Position numbers and translations under genes: made by a program. Below are positions 1 through 64,000 of a stretch of 64,000 nt of DNA, piece by piece. Position 1 is the stretch's first letter. Each line of letters opens with the position of its first letter. A model generated the notes under the pieces. The model searched no databases. It saw only the letters and a program-made list of their open reading frames with translations, and was not told where the DNA came from. The stretch covers positions 1 to 64,000 of the forward strand of contig MNWR01000029.1 of the NCBI GenBank assembly GCA_001872725.1. The letters run 5' to 3'. The stretch is from Proteobacteria bacterium CG1_02_64_396 (GTDB lineage Bacteria > Pseudomonadota > MNWR01 > CG1-02-64-396).

Positions 1-97
1 CGATTACCCGCCGGCGCACGACTGCATGGATGCAGGAGGTAGAGCAATGCAGGAGCAATTGCCGAGTAGGACGATCTCAAGTCCGACAGACTCCTAG
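1..97 (-). repeat. Partial inverted-repeat element with 47-bp insertion
   Basis: The right part reads as the reverse complement of the left end of the 169-bp elements at 2268-2436 and 4889-5057. It ends in the same terminal sequence (TCTGTCGGACTTGAG on the minus strand). The homology is interrupted at 19-65 by 47 bases not found in the other copies and then resumes to the window edge. The element is therefore a third copy, in opposite orientation, cut by the window boundary. Confidence 0.75.
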
Positions 98-103
98 GGC
101 GCC

Positions 104-382
104 CTATCCGAACCGCCCCTTGAACCGGTTTTTTTGGTTCCACCCCACCGCGCCGTAGTTGTCGACGAAGCAGACCTTGACCTGAGCCTGCCCGATGGAG
201 CCGAAGTAGAGCCAGACGTTGGCCTGTTGTTTGTCGGGGGTGATGAACCATAGGGTGTCGCCCGAGGCGAGCCCCCAACTACCGACCCGACGTACGCACA
301 GGTCGGCCTGGCCAGGCTGGTTGACCAAGGCGATGCATATATGGGCTTCGCCCTGAAGGTAGGTTTGGTAGACACGGGCCAT
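104..382 (-). CDS. DUF6150 family protein
   Basis: A 92-residue protein that begins MARVYQTYLQGEAHICIALV and carries the conserved block around SWGLASGDTLWFITPDKQQA followed by VKVCFVDNYGAVGW. This is the pattern I associate with the DUF6150 family, small proteins of unknown function. The open frame extends further upstream, but homology starts at this ATG, so the shorter form was chosen; no clear ribosome-binding site precedes it. There is no signal peptide or membrane segment. It stands between a repeat element and a divergent small gene, at the distal end of the accessory region behind the T6SS operon. A link to secretion is only positional. Confidence 0.65.
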   Translation of the reverse strand: MARVYQTYLQGEAHICIALVNQPGQADLCVRRVGSWGLASGDTLWFITPDKQQANVWLYFGSIGQAQVKVCFVDNYGAVGWNQKNRFKGRFG

Positions 383-418
383 GATGCTCGATTCGTAGGT
401 AGGGATGCCTTCGGTTTT

Positions 419-443
419 GTAGGAGCGCCGCCCCGGCGCGATG
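419..443. repeat. Short REP-like palindrome (GTAGGAGCGCCGCC type)
   Basis: GTAGGAGCGCCGCCCC followed by GGCGCGAT forms a short imperfect hairpin. The same unit recurs at 5125-5149, three times in 44730-45000 and as a variant at 51603-51627. It lies in the divergent gap between the genes at 104-382 and 474-791. Confidence 0.7.
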
Positions 444-473
444 ATGTGTGTCGTCGATCTTCCAGGAGCCCCT

Positions 474-791
474 ATGTCCGACCGGCCCCCCGTCAAGCGG
501 CTCGGCCTCCCGACCCGGGACGGCAAAACGCTGAAAATCGTGCAAACCCAAGAGGGGCAACCGCCGATCCTGACCGAGGCCACCCCCCCCGAGTCCTGTG
601 CCGAAGCGCGTCGTCTCAAGGCGACTAGCGCTCAGGGGGTGACACCTTCGCCCCGCGCACAGCCCCTGGCCACCATCAACACCCCTTTGGAGACCCGAAC
701 CCGGACCATCCTCTATTACGAGCTCTCCGCCGAGGAACAAGCGACCCTGAATGGCGGCGTTACCCCTTCTCAAAACAAGGGACGCAAATAG
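474..791 (+). CDS. Hypothetical protein, 105 aa
   Basis: This open frame starts MSDRPPVKRLGLPTRDGKTL and ends in a basic tail (QNKGRK). It was placed at this ATG because AGGAG lies five bases upstream; the longer open frame has no such site. The protein is Pro/Thr-rich in the middle, probably disordered, with a short ordered stretch near the end (TRTILYYELSAEEQATL). No known family was recognised. It is the only plus-strand gene in the first 37 kb and is divergent from the DUF6150 gene. Confidence 0.5.
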   Translation: MSDRPPVKRLGLPTRDGKTLKIVQTQEGQPPILTEATPPESCAEARRLKATSAQGVTPSPRAQPLATINTPLETRTRTILYYELSAEEQATLNGGVTPSQNKGRK

Positions 792-894
792 GGGGAGCCT
801 CGTCACCCCCCTTCCCGGCTTTCTGCTCCCCCATAAGCGGCCTCATTCAAGGCGCCACGGCGAACCCGGAATCCACCTGCCGACGAGCACCTAA

Positions 895-1093
895 GGAAGC
901 GCTGATTGAATAGCGCTTTCGAGCGACCCAGGGCCGGATCGCCAAAATCGGGAACGTAAGTAGGAGGCGACCCCGTCGCCGAAGCTCTTCCGACGTTGCA
1001 AGCCAAGCAAAAACCACGTCGCCTCAGGGCGCCTACTTTTGGTTTTTGCGAAGCGTCGCTGAAAAAGGCAGGATGCCTTTAATCGGCGTTTCC
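895..1093. repeat. MITE-like element with GGAAGCGCTGATT ends
   Basis: The element begins GGAAGCGCTGATTGAAT and ends in AATCGGCGTTTCC, so its termini are imperfect inverted repeats. It is flanked on both sides by CTAA, a possible 4-bp target duplication. Related copies lie at 37215-37361 and, inverted, at 60715-60968. Internally it carries a GTAGGAGGCGACCCC hairpin shared with the 60.8-kb copy. No reading frame inside looks real. It fills most of the gene-free stretch 792-1111. Confidence 0.7.
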
Positions 1094-1111
1094 CTAAAAA
1101 AACCACACCCC

Positions 1112-2167
1112 CTATTTCTTACCGCCGCCCCCACCCCCCAGCGACATCGACATCTTCATGCCGCCGCTCCCCCCCTTGGAAAGACTGAGATTGAGCCCGC
1201 CGTGTCCGAGCGAGAGCGACATGTTCGTCCCGCCGCCCCCTTGCGATTGGCCCCCCGAACCGTGCTGCGCCAGCGACACACCGAATTTGGCCAGCCCCAT
1301 GGCCAGCCCCAGCTTGGAGCCCCCCTTCCCCCCTTGATGCATGGAGAGGCTCGATCCTGACCTGCCGCCTCCCTGGTCACCGCCCACCCCCAATGACAGC
1401 TTCACCCCCCGACCGCCTCCGAGATCGAGCTGGAAGCCCAGGCCGTTTTTGCCACGCCCCTGCCCTTGGCCGCCGCTGTGCGCTCTGTCGCCATGCGACT
1501 GCTGAAAGACAGAGAACTTGAGGTTGCTCCGGCCCATGCCCTCGGTCGAAAAGTGCATGGCGCTGAGTTTGCGGTCCCCCTGAGTGCTTTGTGTCGTCGT
1601 CAGACGGAAACCGCTGCTGCCTCCTGGGCCGTGGTGCATTTCGCTCAGTTCGGAGCTGGAGCTGGAGTTGCCGAACGTGTCTTGGAAGGCCTGAAAGCGT
1701 TCGACCCGTTTAGAAAAACCATCCGGGCCGCTGTGCAGCTTGCTGGACTCGTGGCTGAAGCGGCTCGTCCCGCTGGCGTGGTCTTGAAAGCCCTGAGAGC
1801 GATCGACCTGTTTGGAAAAACCATCCGGGCCGCTGTGCAGATCGCCGGTCTCGTGACTGAAGCCTCTCGTCCCGCTGGCGTGGTCTTGAAAGCCCCGAAA
1901 CCGCTCCCCCTTGACCTGAACCCCCCCGTCGGGGGTGCTCGTGTGGTCGATCTTCGCCCACTGCGAAAACTGGGGGCCCTTGCCCTTGGGTATGCCGCCC
2001 CGGTTGCCCTCGGTGCCCCCGAAGGCATCCAGCCGTGCCAGATCGCCCGATTTACCCAGCGGCACCAGCGCCCGGCTGTCGTTGCCCGAGCGGCGGCTGT
2101 GCGACAGCCGGGGGGCGCCGAAGGAGTCGGGGTCGGGTTGGTGTTGGCGGCGGGATTCGTCGTTCAT
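1112..2167 (-). CDS. Gly-rich repeat protein, unknown function
   Basis: A 351-residue protein with two low-complexity parts. Residues about 90-195 contain three 34-residue repeats, typified by GFQDHASGT, then FSHE, LHSGPDGFSK and a linker; the DNA repeats with a 102-bp period. The C-terminal third is made of Gly/Ser/Leu/Met blocks (LSLGVGG, NMSLSLGHGG, KMSMSLGGGGGGKK) in which hydrophobic residues alternate with small ones, as in beta-forming repetitive proteins. There is no signal peptide, and no clear ribosome-binding site precedes the ATG. The opposite strand is also open, but this strand fits the neighbours and gives the more protein-like repeats. It lies at the distal end of the T6SS-linked region. 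It could be a structural or aggregating protein; no family is recognised. Confidence 0.5.
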   Translation of the reverse strand: MNDESRRQHQPDPDSFGAPRLSHSRRSGNDSRALVPLGKSGDLARLDAFGGTEGNRGGIPKGKGPQFSQWAKIDHTSTPDGGVQVKGERFRGFQDHASGTRGFSHETGDLHSGPDGFSKQVDRSQGFQDHASGTSRFSHESSKLHSGPDGFSKRVERFQAFQDTFGNSSSSSELSEMHHGPGGSSGFRLTTTQSTQGDRKLSAMHFSTEGMGRSNLKFSVFQQSHGDRAHSGGQGQGRGKNGLGFQLDLGGGRGVKLSLGVGGDQGGGRSGSSLSMHQGGKGGSKLGLAMGLAKFGVSLAQHGSGGQSQGGGGTNMSLSLGHGGLNLSLSKGGSGGMKMSMSLGGGGGGKK

Positions 2168-2267
2168 GGCGGGGAGAGCACGGCATGGACCCTACGGCAA
2201 TCGCCGCTGGATTATGAGTGCAGTCTCCCGGTCGAAGAGGCACGGAGACGCAAAGGTTGGATGGCCG

Positions 2268-2436
2268 CTAGGAGTCTGTCGGACTTGAGATCGTCCTACT
2301 GCGCCGGCGGGTAATCGGTCCAGATTTCCCCGGTTTTTCGTCACATAGCCACCACTATGATCCTTAAAACCGTGAAAATTTGACCTCGATTCCCCACTCG
2401 GCTCGCTACGGACGCTCAAGCCCGACAGACTCCTAG
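2268..2436. repeat. 169-bp inverted-repeat element, copy 1
   Basis: It starts CTAGGAGTCTGTCGGACTTG and ends CAAGCCCGACAGACTCCTAG, giving terminal inverted repeats of about 22 bp with CTAG at both outer edges. It is nearly identical to the element at 4889-5057 and has the same length. No coding capacity is seen. It resembles a miniature inverted-repeat transposable element; no transposase for it is in the window. It occupies the gene-free stretch 2168-2481. Confidence 0.8.
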
Positions 2437-2481
2437 CAGGTGCATGGACTCCCTTCCAAGGAGCGTGTTGGCCGATGCGCA

Positions 2482-3264
2482 TCATTTGCGGAACGTTTTG
2501 GCTCCGCCACTCAGGGCGAAGGGGGCCAATCTTTTGGTCAGCGGTGAGGCAAATACCTCCCGGAACGAGTGATTCCCAATGTGTTCGAGCGATTGGTGGA
2601 CGTAAGCGCGACGTTTGGGACTTTTTCCCTGTGAAGCGAACAATCCGCGTGCATGTTCGGACAGCATCACGGTTGTCATTTTGTACGCCCAATTCCGGCC
2701 CGCCTGCCCCACCCCGGATGCTTTGAAAAAGCCGAGTCCCGACTTGAGGTCGCCCCTGACGATTTCCTGCATCCCCGTGGCCACCATGCGACGGCGCTGG
2801 GCGAGCCTCTGTTGATCCTTGGGATCCAGGCCGTCTCCAATGCGTCGATCCAGACCCCGTGCAAGAGCGGCATAATCGTATACCGCCGATTTTTTCTTCT
2901 TCCGACTGTTGTAAACAGCAGCGATGTCGTTGCCGATGTGCAACGAATGGACCCCCGTTTGATTGGGCTCGTAGATCACCTGCCGATTAAGCGTCTGTGC
3001 CAGTTTTCTTTTTTCCTTCAGAGAGGGCATCGATCGTGCCTGTTGCGATCCCGAAACGATGCCGGTCAGTTCGGCATTCATGTTGCCAAAGTCGAGAGAC
3101 TTGAACTTGGAAACCCCCTCCAAGGTACGACTCCCGGGAATGCCCACTCCACCCTTCATATTGAGGTAGGGCTGTTTGTTGCCGAGATCGAATGAGGCTT
3201 GGGCTTCGGTTGTAGAGATCGTCTTTTGACTGCGGGTCCGCGATGAAATGGCTTCGATGTCCAT
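2482..3264 (-). CDS. Hypothetical protein, 260 aa, T6SS-linked cassette
   Basis: Starts MDIEAISSRTRSQKTIST. The N-terminal third is Ser/Thr-rich, the middle has a basic stretch (NSRKKKKSAVYDYAAL), and the rest is predicted helical with many Arg and Gln residues (DPKDQQRLAQRRRMVATGMQ). No signal peptide, membrane helix or recognised domain is visible. It is the last gene of a three-gene unit (GNAT protein, 119-aa protein, this protein) bounded by the 169-bp elements. Its base composition is visibly less GC-rich than the T6SS core, which suggests separate acquisition. A role as a secreted effector or its accessory is possible from position but has no motif support. Confidence 0.6.
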   Translation of the reverse strand: MDIEAISSRTRSQKTISTTEAQASFDLGNKQPYLNMKGGVGIPGSRTLEGVSKFKSLDFGNMNAELTGIVSGSQQARSMPSLKEKRKLAQTLNRQVIYEPNQTGVHSLHIGNDIAAVYNSRKKKKSAVYDYAALARGLDRRIGDGLDPKDQQRLAQRRRMVATGMQEIVRGDLKSGLGFFKASGVGQAGRNWAYKMTTVMLSEHARGLFASQGKSPKRRAYVHQSLEHIGNHSFREVFASPLTKRLAPFALSGGAKTFRK

Positions 3265-3328
3265 CAGATTATTTCCTTGTCGTCAACTTATCAGCGGCAG
3301 GAGCGCCTCGGTATGTTTTCACACCACG

Positions 3329-3688
3329 TCACCAAAGTTTTTTTAGGATTGTTGAAAGAGACGTTTCCCTCTTTTTATAGGGGACAAGCGTGTTGAGATC
3401 ACCCTCGTAATGATGGTTTTTTTGCTTGTTGTATTTTTTGATCTGATGACCGCGATCCAGGGCGACAACAAATTGTTTTTCGTGTCCAAAATGGACGTCG
3501 TGCGTAGGTCCGCCCACATACGTATGCGTCTGATCCTCCCATGTTCGGGTGGGGTGTTGGACGGTATTGATCGGAACATGCTTCTTCCTGTTCAAGGCGG
3601 CACCAAACATGGCGGCATAATCCATGGATTTGGCCACAAGATGTTTTGCCGCGGCCGTAGGTTTTAAAATCTGGGGTAGGAAACTCAT
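3329..3688 (-). CDS. Hypothetical basic protein, 119 aa
   Basis: Starts MSFLPQILKPTAAAKHLVAK and ends in a Lys-rich helix (TLVPYKKRETSLSTILKKLW). It is rich in His, Lys and Gln (GHQIKKYNKQKNHHYEGDL). Its ATG overlaps the stop of the upstream GNAT gene in an ATGA junction, so the two are probably translationally coupled. The DNA is AT-richer than the rest of the window. No family was recognised. Small size, coupling and position beside unknown proteins would fit an immunity or chaperone-like partner, but this is inference only. Confidence 0.6.
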   Translation of the reverse strand: MSFLPQILKPTAAAKHLVAKSMDYAAMFGAALNRKKHVPINTVQHPTRTWEDQTHTYVGGPTHDVHFGHEKQFVVALDRGHQIKKYNKQKNHHYEGDLNTLVPYKKRETSLSTILKKLW

Positions 3689-4827
3689 GACACGATCCTT
3701 GATTCATGGTTATACCGGTCGATAAAAACAACCGGCAACTGAAGTACAACTTTTGAACCCATAACCGTTAAAAAATTGTTTAATTCATTTGCGGTTGGTT
3801 GTCCCTCCAGGTTCCGTGCCGAACCGTAAAATACCTCGTTGTCATGCGGCGCCTGCGCCCGCACCTCTAACCGTTCGAATCCCGGTTTTTCCAGCATTCG
3901 TTGTGAAGCGTGGTTGTGCTCGAAGACCTTGGCGTAGCAGGCGTGCAGCCCGGTGGTTTGCCTCGCCATGTCGAGCAACAGCTCCGTCGCTTGGGTGGCC
4001 AGGCCATAACCTCGGAAGTCGGCGCCGAGCCAGTAGAAAACAAACCCCACCCCCCCGTGCTGAATCAGGTTGACCGAGCCGATAAAACCCCAGTCTTCGT
4101 GCAGCACCGCAAACGCAAGCTGGTCGCCCAGCGCCTCGTTTTCGGCGATCCAACGGTGCCAGTGGTCGTCGCCCTCGAAGGTCGGCAGGCAGCACAGCTC
4201 GGCGATGTCGGGATCGAAGTACTGCCAGGCAAAATCGGGCAGATGGTGGTGGCCCAGCGGCTCCAACCGCAGCGGCCCCGAGGTTTGCTCCAGCACCGGG
4301 GCGAAGGGGTGATCGAGAAGGCGCTCTTGCCAAGCGGCCAGGGCTTCACGCAGTGCCCCAGCCGGAGCGAACCCCGGCTCGTTCCAATCGAGACGGCGGC
4401 AGAGGATTGATGCCTCTTCGGTTTGCCCCAAATGCCACAACGCCCCGCAACACCCCAACCGTTCGGCGGGATGCAGGGGGCGCAGCGCTTCGAGCCCCTC
4501 GGCCGCCGCCAGCAGCAGCGGCCAGTCGCTCCAGCACTGGGCCAGATCGAACAGTTGCTCCCGCTCCCGCCCGTTCATGGCCCAGCCGTACCGCTGCCAC
4601 CCCTCGCGCAGACCGAGCAACCAGTCGATGCGGTCGCCTCCGGCCAACTCGTCGGCGCGGGCCAGGATTTCGGGCAGATGGTGTTTGATGGCAGCCCCCG
4701 ACCATTGCTGCTCCGCCAACGCTGCTGCCAACCCCTCCAGGTTCGAGGGCGGGGACGCAAGGGGAAGGGGGCTGGACGATCCGGTTTGTTTGGCATGCAT
4801 GGTGGTCAGATCCTTCATCGATTTCAC
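3685..4827 (-). CDS. GNAT family N-acetyltransferase with helical N-terminal region
   Basis: About 380 residues. The N-terminal half (to about residue 185) is Leu/Ala/Trp-rich and helical, with repeated LL..AAEGLEAL-type segments. The C-terminal part is a RimJ/RimL-like acetyltransferase: substrate strand GPLRLEPLGHHHLPDF, a central IGSVNLI strand, the acetyl-CoA loop region GADFRGYGLATQATELLLDM and a final block ending MLEKPGFERLEV. Several in-frame ATGs occur in the first ten codons; the first is used here. About 40 residues follow the usual GNAT end. It heads the 4.8-2.5 kb cassette. GNAT proteins of this two-part form occur near T6SS genes, but the substrate here is unknown. Confidence 0.7.
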   Translation of the reverse strand: MKSMKDLTTMHAKQTGSSSPLPLASPPSNLEGLAAALAEQQWSGAAIKHHLPEILARADELAGGDRIDWLLGLREGWQRYGWAMNGREREQLFDLAQCWSDWPLLLAAAEGLEALRPLHPAERLGCCGALWHLGQTEEASILCRRLDWNEPGFAPAGALREALAAWQERLLDHPFAPVLEQTSGPLRLEPLGHHHLPDFAWQYFDPDIAELCCLPTFEGDDHWHRWIAENEALGDQLAFAVLHEDWGFIGSVNLIQHGGVGFVFYWLGADFRGYGLATQATELLLDMARQTTGLHACYAKVFEHNHASQRMLEKPGFERLEVRAQAPHDNEVFYGSARNLEGQPTANELNNFLTVMGSKVVLQLPVVFIDRYNHESRIVS

Positions 4828-4888
4828 CGTTCGACAGCTTGGAGAGGCTCAATGCTTCATCGCTGCTCGCGGAAATTGCTGGGAAGCT

Positions 4889-5057
4889 CTAGGAGTCTGT
4901 CGGACTTGAGATCGTCCTACTGCGCCGGCGGGTAATCGGTCCAAATTTCCCCGGTTTTTCGTCACATAGCGACCACTATGATCCTCAAAACCGTGAAAAT
5001 TTGACCTCGATTCCCCACTCGGCTCGCTACGGACGCTCAAGCCCGACAGACTCCTAG
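4889..5057. repeat. 169-bp inverted-repeat element, copy 2
   Basis: Same length, same termini and nearly the same sequence as the copy at 2268-2436; only a few scattered substitutions are seen. Its right edge shares the CTAG with a second, different element at 5055-5318. The pair of copies brackets the cassette holding the GNAT, 119-aa and 260-aa genes. Confidence 0.8.
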
Positions 5058-5318
5058 AAGCCTGTTGGACTATCGGTCCACCACCCCGCCCTCCCCGAAG
5101 CGTTATCCCCGCGCAGGCGACGTGGTAGGAGCGCCGCCCTCGGCGCGATTACGTCCCGCCCCCCCCGCAGCGTCCCCATCCCCCCCGCGACCACTGGATC
5201 CCCGCCTGCGCGGGGATAACGCTTCGGGGGGGCTTCAGGTCAGGCCTGGACCAACGCAGGAGCCACTGCGCGTAGGAGGTCACCCCGGGGCCGAACCTCA
5301 AGTCCGACAGACTCCTAG
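5055..5318. repeat. Compound repeat with long internal inverted repeat
   Basis: The outer ends resemble those of the 169-bp elements: CTAGAAGCCTGTTGGACT on the left and CTCAAGTCCGACAGACTCCTAG-type on the right. The interior differs. CCCCGAAGCGTTATCCCC at about 5092 is repeated in reverse complement at about 5231, giving arms of about 27 bp around a REP-like GTAGGAGCGCCGCCCTCGG unit at 5125-5149. No gene is seen. Its right edge supplies the TAG stop codon of the gene at 5315-6472. Confidence 0.65.
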
Positions 5319-6472
5319 AGCGTGCTGCGCATGTGGGTCATGAACTCAAGAGATTTCTGGGTGCTCGTGTGCAGATGTTCCTGGGAGCTGCCATGCAGGG
5401 TCAGATCCACGCCGGCGGCAATCTCCGGGAAACTATGGGTCTGGGTTGCCGGTTCTGGCGGCGACGAAATTTTTTGGAAGTTTTGTTGGGTGAAATGCTG
5501 CGATATCAGGCTGCGAACCCCGGACATCGGCGCTCCCAGGCGCATCCAATTGAAGGTCAATTCTTTGATCGCTTGATGGTGTTGGACCGGATCCATGCTG
5601 GGAGCGTCGCCAAGTTTGGCCTGGGTGAAACGGTAGGAGCGCACCACATCCGAGGCCGAACCCGAGGTGCCCATCATGATGGGGAGGCCAGCCTCGTCGC
5701 GCATTTGCGTCCCCAGATCTTGGGAGAGGTCGATCCCGTAGCGACTGGTGGTCGCGTGTGAGGGTTTTCCGGTGAGGGGATCGATCGGTCGAGTGGCCTC
5801 CATGCGGGGGTTGTCGTGCCCATATTTCGGCGTTTTACCAAGCACATGGTGGCCGACGATCGTGGCTTCGATGCCAAGCCGGGATTGTTCCAAGGTCATC
5901 GGTCCCGATTTCCCGTGAACCATCATGTCCACCAACGACGCATAGGAACTTCCGGTGCCCTGGGCGCGGGTTGTGGTCAACTTTGTGACCTGCTCCTCAA
6001 GCGTCGTCTGTGCGGTTTGCGCATGCTCCTGACGCAGTGTCTGAGCGTAGTCGGCCATAACGCGGCGTTCTCCATGCACCATGTGGCTGCTCATTTGGAA
6101 CACGTCGCTGTCCACTCGCCCCAGCTTTTTCCGGGTGTTTTGCAGGATGGCGGTTTCTGTGTCCTGCCATCGTGCGTGGGCGTCGGCGCGGCGAACCAGG
6201 GTCTCCTGCGTTCCATGTTGGAGGTTCATGTGGGTCTCGGTCAGGTAACTCTTGACGGAGGGGCTCATTGTGGAAGTCGGCACAATGGCCTTCTCGCCGA
6301 CCCAATGGCCGCTCACCGGTTTGAGCGTAGGCGGCTGAGAAATGGACGGCTTGGGTTTGGTCCATTGCCTATAACCCAAATACGCCAAGCCGCCGAGGGT
6401 TGCCAGACCGGTTATGGCGGTCTTCGGGTGGCTTTTGGCGAAGTTCATCAGGGGAGACAAAAAGCTGCTCAT
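5315..6472 (-). CDS. Hypothetical protein with N-terminal membrane helix, 385 aa
   Basis: The ATG at MSSFLSPLMNFAKSHPKTAI was chosen over upstream codons because the preceding reading frame has no protein-like character. Residues about 14-31 (TAITGLATLGGLAYLGY) form one hydrophobic helix; the rest is soluble, rich in Gln, Thr, His and Met (QMSSHMVHGERRVM, MMVHGKSGPMTLEQSR). No recognised domain or catalytic motif is seen. It lies 46 bases downstream of the 357-aa gene and in line with tssA, so it is probably part of the T6SS transcript. The stop codon falls in the terminal repeat of the neighbouring element, so the natural C-terminus may have been altered by insertion. Confidence 0.6.
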   Translation of the reverse strand: MSSFLSPLMNFAKSHPKTAITGLATLGGLAYLGYRQWTKPKPSISQPPTLKPVSGHWVGEKAIVPTSTMSPSVKSYLTETHMNLQHGTQETLVRRADAHARWQDTETAILQNTRKKLGRVDSDVFQMSSHMVHGERRVMADYAQTLRQEHAQTAQTTLEEQVTKLTTTRAQGTGSSYASLVDMMVHGKSGPMTLEQSRLGIEATIVGHHVLGKTPKYGHDNPRMEATRPIDPLTGKPSHATTSRYGIDLSQDLGTQMRDEAGLPIMMGTSGSASDVVRSYRFTQAKLGDAPSMDPVQHHQAIKELTFNWMRLGAPMSGVRSLISQHFTQQNFQKISSPPEPATQTHSFPEIAAGVDLTLHGSSQEHLHTSTQKSLEFMTHMRSTL

Positions 6473-6518
6473 CGTTGCCCTCCAAGACGGCGTGAATGGC
6501 ACATGTAGACGGCGTAAC

Positions 6519-7592
6519 TCATAACCTGCTCTTGAGCACCGGGTACGCCTGCGGGTTGCCCAGAACCTGTCCCAGTCCATGGGTATTGCGCCCCAGGTTT
6601 TCTGGAGCGATGACCGTGAGAGACTCGGTGACCTGTTTGGTGGTGATGGTTTTACCGAAGAGTGTCAAATCGGGAACCGAACGTGTGTGCTGGCGCTGTT
6701 GTTGGGTGAGCTCCAACGCCGGTGCGTAGAGGCCGGTTTGGCGGAATTTCACCGCAATCTCGTTGTGAAAATCTGCGTGAGGGGGGGGATTTCCCTGGAT
6801 GAAGCTCTGGTATTCCTGCGCCTGTCGCCCGAGAGACATTTTGTCCATGTTGGGATCTCCGGATCCCATCGAGGGCTTGCCGTAGCGTTTGGTCTTGCCG
6901 CGCAAGGTCATAATGCCGGAGCTCAAGTCCCTGTTGTCGAATAGCACCGGGCGGGTGACCTGCGCACGCATCTGCGAACCCAGTTCGCGCAACGGTTGGG
7001 TGGCGTCGCGCTGTTTGGTGCGGCTGTTGAAGGCCTCGAAGCGAACGTAAAACTCCTCGGGCAGCAGTGCGGTGACCATGCCCGGGCCGCTCCCCGACCA
7101 CAGCGGCACCGGTTGCGACGGATCGGTACTCAGCAAAGTAGCCGGAGCTGCGGCCAAGGGGTCGTGGCTCTGTCCGTTTTTAAAACGTGTCTTTTCTTGC
7201 CTGAAGGTCACGGGATCGCGGGTGGTCGCCAGACTCTGAAAACCGCTCGTGTATTGTTTGTTGACATCGTGGCTATTGGTCGCGCCGGGATCCTGTGGCC
7301 AGGACCGGTACACCAGCCGACCCTCCTTATGAGCCTTAGACAGGCTGTCCTGAGCGTAAAAATCATTGATGTCCTTCATCAATTGATGCCCGTAGCGCTG
7401 CACCGCAGAGTCGCCCAGGTGATGCACATGATCCCGAATCTGGGCGTAGTGCTCCTGAAGGTTTCGCGGCTTTTTTGGCGGTGGACCAAGGTGGAGGGTG
7501 CCCGACTTGGTTACCGTGAACGCGGGTTGTTGGGATGCCTTGATCGGCGGCCAAAAAACGTGGTCGGAGCTACCTGAGTTGTCTCTGTCCAT
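6519..7592 (-). CDS. Hypothetical protein following tssA, 357 aa
   Basis: The start at MDRDNSGSSDHVFWPPIKAS is supported by GAGGAG eight bases upstream. The protein is hydrophilic, rich in Gln, Arg, Pro and Thr, without signal peptide or membrane segment. The N-terminal part has a helical stretch (NLQEHYAQIRDHVHHLGDSA) and the middle contains LPEEFYVRFEAFNSRTKQRD. No family was recognised. It follows tssA by 72 bases on the same strand and precedes another orphan gene. Its place at the end of the T6SS operon, where variable cargo genes are common, makes an effector or accessory role possible but unproven. Confidence 0.65.
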   Translation of the reverse strand: MDRDNSGSSDHVFWPPIKASQQPAFTVTKSGTLHLGPPPKKPRNLQEHYAQIRDHVHHLGDSAVQRYGHQLMKDINDFYAQDSLSKAHKEGRLVYRSWPQDPGATNSHDVNKQYTSGFQSLATTRDPVTFRQEKTRFKNGQSHDPLAAAPATLLSTDPSQPVPLWSGSGPGMVTALLPEEFYVRFEAFNSRTKQRDATQPLRELGSQMRAQVTRPVLFDNRDLSSGIMTLRGKTKRYGKPSMGSGDPNMDKMSLGRQAQEYQSFIQGNPPPHADFHNEIAVKFRQTGLYAPALELTQQQRQHTRSVPDLTLFGKTITTKQVTESLTVIAPENLGRNTHGLGQVLGNPQAYPVLKSRL

Positions 7593-7664
7593 TCGTCTGC
7601 TCCTCGATATTGATTCAACGGAAACTCCGGGGTCGGGTCTTGGACGCAACGGTTGTCAATACCG

Positions 7665-8837
7665 TTACCGCGTCTCACTCCCCCCCATCACCTCAAACAA
7701 ATCGACCTTCCCCTGCCGTTTCACAAACAGCTCCCCATACAGCTCCCGCGCATCCATCTCTCCCCAGGCCACCGCTTGCAGCACCATGTAGGGGGCGGGA
7801 CTGTGGGGTTCCAGGCTCATCAGGTGGTGGGCGGCGTCGCGCAGTAGGGCGTAGGTCTCCTCCCGGTTGGGCAGGGTGTATTCCTGCTGCGCCCCCTGGG
7901 GGTGGGCCCCGGCATGGACCCCCTCATGGGGGTCGGACTCCGCCTCGAAACGGGCCGCCGCGTGCAGCGGTTCCGCGTCGTCGGGGTTTTCGGCCATGGG
8001 ACCGACCTCGATCTCTTGCGGGTAGGCGCCGCGACGGTTGAGTTCGGCGCCGATCATGCCGTCCACCCCCGCCAGCAGGGTGGCGATCGCCCCCAGGCTC
8101 GGGGCCTGATCGCCGCAGAGGCGGTCGAGCAACCCATCGAGGTCGCCCAGCGCCGTCTGCGCCTCGCGCACCGCTTGCAACGTCGCCAAATGGAAGGGGA
8201 TCGGGGTGATCCCCAGCGCGGTGGTGAATTGCTTGGTGGTCGCCCCCTCGATCTGCTTTTCGACCTTGGCGCCATGCACCGACAGCATTTGCTCGTTGCG
8301 CCCGGCTTGTTCCCAATCGGCCCACCCCCACGCCCGCTCCTCCCGCCCCGAGTCGGTCAGGGGGACCAAGCGCAGGGGGGGGAGCAGTTTGTCGTTGAGC
8401 CAGCGGAAGATGTTGACGCGGTGCTCCAGGTCGCCGGTGTCGTCGGGGTGCAGCGCCTCCCAGTAGCGCAGGCACAGTCCCCGCATCAGGGTCAAAGCGG
8501 CGGCCAACCCCAAAAAACCGGCCCGGTGGATCCCCGCCTCGGCCATCCAGGCGGCCAGTTGCAAATCCTTGCTGCGCCGGGCGATGGCATCCCGGGTCAG
8601 CACGGCGACCTTCTCCCAGTCGGCCTTTTTCAGATCCCGCTCCCACGGCCCCTGGGGCAGGGTGGGGTCGTCGGCGCGGCGTGCCTCTTGGATCTCGCGG
8701 AAGAGGGGGGAGCCGCGCAGATCCTCGCCGGAGGGGCGCTCCTCCTCGACCGGACGCAGCAGGTCGTCGAGCGACAGCCCGAGGATCTTGGCCAGGTAGG
8801 GGGGTGATTGCAGAAGATCGGTATTCATGGCGGTCAC
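7665..8837 (-). CDS. tssA: T6SS protein TssA (ImpA family)
   Basis: TssA caps the baseplate and primes polymerisation of the inner tube and sheath. The N-terminal ImpA domain is clear: RPSGEDLRGSPLFREIQEAR, then DWEKVAVLTRDAIARRSKDL and AAWMAEAGIHRAGFLGLA. The C-terminal portion carries NREETYALLRDAAHHLMSLE followed by EPHSPAPYMVLQAVAWG, as in the short-tailed TssA subgroup. Length is 390 residues from the GTG that overlaps the tssM stop; an in-frame ATG three codons later is an equally good start. It is the last core gene in the operon. Confidence 0.92.
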   Translation of the reverse strand: MTAMNTDLLQSPPYLAKILGLSLDDLLRPVEEERPSGEDLRGSPLFREIQEARRADDPTLPQGPWERDLKKADWEKVAVLTRDAIARRSKDLQLAAWMAEAGIHRAGFLGLAAALTLMRGLCLRYWEALHPDDTGDLEHRVNIFRWLNDKLLPPLRLVPLTDSGREERAWGWADWEQAGRNEQMLSVHGAKVEKQIEGATTKQFTTALGITPIPFHLATLQAVREAQTALGDLDGLLDRLCGDQAPSLGAIATLLAGVDGMIGAELNRRGAYPQEIEVGPMAENPDDAEPLHAAARFEAESDPHEGVHAGAHPQGAQQEYTLPNREETYALLRDAAHHLMSLEPHSPAPYMVLQAVAWGEMDARELYGELFVKRQGKVDLFEVMGGSETR

Positions 8838-11800
8838 CAGGCGAGCGGGGCGCGGATGGGAAAATCGGGCAGGGTCAGGGGGGCAGGTTGGCCGCTGGTT
8901 GGATCGGTCCCCAGCAGTTGCAAGGCCAGGAACATCCGTCCCACCTTGGCCCCGTTGTCCCCCTCGGGAAGCTCGACCGGCACCTCAAAGACCAACGCCA
9001 GGGTGGTCGGATCGAGCGGATCCACCGGGGGACGGCTGGTTGGGCGGTGCTCGGCGATCAGCCGCAACAACGCCCAGGGACCGTCGACGAAGAAGGTGGC
9101 ATGGGGGCCGTCGACGCTCAGGCTCGGTTGCGCCGGGTCCTTTTTGGGCAGGATCGAGGAGCGGTCGGCCCAATTAAAATCGAGGGAAACCGGCTGGCCG
9201 AATCCCCAGTTCAGATTCCGGACGTCGTTCGGGAAGGTGGCGCTCTCTTGGCCGCTGTGCAGGCGCCAATCGAGCAGCTGGTCGCTGACGTGCCAGGCGG
9301 GGGTGCCGTCCTCAAAGGCCCGGAAGGTCGGATGCAGACCGACGCTTTGACTGCCGGGGGTTGCGGCCAGGTTGGCGGCGAAAAAGGCGGCTGCCTTGTC
9401 GAGTCGATGCAAGAAGCGTTCGGCCTGCCGCCAGCGCTCGCCCTGCGTCGTCTTAACCTCGTCGAGCAGCCCCTGGCGTTGCTGGGCGTAGTCGAGGAAG
9501 AACTGCCGGGTCGCAAGGAGGGGGGCGGGGCGGCTCGGGTCGTCGCCGAAGGGGAAGCGGCCCGCCAGGCTTTGGTTGAAGGCGTGGGCCAGCGCCTGAT
9601 AGCCGGCGTCGAGCACCGCCTCTTTGCGCGCCTTGCACAGGCTGGCCGTCTGCCGCTCCAGGGTGGCGCGGTGCAGCGAGAACAGGTCGTTGCCGAAGGG
9701 GGGGGAGGTATGGTTCTTCAGGTCGGCGGCGCATCCCCCCAGGGTCATCGGTTGCAGTTGTTTGGCGATCCAATCGTCGAGGTGGGCGACCTGGCCGCTG
9801 GGCTCTTTGAATTGCACGAAACGGTTGAGCTCGGTGATGGTGTTGCCCCAGTAGGCGGCGGTCTCCCGGTTGCCGAGGTGGGTGTCGTCGATCTGCTGGC
9901 TGTTGAGCAAAAAGTTGACGAAGGGGGCGGCGTACCCCCCCAGCACCTGGGCCCGCTGCAACTGCCGGTCGAGCAGCTCCTGGACTTGGGGGGGGCTGCC
10001 CAGGTTGGCCAGCAGGGTCTCGGGGGGATCGGCGGTCCCGACCGGATGAAATGGCACCCGGTAGAGGTGGCTGGCGCGGGCCAATGCTTCGATGTTGGCC
10101 AGGGTGTCCCCGGCAAAGTCGCGTGCACATTGGGTCAGTTGCGCCGCCTGGGTTTCGAGGCCGTGTTGACCCAGCATGGCGATCAACATGACCAGATCCC
10201 CCTTGATCCGACCGAAATCGCCCCCCTGCTGGCGCACCGCCCCCTCCAGCGCCGCCAGGGGGGAGACCGCCACCTCGGTTTGCCAGGCCAGGTCGGCCCC
10301 GATTTGCGCCTGGGTGAGCAGTTCGTTGGTCACCCCGGCCAGCCTGCGTTTGGCCAGACGCTCCCCCAGGGTCGGGGGGGCGTCGGGATCGGCAGCGGCG
10401 ACGGCGAAGGCGTCGTATTCCCGCAGCGCCGCCATCGCCGCCCGCAGCTTGCCCTCGTCCCACCCTTGCAGGGGGACGCGGCAGACCATCTGGTCGGCGG
10501 TGTTGCGCTGCATGAAGTTCAGCCCACTTGCCGCCACCAGTTGATCGCGCTCCCGCGCCGCCCCCTCGGCCAGTCGCCATTGCCCGTCGCGCAGGGAGAA
10601 CAGGGGGGCGTTGGCGGGGCCGGGGATGGCGGCCAGCCGGGTCATGGCCGGTTGAAAACAACGGTCGTTGCCGAACAGGGCGGCCACGTCGTCGAGGGTG
10701 GCGGCGGGGTAATCGAACCCCTTGAGGCTCTTGAGCGCCGGTGCCATCCCCTGGGCGATGTCGAGACAGGGGTTGTGTTGGGCGTCGGATCCCAGCCAGC
10801 TCGACTCGATCCACCCCATCCAGGCCGAAAAATCGGCGAGGGTGGCCGGATTGTCCCCCTTGGCGTGCCTCATCTGCGTGAGGTCTTCAGCCCCCCGGTC
10901 GAGCTGAGCAAAGAGCCCCTGCTGGCTTTGTACCCCCCATGTCAAAAGAGATTGGCTCGCCGTGTCGTGCATCCCCTGGGGGGTCTGAACCGGGGTTTTG
11001 TCCTCGACTTCCATCAGCGCCTTGCGGAACAGCCCGTCCGGGTTGTTCACCGAGCTAGGCAGCGGCTCGTCGTAGAGGTAGAGGGACAGCGCTTTGTACA
11101 TCTCCAGCAGCGGGGCGGGGTCGCTGGCGCTGTAGTCGTAGGCGACGGTCCAGTAGAGCTTGTTGAACCGTTCGAACTCGGTCAGGGCGGTGGCCCGGTT
11201 CAGGATCAGTTGCTGCCACCCCTGCGCCACCACGGGGGCGGAAAGCTTCGGATCGGGGGGGGTGGCATCGAGCAGTAGGTTGCGGGCGCGTGCTTCGAGC
11301 TGGCAGCGCAGCTCGGGGAAGATCACCTGCCGCAGCGCCTCGTAGGACAGACGGCTAGAGACGGTGTCCTCGTGGCGGCGGTCGAACCAGGAGACCGGGA
11401 TCGTCGGGTAGCTCATGTGGGCATCGATCTGGGCGATCCGATCCTGCAAGGCGTAGCTCGTCTCGCGTCCGACACAGGCGCCGTGGCTGTGCGGGGCGCC
11501 GATTTTGTGGTCCTTGACCATGTCGAGCGCCCCCAGGGTCCGGTCGACCTGACCGACCAGGCGGTTGGCGTCGAAGGCCAGCCAGGTGCAAAGCAGGGCG
11601 AACAGGGCGACCGTTCCCAACTGAATACGCCGGATCGCGGTGTGGCGCGACAGGATCCCCTGCCGGGTGGCTCGGGCCAGGTTGGTTTCGGCAAAAACCT
11701 TGTTTTCGAGCAGCTCGGGGACGAAAGCGACGTCGCTGCGGGGATCACCCTCCAGCACCCCCGAGCCAGCCACGGCGCCGGTGAAATACAGGCCGCGCAT

Positions 11801-12757
11801 GAAGAAGTTGCTGTGGAAGGCGCTGCCCCGGAAGAGCCCTTCGAGCACCTGACGCAGCGGCGCCCGCAGTGCGGCCATCCGCGACGGAAAGAGGAAGAAG
11901 CGGTCGACCTCGACCGGGTCGCCCCCCTCCCGGCCCGCCGCCTGCAACTGCAACCGTTTCAGCCCCTGTCCGACCTGGACGCAGGCCTCGTCGACCCAAT
12001 CGGGCAGGAAGGTGGCGTCGAGGGAATAGGGGTTGGACCAGCCAAACATCTGCTTGAGGTGGGCCGGATCCATCCGCGACCAGAAGGGACCAAACCCCTC
12101 GACGGCGTCGCACTGGGTGACCACCACATAAACCGGAAAGGTGAATTCGAAGCGGCGTTGCAACTCCAGCAATTGACCGTATTGCCGTTCGGCCCAGCGG
12201 CGCAGCTCGGCGGGGCTGCCCCCCAGCAGCAGGGGGGCCGGCAGGGCCAGGATCACCCCGTCCAGGGGCCGCTCGGGGCGGCGGTCGAACAGCCCCGCCA
12301 CCACCCGGTTCCAGGCCAGGCGGGTTTCGGGATCCTGGCTGTCGGGGGCGACCTCCAGCTCCAGGTCGATCAGCAGCCCCTGCTCGTAATAGACGAATTG
12401 AGTCCCCGGCAGGGCCAGGGCCGCTTCCTGGGGCGAGAGGGTTTCCCGGCGGCTGGCCCCCCCCGAGGCGGCCAGGGAGCTGCGGCCCGAGCCGGTCGGC
12501 CCGAGCAGCACGATCCAGGGGGCGCGGTAGCGCCATTCCCGACGTTGGGCCAGGGTGCGCACCCCCGCCATCAGGCGGGCGAGTTGGCGGGCCAGCCCCT
12601 GCAACCACCGCAACAGCAAGGGGGGCTGGGCGGTCGCCCCCCCCGCTGCCCGCTTGGGCGCCTTGGGTTTGAGCAGCCAGCCAATCGCCAAGGCGATCAG
12701 CAGCACCCCCGCCGTGAGGCTGGCGACCCCAAAAAGCGAGATGGACGCGAAGTTCAT
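8834..12757 (-). CDS. tssM: T6SS inner-membrane protein TssM (IcmF family)
   Basis: TssM is the large membrane-complex component that spans from the inner membrane to TssJ at the outer membrane. The 1307 residues begin with a transmembrane helix (about 6-28). A Walker A P-loop GPTGSGRSS follows at about 86-94, and WYDRR/DRRPERPLDGVIL-type segments are typical of the IcmF GTPase-like domain. A further hydrophobic helix lies near residue 385 (TVALFALLCTWLAF). The long periplasmic region ends with the conserved WPLLR-like block (FVDGPWALLRLIAEH). Length is normal. The start overlaps tssL by four bases (ATGA) and the end overlaps tssA. Confidence 0.95.
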   Translation of the reverse strand: MNFASISLFGVASLTAGVLLIALAIGWLLKPKAPKRAAGGATAQPPLLLRWLQGLARQLARLMAGVRTLAQRREWRYRAPWIVLLGPTGSGRSSLAASGGASRRETLSPQEAALALPGTQFVYYEQGLLIDLELEVAPDSQDPETRLAWNRVVAGLFDRRPERPLDGVILALPAPLLLGGSPAELRRWAERQYGQLLELQRRFEFTFPVYVVVTQCDAVEGFGPFWSRMDPAHLKQMFGWSNPYSLDATFLPDWVDEACVQVGQGLKRLQLQAAGREGGDPVEVDRFFLFPSRMAALRAPLRQVLEGLFRGSAFHSNFFMRGLYFTGAVAGSGVLEGDPRSDVAFVPELLENKVFAETNLARATRQGILSRHTAIRRIQLGTVALFALLCTWLAFDANRLVGQVDRTLGALDMVKDHKIGAPHSHGACVGRETSYALQDRIAQIDAHMSYPTIPVSWFDRRHEDTVSSRLSYEALRQVIFPELRCQLEARARNLLLDATPPDPKLSAPVVAQGWQQLILNRATALTEFERFNKLYWTVAYDYSASDPAPLLEMYKALSLYLYDEPLPSSVNNPDGLFRKALMEVEDKTPVQTPQGMHDTASQSLLTWGVQSQQGLFAQLDRGAEDLTQMRHAKGDNPATLADFSAWMGWIESSWLGSDAQHNPCLDIAQGMAPALKSLKGFDYPAATLDDVAALFGNDRCFQPAMTRLAAIPGPANAPLFSLRDGQWRLAEGAARERDQLVAASGLNFMQRNTADQMVCRVPLQGWDEGKLRAAMAALREYDAFAVAAADPDAPPTLGERLAKRRLAGVTNELLTQAQIGADLAWQTEVAVSPLAALEGAVRQQGGDFGRIKGDLVMLIAMLGQHGLETQAAQLTQCARDFAGDTLANIEALARASHLYRVPFHPVGTADPPETLLANLGSPPQVQELLDRQLQRAQVLGGYAAPFVNFLLNSQQIDDTHLGNRETAAYWGNTITELNRFVQFKEPSGQVAHLDDWIAKQLQPMTLGGCAADLKNHTSPPFGNDLFSLHRATLERQTASLCKARKEAVLDAGYQALAHAFNQSLAGRFPFGDDPSRPAPLLATRQFFLDYAQQRQGLLDEVKTTQGERWRQAERFLHRLDKAAAFFAANLAATPGSQSVGLHPTFRAFEDGTPAWHVSDQLLDWRLHSGQESATFPNDVRNLNWGFGQPVSLDFNWADRSSILPKKDPAQPSLSVDGPHATFFVDGPWALLRLIAEHRPTSRPPVDPLDPTTLALVFEVPVELPEGDNGAKVGRMFLALQLLGTDPTSGQPAPLTLPDFPIRAPLAW

Positions 12758-13608
12758 CCCGCCCTCCCCGTGGTGGTCGGAGCGGAGACCTGCCCCAGGG
12801 TATTGAAGGGGTTGATGGCGACGAACCAGACCGCCGTCGAGATGGCGACGTAGAGGCTGGCAGCGACCACGGCCCCGAACAGCCAGGGGCGCAGCGGGGC
12901 CAGACGCTGCCCGGTCGATTCGCTCAAGGTGTAACGGTAGGCCTGTTCAAAGGGGGGCAGGCTGCCTCGGGCGGTGGCATCGGCGCCGATGAAACGCAGC
13001 AGGCGGCGCCGGTAGTCGGCCAGCCCGGTTTTGCCTCGGCTGCCCCGGTATTTGCCTTGAAAACCGAGGTGCAGCGCCATCAGGAAGACGGCGGCCAGCT
13101 CCTCGTTCAGGGGGTTGTGGGAGCGGTCGGCCAGCAGGGTGTCGAGCCGGGCAAAGAGGTTTTCCCCCGACTCGTCGCTGTTGAACATGGCCCTCTCGAT
13201 CAGGTAGTGGGGCCAGTGCAGCGCCCCTTTCCATTCCAAATCGAGGATGAACAGCTCGTCGACCTGGGCCGCCATGACGTAGACGGCGCCGCGATAGGCG
13301 GCGATCCGCTCGGCGCTCGACTGCGCCTCGACCTGTTGTTGCTGGCGGCGCAGCAGTCGGATCAGCCGGTCGCTGACCATCGCCGCCAGGTCGTTGCCGT
13401 TCTGCACCAGGGTCAACGGTTGCTCCCCCTCTTGCCCCTCTTGCGGCGTCTGCGCCTGCCCATCGGGCGCACCCCTCCCACCCGTCTCCCGACTCAGGAA
13501 AAGGGGGAGTTGTCCCGCCGCCTGGGCCTGTTTGATCCGGGCGACCTCTGCGTAGAGGTCGCCGTACCAGGCCAGCAAGGGGCGGTCGCCGGTGAAGGGA
13601 TCAGCCAC
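12754..13608 (-). CDS. tssL: T6SS protein TssL (DotU family)
   Basis: TssL joins TssM in the inner-membrane complex and contacts the baseplate through its cytoplasmic hook domain. The DotU pattern is visible: YGDLYAEVARIKQ, AAYRGAVYVMAAQVDELFI and EWKGALHWPHYLIERAMFNS, then FLMALHLGFQGKYRG. A single C-terminal membrane helix (WLFGAVVAASLYVAISTAVW) anchors it. Residues about 40-65 form a Gly/Gln/Pro-rich insert. There is no peptidoglycan-binding extension. It starts at a GTG that overlaps the tssK end by eight bases; 284 residues is normal for the short form. Confidence 0.95.
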   Translation of the reverse strand: MADPFTGDRPLLAWYGDLYAEVARIKQAQAAGQLPLFLSRETGGRGAPDGQAQTPQEGQEGEQPLTLVQNGNDLAAMVSDRLIRLLRRQQQQVEAQSSAERIAAYRGAVYVMAAQVDELFILDLEWKGALHWPHYLIERAMFNSDESGENLFARLDTLLADRSHNPLNEELAAVFLMALHLGFQGKYRGSRGKTGLADYRRRLLRFIGADATARGSLPPFEQAYRYTLSESTGQRLAPLRPWLFGAVVAASLYVAISTAVWFVAINPFNTLGQVSAPTTTGRAG

Positions 13609-14956
13609 GGGGCGCCTCGTTCTGGGTGCGGTAGAGCAGGATCGCGGCAGGGCTGCCGACCCCCGGTCCCTCTATGGTCAAGGTCGAGCCGTCGGTGAAC
13701 ATCCGCACCAGTTTTTCTTTGCCCCCCTCCTCCAGGGTGACGGTGCGGTCGGTGATCGCCAGCAGCAGACCGCTGGCCTGTAGGGCGATCTCCCCCACCT
13801 TGGCGGGATCGGGTTTGTCGAGCAGGGCGCCGCGCAGACGGCGGCGGCGCAGCTCGGGCAGCAGGATCTTGTCGCCGATGCGAGTTTGGCTGGCCCAGCG
13901 GGCGATCTCCTCCTGGCTTTGCCCCTTTTGCGGGCGCAGCTCGATGACCAGGTCGCCCCCCATCCCCTCGGGGAGCTTGCGCTGAAAGGTCCCCCCCTCG
14001 ATCCGCTCGAAGGGGAAGATCTCGAAGGTGGTTTTCTGCCGCTCCAGGATCGACCCGACGTGGGCGATCAAGGCGCTGAAGCCGGGGATGCAGTGGTTGT
14101 GGTCGTAGGGCAGCGGCTTGGGGGGGATGGGTCGGGTGTCGAGGGCGGCCAGATGCCCCGCCGCCTGAGCCAGCGCCAGATACAGGTCGAAAGGGTGGGC
14201 GGCCGGGGTCTCGACCCAGACCTCAAGGGGGGGAAGGGCTGCGGCCAGGGGGGTAAGCAGGGTGCGCCCCCCTTGGGCGCCGCCGCCGTCGCCTCCGGCC
14301 AGCTCCTTGAGTTTGTCGCGCAGCGCCACCGTCATGGTCTGCAACCGGCTCGGCAGCCCCTCCTCCCCCAAAAAGGGGCAGGCGTCGGCCCGCAACATGG
14401 GGGGATGAAAGGGGGTGAGCTCCAGCTGTTTTTTCTCGTTGCGGCGCACCTCGACCAGGGGAATCGAGACATATTTGGCCGAGGGTTTGCCGTCGAACAG
14501 CGCCAGCACCGGGCGCAGGCGGCTCAGGGCGATGGTCGACTGGCCGGTGTTTTCATCCCGCGCCTGGGTGCCGACCGGGATATACCGCCCCGCCTCCCGC
14601 CCCTCGCCGGGTTGAGGGACCGCCAGGTAGATGCGGGCGGTGGGCTGTTCATCCCAGGGGTGATCCTTCAGGTCGCAGACCAGGGTTTGTCGTTCGTCGG
14701 CGGCGGGGAAGCGGACAGCCAGCCCGTCGGGCATGACGGCGTGCAGCAGATCGACGCGCACCTGCCCCTTGTCGAGCACTCCGGTGTCGATGCCCAGACG
14801 CAGCACCCCCCAGAAATAGGGGTGGTTGCGGGCGCTCAGGTGGAGCTGCTGCCGCTGCCAGTACAGGTCGCTCTGTTGCAGGTGCTGGGGGCCGAGCAGC
14901 ATCCCCTCACTCCACTGCACCGCATCGGATGGGGCGATGTCCCAGGGGGTCGTCAT
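13601..14956 (-). CDS. tssK: T6SS baseplate protein TssK
   Basis: TssK is the trimeric baseplate subunit that docks the baseplate to TssL/TssM. The family signature is at the N-terminus: VQWSEGMLLGPQHLQQSDLY followed by YFWGVLRLGIDTG. Further TssK-like segments include AKYVSIPLVEVRR and ALIAHVGSILERQ. The 451-residue length is typical. The ATG overlaps the tssJ stop in an ATGA junction, placing it in the tssJ-K-L-M-A block. Confidence 0.95.
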   Translation of the reverse strand: MTTPWDIAPSDAVQWSEGMLLGPQHLQQSDLYWQRQQLHLSARNHPYFWGVLRLGIDTGVLDKGQVRVDLLHAVMPDGLAVRFPAADERQTLVCDLKDHPWDEQPTARIYLAVPQPGEGREAGRYIPVGTQARDENTGQSTIALSRLRPVLALFDGKPSAKYVSIPLVEVRRNEKKQLELTPFHPPMLRADACPFLGEEGLPSRLQTMTVALRDKLKELAGGDGGGAQGGRTLLTPLAAALPPLEVWVETPAAHPFDLYLALAQAAGHLAALDTRPIPPKPLPYDHNHCIPGFSALIAHVGSILERQKTTFEIFPFERIEGGTFQRKLPEGMGGDLVIELRPQKGQSQEEIARWASQTRIGDKILLPELRRRRLRGALLDKPDPAKVGEIALQASGLLLAITDRTVTLEEGGKEKLVRMFTDGSTLTIEGPGVGSPAAILLYRTQNEAPRG

Positions 14957-15414
14957 GGTGGGCTCTCCTTCGGGGGAGGCGGAATTTCAAAAGCTTGGGC
15001 GCTGACGCGGCTTAGGTTGATCTGGGCGTGCAGCAGCGGGGTCAGGTCGAGGGCAGCCCGACCTTGGGGATCGCGCAGGTTGGGGTAGGCGATCACCTTG
15101 TAGGCGCACTGCGACCCCTCGGGCAGCGGCACCGGGTTGATCCAGTCGCCGGGGGGGACTTGCAACGAAACCACCTTGAGGGCGCCGGGATGGCGTCCCA
15201 TCAGGGTTGGTTTGTTGGCGAACCAGTCCCCGGCGTTGTCGGGCATCGCGGTGATGGCGGCGTCGTCGAAGACGAAGACGATGTCGACCCAGGTGGCCAT
15301 GCGTTCGTTGGCATCGGGGGCCGCCACCACCCGCAGCCCCATCAGGGCGGTCGGGGGGGGAGAACACCCCGCCAGAACAAGCAGGAGTAGGGTGGATAAG
15401 CGCAGCGCATCCAC
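14953..15414 (-). CDS. tssJ: T6SS outer-membrane lipoprotein TssJ
   Basis: TssJ is the outer-membrane lipoprotein of the T6SS membrane complex. A lipoprotein signal ends in the lipobox VLAGC (LSTLLLLVLAGCS), and the mature part keeps the TssJ pattern: two-sheet beta fold with VDIVFVFDDAAITAM and PEGSQCAYKVIAYPNLRDPQ. The start used here is a GTG that lies inside a dispersed repeat (15387-15423), so the first codons of the signal peptide are repeat-derived. An ATG 63 bases further up (15477) would add 21 residues and is the alternative. No good ribosome-binding site is seen for either. About 250 bases separate it from the PAAR-like gene. Confidence 0.85.
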   Translation of the reverse strand: MDALRLSTLLLLVLAGCSPPPTALMGLRVVAAPDANERMATWVDIVFVFDDAAITAMPDNAGDWFANKPTLMGRHPGALKVVSLQVPPGDWINPVPLPEGSQCAYKVIAYPNLRDPQGRAALDLTPLLHAQINLSRVSAQAFEIPPPPKESPP

Positions 15415-15423
15415 CAGCAGGCG
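15387..15423. repeat. Dispersed repeat (GGTGGATAAGCGCAGCGC), copy 1
   Basis: GTAGGGTGGATAAGCGCAGC followed by GCATCCACCAGCAGGCG. GGTGGATAAGC and GCATCCACC form an imperfect hairpin. A near-identical copy is at 15588-15625 and an inverted, diverged one at 48931-48959. This copy overlaps the 5' end of tssJ. Confidence 0.75.
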
Positions 15424-15587
15424 CCCCACGCGGCCCCCAACACCCCACTTCGGCGCGGACGGCCCCGGCGCACCCATCAACCCTTGGCAGAGGGGGTGGC
15501 TTTGTGCCCCCGCCGGTAAATCCCCCCCGACCCCCCTTTGGGAAGGGGGGCAGGCGAAGGGGGTTGCTTGTGGGGCGGCGGTGTTGT

Positions 15588-15625
15588 GTAGGGTGGATAA
15601 GCACAGCGCATCCACCAGCAGGCGC
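15588..15625. repeat. Dispersed repeat (GGTGGATAAGCGCAGCGC), copy 2
   Basis: Same sequence as 15387-15423 with one or two changes, 201 bp away and in the same orientation. The DNA between the copies is Pro/Gly-coding-like but has no credible gene. The pair separates the spike genes from tssJ and may mark a recombination junction within the operon. Confidence 0.7.
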
Positions 15626-15668
15626 TCGTGGACGGGGCTGAACCGCAGCGAATCACTCCACCCTCCCC

Positions 15669-16049
15669 TCATCGCAGCACCATGGCGCTGAACTGTCCGG
15701 GAATCAGGCTCATGCCGACCCCGTCGCTCAGGTCTTGCAGGCAGGGGTCGCAGGTGCTGCGGGTCGGACCGGGTCCGATCATCAGGCAGGTACTGCCGAA
15801 AATGCTGACGTCGGGGCCGGTGTTGATCCCCGAGGCGACCCCGAGACCCATCTGATCGCCCAACCCCACCGTCCCCACATCGAGCATGTTCCCCCCCAGC
15901 CCCGGACCGATAATGACCTGGAAATTGGTCGGGATATGGGTGATCGAAAAGGCGAAGTTCACCGTGACGATGGGGATGCCGATGTAGGTCACCACCGGTT
16001 CCAACGGTTCGATTTGAGTGGTCAGGGTGTTGTTGATCGGTCCCGGCAT
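15669..16049 (-). CDS. PAAR-like protein (DUF4150-like), candidate spike tip
   Basis: A 126-residue protein starting MPGPINNTLTTQIEPL. The second half has the layout of PAAR-like/DUF4150 proteins: GLGDQMGLGVASG, then SIFGSTCLMIGPGPTRS, then DGVGMSLIPGQFSAMVL, in which short turns alternate with beta strands. Such proteins cap the VgrG trimer and sharpen the spike. Two Cys residues (CDPC) are present. It directly follows the DUF3540 gene in a DUF2169-pentapeptide-DUF3540-PAAR order, an arrangement known from T6SS clusters. No C-terminal toxin domain is fused. Confidence 0.65.
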   Translation of the reverse strand: MPGPINNTLTTQIEPLEPVVTYIGIPIVTVNFAFSITHIPTNFQVIIGPGLGGNMLDVGTVGLGDQMGLGVASGINTGPDVSIFGSTCLMIGPGPTRSTCDPCLQDLSDGVGMSLIPGQFSAMVLR

Positions 16050-16052
16050 CGC

Positions 16053-16609
16053 TTACCCCATGTGGATCTGGTCGGCGTCGACCCTGATGTGCTTGTCGGC
16101 GGTGATGACCCCGTGGCGGCTGTGCAGGCGCAGCAGGGTCGCCGCCTCCAGGGCGAACGATCCAAATTTGCTCAGCTTGTCGGCCGCCCGCTCCACCACG
16201 GTTTCGAGCACCGTGGTGAAGAGATTGCGGGCCGCCAGATTCAGGGTGCCGGTGGCGGCGGTCAGCTCGGCGTCGCGGCGCGAGTGCAACGCCAGCGATT
16301 GACTCGCCTCGATCCGCACCGTGGCCTGGCTCAGGTGCAGCGACTCGGCCCCCGGTACCGTCAGGTGCGCCGTCCCCCCCGCGCTGCGGGTCAGCACCGC
16401 CAAGATCCACCCCTCCCCCCCCCCCCCCCCGTTGTCGCCAGCACCCGGTCCCCCGGCTGGGGTTGCAGCAGGCAGCTCGCCGCGAGGGGGAGGCTCCGTC
16501 CGTCGTCGAGCACCGCCCGCCCCCCTTGCAGGGCGACCACGCGGGCCTCGACGCCGAGCAGGGCGGGGGCGGGGTGGGGCAGGGGCAGCAGGCGGGGTAG
16601 GGCGCTCAT
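16053..16609 (-). pseudogene. DUF3540 family T6SS protein, frameshifted at a 16-base G/C run
   Basis: The N-terminal half starts at 16609 (MSALPRLLPLPHPAPALLGV) and reads to LLQPQPGDRVLATTGGGG, then leaves frame and stops at 16391. The C-terminal half (LAVLTRSAGGTAHLTVPG, then VRIEASQSLALHSRRDAELT) is open in another frame and ends at 16053. The break coincides with a 16-base homopolymer at 16415-16430; 14 or 17 bases would restore one frame of about 185 residues. DUF3540 proteins accompany DUF2169 and PAAR-like proteins in T6SS operons, probably as spike or adaptor factors. The start overlaps the upstream pentapeptide gene (ATGA). Real slippage or a sequencing error are both possible. Confidence 0.8.
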
Positions 16610-17685
16610 GGGTTCAGCTCCATTTCAAGGCTCAAGGCTTCGGCCTGGGCCAGCTTTTTGTGGGTTTTTTCAGCCGTCGCGGTGTGGGCGCCGAGCAGGG
16701 CGCGGTTGGGCAGATCGGTGCAATGCAGCTTGGCGCGGCTCAGATTTGCCCCGCCGAAACGACAATCCCGGTCGCCGTGCAGGTGGGACAGATCGGCGTG
16801 GCGCAGGTCGGCGGAGCCGAAATCGCTGCCTTGGTGGGAGGAGTGTTTCCAGAAGCTCATGGCCAGTTTCGTCCCGCGCAGATCGACCCCGGCCAGGCGC
16901 GCCTTCTGGGCGACCGAGGCGGTCAGGTCGGCGCCGCGCAGGTCGGTGTCGACCAGGTCGGCCTCCAGCAGCAGGGTGTGGGGGGCGTGCAGGTTTTCCA
17001 TGTGGGTGCGGTGCAACTTGGCCCCCTTGAGGTTGCCCTGGCTCAGGTCGGCGCCGCTCAGGTCGGCGTCGCTCAGGTCGCAATCCATCAGGGTGCAGCG
17101 GGGCAGGCTGGCTCCCGCCAGGTTTTGCCCGGCCAGATTGCAGCCGATCCACAGCGACTCCAGCGCCGACAGCCCGGTGAGGTTGCAGGTGGTCAGATCG
17201 GCCTGATGAAAAACCGCCTGATGCAGGTAGGCCCCCGAAAAATCGGCCCCCTCGAAGCGGCATTGCAGGGTGGAGACCTTGAACCAGCGGGTTTGCCCCA
17301 GAAGGGCGCCGCTCAGGTCGCTGGCGACCCACTGGCACAGGCTGGGGCTGGCGCCGCGCAGGTCGGCGCCGCGCAAATCGCTTTGGGCCACGGTCAATTG
17401 CTTGAGGGGGCGGTCGCCGAAGCGGGCGCCGCTCAGGTTGCAGGCGACGAAGGCGGCCCGGTCGAGCTGGCAGCCGGAAAGATCCAGGCCGCTCAGGTCG
17501 CACTCGTGCAGCGCCGCCTGCCCCAGGCTCGCCCCGCCGAGGCTGGCGCCGCGCAGATCGCACTTGAGCAGCGCCGCTCCGGCGAAGTCGACGCCGTTCA
17601 GGTCGAGCCCGGTCAAAGACCGTTCGTGGATCGGTTTGCCCCGGCGCAGCAGGGTTTGGAGTTCGTCGCAGGTTATGGGGGTCAT
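16606..17685 (-). CDS. Pentapeptide repeat protein, T6SS-associated
   Basis: A 359-residue protein. After a short leader (MTPITCDELQTLLRRGKPIH) nearly the whole length consists of A(D/N)LxG-type pentapeptides, for example SGADLSQGNLKGAKL, TDLRGADLT and GTKLAMS, interrupted by Trp-containing turns. These repeats fold as a right-handed beta helix. The start was set at the ATG that overlaps the upstream stop (TGATG), not at upstream codons in non-protein-like sequence. It is sandwiched between a DUF2169/pentapeptide gene and DUF3540. The family's place in T6SS spike loading is inferred from context. Confidence 0.85.
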   Translation of the reverse strand: MTPITCDELQTLLRRGKPIHERSLTGLDLNGVDFAGAALLKCDLRGASLGGASLGQAALHECDLSGLDLSGCQLDRAAFVACNLSGARFGDRPLKQLTVAQSDLRGADLRGASPSLCQWVASDLSGALLGQTRWFKVSTLQCRFEGADFSGAYLHQAVFHQADLTTCNLTGLSALESLWIGCNLAGQNLAGASLPRCTLMDCDLSDADLSGADLSQGNLKGAKLHRTHMENLHAPHTLLLEADLVDTDLRGADLTASVAQKARLAGVDLRGTKLAMSFWKHSSHQGSDFGSADLRHADLSHLHGDRDCRFGGANLSRAKLHCTDLPNRALLGAHTATAEKTHKKLAQAEALSLEMELNP

Positions 17686-20303
17686 CAGGCCACCGCCCCG
17701 AATGCGGTTTCGACAGCGCCCCTCAGATCGGCGTCGTCGAACAGGGCGTGCCCCCGCTCCAGCCGCACCAGATTGGCCCCGCGCAGGTCGGCCTGGGTGA
17801 AGTCGGTCTTGCGGGCCAGCGCCTGGAAGAGGTTGGCCTGGCGCAGGTCGGCGCCGATGAACTTGGCGTTGATCAGGATGCAGTGGGGCAGCGCCCCCTC
17901 GACCAGTCGGGCGCCGCTCAGATCGGCGCTGCCCAGATCGCAGCGCAGCAGGCGCACCAACCCCAGCTCGGCCCCGGTTAGATCCGATTCGCGCCACGAG
18001 CTGTTGAGCCCGTGGGTGGCGATCCAACTGGAGGCGCTGAGCGCCCCTTTGTTGAGCAGCGTTTTGGTCAGCTTGGCCCCGTCCCAACGACTGCCCTGCC
18101 CCTGAACCTCGACCAGGATCACCCGATTCATGTGGGCTTGGCTCAGGTCGGCGCCGCTCAAGTCGGCGCCGTTCAAGATCACCGTGTCGAGTGTTGCCCC
18201 CCGCCAGCGGCTGCCGGACGCCTTGAGTTCAAGCAGCGCCCCCTTGGTCATGACGACGCCGTCGAGCACTGCGGCGGTCAGGTTCAGCCGCAGCCCTACC
18301 GCCCGGTTCAAGCTGGCTGCGCTCAGGTCGGCGCCGCTCAAATCGGTGTCGACCAGCATCGCCCCGTCGAGCACCGCCCCCGCCAGCACCGCCCCCGCCC
18401 CCTTCAAATTGCTCAGGTTGGCCTTGGTCAGGTCGGCGCCGTCGAGCCTCGCCCCGCGCAGATCGGCCCCGGTCAGCGCGGCCTCCACCAGCCTGGCCCC
18501 GCGCAGATCGGCGGTTTTCAGGTTGGCCAGCTCCAGGTTGCAGCGGCTCAGGTCGCATCCGCGCAGATCCATGCCGGAGAGATCGACCCCGAGCAGATCG
18601 CGCCCCGCCAGCGGTTGATCCAGGCCGATCCAGCGTTCGACCTTGCGGCGCAGATGGGCGGCAACCTCGGGGCCGGGATGGGGACGGGTCGCCTGCACCG
18701 CCTGGCGCCGGGCCCGATCCTCCAGCCCCTTGATCTTCTCTTGGGCGGCGTCGAGTTGGGCCTGCCGTTCGGGGTCGAGCCCCTCCAGTTCGGCAACCCC
18801 CGCCAGGGGGGAGGGGCGGTCGGGTTCGGCGCGCTCGTCGGCCTCGGCAAGCGCCTTGGCAGGGTCGGCGGGGGGCGGGGGGGCGGCGGCCTGAACCTCG
18901 GCCAGGGGGCCGTTTTGTTGCTGCTCTTTGAGCTCGGCCAGCTTTTGTTGGCCGGTCTGGTCGGCTTCGTCGAGAAGGGCGCGGGCCTTGGTCAGCATCG
19001 CCCCCAGGTCGACTTCGCCCCGCTCCAGGGCGCCGGCGGGGATCACCCCCAGGGGGTTTGGCTGCGCCTTGGGGGGCTGGTAGTCGACCGGTTTTTCCAG
19101 GGGGGACTGAGCCCAGAAATCGGCCTCCATTTCATCGAGCCGCGCTTGGCGCTTGGCCAGGTCCTCGGCCTCGGCCTGCGCCTGGATCGCCTGGCGCAGG
19201 GCCTGTTCGGCCGCGGCGACGACAGGGGTGAGGGGGGCGTCGTCGAAGGCGTGCAGGTGGGCGGTTTTCGGGTCGGTGCGGGCCGCTAGGGTGCGGTGGT
19301 AGTGGGCCAGGTCGCGGGGCGCGTCATGCAGCGACTCGTACCCCCCCAGCAACGCGGCAATGTCTTCGCCGTCGGGGTCGAGGCAGTCGGTTTGGGCGCG
19401 ATAGAGGCAGACTCCGAGCTCCAGGTGGGGGATCAGCCACACCGTGTCAAAAACCGCATCGAGCGCCTGGGCCTCTTCGGGCGACTGACCGACCCGCTGC
19501 ACGAAGATCCGGGGGCGCATGCTCGGCAACATCCCCTCGATCACCGCTTGCGTGGGGTGCAGCCCCTCCAAGCGGTAGGGCTCCCCGCCGGCGAAGAATC
19601 CCTCCATCTGCTGATCGATGGGGGCGGCGTTGAAGGCGGCGGTGTCGCGGTTGCGGGGCATGTTGGGGGCGTCGACCGCCAACCATGCGGCGTCGAAGCT
19701 GCCGAGCAACGCTTGCCGGGCCGGGTGGGTGATGGGGACCGCAACGAACCCCGCCGCTTCGCTCTTTTGGGTGCGGTGGCGGATCGGATCGTCGGGATTT
19801 TCGATGTTGGGCATGGCCCCCTCGCCCGCCCCCCCCAACCGTTTGCCGGTGTAGCCGACCCCGTCGGGATTGCCGAAGTGGTCGGGGCCGCCGAAGGCGC
19901 GTGCGGCGGTCAGCGGCATGGCGGTAAAGGGGGTGGGGGCACAGATCTTTTGCCCCCCGGTCGCGGTCGCCCGCCAGGTGCGGTCGCCGATGATTTTTAA
20001 GCGTTTCGAAATGGGGCCGACTTGAACCGACACCCCCATCGCGGTCACCGCCTTGCCGCCGGGGGGGTAAGCGATGGAGGCCAGCAGCACCTCGCCGTAG
20101 CGCTTGGGATCGAGGGTGTCGAGCGGCTGCTTGGGGGGCAGCGCCTTGAGCGCCTCGGGCCAGCTCTGGTGCACGGCCAAAAAGCGGGGGTTGGGGGCGC
20201 CGAGCTTGAAAAAGCCCATGGCGACCGCCACAAAGTGGTGGCTGCCCGCGTGGGTGAAACAGCGGTGCATCATGGCCAGCGACAGGGGTTGGATCAGCCT
20301 CAT
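17685..20303 (-). CDS. DUF2169 and pentapeptide repeat protein, T6SS-associated
   Basis: An 872-residue protein. Residues 1 to about 300 are a DUF2169 domain (HFVAVAMGFFKL, TWRATATGG, PFTAMPLTAARAFGG, GYTGKRLG, LPNIENP-like MPNIENPDDPI, WLIPHLELGVCLYR). A helical, Ala/Gln/Glu-rich linker follows to about 590. The C-terminal 280 residues are pentapeptide repeats (LLGVDLSGMDLRGCDLSRCN onward). DUF2169 proteins act as VgrG-PAAR adaptors or chaperones in several T6SSs. The start is supported by GAGG five bases upstream; it follows vgrG by seven bases and overlaps the next gene by one. Confidence 0.88.
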   Translation of the reverse strand: MRLIQPLSLAMMHRCFTHAGSHHFVAVAMGFFKLGAPNPRFLAVHQSWPEALKALPPKQPLDTLDPKRYGEVLLASIAYPPGGKAVTAMGVSVQVGPISKRLKIIGDRTWRATATGGQKICAPTPFTAMPLTAARAFGGPDHFGNPDGVGYTGKRLGGAGEGAMPNIENPDDPIRHRTQKSEAAGFVAVPITHPARQALLGSFDAAWLAVDAPNMPRNRDTAAFNAAPIDQQMEGFFAGGEPYRLEGLHPTQAVIEGMLPSMRPRIFVQRVGQSPEEAQALDAVFDTVWLIPHLELGVCLYRAQTDCLDPDGEDIAALLGGYESLHDAPRDLAHYHRTLAARTDPKTAHLHAFDDAPLTPVVAAAEQALRQAIQAQAEAEDLAKRQARLDEMEADFWAQSPLEKPVDYQPPKAQPNPLGVIPAGALERGEVDLGAMLTKARALLDEADQTGQQKLAELKEQQQNGPLAEVQAAAPPPPADPAKALAEADERAEPDRPSPLAGVAELEGLDPERQAQLDAAQEKIKGLEDRARRQAVQATRPHPGPEVAAHLRRKVERWIGLDQPLAGRDLLGVDLSGMDLRGCDLSRCNLELANLKTADLRGARLVEAALTGADLRGARLDGADLTKANLSNLKGAGAVLAGAVLDGAMLVDTDLSGADLSAASLNRAVGLRLNLTAAVLDGVVMTKGALLELKASGSRWRGATLDTVILNGADLSGADLSQAHMNRVILVEVQGQGSRWDGAKLTKTLLNKGALSASSWIATHGLNSSWRESDLTGAELGLVRLLRCDLGSADLSGARLVEGALPHCILINAKFIGADLRQANLFQALARKTDFTQADLRGANLVRLERGHALFDDADLRGAVETAFGAVA

Positions 20304-20310
20304 GACGTCC

Positions 20311-22956
20311 TCATAAGACGATCTTGAGGGCGCCGACCAGGTCGGTGCTCAGGCCGCTGAGGATCGCTTCGAGCTGGGCCACCTTCTCTTGGCACTGCAC
20401 ACCGGAGCCCCAGAGGTTGATGTTGTTGCTCACCCCCGACAGGGTGATCGAGGTGGTGTCGCCCGCCAGGGTAATGTCGGTGCTGGAGCCGATGACGTTG
20501 ATCCCGGTGCTCGATCCGGTGACGTTGATTCGGGTGGTACTGCCCACCACCCCGATGTCGGTGGAATCGCCGGTGACGCTGATGCTGGTGTTGGCCCCGG
20601 TCACCCCGATGTTGGTCGAGACCCCGGTGACGTTGATGCCGGTCGACATGCCGGTGACCCCGATGCTGTCGCTCGCTCCGGTCACCCGCAGTTCGCTGCT
20701 TGCCCCGGTGATGGCGGCGCTGTCGCTCATCCCGGTCAGATTGAAGCCGGTGCTGATGCCGGTCAGGCCGAAACTGCTGCTGATGCCGGTCATCTCCATC
20801 CGGTTTTGCATGCCGGTCAGGCTCATCCCCTGGCTGATGCCGGTGATGCTACTGCTGGTGCTCATCCCGGTGGCGGAGACCTCGGTGTGCATCCCGGTCA
20901 CCGAGGTGTTGCTCGACATGCCGGTGATCGAGGTGTTGGTGTTGGTCCCGGTGGTGCTGGTGCTGGTGGAGGTGCCGACGGTGCTGGTGGTGGTGGAGGT
21001 ACCGGTGGTCGAGGTACGGGTTTCGGTGCCGGTGGTCGAAAGGCTTTCGCTGGTGCCGACCTTGTCTTCCCGGTAGTTGTAGCCGGTGTCGGACCACACC
21101 TTGGACTCATCGGCCTCCGAGGTGCTGTAGGTATTCCCGTAGGAATAGCTCTCGCTGAGGATGGCGTGCCGCCCGTTTTCAGAGGTGGAGTAGTTCCACC
21201 CCGCCCCCCTGCTGTAGGAGGCATCCTTGAATTTGCCGCTGTCGTAGGCCCCCGAGACCTTGCCCCAGGCGGCGTCGACGTCGCCGGTCGAGACGTTGGA
21301 ATTCATGCCGTAGCGCAGTGCACGGCTGTCGCCGTACGAGGTGGAATCGTTGTTGCCGACCTGGGTGTTGCTGGTCCAGCCGGGGGGGGTGACCACCTTG
21401 CTGCCGAAGCTGTGCAGGATTTGCTGGATTTCGGGCAGCTCCGATTCGTCGCTGCTGCGCCCCACCAACACGATGGCCCCCACCTCGGGGATGGTCTGCA
21501 TACTCGGGGCGAGTTTGACGAAGGTCGCCGCCCCGCCGCCGTCGGTCGAAAAGCTGACGTAGACCCCCTTGGCGTCGAGGCGGTCGCCGCTACAGGTGTC
21601 CTCGAAGGTGTGGCGGGCCAGGTCGAAGTCCCCTTTGTAGTCGTACTCCCAGCGCCCCGATCCTTCGACCGGTTGATGGGCCACCACCTGGGCGAGTAGG
21701 GAGCCCTGGTGGGTGTCTTGAATGTCGAAGGGGGTGACCAAGCCGGTCTCTTCGGTCGATTGGAATTGGTTGGAATACTTGCCGTCGAGGCTGGCCTCGT
21801 GCTGCACCTGGGTCAGGACGAAACTGCGCCCTTCAAGGCTGGGGCGAACCGGACTGGGGTTGCTCGGGGCGATGAGTGAGCCGGTCAGGGTGAAGGTGTG
21901 GCCGACCCGCATTCGGTCGCAGCTGCTCGCCCCGCTGAGCGAGGTGCCCGAGGTCGCCAGGGCGTCGGCGGCGTTGCCGGTGAAGCGGGTGACCTCCTCC
22001 TGATTGCAGCCGTATTGAAAAATCTTGTACTGATGGAAGGGCAGATCGTCGTCCCCCTCGGGCTGGGTCGCCTGCACGCTGGCGTATTCGGGGGGGTAGA
22101 AGGGGGCCTCCCAGGCGGCATGTTGACGCACGAAACGGCCATGGATCGTCGAGGTGGTCAGGGTCTGTTCGTAGCTGTACTGGGTAATCAAGTCGTCCTG
22201 ATCGAGACCGAGCGCCTCGATGTTGCTCATGGTGTAACGCAGGGGGCGGTTGTCGGGGTAGACCTTGGCGTAGTGGGGGCGGTTGGCGAAGACCGCCACA
22301 TGACCGCGCGCCGATTGCAGGAAGTAAAAGTAAAGCTGCGCCTTGCCCATCAAGCGCTGCACGAAGGCCAGATCGCTCTCGCCTGCCTGCAACCAGTCCT
22401 GCACCCGCCACACCGCCGGATTGTCGTCCCCCTCCAGGGTGCTCATGTCGTAGGCGACCTTGTGCTGGTCGAGCACCCCGGCAATGGCGTCGCGGATGTT
22501 GCATTGGGGGTGGATGCGGTAGTTGTTGCTCAGGCTGAGTTTGAACAGCGCCGCCTTGACCGTGAGGTTGTAGACCCCCGGCTCGGCCATGGCGAAGGAG
22601 ACGGCGATGCCGTTGAAAAACGACCACTGCGCGCTACCCCCCTGGGCCAGGGCGGTCAGAAAGGGAATGGGGGTCGCGTCGGGATCAAGGGGACGGCGCA
22701 CCGCGAAGGTGACCGGGCGCCCCATGATCTGGTCGAAATCGATCTGGCGTGTCGCGGCGGGGTCGGTATTGGCATGCAGTTGCAACTGAAACGAAAACGG
22801 GGCGTTGACCTGCTCCTGACCCTTGAAGCCGATCAGGCGAAACAGGTTCTGACCCAGCACCGTGCCGTCGGCCAGGGTGATGGCCAGTTGCAGGGCATCG
22901 TCGCCGCACGGCGGCTCGCGCAGATCGATGCGGCTGCGTCCGATGACCGCGCTCAT
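20311..22956 (-). CDS. vgrG: T6SS spike protein VgrG (TssI) with long repeat tail
   Basis: 881 residues. The N-terminal gp27/gp44-like region is clear (FRLIGFKGQEQVNAPFSFQL, FFNGIAVSFAMAEPGVYNLT, CNIRDAIAGVLDQHKVAYD, DLAFVQRLMGKAQLYFYF). The gp5-like part includes RSFVLTQVQHEAS and VGAIVLVGRSSDESELPEI. Residues about 655-850 are a run of roughly ten-residue units of the form TGxSTxxxVTG, predicted to extend the needle as a triple-stranded beta helix. The C-terminus is a short helix (KVAQLEAILSGLSTDLVGAL) with no recognised toxin domain. The start overlaps the tssG stop (ATGA). Confidence 0.93.
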   Translation of the reverse strand: MSAVIGRSRIDLREPPCGDDALQLAITLADGTVLGQNLFRLIGFKGQEQVNAPFSFQLQLHANTDPAATRQIDFDQIMGRPVTFAVRRPLDPDATPIPFLTALAQGGSAQWSFFNGIAVSFAMAEPGVYNLTVKAALFKLSLSNNYRIHPQCNIRDAIAGVLDQHKVAYDMSTLEGDDNPAVWRVQDWLQAGESDLAFVQRLMGKAQLYFYFLQSARGHVAVFANRPHYAKVYPDNRPLRYTMSNIEALGLDQDDLITQYSYEQTLTTSTIHGRFVRQHAAWEAPFYPPEYASVQATQPEGDDDLPFHQYKIFQYGCNQEEVTRFTGNAADALATSGTSLSGASSCDRMRVGHTFTLTGSLIAPSNPSPVRPSLEGRSFVLTQVQHEASLDGKYSNQFQSTEETGLVTPFDIQDTHQGSLLAQVVAHQPVEGSGRWEYDYKGDFDLARHTFEDTCSGDRLDAKGVYVSFSTDGGGAATFVKLAPSMQTIPEVGAIVLVGRSSDESELPEIQQILHSFGSKVVTPPGWTSNTQVGNNDSTSYGDSRALRYGMNSNVSTGDVDAAWGKVSGAYDSGKFKDASYSRGAGWNYSTSENGRHAILSESYSYGNTYSTSEADESKVWSDTGYNYREDKVGTSESLSTTGTETRTSTTGTSTTTSTVGTSTSTSTTGTNTNTSITGMSSNTSVTGMHTEVSATGMSTSSSITGISQGMSLTGMQNRMEMTGISSSFGLTGISTGFNLTGMSDSAAITGASSELRVTGASDSIGVTGMSTGINVTGVSTNIGVTGANTSISVTGDSTDIGVVGSTTRINVTGSSTGINVIGSSTDITLAGDTTSITLSGVSNNINLWGSGVQCQEKVAQLEAILSGLSTDLVGALKIVL

Positions 22957-24056
22957 GCCGCCTCCTGCCCGGCGAAGGCGGGGATGATAAAGCGCACCTC
23001 GCTGGGGGGGTGATCGGGTAGATCGGCCCCATCCCCCAGCCAGGCATCGAGGCCGAGCCGGGGGGATGGCGCCCGTGCCAGCAGCGGGGCGTCGCCCAAC
23101 CGCGCCTGTGCCCCCAGGTGGGTGGCACGCGGTTGCAGCCGGGCATCCCAGGGCTGGGTTTGCAGCCGGATGTGGCAGTCGAGGGAGCGTCCGGTCAAGA
23201 AGTGAAGCAGCGCCTTGAAACCGGCGTGACCCTCCCCCCCCGGCAGCAGCGCCTCGAAGCGCGCCCGGGGCAGGGGGCCGATGCTCAGGCCGATTCCCGC
23301 CTGTTCGTCCCAGGCCCGCTGCCCCAAGGGGGTGTCGATCCCGAGCCGGTTGCGGCGCTTGCCGAGGCGGATTTGGTCCTCCTCGGCGATGGCGAACCAG
23401 TTGCCCACGTAGGGTTCGAGCGCGACCGGCGCTTGCACGAAGGCGCCCAGCACCCGAATCAAGGCGGTGGGGCTGCGGCGTTGATCGGCCAGCAGGCCGG
23501 TCAGAGCCAGCAGGGCGCGGCGGGGCAGCGGTAGGGGGTTGGGCAGGTCGGGATCGCAGCATCCGAGCAGGGCGGCCAGATCCCGCCCCAGGGGGGTCTG
23601 CTCCGGGTCGTCGCTGGTGCTCAATCCCGGCTGCTGCCGGGCCTTGATCTCAAAGCGCAGGGTGTTGATGCGGTGGTTGAACAGATCGAGAAAGTCGCCC
23701 ATCGCCCGGTCGCCCCGGGCCGCCCGATCCCGAGCCCACTCCCCGTAAGGGTCGGGCAGGGGGCCCATGGCCCCCGCGATGCTGTAGTTGGGGGTCGCCA
23801 GCGCGACGGGGCCATCCTCGCCCTCGGTTTTCCAGCCACTGACCTCGTGGCCGGGGAAGGCGGCCGACAGCTCCCCCTTGAAACGCAGCGGCGGAATCGG
23901 ATCGCCGTGCGCACCGGTGGTGTTGGCCGGGTGCCCCTGCCCGGGACGCAACAACAGGCGCACGAGCTGATAGAAATCGAAGCCCGCGTGCCCCCGCTGG
24001 AGTTGCCCCCTTAAATCAGAGGCTGGTCGCCGCAACGCACTGGCCATCGTTTCCAT
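22953..24056 (-). CDS. tssG: T6SS baseplate protein TssG (ImpH)
   Basis: TssG forms the baseplate wedge with TssF and TssE. The family start is visible (LQRGHAGFDFYQLVRLLLRP), followed by FKGELSAAFPGHEVSGW, then SIAGAMGPLPDPYGEWARDR and FLDLFNHRINTLRFEIK, the strongest TssG signature. Length is 367 residues from the first ATG; a second ATG three codons later is also possible. The start overlaps tssF by about 46 bases and the end overlaps vgrG. Confidence 0.95.
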   Translation of the reverse strand: METMASALRRPASDLRGQLQRGHAGFDFYQLVRLLLRPGQGHPANTTGAHGDPIPPLRFKGELSAAFPGHEVSGWKTEGEDGPVALATPNYSIAGAMGPLPDPYGEWARDRAARGDRAMGDFLDLFNHRINTLRFEIKARQQPGLSTSDDPEQTPLGRDLAALLGCCDPDLPNPLPLPRRALLALTGLLADQRRSPTALIRVLGAFVQAPVALEPYVGNWFAIAEEDQIRLGKRRNRLGIDTPLGQRAWDEQAGIGLSIGPLPRARFEALLPGGEGHAGFKALLHFLTGRSLDCHIRLQTQPWDARLQPRATHLGAQARLGDAPLLARAPSPRLGLDAWLGDGADLPDHPPSEVRFIIPAFAGQEAA

Positions 24057-25795
24057 ACCCCCTCGTGACGATCACTCCTAAGCCCCACCTCGACAAAGGT
24101 GTTCAGGTGGGCCAGCAGCGCCAGAAAATGGGTGAGGACCGCCCCAAACAGCAGCGGACTGCCCCCTTCGAACCGTTTTTCGATCACTTGCAACTCAACC
24201 GCCAATCCCCGCCTAAAACCTCGCCACGGCTGCTGTTCGATCAGCCGCATCGCCGGAGTCAGGGTCAGCCCCTCCAACCCCTCGATCTGCTTCCACCCCT
24301 TTTCTCGGTCCTCTCCGGCGTGCAGACGCAGCATCCGCTTGAGGTTTTCGAGATCGAGGTTTTGCAGGTTCATCCCCAGTTGGGTCACCAGCCGCCAAGG
24401 GCGGGCGCCGAGTTGGGTGGGGTGGCGGTGGGGGGTGGGGGTGTCGAGCAGGGTCGCCCCGACCACCGCGCCGGGCCCCTCCAACTTGAAGGTGTCGCCC
24501 GCCCGCAGCCATTCGGGCAGGTTGCGGTTGGTGCACAGCGCCCGCCCCCCGATCACCGCGTCGGCGGGCAAATCCAGGTCGAACTGTCGATCCATGAACG
24601 AGATGTAGAACTCGCTTCCGGCCACCTGGGGCAGATGGCTCTCCTCCCGGCGCCAGCCGTAGAAGGTGTCCCGCTCCTCCAACCGATCAAACCCCTCCAT
24701 GGCAAAGAAGGGGACCACCTCGCGGGGACGTCCGCCGGGGCGGGTGGCGGTCAGCCGTTCGAGGGCGTAGATCTCGCAGTAGCGGTGGCGGGCGACGTCG
24801 CCGGTCAGCCGGTATTCGTAGCTTTTCTGGTCGAGGATCAGCGGGTCGATCGGTTGGGGGAAGAGGTTGACCAGCGGCACGCAGTTGAGCCGCAGCAGGG
24901 AGCGGTTCGCCTTGAAGGTGGCGTTGGTATCGAACAGAAAGAAGAGCTCGAAATCCTCAATCGCCCCCCCCAGGTCGATTCCCTCCAGATCGAAGAAGAG
25001 AAACTTGGCCGGGAAGGCGAAATACTCCTGCAACAGCCGGTAGCCGGGGTGGGTAGCGTCCCGCTCCGGCAGCGCCCCCTCGTCCGCCTCGAAGCCGACC
25101 CAGCGCAGGGTCTCGGGGGGGAGGAAGGTTGTCTGCGCGCCGATCCGCACCGCGATCCCGCTCAGGTTGACCATCAGCAGGTTGTAAAGGGTGAAGGCCG
25201 CAGGGGCGCGGGTGTCGATGTGCAGCCGCAGGGTGGGGGCGCCCAGCGCTTGAATGGGGTCGTTGCTCCCTGGTATGCGGGTCACCTGCACCTGTAGGGT
25301 CGAGAAGACCTCGGGATGCCCCAGCAAGAACTCCAGGCTCGCCGCTTTGCGCAGATGGAGCGAAGCGACCTCCAACGGCAGCAGGGTGGTTTGCCAGCAG
25401 GTGCGCATTCGGCAGGGGGTGGTGTACCCCTCGCTGCTCTTGGCCTGGGTTTGAAACAGGCGGTGGCGCTCCAGGGTGAAGGGGCCGCCCGGTTTCATCG
25501 CCACCTGGGCCACCGCCATCGAGGGGATGGGGGCCTCAAGGTGGGGATACAGGGCGGCGAGCAGGGTGTTGGGCAAGGCGGCCCGGTCGCTTTCGAGTTG
25601 GTAATGCAGCCGACCGGTGAGGAAGGCGAACGATTGCAGCAGCAGTTCAACGTGGGGATCGCCCGAGTGGCCATGGCTCATGGCCAGCGCCTGGGCGGTG
25701 GCGGGATGGGCGTCGGCGAACTGCCGACCCTCTTGACGCAGCAGTCGCAGCTCTTCGTGGTAAAAGTCTTTGAGTTTGAGCGCTTCGCCGGTCAT
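24011..25795 (-). CDS. tssF: T6SS baseplate protein TssF (ImpG)
   Basis: 594 residues beginning MTGEALKLKDFYHEELRLLR, the classic TssF opening (the frame is open further upstream but without homology). Other family blocks: DPHVELLLQSFAFLTGRLHY, LYPHLEAPIPSMAVAQ, LHIDTRAPAAFTLYNLLMVN, VNLFPQPIDP and RSLLRLNCVPL. TssF forms the wedge with TssG. It lies 43 bases after tssE and overlaps tssG. Confidence 0.95.
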   Translation of the reverse strand: MTGEALKLKDFYHEELRLLRQEGRQFADAHPATAQALAMSHGHSGDPHVELLLQSFAFLTGRLHYQLESDRAALPNTLLAALYPHLEAPIPSMAVAQVAMKPGGPFTLERHRLFQTQAKSSEGYTTPCRMRTCWQTTLLPLEVASLHLRKAASLEFLLGHPEVFSTLQVQVTRIPGSNDPIQALGAPTLRLHIDTRAPAAFTLYNLLMVNLSGIAVRIGAQTTFLPPETLRWVGFEADEGALPERDATHPGYRLLQEYFAFPAKFLFFDLEGIDLGGAIEDFELFFLFDTNATFKANRSLLRLNCVPLVNLFPQPIDPLILDQKSYEYRLTGDVARHRYCEIYALERLTATRPGGRPREVVPFFAMEGFDRLEERDTFYGWRREESHLPQVAGSEFYISFMDRQFDLDLPADAVIGGRALCTNRNLPEWLRAGDTFKLEGPGAVVGATLLDTPTPHRHPTQLGARPWRLVTQLGMNLQNLDLENLKRMLRLHAGEDREKGWKQIEGLEGLTLTPAMRLIEQQPWRGFRRGLAVELQVIEKRFEGGSPLLFGAVLTHFLALLAHLNTFVEVGLRSDRHEGVWKRWPVRCGDQPLI

Positions 25796-25838
25796 GACAC
25801 TCTCCGAAAAACCACTATGCGACGCCCCCGACGCAGCC

Positions 25839-26219
25839 TTACGGCTGCCCTTCCAGGGGAAATCGGATCTCCTCAACCTCCTGTCCCAGATTGAGTTTGG
25901 CCCGCACCACCAAACGGTAGGGGGCGTTGGTAACCCCCCGTTCGACCTCGACCGCCACGTCGCGCAGACGCAGCTCCCAACGGGCGATCAACCGGCTGAG
26001 CGCCTGGGTATAGGCGGCCAGCGCCTCCCCTCCGCCGCCGGGGTGCAGGGCGACCGGGCTTTCCAGGCCGAAGCCGAAGAGCCCCTCCTGGCCGTCGAAG
26101 GGGGAGCGGGCGCTGGCGACGATCCGCTGCACATTGGCTCGGATCAACGCCAAGGGGTCGTCCCCCTCCCGCTGCCCCCCTCTGGGGTCGCTCAACCGCT
26201 CGAAGAGATAACGTTTCAT
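25839..26219 (-). CDS. tssE: T6SS baseplate protein TssE (gp25-like)
   Basis: 126 residues from MKRYLFERLSDPRGGQ. The gp25/lysozyme-like wedge fold is recognisable: LIRANVQRIVASARS, then EGLFGFGLESPV, LSRLIARWELRLRDVAVEVE and YRLVVRAKLNLGQEVEEIRF. This is a component of the T6SS baseplate wedge that nucleates the sheath. The upstream in-frame ATG would overlap hcp heavily and was rejected. It follows hcp by 17 bases. Confidence 0.92.
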   Translation of the reverse strand: MKRYLFERLSDPRGGQREGDDPLALIRANVQRIVASARSPFDGQEGLFGFGLESPVALHPGGGGEALAAYTQALSRLIARWELRLRDVAVEVERGVTNAPYRLVVRAKLNLGQEVEEIRFPLEGQP

Positions 26220-26236
26220 GCGCCCGCCGCACCCGA

Positions 26237-26818
26237 TTAAGAGGTGAAGTCCCCAATGGGCCGGTTGCGCGACACGCTCCAACCCGCCGCCCGCATGCCG
26301 GGCGAGGTGGTGTCGGCCGCCTGCACCGAGTACTCCCAGAGGATTTCGGTGAAGTTGAGCTTGAATTGCTCGGTCGGCATGTCGTCGGGGTGGGACTGAA
26401 ACTGGATTTCGCTGATCAGGGCGTAGCGCAGGTAGAAGGTCATGATGTTGAGGGTCTGATCCCCCGAGTTGCGCATGATGAACAGCTTGGTCGCCGCAGC
26501 TTTGGTCCCCGAGGAGTCGAGCGGCTTGGCCCGCAGGCAGTAGTCGTAGAGCCCTACCGAGGTCTTATCGACGTATTTGACGCAGGTGAACTCGGTGATG
26601 ACCGGCCGTCCCGAGGTTCGGGCCGAGTTGCTCACGTCGGTGGTCACCTGCTGCTTCATCCCCTGGTGGATCGAGACCAGCTCGAAGCAGGGGCGGTCGC
26701 CGACCTGCTTGAGGATGTCGTCCTTCCACTCGGCGTCGATGAGGCTGCCGCCGTCCTGCCAGCTGTTGCTCCCTCCGAAGATGGAGTCGTCGCCGGGCTG
26801 CAAAAGAATCAGGTCCAT
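26237..26818 (-). CDS. hcp: T6SS tube protein Hcp (TssD)
   Basis: Hcp hexamers stack into the secreted inner tube. The 193 residues include WKDDILKQVGDRPCFELVSI, ITEFTCVKYVDKTSVGLYDY, then MTFYLRYALISEIQFQSHPD and QFKLNFTEILWEYSVQ, the usual C-terminal Hcp block ending in a Tyr-rich strand. It is somewhat longer than the common 160-170 residues because of an extra tail (TTSPGMRAAGWSVSRNRPIG). A purine-rich AAAGGG lies upstream of the ATG. It sits between tssBC and tssE. Confidence 0.92.
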   Translation of the reverse strand: MDLILLQPGDDSIFGGSNSWQDGGSLIDAEWKDDILKQVGDRPCFELVSIHQGMKQQVTTDVSNSARTSGRPVITEFTCVKYVDKTSVGLYDYCLRAKPLDSSGTKAAATKLFIMRNSGDQTLNIMTFYLRYALISEIQFQSHPDDMPTEQFKLNFTEILWEYSVQAADTTSPGMRAAGWSVSRNRPIGDFTS

Positions 26819-26842
26819 GGTTTTTCCCTTTCGTATGTCGCT

Positions 26843-26867
26843 ATCCCGCTACCGCATCGGGCGGGAT
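26843..26867. other. Hairpin between tssBC and hcp
   Basis: ATCCCGC and GCGGGAT form a seven-pair stem around an 11-base loop in the 61-base gap. There is no T-run on the transcribed side, so it is not a standard terminator. It could stabilise the hcp end of a processed transcript, which would fit the high Hcp demand; that is inference. Confidence 0.3.
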
Positions 26868-26879
26868 CGAGTCATCGCA

Positions 26880-28952
26880 TTAGGCCGGAAGATCGGCTAC
26901 CAGGCGGATCGAGGTGGTCAGCTCCTCAAGCTGGAAGTGGGGCTTGAGGAAGATTGTCGCCTTGTAGGCCCCCGGCTTGCCGGGCACATCGGTGACGCTG
27001 ATCTTGGCCGCTCGTAGCGGGTAGGAGGCCTTCACATCTTGGGGCGCCTCGTCGTCGAGCAGCACGTACTGGGCGATCCAGCTGTTGAGATAGGACTCGA
27101 CGTTGCTCCGGGTCATGAAGCTGCCGACCTTCTCGCGCATGATCACCTTGATGTAGTGGGCAAAACGGGACGCCGACAAGATGTAGGGGAGCATCGAGGA
27201 GACCTGGGCGTTGGCGTTGGCCAGATCCGAGATGTACTGCTTGGGTTTGTTGGTGGTTTGGCCGCCGAAGAAAACCGCTTGGTTGGTCCCCTTGCAGTGG
27301 CACAGCGCCATGAAACCCAGGTCGTTGATCTCTTTCTCGCGCCGGTCGGTGATGGCGACCTGGGTCGGGCAGATCATCGCCACGTCACCCTCGCCGGTTT
27401 TGAAGTTGAAGGCGGGCAGCCCCCGAACCAATCCCCCCCCTTCGACGCCGCGAATAGCGGCGGTCCAGCCGTAGAGGGAAAAGGCGGTGGTGACCCGATT
27501 GGCCAAAAGGTAGGCGGCGTTGCCCCAAAGGAACTTGGTGCTGTCGGGCTCAAGCGCAGTGTCGGGGGTTCCGGCGGGGGGGAGCGACCATTCGTCGACC
27601 GAGCCCACGTCCTCTTCGAAGCGGATCCCCTCGACCGGGTTGGTCTTGTCGCCGTAGGGCAGGCGCAGCAACACATCGGGGAGCACCAGCGAGACGTAGC
27701 GGGAATCCTCGCTGTCGCGGAAGCCGCGCCATTCGGTCAGCTCGGTGTTCTCGAAGATCTTGGCCAGGTCGCGGGGCTTGGCCAGCGCCTCGAAATTCCC
27801 CAACCCGAACAGCCCCGGCGCCGCTGCGGCGACAAAGGGGGCGTGGCTGGCGGCGGCCACCTCGGCGATTTTGTCGAGCAGGGTGATGTCTTGCGGACTG
27901 CTGCCGAAGCGATAGTCGCCCAGCAACATGCTGTAGGGGGCGCCGCCGTAGGTGCCGTATTCGGCCTCGTAGATCTTTTTAAAGACGGCGCTCTGATCGA
28001 ATTCAACCGCCTTGGTCAGATCCTTGTAGAGATCGTCGCGGCTGATGTTGAGCACCCGCAGCTTGAGCATGGTGCCGGTCTCGGCCCGGGAGATCAGGTA
28101 GAACATCCCCCGCCAAGTCGCCTCAAGATCCTTGAACTGCTGGTCGTGCATCACCAGGTTGAGCTGCTTGGCGACCAGGGCGTCGATCTCGGCAGTGCGG
28201 GCATCCATGAACTGTCCCGCCGACCAGCCGCGACGCGGATCCTCATCGGGGATGTTGGCGGCGGTGATGTTGGCCAGAACGTCGACCGTCAGCTGACCCA
28301 ACATCGCCAGGGTCGCGGCGGGGTCGCCACCGATGAGCTCGGCCAAAGTCGCCACCTCGTCGGCGGCGGTCACTCCACGCCAAACCGTGGGATCGTCGCC
28401 GGTGAAGGCGGTGGTGAATTTGCCCCGCAACGCATCCCCCTCGGTTCCAATCGTGACCGCCAGGTCGAGCAGCTTGGCCACCGCGTCGGAGACCTCGACC
28501 TTGGTTTGCAGGTCGCGGATGCGGCAGCGCCGGTCGTACCAAACCTTGAAGGGATTGACGGCGGGGGTGGCCGGGTTGGTGCCGTCGCCGGGGATCTCAC
28601 CCCAGTCGGGGCGCGACACCAGCGACAGAGGTTCGAAGTGGGTCAGGTCGCCGAAGGTGAGCAGACCGCTGAGGTTGCCGGTGCCGCCCAGCACATTGGG
28701 GACCGGGGCCAGCTTGATGCGCGGTTTGCACGATTTGAGGACGGCGTTGAAGTTGTCCCGGTCGATTTCGACCATCTTGCGATCCTTGACCGGGAGGAGC
28801 TCCGAGGCGGAGTCGCCGGACAGATCGGCGAAGATGCCGATGATGAAGGGAAGCTCCTTCTTCTGGAGCGCCCCACCGGTTTCGACGTCGTAGGTGATTT
28901 TCACCCGCGGCGGACGGACCCGGGTGAGTTTGTCTTGGACACTTCCCAACAT
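26880..28952 (-). CDS. tssBC: Fused T6SS sheath protein TssB-TssC
   Basis: One 690-residue frame holds both sheath subunits. Residues 1 to about 180 match TssB/VipA: SVQDKLTRVRPPRVKITYDV, LPFIIGIFADLSGDS, VKDRKMVEIDRDNFNAVLKS, FGDLTHFEP. From about 245 to the end it matches TssC/VipB: QLNLVMHDQQFKDLEATWRG, YGTYGGAPYSMLLGDYRF, FGSSPQDITLL, LVLPDVLLRLPYG, FLWGNAAYLLANR and CHYIK-like ASRFAHYIKVIMREKVGS. In most systems these are two genes. A linker of Ala/Thr-rich sequence joins them. The ATG is preceded by GAGGAG. It is the first large gene of the operon, after the 82-aa gene. Confidence 0.92.
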   Translation of the reverse strand: MLGSVQDKLTRVRPPRVKITYDVETGGALQKKELPFIIGIFADLSGDSASELLPVKDRKMVEIDRDNFNAVLKSCKPRIKLAPVPNVLGGTGNLSGLLTFGDLTHFEPLSLVSRPDWGEIPGDGTNPATPAVNPFKVWYDRRCRIRDLQTKVEVSDAVAKLLDLAVTIGTEGDALRGKFTTAFTGDDPTVWRGVTAADEVATLAELIGGDPAATLAMLGQLTVDVLANITAANIPDEDPRRGWSAGQFMDARTAEIDALVAKQLNLVMHDQQFKDLEATWRGMFYLISRAETGTMLKLRVLNISRDDLYKDLTKAVEFDQSAVFKKIYEAEYGTYGGAPYSMLLGDYRFGSSPQDITLLDKIAEVAAASHAPFVAAAAPGLFGLGNFEALAKPRDLAKIFENTELTEWRGFRDSEDSRYVSLVLPDVLLRLPYGDKTNPVEGIRFEEDVGSVDEWSLPPAGTPDTALEPDSTKFLWGNAAYLLANRVTTAFSLYGWTAAIRGVEGGGLVRGLPAFNFKTGEGDVAMICPTQVAITDRREKEINDLGFMALCHCKGTNQAVFFGGQTTNKPKQYISDLANANAQVSSMLPYILSASRFAHYIKVIMREKVGSFMTRSNVESYLNSWIAQYVLLDDEAPQDVKASYPLRAAKISVTDVPGKPGAYKATIFLKPHFQLEELTTSIRLVADLPA

Positions 28953-29065
28953 GGTTTTCTCGGCTCCTCTGTGTCATCCCATAGGTCATGCCGAACGATT
29001 CGGCCTGGCCCCGGTGGTCGCCGCTCCAAGAAGTACCTTCGCGGCGTGCCTCAGGACGACCCTTT

Positions 29066-29314
29066 TTAGTGGGTCGTGATTGAGCGGCGGTACATCACCT
29101 GACCGCCATTGGTGTTCTGGCAAACGACCTCGCCCTGGGCGACCAGGCGGTCGAGCGCCTGCTGCACCAGATCGAGGGAATCGTTGTAGCGCTGGCGCAA
29201 CAGCCACCACCGCGCCACCCCTTCCAGGGTTTCGGAGGCGTCGGGCCGCGAGGCCAGGTAACGGCTGATGGCATCGGCGGCGCTGGCAATCTCGTCTCGT
29301 TGGATTCGGCTCAC
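29066..29314 (-). CDS. Small winged-helix-like protein, first gene of T6SS operon
   Basis: 82 residues starting MSRIQRDEIASAADAISRYL. The pattern SETLEGVARWWLLRQRYNDS, then LVQQALDRLVAQGEVVCQNT and a final beta hairpin (GGQVMYRRS) looks like a winged helix-turn-helix. Similar short proteins occur near T6SS genes; the function is unknown to me. It lies 113 bases upstream of tssBC and about 145 bases downstream of the predicted sigma54 start site, so it is probably the first cistron. It could be a regulator or a structural adaptor. Confidence 0.65.
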   Translation of the reverse strand: MSRIQRDEIASAADAISRYLASRPDASETLEGVARWWLLRQRYNDSLDLVQQALDRLVAQGEVVCQNTNGGQVMYRRSITTH

Positions 29315-29468
29315 GCGGTTTCTCCCTCGTCGGATCCTTTGGGCACCGCCGCCTGCTGTGGCGCTGCCCTGCGTTGATGTCGGCTACGGACGCCGGGCGA
29401 TCCGGCCAGTCGCGTGCTGCCCGGATCGCCTCGGCCCAGGTACGGTCGAGGGGCGTCGGGAACCCCTA

Positions 29469-29486
29469 TTGCAGGGGGTGTGCCAA
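29469..29486 (-). promoter_or_regulatory. Sigma54 (RpoN) type promoter for the T6SS operon
   Basis: On the minus strand the sequence reads TTGGCACACCCCCTGCAAT. GG and GC are exactly ten bases apart, matching the -24/-12 consensus TGGCAC-N5-TTGC in all core positions except one. The start of transcription would be near 29459. It points at the 82-aa gene and tssBC. A sigma54 activator is encoded at 31190-32551. Confidence 0.7.
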
Positions 29487-29587
29487 GGTTTTTTTGGTTC
29501 GTTAAGTATTTGTAAATCAAACGAAAATATTGAATTTGTTGCGGCGATGGGTGGGTCGCGGCGGACCCAGGGGGGGGAGGCCCTTGG

Positions 29588-29610
29588 CATTACCTGATGA
29601 GGGGGTAATG
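29588..29610. promoter_or_regulatory. Candidate activator-binding palindrome
   Basis: CATTACC and GGTAATG form a perfect 7+7 inverted repeat with a 9-base spacer. Its centre lies about 115 bases upstream of the -24 element, the usual distance for a sigma54 enhancer site. Binding by the nearby activator is inferred from position and symmetry. Confidence 0.5.
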
Positions 29611-29966
29611 GGCGCAATTGCAGGGGTTTGGCAGAGGATGGGGGGGTGGGTCGCGGATGACCCGGCCGGGGCACGGGGGACCCAGGGGCTTAATCGGGGA
29701 ATTCGGGGGGGCGGTTCGACGTGGGTCGTCGGCGGGGATGGGGGGATCGGACCCCCCGCGTTGATTCCTGCGCTGGGTAGAGGCGTTTTTTGGAGGGCAC
29801 GCGCCGTCGCGGTTATTGCGGCGCTTTCAAAACCGGTCGTTGACGTTCCTGGTTTTGGCGGTCCATCCGTGGGTCGCAAGGGTGCGCCGAATCAATCGGC
29901 GCTTGTCTCAACACTGCTGGGGGGGTGATGTGCCCCGGTCGAGCCGGGTTCACCCCCCCTGGTCGC

Positions 29967-31109
29967 TTACCGCCCCACGACCGGAAAAACGATCTCCGGT
30001 GCGGGTTTGGCCGCCGGTTGGGGGGCCGGGGCGTTGTAGGGATCGGGGGCGGGGCGGGTGTAGGAGACGACCCCGACGGTCTCGTCGTCGTACAGGTTGA
30101 CCACCGTGAAACCGAAGTAGGGTCCACCCTCGGGATTCCAATCCCCTTCGAGCTCGCTGCCGCCGTTCCCGGCGATCACCTGAGTGACGTTGTGTTTGGG
30201 GCCGATCTTGTCGGTGTAGAGCCACTCGTGGGCGTGGGCGCAGAAGTAGCCCGCGAATTTCGGGGTGTCGCCAAAGAGCTTGAGCAGCGCATCGCCCAAG
30301 GTATGGGGGGCGGTGTTGTAGACGATGTCGTGGGGACCGGGGTTGTTGAGCACCAGCGGTTTGTGGGCCAAGACCACGATCCGCTTGATCTTCCGATTCT
30401 TCGAGGCTTTGGCGAAATCTCGCTCCACCCAGTGCAGCGGCGCCCAACTCGCCACCGTCTTATCGGCAAGCAGGGGATTGGCCACCGTTGAGAGGGAGTC
30501 GGTGTTCAGAACCACGTAGTGCACACCGCTCTTCAGGTCGTCAAAGGAGTAGGTCTGGGTTTGGTTGTTGTCCTCGGCCAGTAGGTCGCGTTGCAGTGCT
30601 TTGGGGCCGGAGGGACCGTTGCTGGCTTTGGCCAGATGGTTGGCCGCCAGCCAGGCGACCCAGGCCGAAAGGTTGGCCGAGTCGGGGTATTCGACGTAAT
30701 TGCCGGGGCTGACCTCTTGCGAGGCGTCGGCCTCGTGGTTGCCCGGCAGGGGGACCAGCTCGATGTGGCTGTCGGCGAAGTGGCTTTGATCCACCAGGGT
30801 TTTCCAGGCGTTGAGCTCGGCGGCGGCGGTTTGGCCGTTGTCGGGCTGCATCCCCAGCACCAAATCCCCCACGAAAAAGAAATAGTCGGGCTTCACCGGC
30901 AGCGTCTGAATGTCGGCCAGGGTCTGCTGCAACTGCGCCACGTTGGCGGTGCTGGGGGCGGGATCGGTCACCCCGAAACCGACCCGGTTGCAGCCGATGT
31001 AGGCAAAGCTGGCCAGCAGCTCGCGCGCATCGGCGGTGAGGGGGGGCATCCAGGCGGACAGGGCGACGCAGGCGAGCAGCAGCGGACGGAAACAGTGGTT
31101 GCGCTTCAT
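29967..31109 (-). CDS. Secreted metallophosphoesterase
   Basis: 380 residues with an N-terminal export signal (MKRNHCFRPLLLACVALSAW, cleavage likely near TADARE). Calcineurin-like phosphoesterase motifs are visible: FVGDLVLG, LPGNHEA, VVLAHKPLV and CAHAHEWLY (the usual GHxH appears as AHAH). The first metal motif is degenerate (YIGCNRVG in place of DxH). The C-terminus is Pro/Ala-rich. AAGGAG precedes the ATG at the right distance. It lies downstream of the sigma54 activator on the same strand with an 80-base gap. The substrate is unknown. Confidence 0.75.
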   Translation of the reverse strand: MKRNHCFRPLLLACVALSAWMPPLTADARELLASFAYIGCNRVGFGVTDPAPSTANVAQLQQTLADIQTLPVKPDYFFFVGDLVLGMQPDNGQTAAAELNAWKTLVDQSHFADSHIELVPLPGNHEADASQEVSPGNYVEYPDSANLSAWVAWLAANHLAKASNGPSGPKALQRDLLAEDNNQTQTYSFDDLKSGVHYVVLNTDSLSTVANPLLADKTVASWAPLHWVERDFAKASKNRKIKRIVVLAHKPLVLNNPGPHDIVYNTAPHTLGDALLKLFGDTPKFAGYFCAHAHEWLYTDKIGPKHNVTQVIAGNGGSELEGDWNPEGGPYFGFTVVNLYDDETVGVVSYTRPAPDPYNAPAPQPAAKPAPEIVFPVVGR

Positions 31110-31189
31110 GACGTGGACTCCTTGATCGATGGTGATGGGCCGTGTTGTTGTGGGTCGTTTCGAGCGGCAGCAGGAGCGATCCACCCGGT

Positions 31190-32551
31190 TTAATCCTTCC
31201 CGAAATTCCCCCGGTCGATCCCGTATTTTTTGAGCAGTTTTCCGAAGGCCCGCCGCTCTTTGCCGGCCAGGCGGGCCGCCTCGGAGACGTTGCCGTCGGT
31301 GGTGCGCAGCATCTCTTGCAGGTAGCTGCGCTCGAAGGCCTCCATCGCCTCGCTCTTGGCCTCGTTGAAATTGCGCTGGGCGCTCGACGCCTTGGCGCGG
31401 GGGGTGTCCGAGGCGGGGGTCAGGTGGAGGGGGTCCCCCTTGACGGTGGGGATGCAGATGCTGCGTCCGGTCGAGAGCACGAAAATCCGGTGCAGGTAGT
31501 TTTCGAGCTCCCGGACGTTGCCGGGCCAGGGGTAGTGGTTCATCCACTCCAGGGTGATGGGGTGCAGCTTTTTTTCGGGGCAGCGGTAGCGCTGGCTGAA
31601 TTGCCGCAAAAAGTGTTCGGCCAACAGCGCAACGTCGCCGGGGCGCTCGCGCAGCGGCGGAATCTGAATATGCAGGATGTGCAGCCGGTAGTAGAGGTCC
31701 TCGCGAAAACGACCCTCGGCAACCAGCACCTCAAGGTCGCGGTTGGTGGCGCTGACCACCCGCACATCGCTGCGCAGGGTGCTGGTGCCTCCCAGGGGAC
31801 GGTATTCCCGGTCCTGCAAAAAGCGCAGCAGCGCCCCCTGCCCCTTGGGGGTCAGGCTGTCGACCTCGTCCAGAAACAAAGTCCCCCCCGAGGCCTGGGC
31901 CACCAAGCCGGGATGGGCCTGCTTGGCGTCGGTGAAGGCCCCCTTTTCGTAACCGAAGAGCTCGGCCAGCAGCAGATCGTCGTTCAAGGCGCAGCAGTTG
32001 ACCGGAACAAAGGGGCGGTCGCAGCGGGCGCCGGTGTAGTGAATCCCCCGCGCCACCATCTCTTTACCGGTGCCGGTTTCGCCCCGCAGCAGCACCGGGG
32101 TGTCGTATCCGGCGAAGGTCGCCACCACCTTGAGCATCCGCCGAATCGGGGGCGAATCGCCCAGGATGTTCAGGCTGAGCATCTCCTGAACGGCGGGGGA
32201 GGGGTCATGGGGATGGTCGTCGGTGAGGTGGTCGATCAGGGTGTCGTCGTCGAACGGGGCGACCAATACCCGGTTGCAACGGCGTAGCAGATCGGGGTGT
32301 TCGAGGAGGGAGGGGTCGAAGGTGACCAGCAGCTCAAAGGCGTGATCGTTGTGCAGCAGGTCGGCCAAGTGTGGGGTTTGGCCGCGACCGACCAACAGGA
32401 CTGGGGTACGGCCCGAGGTCGAGGTTGGTGGGCTTCCTGGGGCGTGCAGCGTGGGATCGGGAAGCTGCCAGGAGCGGCATAGCCCCAGCAGATGCTGGAT
32501 TTCCCGATCATTTGCAATGGCGACTAAAGCGAGCTTCCGATTGCGATCCAT
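31190..32551 (-). CDS. Sigma54-dependent transcriptional activator
   Basis: 453 residues. The N-terminal about 120 residues resemble a receiver fold but lack an obvious phosphorylatable Asp (VLLVGRGQTPHLADLL). The AAA+ domain has Walker A GETGTGKE, the sigma54-contact loop as GAFTDA in place of the usual GAFTGA, Walker B GGTLFLDEVDSL, and RFREDLYYRLHILHIQIPPL. The C-terminus carries a Fis-type helix-turn-helix (GNVSEAARLAGKERRAFGKL). T6SS clusters often encode such activators (VasH type). The predicted sigma54 promoter and palindrome at 29.5 kb are likely targets; this link is inferred. Confidence 0.88.
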   Translation of the reverse strand: MDRNRKLALVAIANDREIQHLLGLCRSWQLPDPTLHAPGSPPTSTSGRTPVLLVGRGQTPHLADLLHNDHAFELLVTFDPSLLEHPDLLRRCNRVLVAPFDDDTLIDHLTDDHPHDPSPAVQEMLSLNILGDSPPIRRMLKVVATFAGYDTPVLLRGETGTGKEMVARGIHYTGARCDRPFVPVNCCALNDDLLLAELFGYEKGAFTDAKQAHPGLVAQASGGTLFLDEVDSLTPKGQGALLRFLQDREYRPLGGTSTLRSDVRVVSATNRDLEVLVAEGRFREDLYYRLHILHIQIPPLRERPGDVALLAEHFLRQFSQRYRCPEKKLHPITLEWMNHYPWPGNVRELENYLHRIFVLSTGRSICIPTVKGDPLHLTPASDTPRAKASSAQRNFNEAKSEAMEAFERSYLQEMLRTTDGNVSEAARLAGKERRAFGKLLKKYGIDRGNFGKD

Positions 32552-32659
32552 GTCGTGTCCTCTGGTGATGAACCAATGGGCGACGGACCTTGAGGGTTGC
32601 AGCTTTAAAAATCAAGCCCTTAGAGCAATAAGCTCTTAAACGACCTTATTTATGCTTAT

Positions 32660-33934
32660 TTAACGAGGGTTCGCGGTCCAGGCCGGGAAGGGGTAGACGG
32701 TGCCAGCCGTGGCGACCGAGGCGGGCCAGACGGTTTTCCAGGTGCCGTTCTGCACCTGAATCATGATGCTGCTGCCCAGGGTGTTCTGCCCGGCGATGTC
32801 GAAGCTGATGCCCGCCCACGGCATGATGAGTTGACTGGCGGGCAGGTTGGTGGCGCTCAGGGCGGCCAAAACCGGGGAGGCGTTGCTGGTTCCGGCCCGG
32901 TTGATGGCGTCCAACAGGGTCATGGCGCCGGTGAAGGCGCGGGCCGAGGCGTCGTCCAGATCGCTGCCGGTATTGGCCTTGTACAGGGTGTTGACCGAGG
33001 CGGCCAGGGTGTTGCTATGGGTCAGATCGAGGTTCCAGGTGGCGCGGCTAACGATCTTTTCGGCGTTGACTCCCAGGTTGTTCAGAAATAGGGGATCGGT
33101 AAATCCGGCGTCCATGCCGACGATCATTTTGGGAACGATGTTGGCGGTTTTGTAGGCCTGAATCAGCCCGATGGCGTCGCTGGTGTACGAGGCCTGCAAG
33201 AGGGTGCGCGGCATGGTCAGCGCGATCTGGCTCGCCTGGGTGGTAAAGCTGGTGGCGGTGGCGCTGTAGGGGACCGAGCTTGCCACCGTCAGGTAGGTGG
33301 TTAGCGCCGTTGAGGTGGCCAGGGTGTTGATCCCGGTGCCGAAGGTGCCGTTTTCGTAGACGATGGTCAGGCCGTTGTTGGCCGGGCTGATCGGGTGGCC
33401 GATGAAGTTCATGTACGAAAAAAACGCGTTGACGAAGGTGGCATCGCTGGGGGTGGTGCGAAAGAAGGTGGTGTAGCCCTGCTGGGTCAAGTCGGGCGCG
33501 GTCGAGTCGGGATTAAGGAAGGGGATCCCTCGCCCGTTGGCAATCTGGGCCGCCGTTTTGGTGGCGGCGCTGTGGTAACAACCGATCAAGGCGACTGCGC
33601 CGGCATTGATGAGCCGCGCCGCCTCGCTGGCGGCCACGATGGCGTCGCCCTGGGTGTCGCCGAAGATCAACGAAACTTGGGTTCCCCCCAGGTTGGGCAA
33701 GCCACTCCCCGACACGGCGGGCAGGTTCAAGGTCGAGGGGGTGTTGATGAGGTCGGCGGCCAGCTGAATGGCCGCTTTTTCGGCCAGGCCGATGGTGGCC
33801 GCTGCGCCGGTCAAAGGTAGGAGCACCCCGATGACGACGGTGTTGGCGGTCGAGCCCGCCCCTGCACCGGTTTGGTTCCCACACCCCCCCAACATCAACA
33901 TCAGGGCTAAGCCCCCCGCCAGCCACAACCTCAT
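32660..33934 (-). CDS. ABC-type branched-chain amino acid binding lipoprotein (Peripla_BP_6)
   Basis: 424 residues with a lipoprotein signal (lipobox LGGC, Cys about residue 18) followed by a Gly/Ser linker. The fold is that of LivJ-type binding proteins: VVIGVLLPLTGAAATIGLAE, then VSLIFGDTQGDAIVAASEAA, ALIGCYHSAATKTAAQIANG and IPFLNPDSTAPDLTQQGYTT, and later TIVYENGTFGTGIN and GMDAGFTDPLFL. GGGAGGG precedes the ATG. No permease or ATPase genes are nearby, so it may act as an orphan sensor or with a transporter elsewhere. Confidence 0.85.
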   Translation of the reverse strand: MRLWLAGGLALMLMLGGCGNQTGAGAGSTANTVVIGVLLPLTGAAATIGLAEKAAIQLAADLINTPSTLNLPAVSGSGLPNLGGTQVSLIFGDTQGDAIVAASEAARLINAGAVALIGCYHSAATKTAAQIANGRGIPFLNPDSTAPDLTQQGYTTFFRTTPSDATFVNAFFSYMNFIGHPISPANNGLTIVYENGTFGTGINTLATSTALTTYLTVASSVPYSATATSFTTQASQIALTMPRTLLQASYTSDAIGLIQAYKTANIVPKMIVGMDAGFTDPLFLNNLGVNAEKIVSRATWNLDLTHSNTLAASVNTLYKANTGSDLDDASARAFTGAMTLLDAINRAGTSNASPVLAALSATNLPASQLIMPWAGISFDIAGQNTLGSSIMIQVQNGTWKTVWPASVATAGTVYPFPAWTANPR

Positions 33935-33956
33935 CGTCCCTCCCCGTGCATTGTGA

Positions 33957-34946
33957 TTACCGGCAGCAGCTCGCCGCCGGTTTACTCCCAGGCCATTGCA
34001 ACGTTCCGATCAACTCCTGCCACGCCACCCCCTCGTTTGCCAGCAATCCCTGGATCTCCTGCGGGATACGGGCGACCCCAAGCGGATCGTAAAACAGGGC
34101 GGTACCGATCCCCACCGTGGTGCTCCCAGCCACCGCGAATTCAAGAGCGTCTTCGGCAGACGCAATCCCCCCCTGCCCCATGATCGGCACATTCGGCCCC
34201 ACCGCCTGGCGGACCTGATGCACCTTGAGCAGCGCCACCGGCTTGATGGCGGGGCCGGAGAGCCCCCCCTGGCCGGGGCCGAGGATTGGTTTGCGTTTGC
34301 GCCAGTCGAGCGCCATCCCCATCAGGGTGTTGATGACCGACAGCCCGTCGGAGCCCCCCTCGACCGCGACCCGGGCCATGAGTCCGATGTCGGTGACATT
34401 GGGGGAAAGCTTGGTAATCAGCGGTTTGCTCGTGGCGCTGCGCACCGCTTGCACCACCGCCCCGAGCACCTCGGGATCGGCCCCGAAGGCGGCCCCCCCC
34501 TCCTTGACGTTGGGGCACGAGACGTTGAGTTCGATGGCGTCGATGGGGGAGTTGTCGAAGATCGCGGCGACCTCACGGTATTCCTCGACCGTGGAGCCGG
34601 CGATGTTGGAGATCCAGCGTGTCCCCCCTTGCGGCAGGGTGGGGAGGATCCGGTCGACCACGTAGCGGGCGCCTGGGTTTTGCAGCCCGATGGTGTTGAG
34701 CATGCCGCCGAGGGTCTCGGCCAGTCGGTGGGGCTTGTTACCCAACCGAGGCTCCAAGGTTGTTCCCTTGAGGACGATGGCGCCGAAGAGATCGTTGGAG
34801 AACCCGGCGATGCGGGGGTATTCGTGACCGAAGCCGACGCAGCCCGAGAGCAGCACCACCGGGTTGCGCAGGGCGATTCCGGCGAAGGTGACCGGGATGT
34901 CGGTAACGATGGGGGCGCTGCTGGGATTCATGAAGTGATCGCTCAC
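33957..34946 (-). CDS. pyrD: Dihydroorotate dehydrogenase, catalytic subunit (class 1B)
   Basis: Oxidises dihydroorotate to orotate with FMN and passes electrons to PyrK and NAD. Family motifs are intact: FAGIALRNPVVLLSGCVGFG, GAIVLKGTTLEPRLGN, then MLNTIGLQNPG and IELNVSCPNVKEGG (catalytic Cys), PLITKLSPNVTDI, INTLMGMALDW, GGLSGPAIKP and IMGQGGIASAEDALEF. The start was set at the GTG overlapping the pyrK stop (GTGA); a GTG two codons upstream and an ATG five codons downstream are alternatives. Coupling to pyrK confirms class 1B. Confidence 0.93.
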   Translation of the reverse strand: MSDHFMNPSSAPIVTDIPVTFAGIALRNPVVLLSGCVGFGHEYPRIAGFSNDLFGAIVLKGTTLEPRLGNKPHRLAETLGGMLNTIGLQNPGARYVVDRILPTLPQGGTRWISNIAGSTVEEYREVAAIFDNSPIDAIELNVSCPNVKEGGAAFGADPEVLGAVVQAVRSATSKPLITKLSPNVTDIGLMARVAVEGGSDGLSVINTLMGMALDWRKRKPILGPGQGGLSGPAIKPVALLKVHQVRQAVGPNVPIMGQGGIASAEDALEFAVAGSTTVGIGTALFYDPLGVARIPQEIQGLLANEGVAWQELIGTLQWPGSKPAASCCR

Positions 34947-35788
34947 GGGCACCCCTCCCAGTCGATGCTGGCGGCGTCAAAGACCGGGCCGTCGACACAA
35001 ACCCGCTTCATGGCGGGGCCACGTTCGGTATTCAAGGGGATGACACACCCGGCGCACCCCCCGACTCCGCAGGCCATGTGGGCCTCCATCGAGGCATAGC
35101 AGGTTAGCCCGAATTCCTGAGCCACCGACGCCACCGCCCGCATCATCACGGTGGGGCCGCAGGTATACACCGCCGGGCGGTCGGAGCGGGCTGCCAAGTG
35201 GGCACGCAGCGGCTCGGTAATCAGCCCGGCATGGACCCCGTCCCCCCCCTTCATGCGCGACAGGCGTGAAGGGATGCCGAGTTCTTCCAGCACGCTCAGG
35301 CCTAAAGAGACCGAGACACCGGGGAAATCGAGTTTCGAAAGGTCGGTTTCAAACGAAAACGCCGACTCCTGCCCCATCAGCAGGGTGGTCGCCCCCGCTT
35401 GGCCGGTGGCGGCTGCCCGGTGGGCCAGCCCAATCAAGGGGGCAACCCCGATGCCCCCCCCGACCAGTACGGCGGGGCCGACAATGGGGGGGAAGGGGGC
35501 GCCGATGGGGCCGAGCAGATTGAGTCGCTCGCCGACTCGGCACTGGCCGAGCCGTTTGGAGCCCTTGCCAACCACCTTGTAGAAAAGCTCTAAGGTTCCG
35601 GCGACCGGGTCCGCATCTTGAATCGAGAAAGGGCGGCGCAGGTCGAGGCCGGGAACGCGGATGTGGACGAAATGACCGGGGATGAAATCGCGGGCGATCT
35701 CGGGGCAGCGCAGGGTGAGAAACCCGTACCCCTCGGGGGCGGGCTGGGTCTCGATCACCTCGGCCACCGTCTGGCGGATGGCGATCAT
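34943..35788 (-). CDS. pyrK: Dihydroorotate dehydrogenase electron-transfer subunit
   Basis: 281 residues. The FAD-binding barrel holds FIPGHFVHIRVPGLDLRRPF (RPFS motif), the NAD domain AVLVGGGIGVAPLIGLAHRA, and the C-terminal 2Fe-2S site CGVGGCAGCVIPLN with the fourth Cys in MKRVCVDGPVF. It links PyrD FMN to NAD. The ATG overlaps the pyrC stop (ATGA) and the end overlaps pyrD, so the three genes are one transcript. Confidence 0.93.
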   Translation of the reverse strand: MIAIRQTVAEVIETQPAPEGYGFLTLRCPEIARDFIPGHFVHIRVPGLDLRRPFSIQDADPVAGTLELFYKVVGKGSKRLGQCRVGERLNLLGPIGAPFPPIVGPAVLVGGGIGVAPLIGLAHRAAATGQAGATTLLMGQESAFSFETDLSKLDFPGVSVSLGLSVLEELGIPSRLSRMKGGDGVHAGLITEPLRAHLAARSDRPAVYTCGPTVMMRAVASVAQEFGLTCYASMEAHMACGVGGCAGCVIPLNTERGPAMKRVCVDGPVFDAASIDWEGCP

Positions 35789-37092
35789 GCCGCCCCCTCG
35801 GCTTCAAAAGGCTCCACCGAGTGTTTGAGTTTGCCCCCCACCCAGGTGGCGACAGCGCGCCCCTTGAGGGTCATGCCGTGGAAGGGGGTATTTTGGGATT
35901 TGGAGTGGAGCTGGGCGCGATCCACCATCCAGTCCTCGGCGGGATCGACCAGCACCATGTCGGCGGGGTCGCCCACATCGAGCCGTCCGACATGGGCGGG
36001 CAGGTTCATCAACCGGGCCGGTTGATGGGTCATCAAGTCGATGGCCTGGTTCAAATCGAGCGCCCCTTGATCGACCAGGGTGAGCACCGCGCTGAGCATG
36101 GTTTCGACCCCAACCACGCCGCGAGCGGCATCCTCCAGAGTGGTGCGTTTGGCGTCGAGTTCGTGGGGGGCGTGGTCGGTCGCAATCGCCTCTAGGGTGC
36201 CGTCGCGCAGCCCCTCAAGCAGGGCGTCGCGGTCGGCGGCGGTGCGCAGCGGCGGATACATCTTGGCGTCGGTGTTGTATCCGGCCAGTGCTTCGTCGGT
36301 CAGCAGCAGATAGTGGGGGCAGGTTTCCCCCGAGACCTTCACCCCATCGGCTTTGGCGCGGCGGATCATCGTGACCCCCCCAGCGGTGGCGACGTGGGCG
36401 ATGTGCAACCGGGCGCCGGTCAGGCGGGCAAGCTCGATGTCGCGGGCGATCATCGCATCCTCGGCTGCGTGGGGGATCCCCGGCACCCCGAGGCGGGTGC
36501 TCATCCACCCCTCGTTCATACACCCCTTGCCCGATAGGCCGCAGTCCTCTTCGTGCACCACCACCGTGGCGCCGACCCCCTTGGCGTATTCGAGCGCCCG
36601 GCGCATCACCCTTGAGGAGGCAATCGGATAGCCGTCGTCGGTGAAACAAACCGCCCCCCCCGCCAGCTCGTCGGCCATTTCGGTCAGCTCTTCACCCTTG
36701 AGTCCCCGGGTGATGCCGCCTGCGGGGAAGACCCGGCAGTGGGCGGTGAATTTGGCCCGCTCCAGCAGCCACTCGACCATGGCTCGGGTGTCGATGGCCG
36801 GATCGGTGTTGGGCATGGTGACCACCGAGGTCACCCCCCCGGCGACGGCGGAGCGGGTCCCCGAGGCGAGCGTCTCTTTGTATTCCTGCCCCGGCTCGCG
36901 GAAGTGAACATGGATGTCGACCAGCCCCGGCAGCAGCCACTTGCCGCTGCCGTCCAGGGTCAGATCGGGGGTAAATCCGGCGGGTATCTCGCCCCGGGCC
37001 AGCACGACGCCATCCTCGACCGCCAGGTCGGTGACGCCATCCCAGCCGGTGGCCGGATCGATCAGACGGACCGCTTGAATCAAAAGCCGCAT
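35785..37092 (-). CDS. pyrC: Dihydroorotase (class I)
   Basis: 435 residues. The amidohydrolase metal motif DIHVHFREPGQEYKE is at about 59-73, followed by GGVTSVVTMPNTDPAIDT. Later come HIAHVATAGGV, SGETCPHYLLLTDEAL and ATDHAPHELDAKR, all as in class I (PyrC of Bacillus type), and the C-terminal composite-site end DPADMVLVDPAEDW. It closes dihydroorotate from carbamoyl aspartate. It is the first gene of pyrC-K-D; no pyrB lies upstream, where a repeat and the divergent ispB follow. Confidence 0.93.
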   Translation of the reverse strand: MRLLIQAVRLIDPATGWDGVTDLAVEDGVVLARGEIPAGFTPDLTLDGSGKWLLPGLVDIHVHFREPGQEYKETLASGTRSAVAGGVTSVVTMPNTDPAIDTRAMVEWLLERAKFTAHCRVFPAGGITRGLKGEELTEMADELAGGAVCFTDDGYPIASSRVMRRALEYAKGVGATVVVHEEDCGLSGKGCMNEGWMSTRLGVPGIPHAAEDAMIARDIELARLTGARLHIAHVATAGGVTMIRRAKADGVKVSGETCPHYLLLTDEALAGYNTDAKMYPPLRTAADRDALLEGLRDGTLEAIATDHAPHELDAKRTTLEDAARGVVGVETMLSAVLTLVDQGALDLNQAIDLMTHQPARLMNLPAHVGRLDVGDPADMVLVDPAEDWMVDRAQLHSKSQNTPFHGMTLKGRAVATWVGGKLKHSVEPFEAEGAA

Positions 37093-37214
37093 GCGGATTG
37101 CCTCGGAGGGTCAAGGGGGCGGGGGCAAGGGGTTGCGTGGTTGGATCATGCCATATTGCTCGCCTTGGTTGAATGGAGGGGGGTTGACCCTTACCATCCG
37201 CTCAGAATTCCTAG

Positions 37215-37361
37215 GGAAGCGCTGTTTTTGCGGTGCTTCCGGCAGCATCGGAGCAGGCTGCCAAAACCGAGCGCATGAGCGACCGGTTTTGCAGGCGCAG
37301 CCAAAACGACGTTTTTGGCGAAGCGTCGCCGAACAAGGCAGGAGCCTGGTTCGGCGTTTCC
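37215..37361. repeat. MITE-like element with GGAAGCGCTG ends, diverged copy
   Basis: It begins GGAAGCGCTGTTTTTG and ends TTCGGCGTTTCC, matching the termini of the elements at 895-1093 and 60715-60968, but the centre differs. It lies in the 301-base divergent region between pyrC and ispB. The remaining part of that gap (37093-37214) must hold the pyrC promoter; no clear box was identified. Confidence 0.55.
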
Positions 37362-37393
37362 TGGATCCGCCTCGTTTGGAGCCCCTTTTCCCC

Positions 37394-38368
37394 ATGCCGA
37401 TTCAAGCCCTGCGCGACCTTGTCCGCGACGAGATGAATGCGGTCGACGCCGTCATCCTTGAGCAGATGCGCTCCGACGTGCCGCTCATCCCCCTATTGGG
37501 GCAGTACATTGTGCAAGGCGGCGGTAAGCGGTTGCGCCCTCTGCTCTTGGTGGCGATGGCGCGGATGCTGGGTTATCGCGGCGAACGCGATTTGGCGTTG
37601 GCGGCGGTGGTCGAGTTCATCCATACCGCAACCTTGCTGCACGACGACGTGGTGGATGAATCGAATCTGCGCCGGGGCCGTGACACCGCCAACGCGGTGT
37701 GGGGCAATCAAGCTTCGGTGCTGGTGGGCGATTTTCTCTTCTCACGCGCCTTCGAGATGATGGTGGGCGACGGCGACATCCGGGTCTTGCAGATCCTCTC
37801 CACCGCCTCGCGCACCCTGGCCGAGGGGGAGGTGCTCCAGTTGGCCAAGACCGGCGACCTGGAGACCACTGAGGAGGACTACAACGAGGTGATCCGCTGC
37901 AAAACCGCCGCCCTGTTCGACGGCGCCGCTCGGGTCGGGGCAGTGGTGGCTGGGGTTGATTCGGCCATCGAAGAGGCGGCCGCCGCTTTTGGCAGCCACA
38001 TCGGCTATGCCTTCCAGTTGGTGGACGATGCACTTGATTGTGTGGCCAGCGCCGCCGAGATGGGCAAGAGCCCCGGCGACGATATCCGCGACGGCAAGAT
38101 GACCCTGCCGGTGATCCACGCCTTGCAGTATATGGACGCGGTCGCAGTGGACCGTTTGGGTGAGATCATGACCAAGGAGACCCCGAGCGACGAGGATGTA
38201 CATTGGGCGCTTTCAGCCGTTGAGTCTTGCGGGGGCGTTGCCTATACTCTCGCCCGCGCCGGGGGGTACGTGGATTTGGCGCTCGAAGCTCTGGTGCAAT
38301 TGCCGCCCTCGCCCATCAGGGACCAGCTCGAAGAGGTCGCCCGTTTCACGCTGACCCGCCGGTCCTGA
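37394..38368 (+). CDS. ispB: Polyprenyl (octaprenyl) diphosphate synthase
   Basis: 324 residues. Makes the long isoprenoid side chain of quinones. The two Asp-rich motifs are present: LLHDDVVDES and FQLVDDALDCV, with KRLRPLLLVAMARM, then ANAVWGNQASVLVGDFLFSR and GKMTLPVIHALQ. The start was set at MPIQALRDLVRDEMNAVDAV, where homology begins; GGAG lies somewhat far upstream. It precedes two tRNA genes. Chain length cannot be read with certainty from the sequence, so octaprenyl is the family default. Confidence 0.92.
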   Translation: MPIQALRDLVRDEMNAVDAVILEQMRSDVPLIPLLGQYIVQGGGKRLRPLLLVAMARMLGYRGERDLALAAVVEFIHTATLLHDDVVDESNLRRGRDTANAVWGNQASVLVGDFLFSRAFEMMVGDGDIRVLQILSTASRTLAEGEVLQLAKTGDLETTEEDYNEVIRCKTAALFDGAARVGAVVAGVDSAIEEAAAAFGSHIGYAFQLVDDALDCVASAAEMGKSPGDDIRDGKMTLPVIHALQYMDAVAVDRLGEIMTKETPSDEDVHWALSAVESCGGVAYTLARAGGYVDLALEALVQLPPSPIRDQLEEVARFTLTRRS

Positions 38369-38405
38369 CTCAGGCTGGATCCCACGCAAAATTCGGTTTT
38401 CCTGT

Positions 38406-38482
38406 CGGGGTGTAGCTCAGCCTGGTAGAGCACTACGTTCGGGACGTAGGAGCCGGAGGTTCAAATCCTCTCACCCCGACCA
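38406..38482 (+). tRNA. tRNA-Pro (CGG)
   Basis: Full cloverleaf: acceptor CGGGGTG pairs with CACCCCG, discriminator A and encoded CCA. The D arm is AGCTCAGCCTGGTAGAGC, and the anticodon stem CTACG/CGTAG holds loop TTCGGGA, giving anticodon CGG. The T arm is GGAGGTTCAAATCCTC. Confidence 0.97.
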
Positions 38483-38519
38483 CCATTGTTGTAGGCCGGC
38501 TTCTTTAAGTCGGCACCAA

Positions 38520-38595
38520 GAGCCTATAGCTCAGTCGGTAGAGCATCTGACTTTTAATCAGAGGGTCGCTGGTTCGAATCCAGCTGGGCTCACCA
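38520..38595 (+). tRNA. tRNA-Lys (TTT)
   Basis: Acceptor GAGCCTA pairs with TGGGCTC, followed by ACCA. The D arm is AGCTCAGTCGGTAGAGC, and stem TCTGA/TCAGA holds loop CTTTTAA, so the anticodon is TTT. The T arm is CTGGTTCGAATCCAG. It is 37 bases after tRNA-Pro. Confidence 0.97.
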
Positions 38596-38596
38596 A

Positions 38597-38638
38597 ACAA
38601 AAAAGGGGTTACGCCTTCGGGTGTAACCCCTTTTTTGT
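38597..38638 (+). terminator. Rho-independent terminator after the tRNA genes
   Basis: GGGGTTAC...GTAACCCC forms a long stem (extended by GCC/GGT) with a TTCG loop, followed by TTTTTT. A-rich sequence on the other side makes it bidirectional in form, so it may also end the minus-strand antitoxin transcript. Confidence 0.9.
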
Positions 38639-38734
38639 TTGGGTCACACCAGGGTCACACCGGGGAAGGATTTCGCGGGCAAGAAAAAACCCGCCACGGG
38701 GGCGGGTTCTTGTGCCTTCGAAGGTGGGCGTTGG

Positions 38735-39019
38735 TTAGGCCAAGGCCCGCAACACCGCCTGGGGTTCCCGCTCGATCACGTTGAGCAGAACAAGGGCCGG
38801 TCCCGCCGGTTGTCGGTCGCCCCGCTCCCAGTGGCGCAGAGTCGCCACCGAAAACCCGAAACGGGCCGCGAACGCCTCTTGGGTCAGATCCAGCCGCTTG
38901 CGTAGGGCGGCCACGTCCACGGGGCGCGGATTGTGAAGAACGCCCCCCACCTCGTTGCCCTGGGCATGGGCAATGGCCTCGGTCAAACCCTGCTTGATGC
39001 TTTCGAATGCGTTTGCCAT
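38735..39019 (-). CDS. XRE-family antitoxin (HigA/NadS-like)
   Basis: 94 residues with a Cro/CI-type helix-turn-helix in the second half: ALRKRLDLTQEAFAARFGFS, then VATLRHWERGDRQPAGPAL. The N-terminal ANAFESIKQGLTEAIAHAQG is typical of antitoxins encoded after RelE-like toxins. Such proteins bind their toxin and repress the operon. The start overlaps the end of the remnant toxin frame. The partner is truncated here, so this is probably an orphan antitoxin. Confidence 0.85.
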   Translation of the reverse strand: MANAFESIKQGLTEAIAHAQGNEVGGVLHNPRPVDVAALRKRLDLTQEAFAARFGFSVATLRHWERGDRQPAGPALVLLNVIEREPQAVLRALA

Positions 39020-39230
39020 CGGTTTTTCCTCTTTGAGCTTTCAACCAACAGTGGCACCAGATCGGCGAGGGCGTTCCGCTCGGCTTTGGTGAGGTTGGCC
39101 TGTTCGTTCTTGCCGAAGAGCGTGAGCAGGTAAAGGGGAATCTCTTCGTTGTAGAAGTAGTAGATCACCCGGACGCCCCCGCTTTTCCCTTTTGCCCCAT
39201 GTCCCCAGCGTAGTTTTCGAATCCCCCCGA
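38983..39230 (-). pseudogene. RelE-family toxin remnant, C-terminal part only
   Basis: The frame reads GGIRKLRWGHGAKGKSGGVR, then VIYYFYNEEIPLYLLTLFGK and NEQANLTKAERNALADLVPL, the C-terminal two thirds of a RelE/HigB toxin. The usual N-terminal helices are absent. At about 39227 the sequence switches, in another frame, to the start of a GIY-YIG protein. No start codon belongs to this fragment. It overlaps the antitoxin gene by 37 bases, as an intact toxin would. Confidence 0.75.
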
Positions 39231-39316
39231 CCGGTCCAGTTGGAACGTTCGACGATGCGCAGCCCATCGGGGTCGCCTTGGGCGACGAAGATGCGGATGG
39301 TGTAGGGACGGGTCAT
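39227..39316 (-). pseudogene. GIY-YIG nuclease family N-terminal fragment
   Basis: Starts with a good site (GGAGG) and reads MTRPYTIRIFVAQGDPDGLR then IVERSNWTGR, which is how GIY-YIG nuclease family proteins begin. Sequence then joins the relE remnant out of frame, and the nuclease domain itself is missing. Read on in its own frame, it gives a non-protein-like tail ending at 39041. A deletion joining two genes is the simplest reading. Confidence 0.6.
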
Positions 39317-39460
39317 GGATCCTCCATGGGACGGATTTTCCGCCAAACGGGAGATTGCTCTTAAATAAGAAAGTCTTTGTTGGACGGTGCGTTGCGCCCT
39401 GCTTCCACCCCATCGCGCAACCGGGTTGAAAAAAGGAACAGGGCTTTTGGAAGCCACTCC

Positions 39461-40870
39461 TCAGTCGTCCAACACCTGCCAATACCCCCCCTTGTCGGGA
39501 CCGACGCGCATCAGGCGGCCCGATTCGCGCAGACTGCGCAGGGCGCGGTGGATGGTCGGCTGCGACTTGCCCAGCCGGGCGGCAAGCTCCGGCACGGTCA
39601 GATTCGGGTCGCCGCTCAGCAGCCGGAGCACCGCCTCGGGGGTTTTCCCTGTCGTTTTCCCTGTCGTTTTCCCTGTCGTTTTCCCTGTCGTTTTCCTCGG
39701 CAGCGCGAACGTCACCACCACCGCCCCGGCCCGAACCTCCAGACTTGGCGGCTCCAGCCCCGCGTCGCCCATCGCGCGGGCGATCTTCAGAGTGCCGCGG
39801 CCCCAGGTTTCGATGATGCCGCGCCGGTAAAAGGCATGGGCGATCATCGGATTCCAAGGGCGCGATTCGTGTTCGCGCAGCAGCGCCTCCGGCGTCAGGC
39901 CGAAATGCAGGTCGCCAATGGAGACGATCTCCAGCCGGTCGTCGTAGAGCGCCACGCCGACCGAGCCGCCGCCGATGGCGTAATCGCGATGCACGAAGGC
40001 ATTGGCCAGCGCCTCGCGCAGCGCCTCCATCGGCAACAGCGGCGTATCCACTCGCTCCATCCGGCCCGGCACGATGCGACCGGCCACGGGCAGCGATTCG
40101 ATCAAAAAGCGCTCCGCCTTGCGCATCAACGCGAAGGCATTGCCGTGGAACTGCCGGTTATCCAGAAACTCGTCCCGCGTCGCCCCCTTGAAGCGGGCGA
40201 CCTTCAGCAGCAGTTGCGGGAAGTCCGGCAGCGGCGTCTCCTGCGTGCAAAACAGCACCACCGCCGCCCGCGACAGCCGGTCGCCTTCCACCAGCAAACC
40301 CAGCCCGCGCAGGATCTCCAGCGGCTGGCGCGTGCCGGGGTCTTCGATCCGGCCCCGGCGGATGGATTCTTCCAGCGTCAGCTCCAGCTCGCGTGCATCC
40401 AGCCGCGCCGCCTCCCAGCCTTCGGCGGGTTGATTTTCCCAGCGCTGCACGGCGTGCAGCTCCTCCTGCAAACGGCGCTGGTACGCCTCGCGCGTCATCG
40501 TGCGCGTCGTGTTCAACACCCGTTCGTAGGCCACGCCGCGAAAACTCACCACCCGCGCGCTGTGGGCCACGCTTACCGCCAGCACCTCCAGTCCCGGCGC
40601 CACACCCACCCGCTCCACCGTGGGGAAGAGCGGTGGCTCAAAGTGCTGGAACTCCTGCGCCAGCTCCTCCAGGGTGCGATCGACGATTGTTTGCCCCACC
40701 ACCTTGCCGGCAGGGGTCACCCCGAACAGCACCCGCCCGCCCCGACCGTTGGCCAAGGCGCAAAGGGTGCGGCAGGCCCGATCCTTCTCGGCGGTGGACT
40801 TTTTGAGCTCCAGGGTGGCCGATTCGCCTTGGGCTACCCAGGCCGCGATTTGCTCCGGGGTGGTGGTCAT
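39461..40870 (-). CDS. AlbA_2/Schlafen-domain ATP-binding protein
   Basis: 469 residues. The N-terminal AlbA_2 (Schlafen-like, SLFN) domain: ESATLELKKSTAEKDRACRT, then ANGRGGRVLFGVTPAGKVVG. The middle has an ATPase C-terminal type block (EALREALANAFVHRDYAIGG, then GRGTLKIARAMGDAGLEPPS). A KTTG repeat linker follows, and a winged-helix end (LTVPELAARLGKSQPTIHRA). Proteins of this type are annotated as RecG-like helicase-related or transcriptional regulators, and some act in phage defence. Start at MTTTPEQIAAW, overlapping the 315-aa gene (ATGA), so both are coupled. It sits in a toxin-antitoxin island. Confidence 0.8.
   Translation of the reverse strand: MTTTPEQIAAWVAQGESATLELKKSTAEKDRACRTLCALANGRGGRVLFGVTPAGKVVGQTIVDRTLEELAQEFQHFEPPLFPTVERVGVAPGLEVLAVSVAHSARVVSFRGVAYERVLNTTRTMTREAYQRRLQEELHAVQRWENQPAEGWEAARLDARELELTLEESIRRGRIEDPGTRQPLEILRGLGLLVEGDRLSRAAVVLFCTQETPLPDFPQLLLKVARFKGATRDEFLDNRQFHGNAFALMRKAERFLIESLPVAGRIVPGRMERVDTPLLPMEALREALANAFVHRDYAIGGGSVGVALYDDRLEIVSIGDLHFGLTPEALLREHESRPWNPMIAHAFYRRGIIETWGRGTLKIARAMGDAGLEPPSLEVRAGAVVVTFALPRKTTGKTTGKTTGKTTGKTPEAVLRLLSGDPNLTVPELAARLGKSQPTIHRALRSLRESGRLMRVGPDKGGYWQVLDD
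39643..39696. repeat. 12-bp tandem repeat inside the AlbA_2 gene
   Basis: TTTTCCCTGTCG is repeated four and a half times. On the coding strand it encodes repeated KTTG units linking the ATPase part to the winged helix. Each unit is a multiple of three bases, so copy-number change alters linker length without breaking the frame. Confidence 0.9.
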
Positions 40871-41814
40871 GGGGTTTCTCCGGTCCCCTCCAGATAACGG
40901 GCGGCGTAGGAGACCAGGGCTGCGGTGACCATCAGCAGCATTTGAGCGCCCAGGCGGTCGAAGTGATTGTTGGCCGAGTGGGCCGGTTTGTTGGCGGCAT
41001 CCTTGAGCGGGATCAAGGCTTGATCGAGCCAGTCGTAGGTCGTCTTGCCCAATCGGGTTTCCCAATGTTTTTTCAGTTTGGGAATGGTCCTGCCCGATCC
41101 GTCCCCCCTCTCGACCTGCTCTTGGAATTGCTCCAAAGCGATGCGGCATTTGGCGGCCGCCTCGTCGTAGAGCCCCTGATGGAACAGCCGTTGTGCCTGT
41201 TCCAGGGCGGTGAAGGCGTGTTTCAACCCCTCGTGGGATTGCAACGAAACGGCGGGAAGCTCAAAGGCGATGACCTTGCCGTAGCCAAGTTGCGGAAGCA
41301 CCTGCTCGCGCCAATGGGTGTCGGGCACGGTATATCGCAGGTCGCCTTTGATGGGCTGAGTGTCGATGAGCCCGATTTGCCCTTGAAAAGGCCCGTCCCA
41401 AGGGATCAAACCGAAGGTCTGGGTGGCGATTTCGAGTTTGAGGGTCAGCTCAAGGTTTTTGCCGTTCCTCTGTTCTTCCAGCCATTCCAAACGGCGGGGG
41501 TCGAGGGGGATTTCCGGGGACAGATGCAGAGTTTGGTGGTACGGGTGATGGGTCAACGCCCGCTCACGGACCGATAAGGGCAGCACATGCCCGATGGTTT
41601 GCCCCTGGACCTGCAACTCCCCGGTCAGGGAGCCAAAGACCACCGTTTGAATGTTTTCGAAGTTTGAAGCGTGGATGTATTCACGAAGCTCAAGGACCAC
41701 GGCCAGCCTCAACCTGGGGTACAGCGCTCTGCCAACAGGAGGAGCATCGACCCCTTGGATGTACCCCTCCACCTGAAGCGGGCCGTTGAATGGTTGAAGT
41801 CGTTCCTTGTTCAT
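40867..41814 (-). CDS. Hypothetical protein coupled to the AlbA_2 gene, 315 aa
   Basis: Starts MNKERLQPFNGPLQVEGYIQ. The first 190 residues look beta-rich (LRLAVVLELREYIHASNFEN, VVFGSLTGELQVQGQTIGHV). The last 120 are helical: LEQAQRLFHQGLYDEAAAKC, then KLKKHWETRLGKTTYDWLDQ and ANKPAHSANNHFDRLGAQML. The last segment is reminiscent of HEPN-type domains, but no certain RxxxxH motif is seen. No family was recognised. Its stop overlaps the AlbA_2 start (ATGA), so the two form an operon and probably act together. Confidence 0.7.
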   Translation of the reverse strand: MNKERLQPFNGPLQVEGYIQGVDAPPVGRALYPRLRLAVVLELREYIHASNFENIQTVVFGSLTGELQVQGQTIGHVLPLSVRERALTHHPYHQTLHLSPEIPLDPRRLEWLEEQRNGKNLELTLKLEIATQTFGLIPWDGPFQGQIGLIDTQPIKGDLRYTVPDTHWREQVLPQLGYGKVIAFELPAVSLQSHEGLKHAFTALEQAQRLFHQGLYDEAAAKCRIALEQFQEQVERGDGSGRTIPKLKKHWETRLGKTTYDWLDQALIPLKDAANKPAHSANNHFDRLGAQMLLMVTAALVSYAARYLEGTGETP

Positions 41815-41944
41815 TCGACCGCCTTGATCTTCTGATCGCTTCGGGAGATGAGGTAGGGGGCGTCATGGTCGTGGGGTACATAACCCCCCCTTGGTGGGTC
41901 GGGTCAACATTGCCGCATGGGGCGCGGACCGCCACCTCTTCGAC

Positions 41945-43207
41945 TCAAGGCTGGGCCGAGGCCAGCAGATCCAGGGTTTTGCGAGCCCTGGATGCGACGA
42001 TCCCCACGATGTCGGTGATCGCCCGGCTCGGTCCGTATGGCTCGGCAAAGGCCTCGGCCAAGGCGGTCGATTCGGGAACGATCCTGGTCGCCAACGCTTG
42101 CAAGGTACCCCGCACCATGCGCGGCTTGACCCCGATGGCTTCGGCCAACCGATCCCAATGCCAGGGCATGATCCAGTCGGGGCGAGCCTCGCCGCCGATC
42201 TTCATCGCCATCTTGTCGCTCAACTCGGGGTATACCGCTGTGCTCATCAGGTCGTAGAAGGGGGCCAGGACCACCCCGGTTGGCCGGTACAACAGCGACA
42301 GATTCTTGCCGTGGCCGTCGGCGTTGCCGATCAAGAGGTTGAATGCCGTCCATTCCAGCAGCACCTTGAGGTCGGCGATGGGGGTCTGGCTGGCCCTGCG
42401 GATCAGGGCGAAGCAGTCGGCCAACCCCGGCCCACCCTCGATTTCGTACTTTTGGTCGGGCAGTACCCCCAACGCCTGGCAAAAATCCTCTTGATGCAAT
42501 CGCCGCACGACGCCGTCGGGCAGCGTTTCGCGGTCGTACCGGGTCACCAAATAGAGATCGACCTCTTGGCGCAGGATCGCGACCTCGGGAACCGGCAATC
42601 CCAAGCGACGGGCCAGGGTCATGCAAAAGGCTTCGTTGGCGACCGAATCGGGAAAATGGGGCAGCGGAGGTTTGAGGATGTGCAGGCTGGGGGTCTGCCC
42701 GCCGGGAAGCGAGACGGTTTGGGTGGCGGCATCGAACCGTACCGGCAGCTTGTTTTGCACCCCCGCCAACGAAAGCCGGATGCCCCGTTCGCCCGCCAGC
42801 ATCGGACGACGGGGGAGCTCGCGAATCAGTGCGTCGAGTTCGGCGGGGCCGAGGGGTCGATCACCGTAGTCGGCCACCTCCTCCACCCCTTCGGGGAGCA
42901 AACGCACCGCCCCGGCGCACTCCCCCCCCAACGCCTCCAGCAAAGCGAAATCGTTGCCTTGGGAGATCCCCAGCTTGGCGGCAATAACCTGACGGATCTG
43001 GGCTTCGGGGAGCAGGTTGGCGAAGAAGGGCCGGGTGGCGAGGTCGTCGAAAGGGGCTGTTTGCAGCGGCAGCGACAACGACAGGGGATAGGCGCCGGGG
43101 TCGGCCAGCCAGTCGGGACTGTAGCGGAAGGTCATCCCGCCGCGCACGATCAGACTCAACCCGCCGACCGGTTGCGATCCCAGAAAAACGATCAGGGAGG
43201 TCGTCAC
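41945..43207 (-). CDS. hipA: HipA-family serine/threonine kinase toxin
   Basis: 420 residues from a GTG that overlaps the hipB stop (GTGA). Motifs of HipA are intact: SLSLPLQTAPFDD, FFANLLPEAQIRQVIAAKLG, GGECAGAVRLLPEG, RLSLAGVQNKLPV, the ATP-binding HILKPPLPHFPDSVANEAFC, then YLVTRYDRE and catalytic NLLIGNADGHGKNLSLLY with the metal motif APFYDLMST. HipA kinases phosphorylate glutamyl-tRNA synthetase or related targets and slow growth. Length is normal. Confidence 0.92.
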   Translation of the reverse strand: MTTSLIVFLGSQPVGGLSLIVRGGMTFRYSPDWLADPGAYPLSLSLPLQTAPFDDLATRPFFANLLPEAQIRQVIAAKLGISQGNDFALLEALGGECAGAVRLLPEGVEEVADYGDRPLGPAELDALIRELPRRPMLAGERGIRLSLAGVQNKLPVRFDAATQTVSLPGGQTPSLHILKPPLPHFPDSVANEAFCMTLARRLGLPVPEVAILRQEVDLYLVTRYDRETLPDGVVRRLHQEDFCQALGVLPDQKYEIEGGPGLADCFALIRRASQTPIADLKVLLEWTAFNLLIGNADGHGKNLSLLYRPTGVVLAPFYDLMSTAVYPELSDKMAMKIGGEARPDWIMPWHWDRLAEAIGVKPRMVRGTLQALATRIVPESTALAEAFAEPYGPSRAITDIVGIVASRARKTLDLLASAQP

Positions 43208-43467
43208 GAGGCGCTCCCTCCACCACTCCAACGCCGGGGTTGGAGCGTCAATTCCAGCCCCAGGCAATGCAACACATGGAGCACCTTGCCGGCTTCAACG
43301 GTTGGTTTGCCGTTCTCCAGCTCCGAGATGAAGCGCACCCCCACGCCGCACAAAGCGGCAAAGTCGGCCTGGGTGGCCCCCTGCCCCTTGCGATGGGCTC
43401 GGATCAATTGGCCGATCTCCGCCATGGAAGAAATGCTCCCGTACGGTAAAGAACCCGACGCTGACAT
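43204..43467 (-). CDS. hipB: HipB-family antitoxin
   Basis: 87 residues from MSASGSLPYGSISSMAEIGQ, chosen because AAGGGGGG lies just upstream; a shorter start at MAEIGQLIRAHRK is possible. The helix-turn-helix is GATQADFAALCGVGVRFISE followed by LENGKPTVEAGKVLHVLHCL, typical of HipB. It neutralises HipA and represses the operon by binding operators upstream. Confidence 0.9.
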   Translation of the reverse strand: MSASGSLPYGSISSMAEIGQLIRAHRKGQGATQADFAALCGVGVRFISELENGKPTVEAGKVLHVLHCLGLELTLQPRRWSGGGSAS

Positions 43468-43485
43468 AGAACCCCCCTTGGAATA

Positions 43486-43551
43486 TTCCCGTTCGGGAAA
43501 CATAGGTGCGGCGCACCATGGGGGCAAGCAATATTTTCCCTAACGGGAAAA
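43486..43551. promoter_or_regulatory. Paired palindromic operators upstream of hipBA
   Basis: TTCCCGTTCGGGAA at 43486-43499 and TTTTCCCTAACGGGAAAA at 43534-43551 are two copies of TTCCC-N4-GGGAA. Their centres are about 50 bp apart, near five helical turns, which suits cooperative binding of HipB dimers. Autorepression by HipB-HipA is established for the family; these sites are inferred from symmetry and place. Confidence 0.6.
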
Positions 43552-43704
43552 CAAGAGGGTTCTCAATCCAGAGCAACCTGCGGGCAAGCCCTGTGTACCG
43601 GCAGCCCTCGATCATCCTCCCATAACCCCCCCGGTCACGATCCAGCCACACCCATCGGTTTCCATTCCTCTGAATCCAAAAGTTTTCATAGGGAGGAGAC
43701 CGTT

Positions 43705-44514
43705 ATTTCAGCCCAGCCCAAGCAGCGGTTCCGCACCATCTGGCTCTCCGACGTTCACCTCGGCTTTCGGGGGTGTCGGGCCGATTTTCTGCATGACTTC
43801 CTCAAAAAAACCCACGCCGAGACGATCTACCTGGTCGGCGACATCGTCGATCTGTGGGAGATGAAACGGCGGCTTTATTGGCCTCAGCCCCACAACAATG
43901 TCATCCGCACCCTGCTCGGCAAGGCCAAGCGGGGGACCAAGATCGTCTACATCCCCGGCAACCACGACGAGTTGCTACGCGACCATGCGGGGCTCGTCTT
44001 CGGCAACGTCGAGCTGCGCGAGCAAGCGATCCACACCACCGCCGACGGGCGCAGGTTCTTGATTTTGCACGGCGACGAGTTCGACTCGGTGGTCAAGTGC
44101 AGCCCCTGGCTGGCCAAGCTGGGCAACCGCGCCTACGACTGGCTGCTCTACCTCAACCGCTGGTTCAACGTCGCCCGGCGCAAGATGGGTTTTTCGTACT
44201 GGTCGCTGTCGGCCTACATCAAGGGGCGGGTGAAAAACGCGGTGCAGTACGTCAGCAGTTTCGAGGGGGCGGTGGCGCGGGCGGCGACGCAGCAGGGGGT
44301 CGATGGGGTCATTTGCGGCCACATCCACCGGGCCGAAATCCGCAAGATCGAAGGGATTCTCTACTGCAATCTGGGCGATTGGGTCGAGAGCTGCACCGCG
44401 TTGGTGGAACGGCCCGACGGGTATCTGGAGTTGATCCACTGGTCGGACGAAACCATGGCGCTCAAGGGGGAGGAGGGGCCTGCGGTGGCGGTTGAGGTGG
44501 AGGTTGCGGCTTGA
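43705..44514 (+). CDS. UDP-2,3-diacylglucosamine diphosphatase-like hydrolase (LpxH family)
   Basis: 269 residues. Metallophosphoesterase motifs are complete: WLSDVHLGFRG, YLVGDIVDLWEM, IPGNHDELL, LILHGDEFD and GVICGHIHRAEI, with the final GDWVESCTALVE of LpxH-like enzymes of lipid A synthesis. The conserved N-terminus extends to about 43720, yet there is no in-frame ATG, GTG or TTG before the first motif. A strong GGGAGGAG at 43691-43698 points to ATT at 43705 as the start. A start at the later ATG (43861) would remove the first two metal motifs. Confidence 0.82.
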   Translation: MSAQPKQRFRTIWLSDVHLGFRGCRADFLHDFLKKTHAETIYLVGDIVDLWEMKRRLYWPQPHNNVIRTLLGKAKRGTKIVYIPGNHDELLRDHAGLVFGNVELREQAIHTTADGRRFLILHGDEFDSVVKCSPWLAKLGNRAYDWLLYLNRWFNVARRKMGFSYWSLSAYIKGRVKNAVQYVSSFEGAVARAATQQGVDGVICGHIHRAEIRKIEGILYCNLGDWVESCTALVERPDGYLELIHWSDETMALKGEEGPAVAVEVEVAA

Positions 44515-44681
44515 GGGGCGGAGTCCTCGGGTCGATCCATGCGTTTCCCATCGGGGCATGGGGAGGGGTTGGAGCGGTGCGACCTAGCGCGGGTCGGAGG
44601 CGGCCCCGTCGCCGAAGGATGACGCGGGGTTCCTGGCCGCGAACGTCCATACCTAGATGCAACCCTTGGCCCACCGGTTCG

Positions 44682-45066
44682 CGGACGGGGTCCGCTCCTA
44701 CGGACAAACCAAGGCTCCACCCGCATCCGGTAGGAGCGCCGCCCTCGGCGCGATCCGTTGGGCGCCAAGCGATCCGCTTGAGGCAACGTCGGTTCGCGGA
44801 CTTAGGTCCGCTCCTACGGTCAGGGGCCAAGGCTCCACCCGCATCCGGTAGGAGCGCCGCCCTCGGCGCGATCCGTTGGGCGCCAAGCGATCCGCGTGAG
44901 GCAACGTCGGTTCGCGGACTTAGGTCCGCTCCTACGGTCAGGGGCCAAGGCTCCACCCGCATCTGGTAGGAGCGCCGCCCTCGGCGCGATCCGTTGGGCG
45001 CCAAGCGATCCGCTTGAGGCAATGTCGGTTCGCGGGCTTAGGTCCGCTCCTACGGTCAGGCCAAGG
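44682..45066. repeat. Tandem 118-bp repeats containing REP-like units
   Basis: Three units begin GTAGGAGCGCCGCCCTCGGC at 44730, 44848 and 44966, an exact 118-bp period with few changes; a partial unit precedes at 44682. Each unit holds a GCGCCGCCCTCGGCGCG hairpin and a mirrored CGGACTTAGGTCCGCTCCTAC half. No gene is seen in 44515-45142; small open frames in it only repeat the unit. Confidence 0.9.
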
Positions 45067-45142
45067 CTCTACATCGTACCTCGGCAACATACAAGGGTGA
45101 GCGGGAATGCAGCCGTTCCCACGTTCCACCCCGATCCAAGCC

Positions 45143-46336
45143 CTACGCCTGCTCCTGCGCCAGCTCCACCACCCCCTCCCGGCGGCGCACGGCGCAGACC
45201 TCGCCGTAGAGCTGCGCCATGCGGCTGGCCATCGCCTCGGCGCTCCACTCCTGGGCGAACCGCTTGCCCTCCTCCCCCATGACCTTGCGCAAGGCCGGCT
45301 CGCGCAGCAGCCGCTCCACCGCTTCGGCAAAGCCGTGGGGTTGATCGGGGGCAGCCAGGGCGCCGCGGCCTGGCAACACGATGTCGCAGGTTCCCATCAC
45401 CGCCGTCGAGACCACCGGTACCCCTTGAGCCATCGCCTCCAGCAGCACCAGCCCCTGGGTTTCGGTGCGCGAGGCGAAGACGAACAGGTCGCCCGAGCAG
45501 TAACAATCCAGCAGTTCCAGACGATCACGCAGGTATCCCTCGAAGTGGACGTTGTCTTCCAGACCCAGCGCCCGAACCTGGGTTTTCAACGCCGCCAGCG
45601 CCGGTCCCTCTCCGGCCAAAATCAACAACACCTCGGGGATGGCGCGGCGCACCTCGGCCAGCATCTCCAGCAAGAAACCGATGTTCTTCTCGAAGGCCAT
45701 CCGCCCGATGTGGACCAGCACCGGGCGATCCAGGGCGATCCCCCGGCTTTGCCGAAAGCGGGCGCCATCCCCACCCTGCAATTTGTTCAGGTCGATCCCG
45801 GTGGGCAGCAGGGTCATGGGGGTGGTGACCCCGTATTGGGTGAGCCGCTTGCGCATGGCTTGGGAGGGAACGACCACGTTGTCCAGGGCATTGCATTGCC
45901 GCCGCGACACCACCCGCGCCAGACGGCGCAGCCAGTTTCTGGGCAAAAATTTCAGGTAGTGAAAGAGGTATTCCTCGAAGAAGGTGTGGTAGGTGGCCAC
46001 GGTGGGGATTCCGAGATGATGAGCCAGTCGCAGCCCCATACGGTGCGCCGCAAACGGGGTGTGGATGTGGATCAGGTCGAAGCGGGCATCCCCCAACCGC
46101 GCCGCTACCTGTTTGGCCGAGTGACGCTTGAAGAGGCGATCCTCGGGGTCGAGCCAGACCACCCGGGCGGGGAGGCGGACGATGCCGGTTTCGTCGCCGC
46201 TGGGGGCGCCGTAATCGGGGGCGAGCAGGGTGACGTGGTGTCCCTGGCGGCGCAGCTCGGTGGCAAAGGTGAGGATCGAGGTCGAGACCCCGTTGATCCG
46301 GGGGTGGAAGACGTCGGTGATCATCAGGATGTTCAT
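45143..46336 (-). CDS. GT4-family glycosyltransferase
   Basis: 397 residues with a GT-B fold. N-terminal NILMITDVFHPRINGVSTSI, then LIHIHTPFAAHRMGLRLAHH and TYHTFFEEYLFHYL; C-terminal VHIGRMAFEKNIGFLLEMLA, then LAGEGPALAAL and the donor-binding ASRTETQGLVLLEAMAQGVP (E-x7-E). It resembles glycosyltransferases acting on lipid acceptors (diacylglycerol or phosphoinositide type). No signal peptide. It faces the methyltransferase and Fic genes on the same strand, about 100 bases downstream of the frameshifted methyltransferase. Confidence 0.88.
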   Translation of the reverse strand: MNILMITDVFHPRINGVSTSILTFATELRRQGHHVTLLAPDYGAPSGDETGIVRLPARVVWLDPEDRLFKRHSAKQVAARLGDARFDLIHIHTPFAAHRMGLRLAHHLGIPTVATYHTFFEEYLFHYLKFLPRNWLRRLARVVSRRQCNALDNVVVPSQAMRKRLTQYGVTTPMTLLPTGIDLNKLQGGDGARFRQSRGIALDRPVLVHIGRMAFEKNIGFLLEMLAEVRRAIPEVLLILAGEGPALAALKTQVRALGLEDNVHFEGYLRDRLELLDCYCSGDLFVFASRTETQGLVLLEAMAQGVPVVSTAVMGTCDIVLPGRGALAAPDQPHGFAEAVERLLREPALRKVMGEEGKRFAQEWSAEAMASRMAQLYGEVCAVRRREGVVELAQEQA

Positions 46337-46437
46337 GGCTCCGCTCCCTGGCGGTGGTGGGCAGGGAAATGCGGGCGCCATCCTGACGGGGAAACAACAC
46401 CAGGGGATGACCGCAGTGACGCAGCTGGATGACCAAA

Positions 46438-47237
46438 TTAAGAGGGTAGCGCCTCGGGTCGGGTATCGAACACCACGTAGGGGTTGTAGGGGTCGCTGTC
46501 CTCCTCGCGGTGCAGATCGAGAAAATCGAGCCCCTCCCAGAGGTCGAAAAAAGCGGGGGTGTGGTAGAGGACGACGATGCGCCGGGGCTGGGCGGCAAAC
46601 GAGGCGGCCACCCGGTCGACCACCTTCTTCATGGCGATCGCGTTGAAGGGGTTGAAGAGATAGATCAGCAACGGGCCGTCGGGGAGGGGGGTGCGGGTCG
46701 CGTCGGCGCAGAGCAGCTCGACCGGGGTCTGCCGGGGGTAGTCGGGGGGGAGAGCGCCGCCAGGTTGTGTTGGGCAATCTCGACCAGCGAGGGGGCAATC
46801 TCGACCCCGACGATCCGCTTGAAACCGAGCGGCAGCGCCAGGATCAGCATCCGTCCCTTACCCGCGCCCAGGTCGAGGAAGGTGGTGGCGCCAAAATCGA
46901 GATCGAGGCCGTCGAGCAAAGGGGCCAGGTTGCTCAGGGGGGTCGCCTCGTAGCCGAAGCTGTGGATCCACCCCGCCCCGACCGTGTCGAGTTCGGTGGT
47001 TTCAATGATTCCCTCGGTCGTCACCCCGAGCCGCTCGTCGAAATCGAGCCGGGGGGGTGGGGGGGTGGGGATGGTCGTTTCGATCTGGGTCAGCCGCAGC
47101 CAAACCAGCCGGGTCAGATAGCGCAGGGTCGGCCAGGCGCCGTAGAGCAAGACCAAGCGGCGCAACTCGCGCAGGCGGCGGCGCCAGCGGGGGGTGGTGG
47201 GGATCTCAGGGGGCATTTGCGCCGAACGCTGCGACAT
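46438..47237 (-). pseudogene. SAM-dependent methyltransferase, frameshifted at a C7 run
   Basis: The N-terminal part starts at 47237 with a strong GGAGGAGG site and holds the SAM motif TTFLDLGAGKGRMLILAL, then GVEIAPSLVEIAQHNLAALS. Near 46742-46748 the frame is lost in a run of seven identical bases. The continuation (VELLCADATRTPLPDGPLLI, then YLFNPFNAIAMKKVVDRVAA) is open in another frame to 46438. One extra C or two fewer would restore a protein of about 265 residues. Homopolymer error or true mutation are both possible. The start overlaps the fic end by 32 bases. Confidence 0.8.
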
Positions 47238-48723
47238 AGGCCTCCTCCAGGGCGGCGATCTCGGCGGCGCTCAATTCTTGAAACGTCCCCCGCTTGCTGT
47301 TCGAGAGTTTGCCCCCGTTTTGATGCAGCAACTGGATGAACAGCTCCAGCCGCCGGTCGGGCATGTCGACCACCTCTTGCATAGCCCGCCGTGCATTGTC
47401 GTACCCCGCCAAAAAGCGCAGCTCTTCGGCAAGGTCCTCCTCTACTGCGTAGGCCACGGTGTCGCACAGGTACTCGGCTTGCCGGGTCAGGTCGGGGTAG
47501 CGGTAGTACCCCTCGACCTCTTGCGGGTTGTTGATCGTCAGCCGCGCCTCGTCGTCCAGGGTGGTGCGCAGCAGGGGGGCTAAGGGGGCGGAGTACGCCT
47601 CCAGGGCGGCGTCGTAGTCACCCATGCGGCGCAACATGGCGGCCGACACCGGCAGCATCACCCCGGCGGGGGCAACCCCGCCACGCCGTAGAAAATCGTG
47701 AATCAAAAAGCGGTGCAGCCGCCCGTTGCCATCCTCGAAGGGGTGGATGAAGACAAAGCCGAAGGCGACCACGGTGGCATGGACGATGGGGTGGATCCCC
47801 TGGCCGGTTTGGGCGCAACGCGCCAGCCCCCGCATCAGACTCGGGACCAACTCCGGCGGGGGGCAGACGTAGTGGAGGATTTGGCTTGAGCTGTAACCGG
47901 GCCGGGTTTGCCCCACGTAGTTCTGCCAGGAGCGAAACCCCGCTTGGGCGTAGCGGGGATCGACGATGGCCCCTTGCAGGGTTGTCAGGGTCGCCTCTTC
48001 CATCAGGGTTTCGAACGGCTCGTCGCCCGCGCTGCGCAGCAATTCGACGAAGCGCTCGGCCCGTTGCGGCGCCGGGGTTTCGTGCTCGATGCCGTAGGAG
48101 GAGCGGGTCTCCTTTAAATACAGGTAATCGTTGGCCCGTTGAAACAGGGCGGGGGGGAAATCGGCGATCAAGGATTCGATGCGGGGGCGCGGGTCGCGGG
48201 CCATCCGTTCGGCCAGGGCCGAGGTGCGCCGCACGATGGGGCAGTACTCGGGGGTACCGAGCAGGTTGTTGTCGATCTTCCAGCGGGGATCACGCCGCGT
48301 GACCCACCCGATATCCACGGGACCAACCACGTAAATCTGGGGGTCGAGCAAAGGAAGGTACCGCCCTCCGATGGTGGCGGCGACCGGCAGCGTTCGTCCC
48401 AGCAAAAACTCGTACAAAAAGCCGATTTGGCGTAGGTACTTGCTGTTGGGCTGGCGGTCGATGGCGGCGGCAACCTCGGTGGGGTCCAGCGCCTGAAAAA
48501 CCTGCTGGAGCACCGCCAAATCAATGCCGTCGTACTTGAGGGCAAAGACCAAATGGGCGATGGGATCGTCGCCCGGCTGGTATTGAGCCGGGTATTCGTC
48601 GATGTGTCGTCCGTCGGGCAGGGTTTCGCTTTTCAGGCGGGTGCCCAGGCGGGAGGTGTGGTGCAGGGGCAGGCGGGGCAGGGCGAGGTGTTCTTGCAGC
48701 CAGGCGTAGCCAAGGTTGGCCAT
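47206..48723 (-). CDS. Fic family protein
   Basis: 505 residues starting MANLGYAWLQEHLALPRLPL. The Fic core motif FIHPFEDGNGRLHRFLIHDF is intact, with catalytic His. Upstream helices include HAAVVAFG-like IVHATVVAFGFV; the substrate flap region precedes it. The C-terminus (KLSNSKRGTFQELSAAEIAA) is a winged-helix-like end. Fic enzymes transfer AMP or related groups to proteins. No certain inhibitory (S/T)xxxE(G/N) helix was found. Direct repeats before the start suggest self-regulation. The methyltransferase start overlaps its end. Confidence 0.88.
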   Translation of the reverse strand: MANLGYAWLQEHLALPRLPLHHTSRLGTRLKSETLPDGRHIDEYPAQYQPGDDPIAHLVFALKYDGIDLAVLQQVFQALDPTEVAAAIDRQPNSKYLRQIGFLYEFLLGRTLPVAATIGGRYLPLLDPQIYVVGPVDIGWVTRRDPRWKIDNNLLGTPEYCPIVRRTSALAERMARDPRPRIESLIADFPPALFQRANDYLYLKETRSSYGIEHETPAPQRAERFVELLRSAGDEPFETLMEEATLTTLQGAIVDPRYAQAGFRSWQNYVGQTRPGYSSSQILHYVCPPPELVPSLMRGLARCAQTGQGIHPIVHATVVAFGFVFIHPFEDGNGRLHRFLIHDFLRRGGVAPAGVMLPVSAAMLRRMGDYDAALEAYSAPLAPLLRTTLDDEARLTINNPQEVEGYYRYPDLTRQAEYLCDTVAYAVEEDLAEELRFLAGYDNARRAMQEVVDMPDRRLELFIQLLHQNGGKLSNSKRGTFQELSAAEIAALEEAYVAAFGANAP

Positions 48724-48768
48724 GGGTAATCCCCTTAGCGCAATCAATCGTTCCAAGGGGCGGCAAGG

Positions 48769-48832
48769 TGCAATAAAACGTTCTGCCGTGCAACAAAACG
48801 TTTCAAAAAACAGATTCATGCAACAAAACGTT
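48769..48832. promoter_or_regulatory. Three TGCAAYAAAACGTT direct repeats upstream of fic
   Basis: Copies at 48769-48782, 48789-48802 and 48819-48832, spaced 20 and 30 bases apart, so they lie on one helical face. The last is part of a perfect palindrome (GCAAC-N5-GTTGC). They sit 46-110 bases upstream of the fic start and look like operators for one regulator, possibly the Fic protein itself through its C-terminal winged helix. Confidence 0.65.
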
Positions 48833-48930
48833 GCGACGGAGGTTGGGTGGGCTGTGGGAGCGGACTCCTGTCCGCGAAGCCTTTTGCTGTGAAAGCCAGC
48901 GGGGCGGCGGGGGTGGTGGAACTGCGGTTT

Positions 48931-48959
48931 GGTGGACGTGCTGCGCTTATCCACCCTAC
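48931..48959. repeat. Dispersed repeat (GGTGGATAAGCGCAGCGC), inverted copy
   Basis: GGTGGACGTGCTGCGCTTAT followed by CCACCCTAC is the reverse complement of the repeats at 15387 and 15588 with a few changes. It lies in the 302-base gap between fic and htpG. A further hairpin (GGACAAGTCCGACAGGTCAG with its mirror) at about 48978-49018 could end the htpG transcript. Confidence 0.65.
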
Positions 48960-49025
48960 TCGGTGGGGTGTTGTTGATCGGACAAGTCCGACAGGTCAGA
49001 CCCGTCGGACTTGTCCGATTTTAAC

Positions 49026-50903
49026 TCAGCCCGCCAGCATCCGATTCAGCCGCGCCACAAACGCCCCCGGATCGGCCAGTTTGCCCCCCTCGGCGAGCAG
49101 CGCCTGATCGAGCAGCAGCCAAGCCAGATCGGCGGCGGTCTCCCCCTCGCTGGATTTGAGCCGCTCCACCACCGGGTGGTGGGGATTGATCTCAAGAATC
49201 GGGGCGGTGGTCGGGATGTTCTGCCCCATCTCCTTCATGATCCGCTCCAGCTGTCCGCTCATCCCCCCCTCGGGGGCGACCAAACAGGCGGGGGAGTCGG
49301 TCAGGCGGTGGGTGATGCGCACCTTCTCCACCTTTTCGCCCAGAATCTCGCCAATCCTGGCGGTCAGGTCGGCCGCTTGCTCCTCCTCCTGCTTGTGCTG
49401 CTCCTTCTCCTCTTCGGTTTCGAGATCGCCCAGGTCGAGATTGCCTTTGGCAACCGAAACCAGCGGCTTGTCGTCGAATTCGGTCAGGTGCTCGACCAGC
49501 CACTCGTCGATGCGGTCGGTCAGCAGCAGCACCTCGATCCCCTTCTTGCGGAAGATCTCCAGGTGGGGCGACTTGGCGGCTGCGGCCGGGTTTTCGGCGG
49601 TGATGTAATAAATCGCCTTCTGCCCCTCTTTCATGCGTTCGACGTAGTCGGCCAGGGCGACGGTTTGCTCCTCGGTGTGGGCGGTGGAGTTAAAACGCAG
49701 CAGCTTGGCGATGCGCTCTTGGTTGGTGCGGTCCTCGATCACCCCCTCTTTGAGCACCACCCCGAAGGTCTTCCAGAAGGTCGCAAAATCCTCCGGCTTG
49801 TCTTTGGCCAGATCCTTGAGCAGGTCGAGCACCTTCTTGACCGCCCCCTTCTTGATCGCATCGAGCAGGGGGTTTTGTTGCAAAATCTCACGCGAGACGT
49901 TGAGCGGCAGGTCGCTCGAATCGATCACCCCGCGCACGAAACGTAGGTAGCGGGGCATCAGTTCTTCGGTCGCCTCCATGATGAAGACCCGCTTCACAAA
50001 CAGCTTCACCCCGTGTTTTTGCTCCCGATCCCACAGATCGAAGGGGGCGCGCTTGGGCAGGTAGAGCAGCACCGTGTATTCCTGGCGCCCCTCCAGGGTG
50101 GCGTGGATGTGAGCCAGGGGGGGCTCGAAGTCGTGGGCGACGTGCTCGTAAAACGAGTCGTACTCCTCGGGGGTGATCCCCTCTTTGGGCTGGGTCCACA
50201 ACGCCGAGGCGGCGTTGACCTTCTCCAGTTCGCCGGCGTTGTCGCCATGGGCGATCGGCATTTGAATCGGGAAGGTGATGTGGTCGGAGTATTTGCGGAT
50301 GGTCGATTTGATCGTCCAGTCCTCAAGGAAGGAATCGAACTCCTCCCCCTGACGCAGATGCAGCACCACCTCGGTCCCCCGCTGGGGTCGCTCGACGGTT
50401 TCGAGGGTGAACTGACCGTCTCCTGCCGAGACCCAGCGTACCCCGTGCTCGGGGGTGAGTCCGGCGCGGCGGGTGGTCAGGGTGACCTTGTCGGCGACGA
50501 TGAAGGCGGAATAAAAGCCGACCCCGAACTGGCCGATCAGATGGGCATCCTTGGCCTGGTCGCCGGTCAGGGCGCTCATGAACTGTTTGGTCCCCGACTT
50601 GGCGATGGTACCGACGTTGTCGATCACCTCTTGGCGGCTCATGCCGATACCGTTGTCGCGGATGGTGACGGTGCGGGCATCCTTGTCGGCGGTGACGGTG
50701 ATCGCCAGGTTCGGGTCGGCCTCGAACAGGGCGTCGTCCGAAAGCCCCTCGAAACGCAGTTTGTCGCAGGCGTCCGAGGCGTTCGAAACCAGCTCGCGCA
50801 GGAAGATTTCGCGGTTGGAGTACAGCGAGTGGATCATCAGGTCGAGCAGTTGCTTGACCTCGGCTTGGAACGAGAGGGTTTCGCTGTGGGCGTCGATGCT
50901 CAT
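49026..50903 (-). CDS. htpG: Molecular chaperone HtpG (Hsp90)
   Basis: 625 residues from [24 protein letters not shown] ATPase motifs: [57 protein letters not shown]. Middle-domain blocks: [20 protein letters not shown], then [21 protein letters not shown]-terminal dimerisation region is present ([20 protein letters not shown]). Length is as in other bacterial HtpG. A divergent gene starts about 150 bases away. Confidence 0.97.
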
Positions 50904-51051
50904 GGGCTTTTTTGCTCCTGGTTGGGGTGAAAAGGGAATTTCAATCGATAAGGCGATGGTCGGAATCGACAAGGGGCGTCGTGGCCCGGACGCGGCCGAG
51001 CGCGTCCCTCTGTGCGGTGTTTGTTCTGGGGCGCCATTGTGGGAGGTCAAG

Positions 51052-51561
51052 ATGGGGGATCAACCCCGAATCCGCATCGTGTCGACCGACGAGATCGAAA
51101 CCTTGAGCCAAAAAGCGGCAGCGTCCGCCAGGAGGCGGGCCAACTTGAATCTCCATCCGACGCTCGAAGATCCGGTGCAGCGTTTCTTCAACGCCCTGCA
51201 ACCGGGCAGCTACGTGCGCCCCCACCGTCATCTCAACCCCGAGAAGTGGGAATTCTTCCTCTGCCTGAGCGGGCGGATGGTGGTGCTGTGTTTCGACGAA
51301 GCAGGGGTGGTGACCGAGCGGATCGAACTCGACGCGGAGGGGGGCAACCGGGGGGTCGAGGTCCCCATCGGGGCCTGGCACACCGTGGCGGCGCTGGAAC
51401 CGAACACTGTGGTTTTCGAGCTCAAGCAGGGGCCCTACGCGGCGGCCAGCGACAAGGATTTCGCCGCCTGGGCACCCAATGAGGGGGAGGTTGGGGCGGA
51501 GCGCTTCGAACGTTGGTATCACACGGCCCAGGTGGGGGAGCGGCCACCTGGCTGCGATTGA
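51052..51561 (+). CDS. WbuC family cupin-fold metalloprotein
   Basis: 169 residues from an ATG with GGGAGG just upstream. The cupin metal site is seen in [20 protein letters not shown], with later [20 protein letters not shown]. The N-terminal segment [20 protein letters not shown] matches WbuC-type proteins, which occur with O-antigen or polysaccharide genes and have no firmly known reaction. The frame is open further upstream through htpG, but homology begins here. Confidence 0.85.
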
Positions 51562-51602
51562 GGGGACAAGTGGGTTTAGCCCCAATCCTTCCAAGTCTGT
51601 TG

Positions 51603-51627
51603 TAGGAGCGGCGCCCTCGCCGCGATT
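51603..51627. repeat. REP-like palindrome (GTAGGAGCGGCGCCC variant)
   Basis: GTAGGAGCGGCGCCCTCGCC followed by GCGAT folds into a hairpin and is a variant of the unit at 419-443 and in the 44.7-kb array. It lies between the convergent ends of the WbuC and YpsA-like genes and could stop or protect either transcript. Confidence 0.65.
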
Positions 51628-51653
51628 GGGGGGGCAAGTGGGTACCTTCAGCC

Positions 51654-52139
51654 CTACCGACCCAACAACCCCTCCAGCCATTCCCGCGCGTTCTCCCCCA
51701 CAGGGTTTTCTCCGCTCTCCCTTGGCCCCGCCACATTGAGGCTTTCGGGTCCGATCTGCGCCAGCCAAGCGCGGGCCACCGCGAGTCCCCCTTCGTCCTT
51801 TAAATCGACCACCAGGCAAGGCTTGCCCTGTTGGAGGGCCAGCGATCGGGTTAAAGCGCTGCCGCCGCGCAGCGCCCCCAAGGTTAAAATCAAGGTGGCG
51901 TCGCTGTCGCGCACGTTCCAGCCGGTACGTTGCCGGTAGCCGGGGGAGGGGGTTTCGGTCAGGGGATAACGGGGGTCGATGGGGCCGTCGACCGCCTTGC
52001 GGCCGGCGGGACACCAGCCCCCCACCTCGAATCCGAGGGCCAGCGCCACGTCGAGGGCGGCCCGATCAACCCCGGCCTGACCCCCCGAAACGATGCGGCG
52101 GGGTAGAAATCCCCGCCGTGCCGGACCGTTCAGAGCCAA
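51654..52139 (-). CDS. Putative molybdenum carrier / YpsA-like protein
   Basis: 161 residues. The Rossmann-like nucleotide-binding start RRIVSGGQAGVDRAALDVAL is followed by GGWCPAGRKAVDGPIDPRYP, YRQRTGWNVRDSDATLILTL and GKPCLVVDL, the pattern of the family annotated as putative molybdenum carrier (SLOG/YpsA-like). It probably binds a nucleotide-linked ligand. The start overlaps the end of glgP by ten bases, so it is likely read from the same transcript. Confidence 0.8.
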   Translation of the reverse strand: MALNGPARRGFLPRRIVSGGQAGVDRAALDVALALGFEVGGWCPAGRKAVDGPIDPRYPLTETPSPGYRQRTGWNVRDSDATLILTLGALRGGSALTRSLALQQGKPCLVVDLKDEGGLAVARAWLAQIGPESLNVAGPRESGENPVGENAREWLEGLLGR

Positions 52140-54670
52140 ACCATCAGTCCCAACTCGTTGGGATGGGCCAGCAGGGGGTGGTAGGGGCGCATGCGGATTT
52201 GGTAGGAGAACAGACCGCAGGTCGGGGCATGGACGGTGGCTTGGAACCGAAAGACGAAACCGGGCTCCCCTTCAAGTTCGGGCACCAGGGGGACGGTGCG
52301 GGTCGGTTTGTCGTCGCCGTTCTTAAAGAGCAGGCATTCGACCACCACATCTTTGGGACCGAGTTCGGGCAAAACCGCGTCGACCTCGATTTCAAGTGCT
52401 TCGTCGAAGGGTTGAGCCAGGTCGGGGGCGTCGATGCGGTGCAGCGCCACGTGGGGCCAGGCGGCCCGAACGCGCTGCTTCCACTGTGCCCGCTCCTGGG
52501 CTTTGGTCAGTCCATCCTCGTGCAGCAACTGCCCCAGCTCAGAGGCGGGGGCGTAAAACTTAGTGGCGTAGTCGAGCACCATGCGGTGGGCGTTGAAGCG
52601 GGGCAGGGCGCTGATCATCGCCCGCTTGGCCTTTTTCACCCAACCCTCAGAGAAACCGTGGCCGTTGCGAGCGTAGTAGAGGGGGACGATCTCCTGCTCG
52701 AACAGCTCGTAGAGTTCGTCGGCCTCCTCTTCATCGGTGTGGGGGTGGATCGCCCAGCCGTTGTCTCCCTCGTACCCCTCGCCCCACCAGCCATCGAGGA
52801 TCGAGCAATTGACCACCCCGTTCATCGCCGCCTTCTGCCCCGAGGTTCCCGATGCCTCCAGAGGGAAGCGGGGGTTGTTCAACCAGACGTCGCAGCCGAT
52901 CAGCAGGTAACGGGCCAGCGCCATGTCGTACCCTTCGAGCAGCAGGATCTTGCCCCGGAAGCGCTCCATCTTGGAGACCTCGTGGATGCGGCGGATCAGA
53001 TCCTGCCCCAGTCCGTCGGCGGGGTGGGCCTTGCCGGCAAACAGAAAGACCACCGGGCGATGACTCTTTTCATCCACCCCGTTGACCAGCCGGTCGAGCC
53101 GGTCCAGATCGCTGAAAAGCAGGGTCGCCCGCTTGTAGGTGGCAAAGCGGCGGGCAAAGCCGACGGTCAGCACGTTGGCGTTGAGCGGATCGAGGTGGTC
53201 AAGGTAGGTCTCGGCGTGGGGGGCGCTGCAACCGTTGCGGATGAGCTGCTCCCGCGCCCGCTGACGCAGGTAATGCAGCATGTTCGACTTCAGGCTTTGG
53301 TGGATCGACCAGAACAGGTAGTTGGGGATGTCGTCGAGCCGCGACCAATAGCCGGGTTGGGTCAGTTTGCTGACCCAGTCGCCCCCCAAGTAGGTATCGA
53401 AGGAGTCGCGCCAGGCCCGGGCGAGCCAGGTTCCCATGTGCACCCCATTGGTGATGTGGTCGATGGGGTTTTCTTCGGGGGTCACCTCGGGCCACAGGTC
53501 GGCCTCCATTTGCGAGGCAACCTCCCCGTGAATCTTCGACACCCCGTTATGGAAGTTCGAGCCGCGCAGCCCCAGGGCGGTCATGTTGAAACGGCCCGGC
53601 TCGCTCGGCTTGCGCCCCAGTTCAGCAAACTGCTCGGTGTTCAACCCCATTTCATAGCGTATCCAGCCGAGCTTTTCTTCCATCATTTCCATGGGGAAGA
53701 CGTCGTGTCCCGCTGGGACCGGGGTGTGGGTGGTGAAGACGGTCGAACCGGCGACCGCCTCCCAAGCGGCGGCAAAGTCGATCCCCGCCTTCACCTTTTC
53801 GCGCACCCGCTCCAGGATCAAAAAGGCGGGATGCCCCTCGTTGACGTGCCAAGCGGTGGGTTGTTTGCCCAGCGCCCGCAGTACCCGCACCCCGCCGACC
53901 CCCAGGCAGATCTCCTGTTGCAAACGGGTGCGCAGATCGCCGCCATAGAGGCGGTGGGTGATGTCGCGGTCTTCGGCGGAGTTGTCGGGATGGTCGGAGT
54001 CGATCAGGTAGAGCTCGATGTGGCCGACCTGAGCCTTCCAAACCCAGAGTTTCACCATCCGCAGGCCGATGTTGACCGGGATGCTCAGGGGGGAGCCGTC
54101 CTGGTTGACGACCCGGGTGACCGGCAAATCCTCGAATTTGGAGTCGGCGTAGTGGGCGACCTGGTTGCCCTTGCCGTCGATGGTCTGGAAGAAATAACCC
54201 TGCCGGTACATCAACCCCACGCCGACGAAGGGCAGATCGAGATCGGAGGCCGATTTGCAGTGGTCCCCCGCCAGAATGCCGAGGCCGCCGGAGTAGATGG
54301 GCAGCGATTCGTGGAAGCCGAACTCGGCCGAAAAGTAGGCAACCAGTTGCTCGTCCGGGTCGAGCAGCTCGGCCCCCTCCCCTTTGATTTCGCTGTTCAT
54401 GTAGGCGTCGAAGGCGGAGATCACCCGTTTGTAGACCTGCATGAAAGCCGGATCGTTGGCCGCCTCTTCAAGCCGCTTCTGGTCGATGCGGCGCAGAAAA
54501 ACCTTGGGGTTGTGCCCCACCTTGCGCCACAGATTGACGTCGAGTTGCACGAACAGCGAACGGCAACTGGCATCCCAGCTGTACCACAGATTGGAGGCCA
54601 GATCGCTCAGGCGGGAGAGTCGTTCGGGAATGCGGGGTTGGAATTCGATGGTGTAACGGGTGGCGGTCAT
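52130..54670 (-). CDS. glgP: Alpha-glucan phosphorylase (GT35)
   Basis: 846 residues of the family with an extra N-terminal DUF3417-like part (LSDLASNLWYSWDASCRSLF). It releases glucose 1-phosphate from glycogen or maltodextrins. Visible landmarks: YFSAEFGFHESLPIYSGGLG, ILAGDHCKSASDLDLPFVGV, NITNGVHMGTW-like HITNGVHMGTWLARAW, RRFATYKRATLLF and the PLP-lysine region EASGTSGQKAAMNGVVNCSI followed by LDGWWGEGY. The C-terminal 100 residues are a beta domain seen in this subgroup. Confidence 0.92.
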   Translation of the reverse strand: MTATRYTIEFQPRIPERLSRLSDLASNLWYSWDASCRSLFVQLDVNLWRKVGHNPKVFLRRIDQKRLEEAANDPAFMQVYKRVISAFDAYMNSEIKGEGAELLDPDEQLVAYFSAEFGFHESLPIYSGGLGILAGDHCKSASDLDLPFVGVGLMYRQGYFFQTIDGKGNQVAHYADSKFEDLPVTRVVNQDGSPLSIPVNIGLRMVKLWVWKAQVGHIELYLIDSDHPDNSAEDRDITHRLYGGDLRTRLQQEICLGVGGVRVLRALGKQPTAWHVNEGHPAFLILERVREKVKAGIDFAAAWEAVAGSTVFTTHTPVPAGHDVFPMEMMEEKLGWIRYEMGLNTEQFAELGRKPSEPGRFNMTALGLRGSNFHNGVSKIHGEVASQMEADLWPEVTPEENPIDHITNGVHMGTWLARAWRDSFDTYLGGDWVSKLTQPGYWSRLDDIPNYLFWSIHQSLKSNMLHYLRQRAREQLIRNGCSAPHAETYLDHLDPLNANVLTVGFARRFATYKRATLLFSDLDRLDRLVNGVDEKSHRPVVFLFAGKAHPADGLGQDLIRRIHEVSKMERFRGKILLLEGYDMALARYLLIGCDVWLNNPRFPLEASGTSGQKAAMNGVVNCSILDGWWGEGYEGDNGWAIHPHTDEEEADELYELFEQEIVPLYYARNGHGFSEGWVKKAKRAMISALPRFNAHRMVLDYATKFYAPASELGQLLHEDGLTKAQERAQWKQRVRAAWPHVALHRIDAPDLAQPFDEALEIEVDAVLPELGPKDVVVECLLFKNGDDKPTRTVPLVPELEGEPGFVFRFQATVHAPTCGLFSYQIRMRPYHPLLAHPNELGLMVWL

Positions 54671-54900
54671 GGGGGGGTCTCTAAAAAACGGTACAAGTGG
54701 GTGAATTTATGCTTGTTTTGGCGAAGTCAGGGGATAAATCGGCGCCGATCATACCCCTTTTTTGAGATCTTCCCATGACGGGTGAGAGATAGGTCACTTT
54801 TTACGCGGTACAACAGATCCAAGCGTTGACGCAATAGCGCCCCATTCCCCGCTCCGTTCGGATGATGACTTGCCGGGTGCGCACTGGATGCTCCCCCACA

Positions 54901-54929
54901 TTGCCCGCCCGCCCGCAATTCCTTACCTT
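54901..54929 (+). promoter_or_regulatory. Candidate sigma70 promoter for the cytochrome b561 gene
   Basis: TTGCCC and TACCTT are separated by 17 bases; the start would fall near 54937, leaving a short leader with AGGAG before the ATG at 54968. The rest of the divergent 297-base gap (54671-54900) must hold the glgP promoter; no clear box was chosen. Confidence 0.35.
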
Positions 54930-54967
54930 AGCGCCGGTTTGATCTCCCCCAAAAACCAGGAGTCCTT

Positions 54968-55594
54968 ATGGTGCCCACCACCCACGACCCGATCACCCGC
55001 ATCCTCCATCTGGGCATGATGGTCTTTGGCCTGACCGCCTTTTTCACCGGCCTGATCGGCGATGAAGAGCATGAGGAGGAGGAGCACGAGCACGGCGGGG
55101 CGGTAGCCGATGCCATGCCTGAGGGGGGGGAATCCCTGCTGTTCGAGATCCACGAGATGAGCGGCCTGCTCACCGGGGCGGTGGTGCTCACCCGCATTCT
55201 TTGGGGCTTCATCGGCCCCGAGACGCAGCGTTTTTCGTTCTGGTTTCCCCTGGCCAAGGCGCGCCTGCTCGAAACCGCCGAAGACATCGGCAAGCTGCTG
55301 CGTCGCATCACCCCCGACCGTCCCTCCCACGGTGGTTTGGCGGGACTGGTGCAGTTTCTCGGTATTGCCACCTTCACCTGGATGGGGATGACGGGGGGGA
55401 TCCTCTTCACCTTCCTGCCCGAGGGGGCGAGCGAGCCCAAGGGTTGGCTGGAGGTGATCGCCGAGGGGCACGAGGTGGGCGAGCCGCTCATCATGCTCTT
55501 TTTGCTGCTTCATGTTGGCGGGGCGATCACGCACCACATCGCTGGCCACCCGATCTGGCATCGGATGTTTCCATTCATCAAGCCCAAGGTCTGA
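54968..55594 (+). CDS. Cytochrome b561 family membrane protein
   Basis: 208 residues with four hydrophobic helices: HLGMMVFGLTAFFTGLIG, MSGLLTGAVVLTRILWGF, FLGIATFTWMGMTGGILFT and LIMLFLLLHVGGAITHHIAG. His residues in helices 1, 2 and 4 (RILHLG, EIHEMSG, LLHVGG, THHIAG) are the likely heme ligands. An acidic His/Glu-rich loop (EEHEEEEHEHGG) after helix 1 could bind metal. AGGAG precedes the ATG. It is a quinone-linked electron carrier by family; no partner gene is adjacent. Confidence 0.85.
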   Translation: MVPTTHDPITRILHLGMMVFGLTAFFTGLIGDEEHEEEEHEHGGAVADAMPEGGESLLFEIHEMSGLLTGAVVLTRILWGFIGPETQRFSFWFPLAKARLLETAEDIGKLLRRITPDRPSHGGLAGLVQFLGIATFTWMGMTGGILFTFLPEGASEPKGWLEVIAEGHEVGEPLIMLFLLLHVGGAITHHIAGHPIWHRMFPFIKPKV

Positions 55595-55611
55595 GTGATC
55601 GGGGCGCCCCC

Positions 55612-55639
55612 TTGACGAAGGGCGCCCCCTTCCCATACT
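55612..55639 (+). promoter_or_regulatory. Candidate sigma70 promoter of the argD leader
   Basis: TTGACG and CATACT are separated by 16 bases. The start would be at about 55646, two bases before the leader ATG, so the leader would be read without a 5' untranslated region. Confidence 0.5.
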
Positions 55640-55647
55640 CCCGCGCC

Positions 55648-55743
55648 ATGTTCACGAACCTCTCCCTCAAACGAGCCGCAGCCGCTGCCACCCGACGTCG
55701 TCGGGCGGTCGATGGATCTGCACGCGAGGTCGTGATCGGATAG
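55648..55743 (+). CDS. Putative arginine leader peptide of argD
   Basis: A 31-codon frame ([20 protein letters not shown] and eleven more residues) with four Arg codons in a row (codons 16-19, 55693-55704) and two more. The Arg codons lie in a perfect hairpin (CCCGAC/GTCGGG, 55691-55705). A terminator follows 30 bases after the stop, ahead of an acetylornithine aminotransferase gene. This is the layout of a ribosome-mediated attenuator. No ribosome-binding site is seen, so translation would be leaderless. The peptide is inferred, not homologous to a known one. Confidence 0.5.
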
Positions 55744-55772
55744 GGCAAAACCCCCATCCACCCGCCTTGAAG

Positions 55773-55807
55773 AAACCGCAGATCCCACCGGGTTTGCGGT
55801 TTTTTTG
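55773..55807 (+). terminator. Terminator/attenuator upstream of argD
   Basis: AAACCGCA and TGCGGTTT form an eight-pair stem, followed by seven T residues. It lies between the leader frame and the argD start at 55869, so it must be read through for argD expression from the leader promoter. Confidence 0.75.
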
Positions 55808-55868
55808 TTGGCGCGGGGGATGGCCTGGATCACCCCGCTGCCATTGTGATCCAGGCCAGGAGGCACCC

Positions 55869-57047
55869 ATGTCCCAACCCTCATCCTCGCCCCGGTTTTC
55901 ACCCATCATGCCCACCGCTGTGCGGCCCGAGATCGTCTTTGCCAAGGGGGAGGGTTCCTGGCTCTGGGACGAGAGCGGCAAGCGTTACCTTGATTTCATT
56001 CAGGGTTGGGCGGTCAACGCCCTGGGCCACTGCCACCCGGCGGTCGTCCAGGCGCTGCAAACCCAGGCGGCAACCCTGCTCAATCCCAGCCCCGGCTTCT
56101 ACAACCCCGCCATGCTCAAACTCGCCGGACTGCTGACCGACCATTCGGGCTTCGATCACGTCTTTTTCGCCAGCTCGGGGGCCGAAGCCAACGAGGGGGC
56201 GATCAAGCTGGCTCGCAAGTGGGGGACGCTGCACAAGGGGGGCGCCCACCGGATCATCACCTTTGAGAGCGGCTTTCATGGCCGGACGCTCGCCACCATG
56301 GCAGCCTCGGGCAAACCGGGCTGGGAGCAGCTCTTCACCCCCCACATCCCCGGATTCATCAAGCTCCCTTTCAACGATCTGGCGGCGGTCGAACGGGCGT
56401 TGGACGAGTCGGTGGTGGCGGTGATGCTGGAGCCGGTGCAGGGGGAGGGGGGGGTGATTCCGGCGACGGTCGCGTTCATGCAGGGGCTGCGTCGGTTGAC
56501 CCATGAACGCCATGCCCTGCTCATTGCCGACGAGGTGCAGACCGGCATGGGGCGCTGCGGCGATCTTTTCGCCCATCAAGGCTACGGAGTGCAGCCCGAC
56601 ATCATGACCCTCGGCAAAGGGATCGGCGGCGGGGTGCCGTTGGCGGCATTGCTGGCGACCAAGGCGGTCAGCTGCTTCGCCCCCGGCGATCAGGGGGGGA
56701 CCTACAGCGGCAACGCCCTGACCTGCGCCGCCGGGGTGGCGGTGCTGCAAACCCTGCTGGCGCCCGGCTTCATGGAGGGGGTGCGGGCCAAGGGGGCGCT
56801 GCTGCGGCAAACCCTGGAGGGGGTCTCGGCCAACTTCGGGTTGGGCGCGGTGCGAGGGCGGGGATTGCTGCTGGCTCTCGACACCGGCAACCGCGACGCT
56901 CCGGCCATTGTGGCGGCAGCGCGGGAGGCAGGATTGCTGCTCAACGCCCCCCGGCCCAACGCCTTGCGCTTCATGCCGGCGCTGACCGTCAGCGCGGGGG
57001 AGATCCGGCTGCTGGGGTCGATGCTGGAAGCGGTGTTGGCAAGATGA
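55869..57047 (+). CDS. argD: Acetylornithine aminotransferase family protein
   Basis: 392 residues of class III PLP aminotransferases. Motifs: [89 protein letters not shown], then [20 protein letters not shown] (Lys for PLP) and [13 protein letters not shown]. In arginine synthesis it transaminates N-acetylglutamate semialdehyde; the same fold may also serve lysine synthesis. The ATG follows AGGAGG. An upstream codon would run through the attenuator hairpin and was rejected. The argE start lies at 63905. Confidence 0.88.
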
Positions 57048-57356
57048 CCGGCGTTCACACCTTCGGCGTCGTTCCGGGGCTGCGTCGGCGCAACCCGAAA
57101 TGACGCCCACCAAGTGCCTCTCCATAGGGCACACGGGTTGCGTGGAGGGGGCGTCCGCTCATTTTGGGCGCGTTGCAGGACACATCGCCGCGATGTCTTA
57201 CCCTCTCAACCGAAAACCCATCGGCCCGGAACGGGCCTCTCATCCTTCTTTCTTCCATGCCGCGGCCGGGATGGTATCGCCAGTGGTACCTTTTCAACCC
57301 ATCCCGCGCTCGCAATGGAGGCGCTCATTCGCTGCATTTAAACCAGGGAGCACCCC
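57048..57356. other. Gene-free leader region before the SMR gene
   Basis: About 300 bases without a credible gene. It contains a short palindrome ACATCGCCGCGATGT at about 57181 and several GC-rich stems. SMR genes are often under guanidine riboswitches, so this was checked by eye; the conserved loops of those classes were not seen. AGGGAGC precedes the transporter ATG. Confidence 0.4.
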
Positions 57357-57683
57357 ATGAATGCCTGGCTCTACCTCGCCATTGCCATCGTGCTGGAGGT
57401 CGGCGGCACCACCGCCATGAAGCTCTCTGAAGGCTTCACCAAGACCACCCCCACCGTGGCGATGGCGATCTGCTATGTCGTCTCCATCGCCGCCCTGGGG
57501 CTGGCGCTCAAAAAGATCGAGGTCTCGGTTGCCTATGCCATTTGGGCCGGAGTCGGCACTGCGGTGATCGCCCTGCTCGGGATCCTTTATTTCAAAGAAC
57601 CAGCAACCCTGGCCAAAGGGGTCTCCATCGCCCTGATCGTCGCCGGGGTGGTGGGGCTGCATCTGCAAGGGGGGCATGCTTGA
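57357..57683 (+). CDS. Small multidrug resistance (SMR) transporter, EmrE/QacE type
   Basis: 108 residues and four membrane helices. The conserved Glu is in helix 1 (AIVLEVGGTTAMKLSEGFTK, Glu14), with the GTTxMKxSEGF pattern of EmrE-like drug/proton antiporters and not of the guanidinium exporters (SugE/Gdx). Helix 3 keeps AYAIWAGVGTAVIALLGILY. As in the family it would work as an antiparallel dimer in the inner membrane. The HAD gene starts on its stop codon. Confidence 0.88.
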   Translation: MNAWLYLAIAIVLEVGGTTAMKLSEGFTKTTPTVAMAICYVVSIAALGLALKKIEVSVAYAIWAGVGTAVIALLGILYFKEPATLAKGVSIALIVAGVVGLHLQGGHA

Positions 57684-58450
57684 CCCCCAATCGCCGTCCC
57701 ACCCACTGCCTGCTCGACATCGACGGCACCCTCCTCCACGGCAAAGACCCCATCTCCGGCGCGCTCGAAGCGGTTCATGAGCTGATCGTCCTGGGGGTCG
57801 AGGTCGCCTTTGTCACCAACACCACCACCCGCACCGCCGCCGGATTGAGCCGCGAACTGACCGCCTTGGGGTTGCCTGCGCCGGTCGAGCGCATTTTCAC
57901 CCCCGCCAGCCTGACGGTGGCCCACATCGGCTCTCGCCGCGCCGCCCTGTTTCTGCATCCCGAACTGCGCCCCGATTTCGAGGCGGTGACGGTGGACGAG
58001 GTCCGCCCCGAGGTGGTGGTCATGGGCAAAATGGGGCGGCTCTACGACGGGGGCGACCTGCAACGGATCTTCACCTGGGTGATGAACGGCACCGAACTGG
58101 TGGCGCTGCACAAGAACCGGATGTGGAACACCCCGCAGGGGATGGAGATGAGCCTGGGGGGATTCGTCGCGGCGGTGGAATACGCCACCCGGACGAGCGC
58201 CACGATCCTGGGCAAACCCTCGTCCGCCTTCTTTTGGGAGGCCTGCCACGCCTTGGGCGTCGATCCCGCCGCCACTGTGATGGTGGGCGACGACATCGAG
58301 GCCGATGTAGGGGGGGCTCAAGCCTCGGGATTAAAAGGGGTTTTGGTCAAAACCGGGAAATACCGGGTCGATGTTGTTGAGGGACACGCGATCAAGCCTG
58401 ACGGGGTGATCGATTCGGTGGCGGGGTTGGCGCAGTGGTGGCCGCTCTGA
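57680..58450 (+). CDS. HAD-IIA family sugar/histidine phosphatase-like hydrolase
   Basis: 256 residues from a TTG that overlaps the SMR stop (TTGA), with AAGGGGGG five bases upstream. HAD motifs: CLLDIDGTLLHGKDPISGAL (motif I), VTNTTTRTAAGLSREL (motif II), LGKPSSAFFWEACHALGVDP (Lys motif) and MVGDDIEADVGGAQASGLKG (motif IV) with VLVKTGKYR, the NagD/LHPP-type pattern. The substrate is not predictable from sequence. Confidence 0.85.
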   Translation: MTPNRRPTHCLLDIDGTLLHGKDPISGALEAVHELIVLGVEVAFVTNTTTRTAAGLSRELTALGLPAPVERIFTPASLTVAHIGSRRAALFLHPELRPDFEAVTVDEVRPEVVVMGKMGRLYDGGDLQRIFTWVMNGTELVALHKNRMWNTPQGMEMSLGGFVAAVEYATRTSATILGKPSSAFFWEACHALGVDPAATVMVGDDIEADVGGAQASGLKGVLVKTGKYRVDVVEGHAIKPDGVIDSVAGLAQWWPL

Positions 58451-58558
58451 GCAGCGCGCTGCACAAAACCGGCCCCGATGGGCACAATGGCCCCGGTGTT
58501 TCATGCAGGGCGAAACCCACCCAGGTTTTGTGAGCGCCTGTAAAGCCGCTCGGCGCCC

Positions 58559-58589
58559 GCCCCCGCTAGGGGGCACAATGGCTTTTTTT
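58559..58589 (+). terminator. Weak terminator after the HAD gene
   Basis: GCCCCC-GCTA-GGGGGC stem followed, after eight bases, by a run of seven T. The distance to the T-run makes it atypical. It precedes the cpxR ribosome-binding site. Confidence 0.3.
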
Positions 58590-58612
58590 AAAAATCGACG
58601 CAGGAGGGTGCG

Positions 58613-59296
58613 ATGTCGCGGGTTTTGATCGTGGACGACGACCGGGAATTGGCCGAGATGCTTCAGGATTACCTGGGGGGGGAGGGGTTCGAGGTGGCGC
58701 TGGCCTTCGATGGGGAAAGCGGCGCCCAGCAGGCCCTTGAAGGTGCCTGTGACGCGGTGATCCTGGACGTGATGATGCCCAAGCTGGGGGGAATGGAGGC
58801 GCTCAAGCGTATCCGCGCCAGCTCCCAGATTCCGGTCTTGATGCTCACCGCCCGTGGTGACGAGATCGACCGCATCGTGGGCCTGGAGATCGGCGCCGAC
58901 GATTACCTGCCCAAACCCTTCAATCCCCGTGAACTCACCGCCCGATTGCGGGCGGTATTGCGCCGCACCAAACCCCAGAGCGGGGTTGAGGGGGCGTTGG
59001 AGGCCGGTCGTCTGGTCCTCTTCCCCGCCGCTCGCCGGGTCGAGGTCGAGGGGGACGAGATCGAGCTGACCAGCACCGAATATAGCCTGCTTGAGGTTCT
59101 GGTTCGTCATAAGGGGCAGGTGGTGCGCAAAGAGATCCTTTCGGAGGAGGGTCTTGGCCGCAAATTGGGTCGCTATGACCGTTCCATCGACATGCATCTG
59201 AGCAATCTGCGCCGCAAACTCGATCCCGATCAGGTTCATTACCCTCGCATCTTGACGGTGCGCGGCGTCGGCTATCAATTGGCCCTGAGTGACTGA
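58613..59296 (+). CDS. cpxR: OmpR-family response regulator (CpxR-like)
   Basis: 227 residues. Receiver domain with acidic pocket VLIVDDDRE, phosphorylated Asp52 (AVILDVMMPKLGG) and conserved Lys in YLPKPFNPRELTARLRAVLR. The OmpR-type winged helix has EIELTSTEYSLLEVLVRHKG, then DRSIDMHLSNLRRKLDPD and ILTVRGVGYQLAL. AGGAGG precedes the ATG. Its stop overlaps the sensor start by one base (TGATG). Naming after Cpx rests on the sensor's similarity; the signal is unknown. Confidence 0.85.
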   Translation: MSRVLIVDDDRELAEMLQDYLGGEGFEVALAFDGESGAQQALEGACDAVILDVMMPKLGGMEALKRIRASSQIPVLMLTARGDEIDRIVGLEIGADDYLPKPFNPRELTARLRAVLRRTKPQSGVEGALEAGRLVLFPAARRVEVEGDEIELTSTEYSLLEVLVRHKGQVVRKEILSEEGLGRKLGRYDRSIDMHLSNLRRKLDPDQVHYPRILTVRGVGYQLALSD

Positions 59297-60714
59297 TGGG
59301 TCGTCTGTTCTGGAAGATCTTCCTCTGGTTCTGGGCCGCCATGCTGCTGGTCGGCGGTGGCGTCGCCTGGGGCGTTTCGGTCGTGTACGAACAGCTGGTC
59401 GCCGAGGAGATCGCTCCCCCCTTCGTCGAAGGAATCGCCGATGCCCGCGCCGAGCGGGTCGCCGCCATTCTCGCCTATGGTGGGCGCAAGGAGGCGCTGC
59501 GCTACCTGCATCACTACGACCGCCACCCCTTCCCCATGTTGGTTTTGAACCCGCAGGGGGAAGACATCCTGGGCCACCCGGTTTTAGAAGAGGTGGCCCG
59601 CTACGCCACCGATCCCGGCCTCAGGGAAACCCAGCCCCGCTCCGGACTGGCCGACGTGACGATGCCCGACGGCGTCCGACTGCTCGTCGTCGCCCCTTTG
59701 CCTCGCACCATGGCCGAATTCAGAGAAATGGAGCGCTGGCGAGAAATCAGCCACCGAGAACGGGCGCCCGACCCTACCACGCCCATGATCCAGACACTCC
59801 AGGTGTTGACGGCAATCGCCATCAGTGCCCTGGTGTGCTTCTGGCTGGCTTGGTACCTCGCCAAACCGATTAAACAGCTCAGCCAAGCGACCCGTCGCCT
59901 TTCCGAGGGCGATCTGAGCGTCCGGGTCTCCCCCGATCTATCCCATCGCCAAGATGAAATCGCCGCACTCGGAAGAGAATTCGACCATATGGCCGAACGG
60001 CTGCAATCGCTGCTCGATGCCAAGAAACGGCTGTTGGTCGACGTCTCCCACGAACTGCGCTCCCCTTTGGCGCGCATGCAGGTCGCCTCGGCGTTGGCCC
60101 AACGCCAAGCCCCGGAGGCGAGCGCCGAATTCGATCGGATTGATCGGGAGATCGAACGGCTAGGATCCTTGATCGATCAGGTTCTGGATGTCGCCCGCCA
60201 GAATGAAAAGGATGCGGCCATCCCCATGGACGACGAGGTCAAACTCCACCAACTCCTTCAAGAGATCGTCGCCGACACCGATTTCGAGGCGCGGGCCAAT
60301 GCGCGGGGCGTCCATCTGCTGGCCTGTCCCAAGCTGACCCTCCAAGGCAGCGAGGAGCTGCTGCGCCGGGCGGTAGAAAACGTGGTGCGCAACGCCATCC
60401 GCCACACCCCCCCCGGCACCACCGTCGAGGTCACCCTCACCCACGCCCCCACCCACGCCACCATTGAGGTATGCGATGCGGGACCGGGCGTTCCGCAGGC
60501 GATGATGGAGCACATCTTCGACCCCTTCGTTCGGGTGGGAGAGGCGCGTGATCGTGAAGGGGGGGGATACGGACTGGGATTGGCCATCGCCCAGCAGGCC
60601 ATGAGTCGGCATGGGGGAACGATCAAGGCGGAGAATCGCAGCGCAGGAGGATTGAGCGTTTTCCTCGACCTTCCCCTCCCCCTGAAAGGGACAACCGGCA
60701 CCACACAGGGGTAA
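59296..60714 (+). CDS. cpxA: Sensor histidine kinase (CpxA-like)
   Basis: 472 residues. A membrane helix near the N-terminus (IFLWFWAAMLLVGGGVAWGV), a periplasmic sensor of about 140 residues with Arg/Glu-rich sequence, a second helix (TAIAISALVCFWLAWYLAK), HAMP (LSEGDLSVRVSPDL), HisKA (DVSHELRSPLARMQVASALA), and the ATPase N, G1 and G2 boxes (NAIRHTPPG, CDAGPGVPQAMM, GGYGLGLAIAQQ). It phosphorylates the neighbouring regulator. The gene pair is a single transcript. Confidence 0.88.
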   Translation: MGRLFWKIFLWFWAAMLLVGGGVAWGVSVVYEQLVAEEIAPPFVEGIADARAERVAAILAYGGRKEALRYLHHYDRHPFPMLVLNPQGEDILGHPVLEEVARYATDPGLRETQPRSGLADVTMPDGVRLLVVAPLPRTMAEFREMERWREISHRERAPDPTTPMIQTLQVLTAIAISALVCFWLAWYLAKPIKQLSQATRRLSEGDLSVRVSPDLSHRQDEIAALGREFDHMAERLQSLLDAKKRLLVDVSHELRSPLARMQVASALAQRQAPEASAEFDRIDREIERLGSLIDQVLDVARQNEKDAAIPMDDEVKLHQLLQEIVADTDFEARANARGVHLLACPKLTLQGSEELLRRAVENVVRNAIRHTPPGTTVEVTLTHAPTHATIEVCDAGPGVPQAMMEHIFDPFVRVGEARDREGGGYGLGLAIAQQAMSRHGGTIKAENRSAGGLSVFLDLPLPLKGTTGTTQG

Positions 60715-60968
60715 GGAAAAAGCGCCGATTCAAGCCATTACCGCCACAAACCAGGGCAGCTGCCTTGAATCGGCACGCTTGGCAAAAACCAAAAGTAGGC
60801 GCCATGAGGCGGCGATGGTTTTTGCTTGGCTTGTAAAATCAGCAGCGCTTCGGCGACTTAGGTCGCCTCCTACGACAGCTTCGGCGACGGGGTCGCCTCC
60901 TACGACAGCGCTCCATTTTAGCGGCCCATCCTTGGGTCGCTCGGAAGCGCGATTCAATCAGCGCTTCC
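60715..60968. repeat. MITE-like element with GGAAGCGCTGATT ends, inverted copy
   Basis: The reverse complement begins GGAAGCGCTGATTGAATCGC, like the element at 895-1093, and shares the internal segment AAGCCAAGCAAAAACC and the GTAGGAGGCGACCCCGTCGC hairpin, here doubled. CTAA again flanks the GGAAGCGC end. It fills the gap between convergent cpxA and the RimK-like gene. Confidence 0.7.
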
Positions 60969-60974
60969 TTAGCG

Positions 60975-62459
60975 TCAGCGCCCGTGCCGTAGCTCCAACC
61001 GCCGCAAAAACTCCCCCATGATCGCCTTGTAGAGCCCCTCTTTGGCGACCACATCCTCGACGCCGCTGTCGATGCTGGGGTTGTCGTTGACCTCGATGAC
61101 CACCACCCCCCGCGCGCTCTGTTTCAGATCGACCCCGTAGAGACCGTCGCCGATCAGATTGGCGGCGGCCAGCGCCACCTTAACCACCTCGGGAGGGGCA
61201 TCCTCCAGCGCGATGGTTTCGAATCCTCCCGATTTGGCCTGTCCCCCCGGACCATGTTCGTAAATCTGCCAATGCCCCCGGGTCATCAGGTACTTCGACA
61301 CGTAGATCGGCTGGCGATTGAGCACCCCGACCCGCCAGTCGAAGGGGGTGTAGAGATACTCCTGGGCCAGGATCAGATCCGATTCCTTGAACAGCTTGGC
61401 GACGATCTCGTTGAGCTGGATCCGATTTTCGGCTTTGAAGACCCCCCGCGAGAAGGCGCCGTCGGGGATCTTGAGCACCACCGGATAGGGGATCTGTGCC
61501 TCGATGGTCTCCAGATTGTGTTTGTGCACGATCAGGGTGCGGGGGGTCGGCACCTTGTTGGCGGCCAGCAGCTCGGCCAGGAAGACCTTGTTGGTGCATT
61601 TGAGGATCGAGTCGGGGTCGTCCATCACCACCATGTCCTCGCTTTGCGCCTTCTTGGCAAAACGGTAGGTGTGGTGGTCGATGGCGGTGGTTTCGCGGAT
61701 GAACAAGGCATCGAATTCGGCCAGTCGGGCGTAATCGGAACGGTCGATCAGCTCGACCTCGATCCCCAACCCTTTGCCCGCTTTGATGAAACGCTTAAGA
61801 GCCATCTCGTCGGAGGGGGGCATCTTCTCGGTGGGGTCGCGCAATATGGCCAAATCGTAGCGGGGGGGCTGGCTGGCCCGTTTGGGTTGCCAGCGGCTGG
61901 CCATGTAACCGTGCACCGCCTCCAAAAAATGGGGCAGTTCGTCTTCGGGCATCAGGGCGGGGGCTTGGGGTTTGATCGAGGCGATGCGCCACTTGCCCTG
62001 CAACTTGAATTCGACCTTCAAGCAGGGGACCGGAAAGGTCTCGAAGATCTGCCGGGCCAGATCCCCCAGGGGGGGCATGCGGCAGTGGCCGAAATGGATG
62101 TAGAGCTCCAGCGCGGTGACGGTGAGCCCGGGCGCGATCTTGGCCATCCGTTTTTGCAACAGGGCGTCGAGGTCCTCGGTTTCAAGCCCGTAGATCGACT
62201 TGCGCGACAGATCCTGAATCGTGCGCACCGAGGGGATGACCCGATGCCCCCGCGCCTCGGCCAGCAACGAGGTGTAGTAGCCGGTGCTCAGATAGCGGTA
62301 GCCGCGGCACATGTTGATGACCCGGACGCCCCGACCGTCGCCGTTTTTGCCCCGTTTGGGCAGGCCGGTCAGGTATTCGCGTGAAGCGACCACCCCCCCC
62401 TCGGGGAGTTTGCCGGTCCAGAATTCGGGTTGATCGACCACCAGGATGTGGGTCGCCAT
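60975..62459 (-). CDS. RimK family alpha-L-glutamate ligase-like protein with RLAN domain
   Basis: 494 residues. Residues 1 to about 200 match the RimK-like ATP-grasp N-terminal (RLAN) domain: ILVVDQPEFWTGKLPEGGVV, then VINMCRGYRYLSTGYYTSLL. The ATP-grasp half has MDDPDSILKCTNKVFLAELL, then PVVLKIPDGAFSRGVFKAEN, LILAQEYLYTPFDWRVGVLN and metal-binding VVVIEVNDNPSIDSGVEDVV. Such enzymes form amide bonds with ATP, usually adding Glu to a peptide or protein. The protein probably works with the adjacent GNAT/C39 protein, 82 bases upstream on the same strand. Confidence 0.88.
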   Translation of the reverse strand: MATHILVVDQPEFWTGKLPEGGVVASREYLTGLPKRGKNGDGRGVRVINMCRGYRYLSTGYYTSLLAEARGHRVIPSVRTIQDLSRKSIYGLETEDLDALLQKRMAKIAPGLTVTALELYIHFGHCRMPPLGDLARQIFETFPVPCLKVEFKLQGKWRIASIKPQAPALMPEDELPHFLEAVHGYMASRWQPKRASQPPRYDLAILRDPTEKMPPSDEMALKRFIKAGKGLGIEVELIDRSDYARLAEFDALFIRETTAIDHHTYRFAKKAQSEDMVVMDDPDSILKCTNKVFLAELLAANKVPTPRTLIVHKHNLETIEAQIPYPVVLKIPDGAFSRGVFKAENRIQLNEIVAKLFKESDLILAQEYLYTPFDWRVGVLNRQPIYVSKYLMTRGHWQIYEHGPGGQAKSGGFETIALEDAPPEVVKVALAAANLIGDGLYGVDLKQSARGVVVIEVNDNPSIDSGVEDVVAKEGLYKAIMGEFLRRLELRHGR

Positions 62460-62541
62460 GGCGAGCCTCGGGCGTAACGGTTGGGGTAAAAGGGATGGAT
62501 AAAAAGGGCTAGCGGCGTGTCGAGGGGGTACAAACGGGGGG

Positions 62542-63735
62542 CTATTCCTCCGACCACCCGGCGAAATCGTCTTGGGTTTCGGGGGTCGTGGCGACAGTTT
62601 TTTCTGGCTGCATTGGGCTCGGTTCGGCAAACAGCTCCGGCATTGGGGCATCCTTGTGCAGGATCAACACCGCCCGCAGCAATCCCTTGCCGTAGCGGGC
62701 CATCGCCTCGAAATCGCGGCGCAGGATCGGCATGTGGGCGCAGTCGGGTTGCGCCTTGCCCTGCTCCCAATCGATGAAGGGGTCGTGCACGTAGACGAAG
62801 CGATCGTCGAATCCGGTCACCACCACCCAATGGGGGAATTTCTCGCGGTAGATGCGGTAGGAGCTGATGAGCACCACCGGGATATCCCCCCGGTCGAAGC
62901 GCTCCTGAAGTTCGGCGGTTTTCAGCGTGCCCAGGTGGATGGGGATGCCGACCCGGGCGATCTCTTCCACGAAGTCCTCGTGGACCAGCCGCATCACCTC
63001 TTTTTTTTCTTCGCTGCGTACCGAATCGAGAAACAGCGCCCCCTCGTCGTTGACCCAGATCTCGACCTTGAATCCTCGATGGTGGGCCGCCAGCGCCAAG
63101 CCGAAGGGGCCACAGCCGCCATGGCCCGAGGTCATGAAAACGGTGGTCGATTCGCGCCACAGTCGAAGTTCGAGTTTGCGGCTCAGATCTAAATCGGGAT
63201 CGAGCCCCTTCATCGCCATCATCAGGGCGGCCGGTCCACAGGTGAATTCCAGGGTTTGTTCGTAGTAGGGGATCCGGCTGGGGGGGGCCAGCCCCGGCGC
63301 GAGCCGCTTTTCAAAGCGGAGCGCCGCCATGTGGTCCTCGTAGTAATCGGGGTAGAGGCCGAACTCCCGATAACCCCGTTTTTGATACAGGGCGATGGCG
63401 GCGGTGTTGTCGCGCCGTACCTCTAGGCGCAGCAGCACACAGTCGCGCCCCCGCGCCGCCGTCTCGACCGCATCCATCAGCCCCGCCCCCACCCCTTGCC
63501 TGAGCAGCTCGGGGGCGACCGCCATCGAATAAAGGCGGGCCAGCGAGGTACCTCGGTTGTACAGGAGCATGGCGTACCCCCGCAGATCCCCCCCCACCAC
63601 ATCGACCAGGGTATCGGCGTGTCCCTTGGTGAGCAGATGGCGGAAGGAACGGCGCGAGATTCGGTCGCCGCTGAAACAGCGGTTTTCAAGGGCCACGAGT
63701 AGGTCGAGGTCTTCGAGGGTGGCAGGTCGGATCAT
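62542..63735 (-). CDS. GNAT acetyltransferase / C39-like peptidase fusion
   Basis: 397 residues. Residues 1-150 are a RimI-like GNAT domain (MIRPATLEDLDLLVALENRC, then LYSMAVAPELLRQGVGAGLM and NTAAIALYQKRGYREFGLYP). Residues about 165-375 are a papain-like C39 domain with catalytic Cys in LEFTCGPAALMMAM and His in FPHWVVVTGFDDRFVYVHDP. GGGAGGG precedes the ATG. Pairing with the RimK-like gene is a recurring arrangement in Pseudomonadota as far as I recall; a peptide-modifying role is inferred. Confidence 0.88.
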   Translation of the reverse strand: MIRPATLEDLDLLVALENRCFSGDRISRRSFRHLLTKGHADTLVDVVGGDLRGYAMLLYNRGTSLARLYSMAVAPELLRQGVGAGLMDAVETAARGRDCVLLRLEVRRDNTAAIALYQKRGYREFGLYPDYYEDHMAALRFEKRLAPGLAPPSRIPYYEQTLEFTCGPAALMMAMKGLDPDLDLSRKLELRLWRESTTVFMTSGHGGCGPFGLALAAHHRGFKVEIWVNDEGALFLDSVRSEEKKEVMRLVHEDFVEEIARVGIPIHLGTLKTAELQERFDRGDIPVVLISSYRIYREKFPHWVVVTGFDDRFVYVHDPFIDWEQGKAQPDCAHMPILRRDFEAMARYGKGLLRAVLILHKDAPMPELFAEPSPMQPEKTVATTPETQDDFAGWSEE

Positions 63736-63904
63736 GGCACCCTCCCGGGGTGGTGATTCATGCAGTGCGGCGGAGATGGTGGCACCGTCGCAGGGGCGGT
63801 GGTAGGGGGAGGGTTGCGCGGGATGACGCAACGAGGATGTGACCTGTTGCCGCGAATCGCTGCGCCCCTTGCGCCTCCTCCTCCCTCGGTCCGATCATCG
63901 GAAC

Positions 63905-64000
63905 ATGAACCCGACCCCAACCCTGATGCAGATGCTCGCCGCCCTGATCGCCGCCCCCTCGGTGAGCAGCGTCTCCCCCGACTTCGATACCGGCAACCAA
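63905..64000 (+). CDS. argE: Acetylornithine deacetylase, N-terminal part (cut by window end)
   Basis: Only 32 codons are visible (MNPTPTLMQMLAALIAAPSV and on). The segment LAALIAAPSVSSVSPDFDTG matches the start of ArgE-type M20 metallopeptidases, which begin L.ALIA.PS.S....D..N. It lies divergent from the GNAT/C39 gene. With argD at 55.9 kb it would belong to arginine synthesis. The call is limited by length. Confidence 0.55.
   Translation, partial: MNPTPTLMQMLAALIAAPSVSSVSPDFDTGNQ

Follow-up and report, generated by a model that had tools for sequence, protein, structure and literature searches.

The window (the whole stretch of 64,000 nucleotides analyzed here) carries the T6SS genes tssJ, tssK, and tssL, with a gene for a PAAR-like protein upstream, and contains three copies of a short palindromic repeat, one of which lies at the 5' end of tssJ (Table 1). 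A DUF3540 gene (16053-16403) and a gene for a pentapeptide-repeat-like protein (16606-18087) are found further upstream; together with the PAAR-like gene, these genes resemble a spike/adaptor module of a T6SS.

Table 1. Coordinates of the genes, repeats, and signal features in the window
Feature	Position	Strand	Remarks
tssL (DotU)	12754..13608	-	
tssK	13601..14956	-	TIGR03353; overlaps the end of tssJ
tssJ, drawn from GTG 15429 (158 aa)	14953..15429	-	assigned from codon scoring, homolog alignment, and fold
Lipobox LAGC	15364-15375	-	Cys codon at 15364-15366
Predicted lipoprotein signal, MGRLLVDALRLSTLLLLVLAG-C	15364..15429	-	predicted by the lipoprotein rule; invariant Cys
REP, perfect consensus copy	15387..15415	+	minus strand read in the tssJ frame
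In-frame ATG	15475..15477	-	non-coding-like sequence from here to the REP
Second REP copy, one mismatch	15588..15616	+	intergenic; 52 bp beyond the end of the PAAR-like gene
PAAR-like protein gene	15669..16049	-	upstream of tssJ; matches PF13665 weakly, below the curated cut-off
Third REP copy, two mismatches	48931..48959	-	intergenic, with htpG on one side and a Fic-domain gene on the other

Identification of tssJ

Judging from its modeled structure, the gene flanked by tssK and the PAAR-like gene is tssJ, and its product would have the transthyretin-like fold. Sequence searches with the protein against Pfam, NCBIfam, and PDB gave no match, including PF12790 and TIGR03352. The protein was aligned with 16 proteins from other bacteria whose genes lie immediately upstream of tssK; eight columns were invariant, and the lipobox cysteine was present in all 17 sequences. 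The AlphaFold model built from this alignment had a mean pLDDT of 92.4, and a fold search with the model gave TssJ1 from Pseudomonas aeruginosa (3ZHN, E 2.5e-5) at the top, followed by the Serratia protein Lip (4A1R), with SciN (3RX9) also listed. No more than two of the 16 homologs match TIGR03352, and these only weakly; thus, the library models of TssJ do not cover this clade. This constitutes an annotation gap, as TssJ of the clade is missed by PF12790, and almost wholly by TIGR03352, despite a clear TssJ fold.

Identity and distribution of the repeat

The original prediction described a 20-mer that occurs twice in 240 bp and once more at 48.9 kb. We found the 20-mer at all three sites, exactly at 15387-15406 (+) and 48940-48959 (-) and with one mismatch (GCACAGC) at 15588-15607 (+), so that the copy at 15588 is inexact. 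Shuffled windows contained no matches. The 20-mer is, however, only part of a 29-bp unit, GTAGGGTGGATAAGCGCAGCGCATCCACC, consisting of a GTAG head and a hairpin, and the repeat is far from being limited to three copies: a search of the genome with the 29-bp unit gave 62 copies with up to three mismatches, 36 of them perfect. The reversed unit, used as a control, had no copies in the genome, and at up to three mismatches the unit itself was absent from 397 other genomes of the phylum. Comparison of the flanks indicated that the copies are sharply bounded.

The repeat belongs to the RAYT-associated GTAG-type REP elements. The defining features of this class have been described (Nunvar 2010, PMC2817692; Di Nocera 2013, PMC3733652), and we observed the following ones. 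The unit is an imperfect palindrome of 29 bp, within the 20-40 bp of the class, in which GUAG stays unpaired beside the hairpin. The copies are dispersed, are mostly intergenic, and form dimers or BIMEs in alternating orientation; head-to-head pairs with spacers of 10-20 bp occur on contigs C17, C25, C27, C32, C36, C50, and C65. A cognate RAYT (REP-associated tyrosine transposase) gene lies between REPs on contig C53 (NF047646, E 3.9e-57), with copies on its two sides at 17482(+), 17555(-), 18156(+), and 18337(+).

An exact period of 181 bp was observed in the REP arrays at C39:33336-33726 and C53:18156-18365, both at contig ends; the assembly was probably interrupted there by longer tandem BIMEs. 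The stretch upstream of the tssJ copy was compared with these copies as a possible longer unit, and the alignment scored no better than those of shuffled sequences; a longer unit was therefore rejected beyond AGCAGG. At C61:14300-16300, another RAYT-like gene has on its flanks a palindrome unlike the first, GTGGCCTCCTACGA...TCGTAGGAG, in copies regularly spaced at about 100 bp, so that the genome apparently has a second REP/RAYT pair.

We trained a codon-usage gene scorer on the genes of the window and applied it to the surroundings of the 62 REP copies. Fifty-five copies are intergenic, three supply a TAG stop codon to the adjacent gene from the GTAG head (C69:11344, C31:8552, and C76:28986), and three touch the start of a gene; only the copy at tssJ is intragenic, lying within a codon-scored gene. 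Where both neighboring genes were called (45 copies), 35 copies are located between co-directional genes.

The three copies at gene starts belong to gcvH, a gene of the globin family, and queG. We considered them as N-termini of these genes and rejected this, as each gene has its own in-frame ATG a few codons after the REP; these REPs are most likely extragenic. The third copy in the window is 66 bp beyond the 3' end of htpG and upstream of the Fic-domain gene. A mechanically predicted ORF (47206-48954) appears to begin inside this copy, though the REP is extragenic; it was likewise rejected as the N-terminus of the Fic-domain gene, since it falls outside the gene.

The two copies near tssJ have the same orientation and share 38 bp, that is, the 29-bp unit plus 9 bp (AGCAGGCGC). 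A second dispersed repeat, of the AAATCCCCCCCGACCCCCCTTTGGGAAGGGGGG type, occupies 15505-15550 between them and is also found on contigs C101, C100, C40, and C62 and at C29:88339.

The REP in the tssJ reading frame

In the frame of tssJ, the minus strand of the REP reads GTG-GAT-GCG-CTG-CGC-TTA-TCC-ACC-CTA-C, or V/M D A L R L S T L, and is followed by LLLVLAGC. The REP lies in frame within the predicted signal stretch. The in-frame start codons are ATG 15477, GTG 15429, GTG 15414, and then ATG 15342, which is already past the cysteine; no ATG, GTG, or TTG exists in this frame between the REP and the lipobox cysteine. Since that cysteine is invariant, any TssJ that is a lipoprotein must translate the REP, no matter which of the upstream starts it uses, and the REP almost certainly forms part of the translated export signal. 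The repeat corresponds to codons 1-9 from GTG 15414 and to codons 6-14 from GTG 15429. The earlier claim that VDALRLSTL runs directly into the lipobox was thus borne out, whereas the claim that these are the first residues of the protein holds only if GTG 15414 is the start.

We then applied a PROSITE-type lipoprotein-signal rule to the candidate starts. Both GTG codons pass, with the cysteine at residue 17 or 22 and an arginine within the first seven residues. No convincing Shine-Dalgarno site was seen at any of the three candidates upstream of the cysteine, and the pairing energies do not separate them. Translation presumably starts at GTG 15414 or 15429, both of which are good candidates, and the product is presumably exported and lipidated.

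Origin of the signal peptide

These results support a predicted TssJ signal peptide that derives in part from a repeat. We consider it quite probable that a REP inserted at the 5' end of tssJ and is now part of its type II (lipoprotein) signal peptide. A 29-bp RAYT-associated GTAG-type REP would have entered in an orientation and a frame without a stop codon, and would have replaced an older start of tssJ. If translation begins at GTG 15414, the start codon itself, the sole basic residue (R5), and the beginning of the hydrophobic stretch would all come from the REP; if it begins at GTG 15429, the REP would give residues 6-14 of the 21-residue signal. LLLVLAG-C and the mature TssJ domain would come from the ancestral gene. 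The idea that a noncoding repeat had been captured as an export signal is supported in that the repeat falls within the part of the signal that must be translated, but the repeat may have been tolerated there rather than captured.

A search with the TssJ protein in 60 relatives recovered only the window's own gene. No close relatives of TssK were present in GTDB contigs; the best showed 37-39% identity and are too far for an empty-site comparison. Because these searches turned up no close relative whose tssJ is uninterrupted, the insertion itself is something that we infer. The signals of the distant relatives in the TssJ alignment are unrelated and free of the repeat, and are mostly about 17-34 residues long. 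The same signal without the repeat, the outcome expected to refute the original prediction, was not seen among them. Such unrelated signals fit the replacement of an n-region, without proving it.

The REP may act mainly at the RNA level, the hairpin over the start of tssJ throttling translation and the coding role being incidental. This is compatible with insertion into the signal and seems rather unlikely as the main effect. The RNA hairpin of the tssJ copy is stable (-13.2 kcal/mol, z -4.2) and contains the start codon if this is GTG 15414, and REPs have been proposed as RNA control elements (PMC3733652). Against this, the tssJ REP does not deviate from the consensus and shows no sign of tuning, and the whole region of 146 nt folds no better than shuffled sequences. 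The hairpin (-13 kcal/mol) also counts against the repeat-derived signal peptide itself, because GTG 15414 would be poorly accessible within it.

Translation from ATG 15477, the start singled out for testing in the original prediction, would give a signal of 37 residues with a long polar n-region and with the REP inside. This codon is an in-frame ATG with AAGGG just upstream, and in some TssJ relatives the apparent signal is 30-34 residues long; nevertheless, codon statistics and the lipoprotein rule disfavor it, and we regard its use as unlikely. The codon score was +0.44 bits/codon after the REP and +0.43 over the REP, but fell to -0.11 in the stretch that separates ATG 15477 from the REP. 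A score this low is reached by only 1.2% of 21-codon coding windows, and none of the training genes starts so low, although codon evidence on such short stretches is weak in absolute terms. From this start the cysteine would be residue 38, with no lysine or arginine in the first seven residues, which is outside the lipoprotein rule, and the Shine-Dalgarno pairing is just -4.3 kcal/mol. ATG 15477 is thus the least supported of the three candidates.

It is very unlikely that the REP is extragenic at tssJ as well and that its open frame is accidental, a caution raised for many N-terminal REPs (Di Nocera 2013, PMC3733652); TssJ would then start later, either at a CTG or, lacking a signal, at ATG 15342. 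The minus strand of the REP is free of stop codons in every frame, so that an open frame comes cheaply, and the in-frame REPs upstream of gcvH, the globin gene, and queG offer a precedent. Unlike these genes, however, tssJ has no ATG, GTG, or TTG after its REP and ahead of the cysteine; a start at 15342 would remove the cysteine conserved in the 17 sequences, and a CTG start would leave seven residues before the cysteine, too short for a signal.

Decay of tssJ after damage by the insertion is just as improbable: the signal region is interrupted and the start codon is unclear, but the mature domain is of full length, its codon statistics are normal, its TssJ fold is confidently predicted, the neighboring tssK and tssL are intact, and a lipoprotein signal that satisfies the rule is still readable.

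We attach an equally low probability to the possibility that the REP was a functional gain, its hairpin lying over the start codon and metering TssJ synthesis while its frame makes the export signal; if so, a single mobile palindrome would determine how much of a T6SS core lipoprotein is made and where it goes.

Comparison with known systems

The repeat-derived TssJ signal peptide can be compared with several known systems. The element itself resembles the REP of Cronobacter (Enterobacter) sakazakii, GTAGGGtGGGTAAGCGcAGCGCACCCaCC (Nunvar 2010, PMC2817692, Table 1), which has been assigned to GTAG-3 (Di Nocera 2013, PMC3733652). Both are 29 bp long and have the same GTAG head and loop, a cognate RAYT, head-to-head dimers, and intergenic placement, and in both, as reported for other GTAG REPs, GTAG gives TAG stop codons to neighboring genes. 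In sequence, the two differ only at a single stem pair, altered on both sides (G-C to A-T); the host lineage is also different.

The protein shares the fold, the lipobox cysteine, and the gene order tssJ-tssK-tssL with known TssJ/SciN (3ZHN, 4A1R, and 3RX9). It differs in falling outside the Pfam/TIGRFAM models, in its short linker after the cysteine, and in the REP within its signal.

Translated palindromic repeats are known from Rickettsia (RPE-1) and from several REP-rich genomes, sometimes at the N-terminus (Di Nocera 2013, PMC3733652). Published insertions of REPs or MITEs into N-terminal coding sequence include one case in a signal peptide. As in these cases, a palindromic repeat at tssJ would be translated in a cellular protein and near its N-terminus; the tssJ insert differs in that it would be located in a removable (predicted) signal peptide and not in the mature protein. 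Many N-terminal REPs may be misannotations of the start site (Di Nocera 2013, PMC3733652). At tssJ, the evidence speaks against such misannotation, as no start codon follows the REP ahead of the lipobox. Most reported N-terminal REPs have weaker support than the tssJ case, where the reading is fixed by the lipobox cysteine and the absence of a later start. For annotators, gcvH, the globin gene, and queG serve as a warning of this very kind of misannotation, as they look alike, yet in each of them the REP is followed by the gene's own ATG.

The closest counterpart in an export signal is Yersinia YPO1552, whose signal peptide is partly formed by a YPAL/RU-2 element (Delihas 2007, reviewed in PMC2229807). 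In both cases, a dispersed palindromic element would supply part of a predicted signal peptide; in YPO1552, it is a 168-bp element in a hypothetical exported protein, whereas in tssJ it is a 29-bp REP in an identified T6SS core lipoprotein. The tssJ REP is a neat example of something already described and does not amount to a new mechanism. It suggests that a mobile palindrome can be tolerated, or used, inside the export signal of a conserved machine component, and would thus illustrate how loose the constraint on signal peptides is.

Follow-up and report, generated by a model that had tools for sequence, protein, structure and literature searches.

A very likely sigma54 promoter with putative activator dyads in front of a T6SS operon, and a similar module before eCIS operons

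The window, that is, the whole stretch of 64,000 nucleotides from contig MNWR01000029.1 of Proteobacteria bacterium CG1_02_64_396 that we analyzed, carries a type VI secretion system (T6SS) gene cluster together with the promoter-proximal features collected in Table 1. Behind the promoter and on its strand, the genes follow each other in the order 82-aa gene, TssB-TssC, Hcp, probable TssE, TssF, TssG, spike, pentapeptide pair, TssK, TssL, TssM and TssA-like gene; the sheath, tube, baseplate and membrane core genes of a T6SS are present, TssE by position only. Judged by their order and strand, these genes would form one transcript. A fused TssB-TssC sheath occurs in 51 of the 81 loci that we compared, and pentapeptide-repeat proteins are kept in many relatives. 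No ClpV above the NCBIfam cut-off was found in the genome (2.94 Mb in 109 contigs); the best match (844 bits vs 884.95; G000:C15:38565-41063) is probably ClpB, and the T6SS of the window may be without a sheath-recycling ATPase of its own. A calcineurin-like phosphoesterase gene (29967-31109), apparently unrelated to the T6SS, lies between the activator gene and the promoter. Upstream of the activator gene (32660-37092) follow pyrimidine genes (dihydroorotate dehydrogenase, its electron-transfer subunit and dihydroorotase) and a gene for a periplasmic binding protein.

Table 1. Genes and DNA elements of the T6SS locus, in positions of the window.
Feature	Position	Strand	Remarks
TssA-like protein (ImpA_N)	7665..8837	-	
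TssM (IcmF-related)	8834..12757	-	
TssL (DotU)	12754..13608	-	
TssK	13601..14956	-	
Two pentapeptide-repeat proteins, one with DUF2169	17685-20303 and 16606-18087		inside the T6SS operon
VgrG-type spike	20311..23562	-	open frame; true start probably further in
TssG	22953..24056	-	
TssF	24011..25876	-	
Probable TssE	25839..26219	-	by position and reading frame only, without Pfam match
Hcp tube protein	26237..26818	-	
TssB-TssC fused sheath protein	26880..28952	-	690 aa
Small winged-helix protein (predicted fold), first operon gene	29066..29314	-	82 aa; no named family
sigma54 -24/-12 element TTGGCACACCCCCTGCA	29470..29486	minus (operon)	matrix score and conservation
AT-rich stretch, proximal dyad to promoter	29487..29551	no strand	66% AT; weak IHF-like match with two mismatches
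Proximal dyad TGGGTCCGCCGCGACCCA	29552..29569	-	starts 83 bp upstream of -24/-12; leave-out score 14.1
Palindrome CATTACC-N9-GGTAATG	29588..29610	no strand	exact; unsupported as enhancer
Distal dyad CGGGTCATCCGCGACCCA	29647..29664	-	leave-out score 13.3
Second distal dyad TGGGTCCCCCGTGCCCCG	29667..29684	-	one mismatch; 20 bp from its neighbour; leave-out score 12.2
sigma54 activator	31190..32551	-	453 aa; AAA+ with GAFTDA, Fis-type HTH with KERRAFGKL, poorly defined N-terminal domain

The sigma54 -24/-12 consensus reads TGGCAC-N5-TTGCW. The original prediction had placed a near-consensus element of this kind on the operon strand, and it is indeed found there (29486-29470, minus strand): TTGGCACACCCCCTGCA has GG at -24, GC at -12 and the standard spacing, and it deviates from the consensus by one mismatch, its -12 box being CTGC instead of TTGC. 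Transcription is predicted to start near 29459. Scored with a matrix that we built from this consensus, the element reaches 16.8, a value equalled in none of 30 shuffles. Pattern counts lie at chance level, both in the window (20 sigma54-like sites with at most two mismatches vs 28.6 expected) and in the genome (seven exact copies of TGGCAC-N5-YTGCW vs 10 for the reversed control pattern); they are uninformative and we rejected them as evidence. It is the conservation across loci, not the number of pattern matches, that gives the site its significance.

For this comparison, a sheath-protein scan of genome contigs was used, from which 80 loci of 230 relatives were kept (81 with the window). In each locus we looked for the genes of the window, and the highest-scoring sigma54 site was taken from the 1 kb that precedes the sheath frame. 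A score of at least 12 counted as strong, a threshold chosen with the scores already known. Such a site precedes the sheath gene in 30 of the 31 loci (window included) that combine a fused sheath with the activator or the small gene, L105 being the single one without, vs none of the 30 split-sheath loci (Fisher p 1.4e-16, computed on related loci whose counts are not independent). It is also present in 7 of 20 fused-sheath loci that lack both activator and small gene in the available DNA, two of which have less than 100 bp upstream. Eight extra loci served as negative controls; activator and small gene were absent from all eight, and a strong site occurred in one (L153). The genome itself has one match for rpoN (Sigma54_DBD, 222.7 bits). 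Collectively, a sigma54 promoter before the T6SS operon is very likely on comparative grounds, and the earlier proposal that such a promoter would drive this operon is upheld by its conservation.

The 250 bp upstream of the sigma54 site were searched in 36 loci for symmetric motifs with no preset pattern; L085, a near-copy of L076, was left out of the motif work. The search returned tGGGt.aaattt.aCCCa with a likelihood gain of 137.7, vs 38.8-50.3 in five shuffled sets. Exact copies of YGGGT-N8-ACCCR occur twice in the window (29552-29569 and 29647-29664), whereas two copies were present in none of 5000 shuffles. Under a matrix restricted to the arms, from whose training set the window, L052 and L061 were withheld, the leave-out score of 14.1 was reached in none of 1000 shuffles, the top shuffle scoring 13.3. 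Over the 36 loci there are 81 dyad sites vs 16.6 in shuffles, 19 dyad spacings of 18-22 bp vs 0.30, and 17 proximal dyads at -84 to -76 vs 0.30. Dyads with at most one mismatch were found in 16 of 37 loci (0.95 expected), in none of 30 split-sheath control loci and in one of 185 coding windows. The arms-only scan did not find a dyad scoring at least 6 in L077, L083 and L116; for L116, a separate scan gave CGTGCG-N6-CACACG at -81.

In relatives, two distal dyads stand about 20 bp from each other, and a third, proximal one lies about 80 bp before the promoter. As a distal pair is often joined by one proximal site in this way, the layout amounts to three dimer sites, the number that a hexamer needs. 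The window appears to have the same arrangement, with one mismatch in its third site, and both its sequence and its conservation support putative activator sites upstream of the promoter. The likely enhancer is this set of TGGGT-N8-ACCCA dyads, to which the adjacent activator would bind. Of the 36 loci, 8 have an exact IHF-like sequence between the proximal dyad and the promoter (0.2 expected), and 20 have one with at most one mismatch (4.4 expected), in a test that was prompted by an earlier k-mer list and relied on an IHF consensus. The genome has 13 dyads, and the two of the window are the only ones with a strong sigma54 site no more than 400 bp away. For 10 of the 11 dyads outside the window, no sigma54 site scoring at least 11.5 was detected in the roughly 3 kb around them; the exception, L142, has one about 700 bp off. 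With a site of that score absent from these roughly 3 kb or about 700 bp away, we rejected these outside dyads as further targets of the activator in the genome.

The protein expected to bind the dyads is encoded about 1.7 kb from the promoter, beyond the phosphoesterase gene; the original prediction had named this gene, given there as 2 kb away, and it remains the likely partner of the promoter. Its product matches PF00158 (AAA+ sigma54-interaction domain, 207 bits) and PF02954 (Fis-type HTH, 27.6 bits); a domain search gave no match to a GAF domain in its N-terminus. This N-terminal part comprises about 125 residues, is nearly absent in many members of the activator clade and is of low confidence in the structure model (mean pLDDT 62), which hints at alternating strands and helices. 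The sigma54-contact loop reads GAFTDA, not GAFTGA. An Asp in the loop (GAFTDA, GSFTDA or GAYTDA) is found in 33 of 36 clade activators and a Gly in three (L057, L059, L099), vs GAFTGA in all 11 activators outside the clade. In NorR, the substitution G266D, which creates GAFTDA, is described in the available text of PMC2941729 as allowing escape from repression by the N-terminal domain and as constitutive; stimulation of the ATPase still needs enhancer DNA, and promoters are still opened with sigma54. The accessible part of a Desulfovibrio survey counts GAFTDA among the loop variants compatible with function (PMC4641369). VfmH of Dickeya has GAFTDA as well, and sigma54 was not found in its pull-down, according to the portion of the report available (PMC10714721).

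A tree of 46 activators separates 35 from these loci (28 T6SS, 6 extracellular contractile injection system, eCIS, and 1 other) from 11 others by a 100/100 branch. The eCIS rows are interleaved with the T6SS rows at modest inner support (84-92). The tree leaves out the own activator of L192 and the rows L046, L048 and L169, and its rows L057, L059, L099, L166 and L191 retain some extra N-terminal sequence; the loop counts given above come from separate reads. In a table read by eye, the half-site of the dyads tracks one residue of the activator recognition helix. A Gly helix (KERRAFGKL, QDRSAFGKL) mostly goes with a YGGG half-site, a Ser helix (QDRSAFSKL) with CGTG or TGAG, a Thr helix (KERRAFTRL) with TGAG and a Cys helix (KERRSFCRL) with YAGG. 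This match spans several branches of the tree: the activators of Chitinolyticbacter (L054) and of L060/L071 fall among those of Dyella, yet they combine Gly with YGGG, and L099 combines Thr with TGAG far from Dyella. Exceptions are L077, which has no clear site, and L087, in which TGAG stands beside AGGG.

The first gene of the operon encodes a conserved small protein: 11 columns are invariant when 13 sequences are aligned. No convincing family was assigned to it by sequence searches of Pfam, NCBIfam, PHROGs and PDB. Its structure model predicts a winged helix (pLDDT 82.6), and its closest structural neighbours in Foldseek are winged-helix domains, among them those of Fur-type proteins (best E 1.2e-3, none at or below 0.001). 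The small gene lies behind the promoter in 21 of the 27 loci with both; in the other 6 it adjoins the activator gene, on the upstream side of the promoter. As it is found at either of two places, its position hints at a partner in regulation and not at a component of the machine, and the protein is the best candidate for a partner or feedback factor of the activator.

The alignment of the small protein was further searched against 398 genomes of the phylum and 369 genomes of the class of another genome; 3 of the 398 (the window's own included) and 13 of the 369 had a match, with one genome in both counts. This provided a hold-out set of 14 loci unused before (2 + 12). The 450 bp in front of the small gene contain a sigma54 site scoring at least 12 in 11 of the 14 (0.22 expected), and promoter and proximal dyad (score of at least 7) occur together in 10, at a shuffled dyad rate of 0.032 per locus. 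The promoter misses are L164 (Dyella layout, score 10.1), L189 (score 10.0, dyads present) and L196, which is probably a false match; the sole dyad miss among the promoter-positive loci is L187, where the arms-only scan gave no dyad scoring at least 6.

In 9 of the 14 hold-out loci, the small gene is followed by eCIS genes (L163 with L171, L186-L190, L192-L194), as called by Pfam and comparison from sheath, tube, Pvc16_N or spike domains; the call for L190 is made from Pvc16_N alone before the end of the record. T6SS genes follow in two loci (L164, L185), and the others have other genes (L191), a contig end (L195) or no recognisable locus (L196). A search for eCIS with Pvc16_N gave no match in the window's own genome, but none in any control genome either, and so does not show that eCIS genes are absent from it. 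For the eCIS operon of L171 (G153:C19:110500-129500), the likely activator is encoded on another contig (L172:7536-8549); it has GAFTDA and no N-terminal domain, and its gene adjoins that of a kelch/Ig-like protein. L191 (G485:C85) has the activator, the small gene, the promoter and three dyads, but putative exported proteins follow in place of an injection machine. A link between sigma54 and eCIS was not found in the literature searched, outside of which subscription papers mostly lie, nor in the available parts of PMC8213781 and PMC10598620.

The promoter, the dyads with their positions, the covariation with the recognition helix and the gene order, all of them read from DNA, lend themselves to a model that we regard as highly probable: a sigma54 promoter of the T6SS operon that is worked by the activator encoded at 31190-32551 through three dyads of the TGGGT-N8-ACCCA type. 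The activator would bind the three dyads as dimers, and these dimers would assemble into the ATPase hexamer. Acting across the AT-rich stretch, in which relatives have an IHF-like bend site, the hexamer would open the promoter for sigma54 polymerase. With Asp in its GAFTDA loop, the activator would not be held off through this loop in the usual way and may be constitutive in character; the output would consequently be set by how much activator is present or by a partner. The winged-helix protein from the first gene is a candidate for this partner or for a feedback factor.

The model departs from the original prediction in its enhancer, for which CATTACC-N9-GGTAATG, centred about 115 bp upstream of the sigma54 element, had been proposed. 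The palindrome is exact and lies at a plausible distance, and the suggested search for further copies returned no second perfect one in the 2.94 Mb genome. However, when the 480-bp intergenic stretch, which itself has three perfect 7-bp inverted repeats, was shuffled 500 times, 246 of the shuffles contained at least one such repeat, the mean being 0.89. The best copy among the 36 related loci (L062) has two mismatches and sits in a different place, and the other 35 have 4 to 6 mismatches. We rejected the palindrome as enhancer on account of this chance-level occurrence and its absence from relatives; conserved instead are the dyads on both sides of it, whose half-sites stand in the reverse order (GGGT, then ACCC), and there is very little probability left that the activator binds the palindrome. 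A reading in which the dyads are occupied by the small winged-helix protein, while the activator binds elsewhere, draws on the co-occurrence of small gene and dyads and on the predicted fold. It is improbable, since the half-site varies with the recognition helix of the activator, the protein that the comparison covered, dyads are present where the small gene was undetected (L055, L056, L065, L070), and their position, tandem spacing and form are those of activator sites.

The operon might also be driven mainly by a sigma70-type promoter, with the sigma54 element minor or inactive, an idea that the commonness of sigma54-like sites by count in window and genome would favour; the absence of a sigma70-type match from 28800-32700 in a simple consensus scan, and the conservation of the sigma54 site together with the enhancer, leave it a very low probability. 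We are equally sceptical that another of the activators of this genome works the promoter. The genome has 12 Sigma54_activat matches, nine of them strong, and the phosphoesterase gene separates the activator gene from the promoter; relatives, however, keep an activator of the same well-separated clade beside the operon, and the recognition helix of the adjacent activator fits the dyads. The dyad-bound adjacent activator remains our preferred reading.

Many activators of the clade resemble PspF in having almost no N-terminal domain; PspF is held off by PspA. Bernard et al. (2011; J Bacteriol 193:2158) reportedly placed T6SS clusters of Marinomonas and other bacteria under sigma54 and a cluster-encoded activator; Marinomonas, with three of our 80 relatives, is shared with their set. 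As the available parts of several studies describe, VasH- and Sfa2-type activators of Vibrio, Aeromonas and Pseudomonas are sigma54 activators encoded in the T6SS cluster that switch on T6SS genes (PMC10482370, PMC8855297, PMC9972734). The activator of the window is likewise encoded with its T6SS, but VasH and Sfa2 have an N-terminal GAF domain, and Sfa2 has GAFTGA, whereas the window activator has no GAF match and GAFTDA. Sfa2 shows, in the text available, one clear binding peak 2132 bp from the RpoN site; the dyads of the window lie less than 200 bp from the promoter. At norVW of E. coli, three upstream dimer sites scaffold the NorR hexamer, as stated in the accessible text of PMC2941729, and the window has three dyads. 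NorR senses nitric oxide via its GAF domain and has GAFTGA as its natural motif, whereas Asp is the natural state in the window activator. According to an eCIS survey, GerE was the first regulator found to be conserved in eCIS; no word beginning with "sigma" occurs in the available text of this survey (PMC8213781). The GerE/LuxR-type regulator is comparable in that it, too, provides transcriptional control of contractile injection operons, and it differs from the sigma54 module found here before eCIS operons.

Control of T6SS by sigma54 and a cluster-encoded activator is already known from the accessible parts of earlier work (PMC10482370, PMC8855297, PMC9972734, PMC3804575). The promoter is a further member of this known kind; the system differs from it in the Asp of the activator loop, in its likely enhancer of dyads, in the winged-helix gene and in a module that eCIS share. 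The original prediction stands in its sigma54 promoter and in the nearby activator as likely partner, and falls in its CATTACC enhancer; it had missed the GAFTDA motif, the winged-helix first gene and the presence of the same module before eCIS operons elsewhere. We consider it possible, at somewhat less than even chances, that the sigma54 module, with its Asp-loop activator clade, three-dyad enhancer and winged-helix co-regulator, is a common control unit for T6SS and eCIS that is kept or swapped between them, in which the activator would be constitutively competent and the winged-helix protein a switch or brake.

Little is known of how T6SS of this type, and the majority of eCIS, are turned on, and a recent review states, in the part available, that the regulation of eCIS clusters without conserved regulatory genes remains unclear (PMC10598620). 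A defined promoter, enhancer and activator, together with a small co-encoded protein, are directly testable, and the promoter/enhancer pattern can be used as a search pattern for injection machines. The clade represents a natural family with a loop change that in NorR is known only as a laboratory mutation. Our findings suggest that two machines with different life styles may share one control unit.

Follow-up and report, generated by a model that had tools for sequence, protein, structure and literature searches.

The locus lies on contig MNWR01000029.1 of Proteobacteria bacterium CG1_02_64_396, in a window of 64,000 nucleotides (the whole stretch of DNA that was analyzed). A putative cytochrome-b561-like gene, named from its sequence, ends at 55594 and is followed in the same direction by an argD-type acetylornithine transaminase gene. 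The approximately 270 bases between the two genes hold a complete attenuator anatomy, with a promoter, a short reading frame with consecutive Arg codons, an antiterminator arm and an intrinsic terminator (Table 1). The original prediction had placed a probable arginine attenuator upstream of an acetylornithine aminotransferase gene, and the match to NF002985 above its cut-off agrees with this naming of the downstream gene. The start codon of argD is the ATG at 55869, in agreement with the end coordinate given in that prediction.

Table 1. Features of the argD leader region of CG1_02_64_396 (contig MNWR01000029.1)
Feature	Position	Strand	Basis or remark
9-bp inverted repeat GGGGCGCCC..GGGCGCCCC around the -35 hexamer	55601-55629	.	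sequence; weak
-35 hexamer TTGACG	55612-55617	+	promoter scan
-10 hexamer CATACT	55634-55639	+	promoter scan; ends 8 nt before leader ATG
Predicted transcription start	55646-55648	+	at the A of the leader ATG or up to 2 nt upstream of it; from promoter spacing
Leader peptide frame	55648-55743	+	ATG 55648 to TAG 55743; 31 codons plus stop
Region 1:2 hairpin (protector)	55678-55721	+	GCAG 55678-55681 with CUGC 55718-55721 around the Arg-codon hairpin; from folds
Control codons CGA CGT CGT CGG (Arg16-Arg19)	55693-55704	+	sequence
Region 2, antiterminator arm GGATCTGC	55714-55721	+	complementarity, folds; begins 9 nt past the Arg run
Intrinsic terminator	55773-55806	+	13-bp stem 55773-55802, loop CACC, T tract 55800-55806 (seven T)
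Region 3 GCAGATCC	55778-55785	+	exact complement of region 2; most of the terminator 5' arm
Second perfect hairpin, 13 bp, TGGCCTGGATCAC..GTGATCCAGGCCA	55821-55858	+	between terminator and argD Shine-Dalgarno
Shine-Dalgarno AGGAGG of argD	55858-55863	+	sequence
argD-type acetylornithine transaminase gene	55869-57047	+	NF002985, 600.5 bits vs cut-off 568

The promoter-like pair of the original prediction (TTGACG-16-CATACT) was recovered as the sole sigma-70 match in 1.4 kb (shuffle mean 0.1), and the leader frame with four Arg codons in a row and the canonical terminator were found as described there. A hairpin over the Arg codons had also been proposed; it is formed by CCCGAC/GUCGGG (55691-55705) with -12.8 kcal/mol in context. 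The terminator stem has an energy of -18.3, which falls to -22.6 when the flanks are included. Its structure is plain, although a simple terminator scanner did not list it: the scanner counts only T that come after the stem, and here the T tract begins within the stem. Compared to shuffles, the complete leader is much more stably folded (z -4.1), and an ATG frame with four consecutive Arg codons occurred in 0.43% of 20,000 dinucleotide shuffles of 55600-55868.

We searched the leader fold for an antiterminator, as had been suggested, and found the pairing of region 2 with region 3, which are exactly complementary (Table 1). In folds of the untranslated leader, the CUGC end of region 2 pairs with the upstream GCAG. 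This protector hairpin, which joins the control-codon region to the antiterminator arm, hides region 2 and leaves the terminator free. When the Arg run was masked and folding was performed before the 3' arm of the terminator is made, the antiterminator formed. The optimum of the full-length leader was the terminator, both masked and unmasked, and therefore the choice between the two structures would have to be kinetic, like in classical attenuators. For the CG1_02_64_396 leader alone, the antiterminator was marginal compared to shuffles (z -1.40, p 0.083), with a pairing of -15.5 versus an expected -7.9, which is better than that with 28 of 29 foreign arms.

The same comparison was extended to 30 representatives of the leaders described below. 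Pairing of the segment after the Arg run with the terminator 5' arm had a mean z of -1.97, with 17 representatives below p 0.05. Tested against shuffles of the segment itself, the antiterminator pairing reached a combined p of 1.4e-16, which overstates the certainty because the representatives are partly non-independent. Cognate pairing was stronger than cross-lineage pairing in 27 of 30, with a mean gain of 3.4 kcal/mol (Wilcoxon 2e-6); in the other three (L092, L101 and L105) it was no better than expected. The pairing typically begins 10-24 nt after the Arg run, which is just outside the footprint of a stalled ribosome.

To assess conservation, we compared the upstream regions of one argD subfamily at 111 loci. 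These comprise 80 named loci, 24 from a phylum-wide draw (399 genomes, 33 of which carry this argD subfamily), the CG1_02_64_396 locus and six earlier relatives. Both leader and terminator were detected at 70 loci, neither at 30, the terminator only at 10 and the leader only at one. At two of the terminator-only loci (L049 and L096) the terminator had been mis-picked and both parts are present, so that about 72 of the 111 loci keep the Arg run and the terminator. Among the other eight, four terminators lie far upstream (-340 to -374), and the terminator of L070 directly follows the stop codon of the preceding gene. The single leader-only locus (L119) has a poor promoter score, and its leader looks like a chance frame. 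A terminator retained after loss of the frame or the Arg run had been named as the observation that would speak against an attenuator; across the 111 loci, nothing resembling an attenuator without an Arg run was seen (L057, L063 and L078 were judged by eye). The element is not peculiar to one genome, and what had been noticed is an unnamed, widespread attenuator.

Orthologous argD genes with this anatomy upstream, in unrelated gene neighborhoods, were found in Paraburkholderia (MNRIQSELRRRRSPLP) and Burkholderia (MNRFLSALRRRRSPLRPDAAGSSRTRA), Ralstonia (MNSAMIRRRARTLLPSGVPRG) and Cupriavidus, Herbaspirillum (MNATTTFLRRRSQPQRGLPCA), Undibacterium (MKISADMSSPNIVRRRRSLCEPGRMC), Dechloromonas (MNFTASALRRRHTAARR..., partial), Bradyrhizobium (MINARTHQRTEMLRRRFRDDERVRHVRRRR) and family f5 (MYTEQIINRIYMQVNGADIRRRRYQSVCAIKKCLFTS), which we take to be Mariprofundus-like. 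The anatomy was absent from Polynucleobacter, Achromobacter/Bordetella and most of the Rhodocyclaceae seen, and also from those members of families f2, f14, f50 and f55 that were sampled. Beyond the order of AUG, Arg run, arm and terminator, little sequence or structure is common between lineages. Covariation was slight among 21 Bradyrhizobium-type leaders because their arms are nearly invariant. One of them (L099) shows a three-way change of arm, terminator partner and leader, and three others contain mismatches, which together is not decisive. In addition, these leaders contain (alignment columns 40-60 and 80-110) two Arg runs, a conserved RDDD stretch that is explained by the stem with the Arg codons and, where the leader frame stops, a small hairpin formed by GCUGA/UCAGC.

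Next, we analyzed the reading frame in a blind test. An AUG was picked solely by its position 6-9 nt downstream of a promoter with a score of 9 or more out of 12, for which 44 loci qualified, many of them close relatives. At least two consecutive Arg codons were present in 43 of the 44 promoter-chosen frames and at least three in 38, compared to none with three or more in either of the other two frames. After de-duplication (n = 28), 27 frames had at least two and 22 at least three, again with no run of three or more in the other frames. Since runs of at least three are confined to this frame, it is the peptide frame that is selected and not a GC-rich hairpin alone. Synonymous changes inside genera showed too little variation for a test; therefore, the codon differences from lineage to lineage were used together with the frame test. 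The run codons vary between lineages with Arg retained.

CGA, CGC and CGU are read by tRNA-Arg(ICG). In the 30 representatives these three codons make up 96 of 98 run codons, and the longest run is headed by CGA in 28. CGA alone accounts for 35 of the 98, compared to 3% of Arg codons in argD genes (odds ratio 18, from loci that are not fully independent). These counts suggest that the attenuator would report the charging of tRNA-Arg(ICG), with the slow codon placed first.

That the leader would lack a ribosome-binding site had been recognized in the original prediction. Indeed, no Shine-Dalgarno core precedes the leader ATG, and this geometry is conserved and not a flaw of a single locus. Among the 70 loci with leader and terminator, the -10 element ends 6-9 nt before the ATG in 60, and an SD-like core was found in only three; the relatives share the promoter-to-ATG spacing of the CG1_02_64_396 leader. 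As there is no Shine-Dalgarno sequence and the frame starts 8 nt after the -10 element, the leader mRNA of CG1_02_64_396 is probably leaderless. A start at the AUG is documented for the trp attenuator RNA of S. meliloti, which begins at the AUG of trpL (PMC7298713), and many leaderless mRNAs occur in B. cenocepacia and C. metallidurans (PMC4603805, PMC7563307).

The features of an attenuator found at the locus comprise a promoter with a short Arg-run frame, a terminator, an antiterminator arm, a protector hairpin and a gene of the arginine pathway downstream. The antiterminator arm and the anatomy conserved across lineages support the interpretation proposed originally, and we consider it very probable that the single gene argD is controlled here by ribosome-mediated transcription attenuation in response to arginine. 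From the arrangement of these parts we infer the following course of events. RNA polymerase would begin at or beside the leader AUG, and a ribosome would initiate on this leaderless AUG. With ample charged tRNA-Arg, the ribosome would clear CGA CGU CGU CGG; once it has passed the run, the Arg-codon region could pair with region 2 (GGAUCUGC), and sequestration of region 2 would let the terminator form, ending transcription about 160 nt out. With scarce charged tRNA-Arg, the ribosome would stall on the run and cover region 1. Region 2, just past the stalled footprint, could then pair with GCAGAUCC once the terminator arm is made. This antiterminator would block the terminator, and argD would be transcribed and then translated from its own Shine-Dalgarno sequence.

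In the CG1_02_64_396 leader, about 20 nt separate region 2 from the stop codon downstream of it, and a ribosome that has reached the stop would therefore leave region 2 uncovered, unlike in trp. Since the frame runs past the arm here and in Bradyrhizobium, termination in these leaders must depend on the 1:2 hairpin re-forming. In the short Burkholderiaceae leaders (such as that of Paraburkholderia) the stop codon is close behind the Arg run, and, as in trp, a ribosome at the stop would therefore be positioned on the antiterminator arm or close to it. This is a true difference between two leader designs.

We weighed three other explanations for this region. The terminator might merely end the preceding gene, which has the same direction, and the frame might be a chance ORF in GC-rich DNA, as frames with RRR arose in 3.6% of shuffles. 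This is hardly credible, since a promoter and 180 nt lie between the preceding gene and the terminator, the anatomy is conserved in unrelated neighborhoods, and the Arg4 frame together with a run of seven T did not appear once in the 20,000 shuffles mentioned above (joint probability less than 1 in 20,000). Alternatively, a ligand riboswitch or a protein-dependent antiterminator could act here, and the Arg-rich frame would merely result from the conservation of a GC-rich hairpin (CGACGUCGUCG). The shape of the Arg-codon hairpin is indeed conserved in several lineages (in Bradyrhizobium as CGUCGUCGC/GCGACGAUG). We regard this explanation as extremely unlikely, as the lineages have little in common beyond the order of the parts, Arg runs of three or more occur in frame 0 only, and the T-box and riboswitch covariance models of Rfam gave no match at the locus.

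The third explanation, a trans-acting sRNA gene with an incidental frame and a separate promoter for argD, arises from the Rfam family RF02884 (BcKCsr7, 'Burkholderia sRNA 7'). This family is classed as an sRNA gene, among the regulatory sRNAs of the B. cepacia complex, and its RNA is abundant enough for detection. It matches the Burkholderia-type leaders L035, L037, L049 and L061, where the model spans from 14 nt before the leader AUG through the U tract. Three observations make an sRNA gene with an incidental frame very unlikely: the leader is invariably the immediate upstream neighbor of one argD subfamily; at 43 of 44 loci the promoter-defined frame contains the Arg run, with runs of three never in the other frames; and Arg stays constant while the run codons vary by lineage. 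The terminated RNA of an attenuator is expected to be sRNA-like, and therefore the two readings of the RNA are compatible. RF02884 is the terminated leader RNA of the attenuator in Burkholderia and relatives.

BcKCsr7 is expressed in B. cenocepacia J2315 from 2,967,641-2,967,787, which is 147 nt by coordinates, and is the same as nc5U30 and RIT34 (PMC10987360). Counted from the A of the AUG, the RF02884 model is 143 positions long, and a start at the AUG would therefore yield roughly the 147 nt listed; the Burkholderia RNA is thus consistent with a leaderless start. The 5' end of the Rfam model takes in the -10 region of the promoter and is not likely to be the transcript start. At 55300-56200 of the window RF02884 gave no match at the gathering threshold, and the model does not reach the non-Burkholderia leaders. 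Sub-threshold Rfam matches of RybB and isrK on the terminator were set aside as generic terminator matches.

Two reviews, one of them PMC10987360, present BcKCsr7 without a link to arginine or a leader peptide. Our search, which covered the open literature, found no description of a bacterial arginine leader peptide or argD attenuator. On bacterial arg attenuation it yielded only carA of Pseudomonas, which is pyrimidine-linked, and neither argD nor arginine is named in the text of the terminator survey by Naville and Gautheret.

The original prediction had set the attenuator against ArgR as the typical regulator in Pseudomonadota. ArgR itself is absent here: the ArgR domain PF01316 had no match in the CG1_02_64_396 genome (98.5% complete), while the search controls E. 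coli, B. subtilis and others were positive. PF01316 was likewise absent in 56 of 60 sampled phylum members and in all 18 named relatives. Six carrier genomes were inspected at argG, argC, argJ, argB and argH, and no Arg leader with a matching terminator was found, which indicates that the attenuator is not a regulon-wide device. In the loci inspected, the attenuated argD is followed by no other recognizable arg genes. The CG1_02_64_396 genome has two acetylornithine transaminases, one of them with the predicted attenuator. A second, canonical argD (L032, about 3023-5180), directly followed by an ornithine carbamoyltransferase (argF)-like gene, has no Arg leader. The leader was thus found neither at other arg genes nor at the second argD, which ties the attenuator to one argD subfamily.

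By its proposed mechanism, the element would belong to the ribosome-mediated attenuators, with arginine and the leaderless frame as new aspects. With the trp, his, leu, ilv, thr and phe attenuators it shares a promoter, a short frame with a run of end-product codons, an antiterminator and a terminator that exclude each other, and a downstream gene of the same pathway; it differs from them in controlling a single transaminase gene and not an operon, and in a leader without a Shine-Dalgarno sequence. To our knowledge, arginine is not among the amino acids with classical ribosome-mediated attenuators. ArgR of E. coli and Bacillus does the same physiological job as a DNA-binding repressor. The fungal arginine attenuator peptide is a short upstream frame responsive to arginine; it is translational, acting by nascent-peptide arrest, with no terminator switch. 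Another such arginine-responsive frame, rbfL of S. aureus, is also translational and occludes the ribosome-binding site through rare Arg codons, again with no terminator switch (PMC13009471). The predicted ribosome-mediated attenuator uORFC-8-2 of Pseudomonadota combines tandem control codons and a terminator as well, but has Cys codons before cysS, an aminoacyl-tRNA synthetase gene, and is confined to Rhodobacterales (PMC8632094).

A parallel to the leaderless terminated leader RNA is rnTrpL/peTrpL of Sinorhizobium meliloti, in which that of trpL accumulates as an sRNA; it responds to tryptophan, and both RNA and peptide have shown trans functions (PMC7298713). An extended reading, in which the leading rare CGA makes charging of tRNA-Arg(ICG) the sensed signal and the terminated leader RNA or the Arg-rich peptide has an additional trans function like rnTrpL/peTrpL, is tentative and, in our judgment, rather doubtful. 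If it were true, the orphan sRNA BcKCsr7 of Burkholderia would gain a function.

Little is known about how arginine synthesis is controlled in Pseudomonadota that have no ArgR, among them many alpha-, beta- and zeta-type lineages. For one of the steps in the pathway, the attenuator offers a concrete answer that can be tested. With it, arginine would join the amino acids sensed by classical attenuation, and a conserved set of predicted leaderless leader peptides is supplied. The sRNA family of Rfam can moreover be reread as the product of an attenuator, and changes in RF02884 expression would therefore be readable as arginine or translation status.

Several other sequence elements were observed. 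The inverted repeat around the -35 hexamer is weak, because its GGGGCGCCC-type sequence has two matches in the window versus 0.84 expected with three mismatches allowed; it may mark the end of the cytochrome-b561-like transcript or serve as an operator or other regulator site. The last base of the second perfect hairpin is the first base of AGGAGG, and its core occurs once in the CG1_02_64_396 genome, with none seen in relatives. In an Oceanospirillales MAG (L096), tandem repeats of about 45 bases (GTACAGTATGCCGCGAGTGCATGGACGCACAGG...) lie between the attenuator terminator and argD, from about -230 to -60. A Marinobacterium-labelled MAG (L105) has a divergent leader with RRQLR and no detectable antiterminator, and a divergent leader of family f5 (L133) combines RRRR with the SVCA tail common to its sister leaders.
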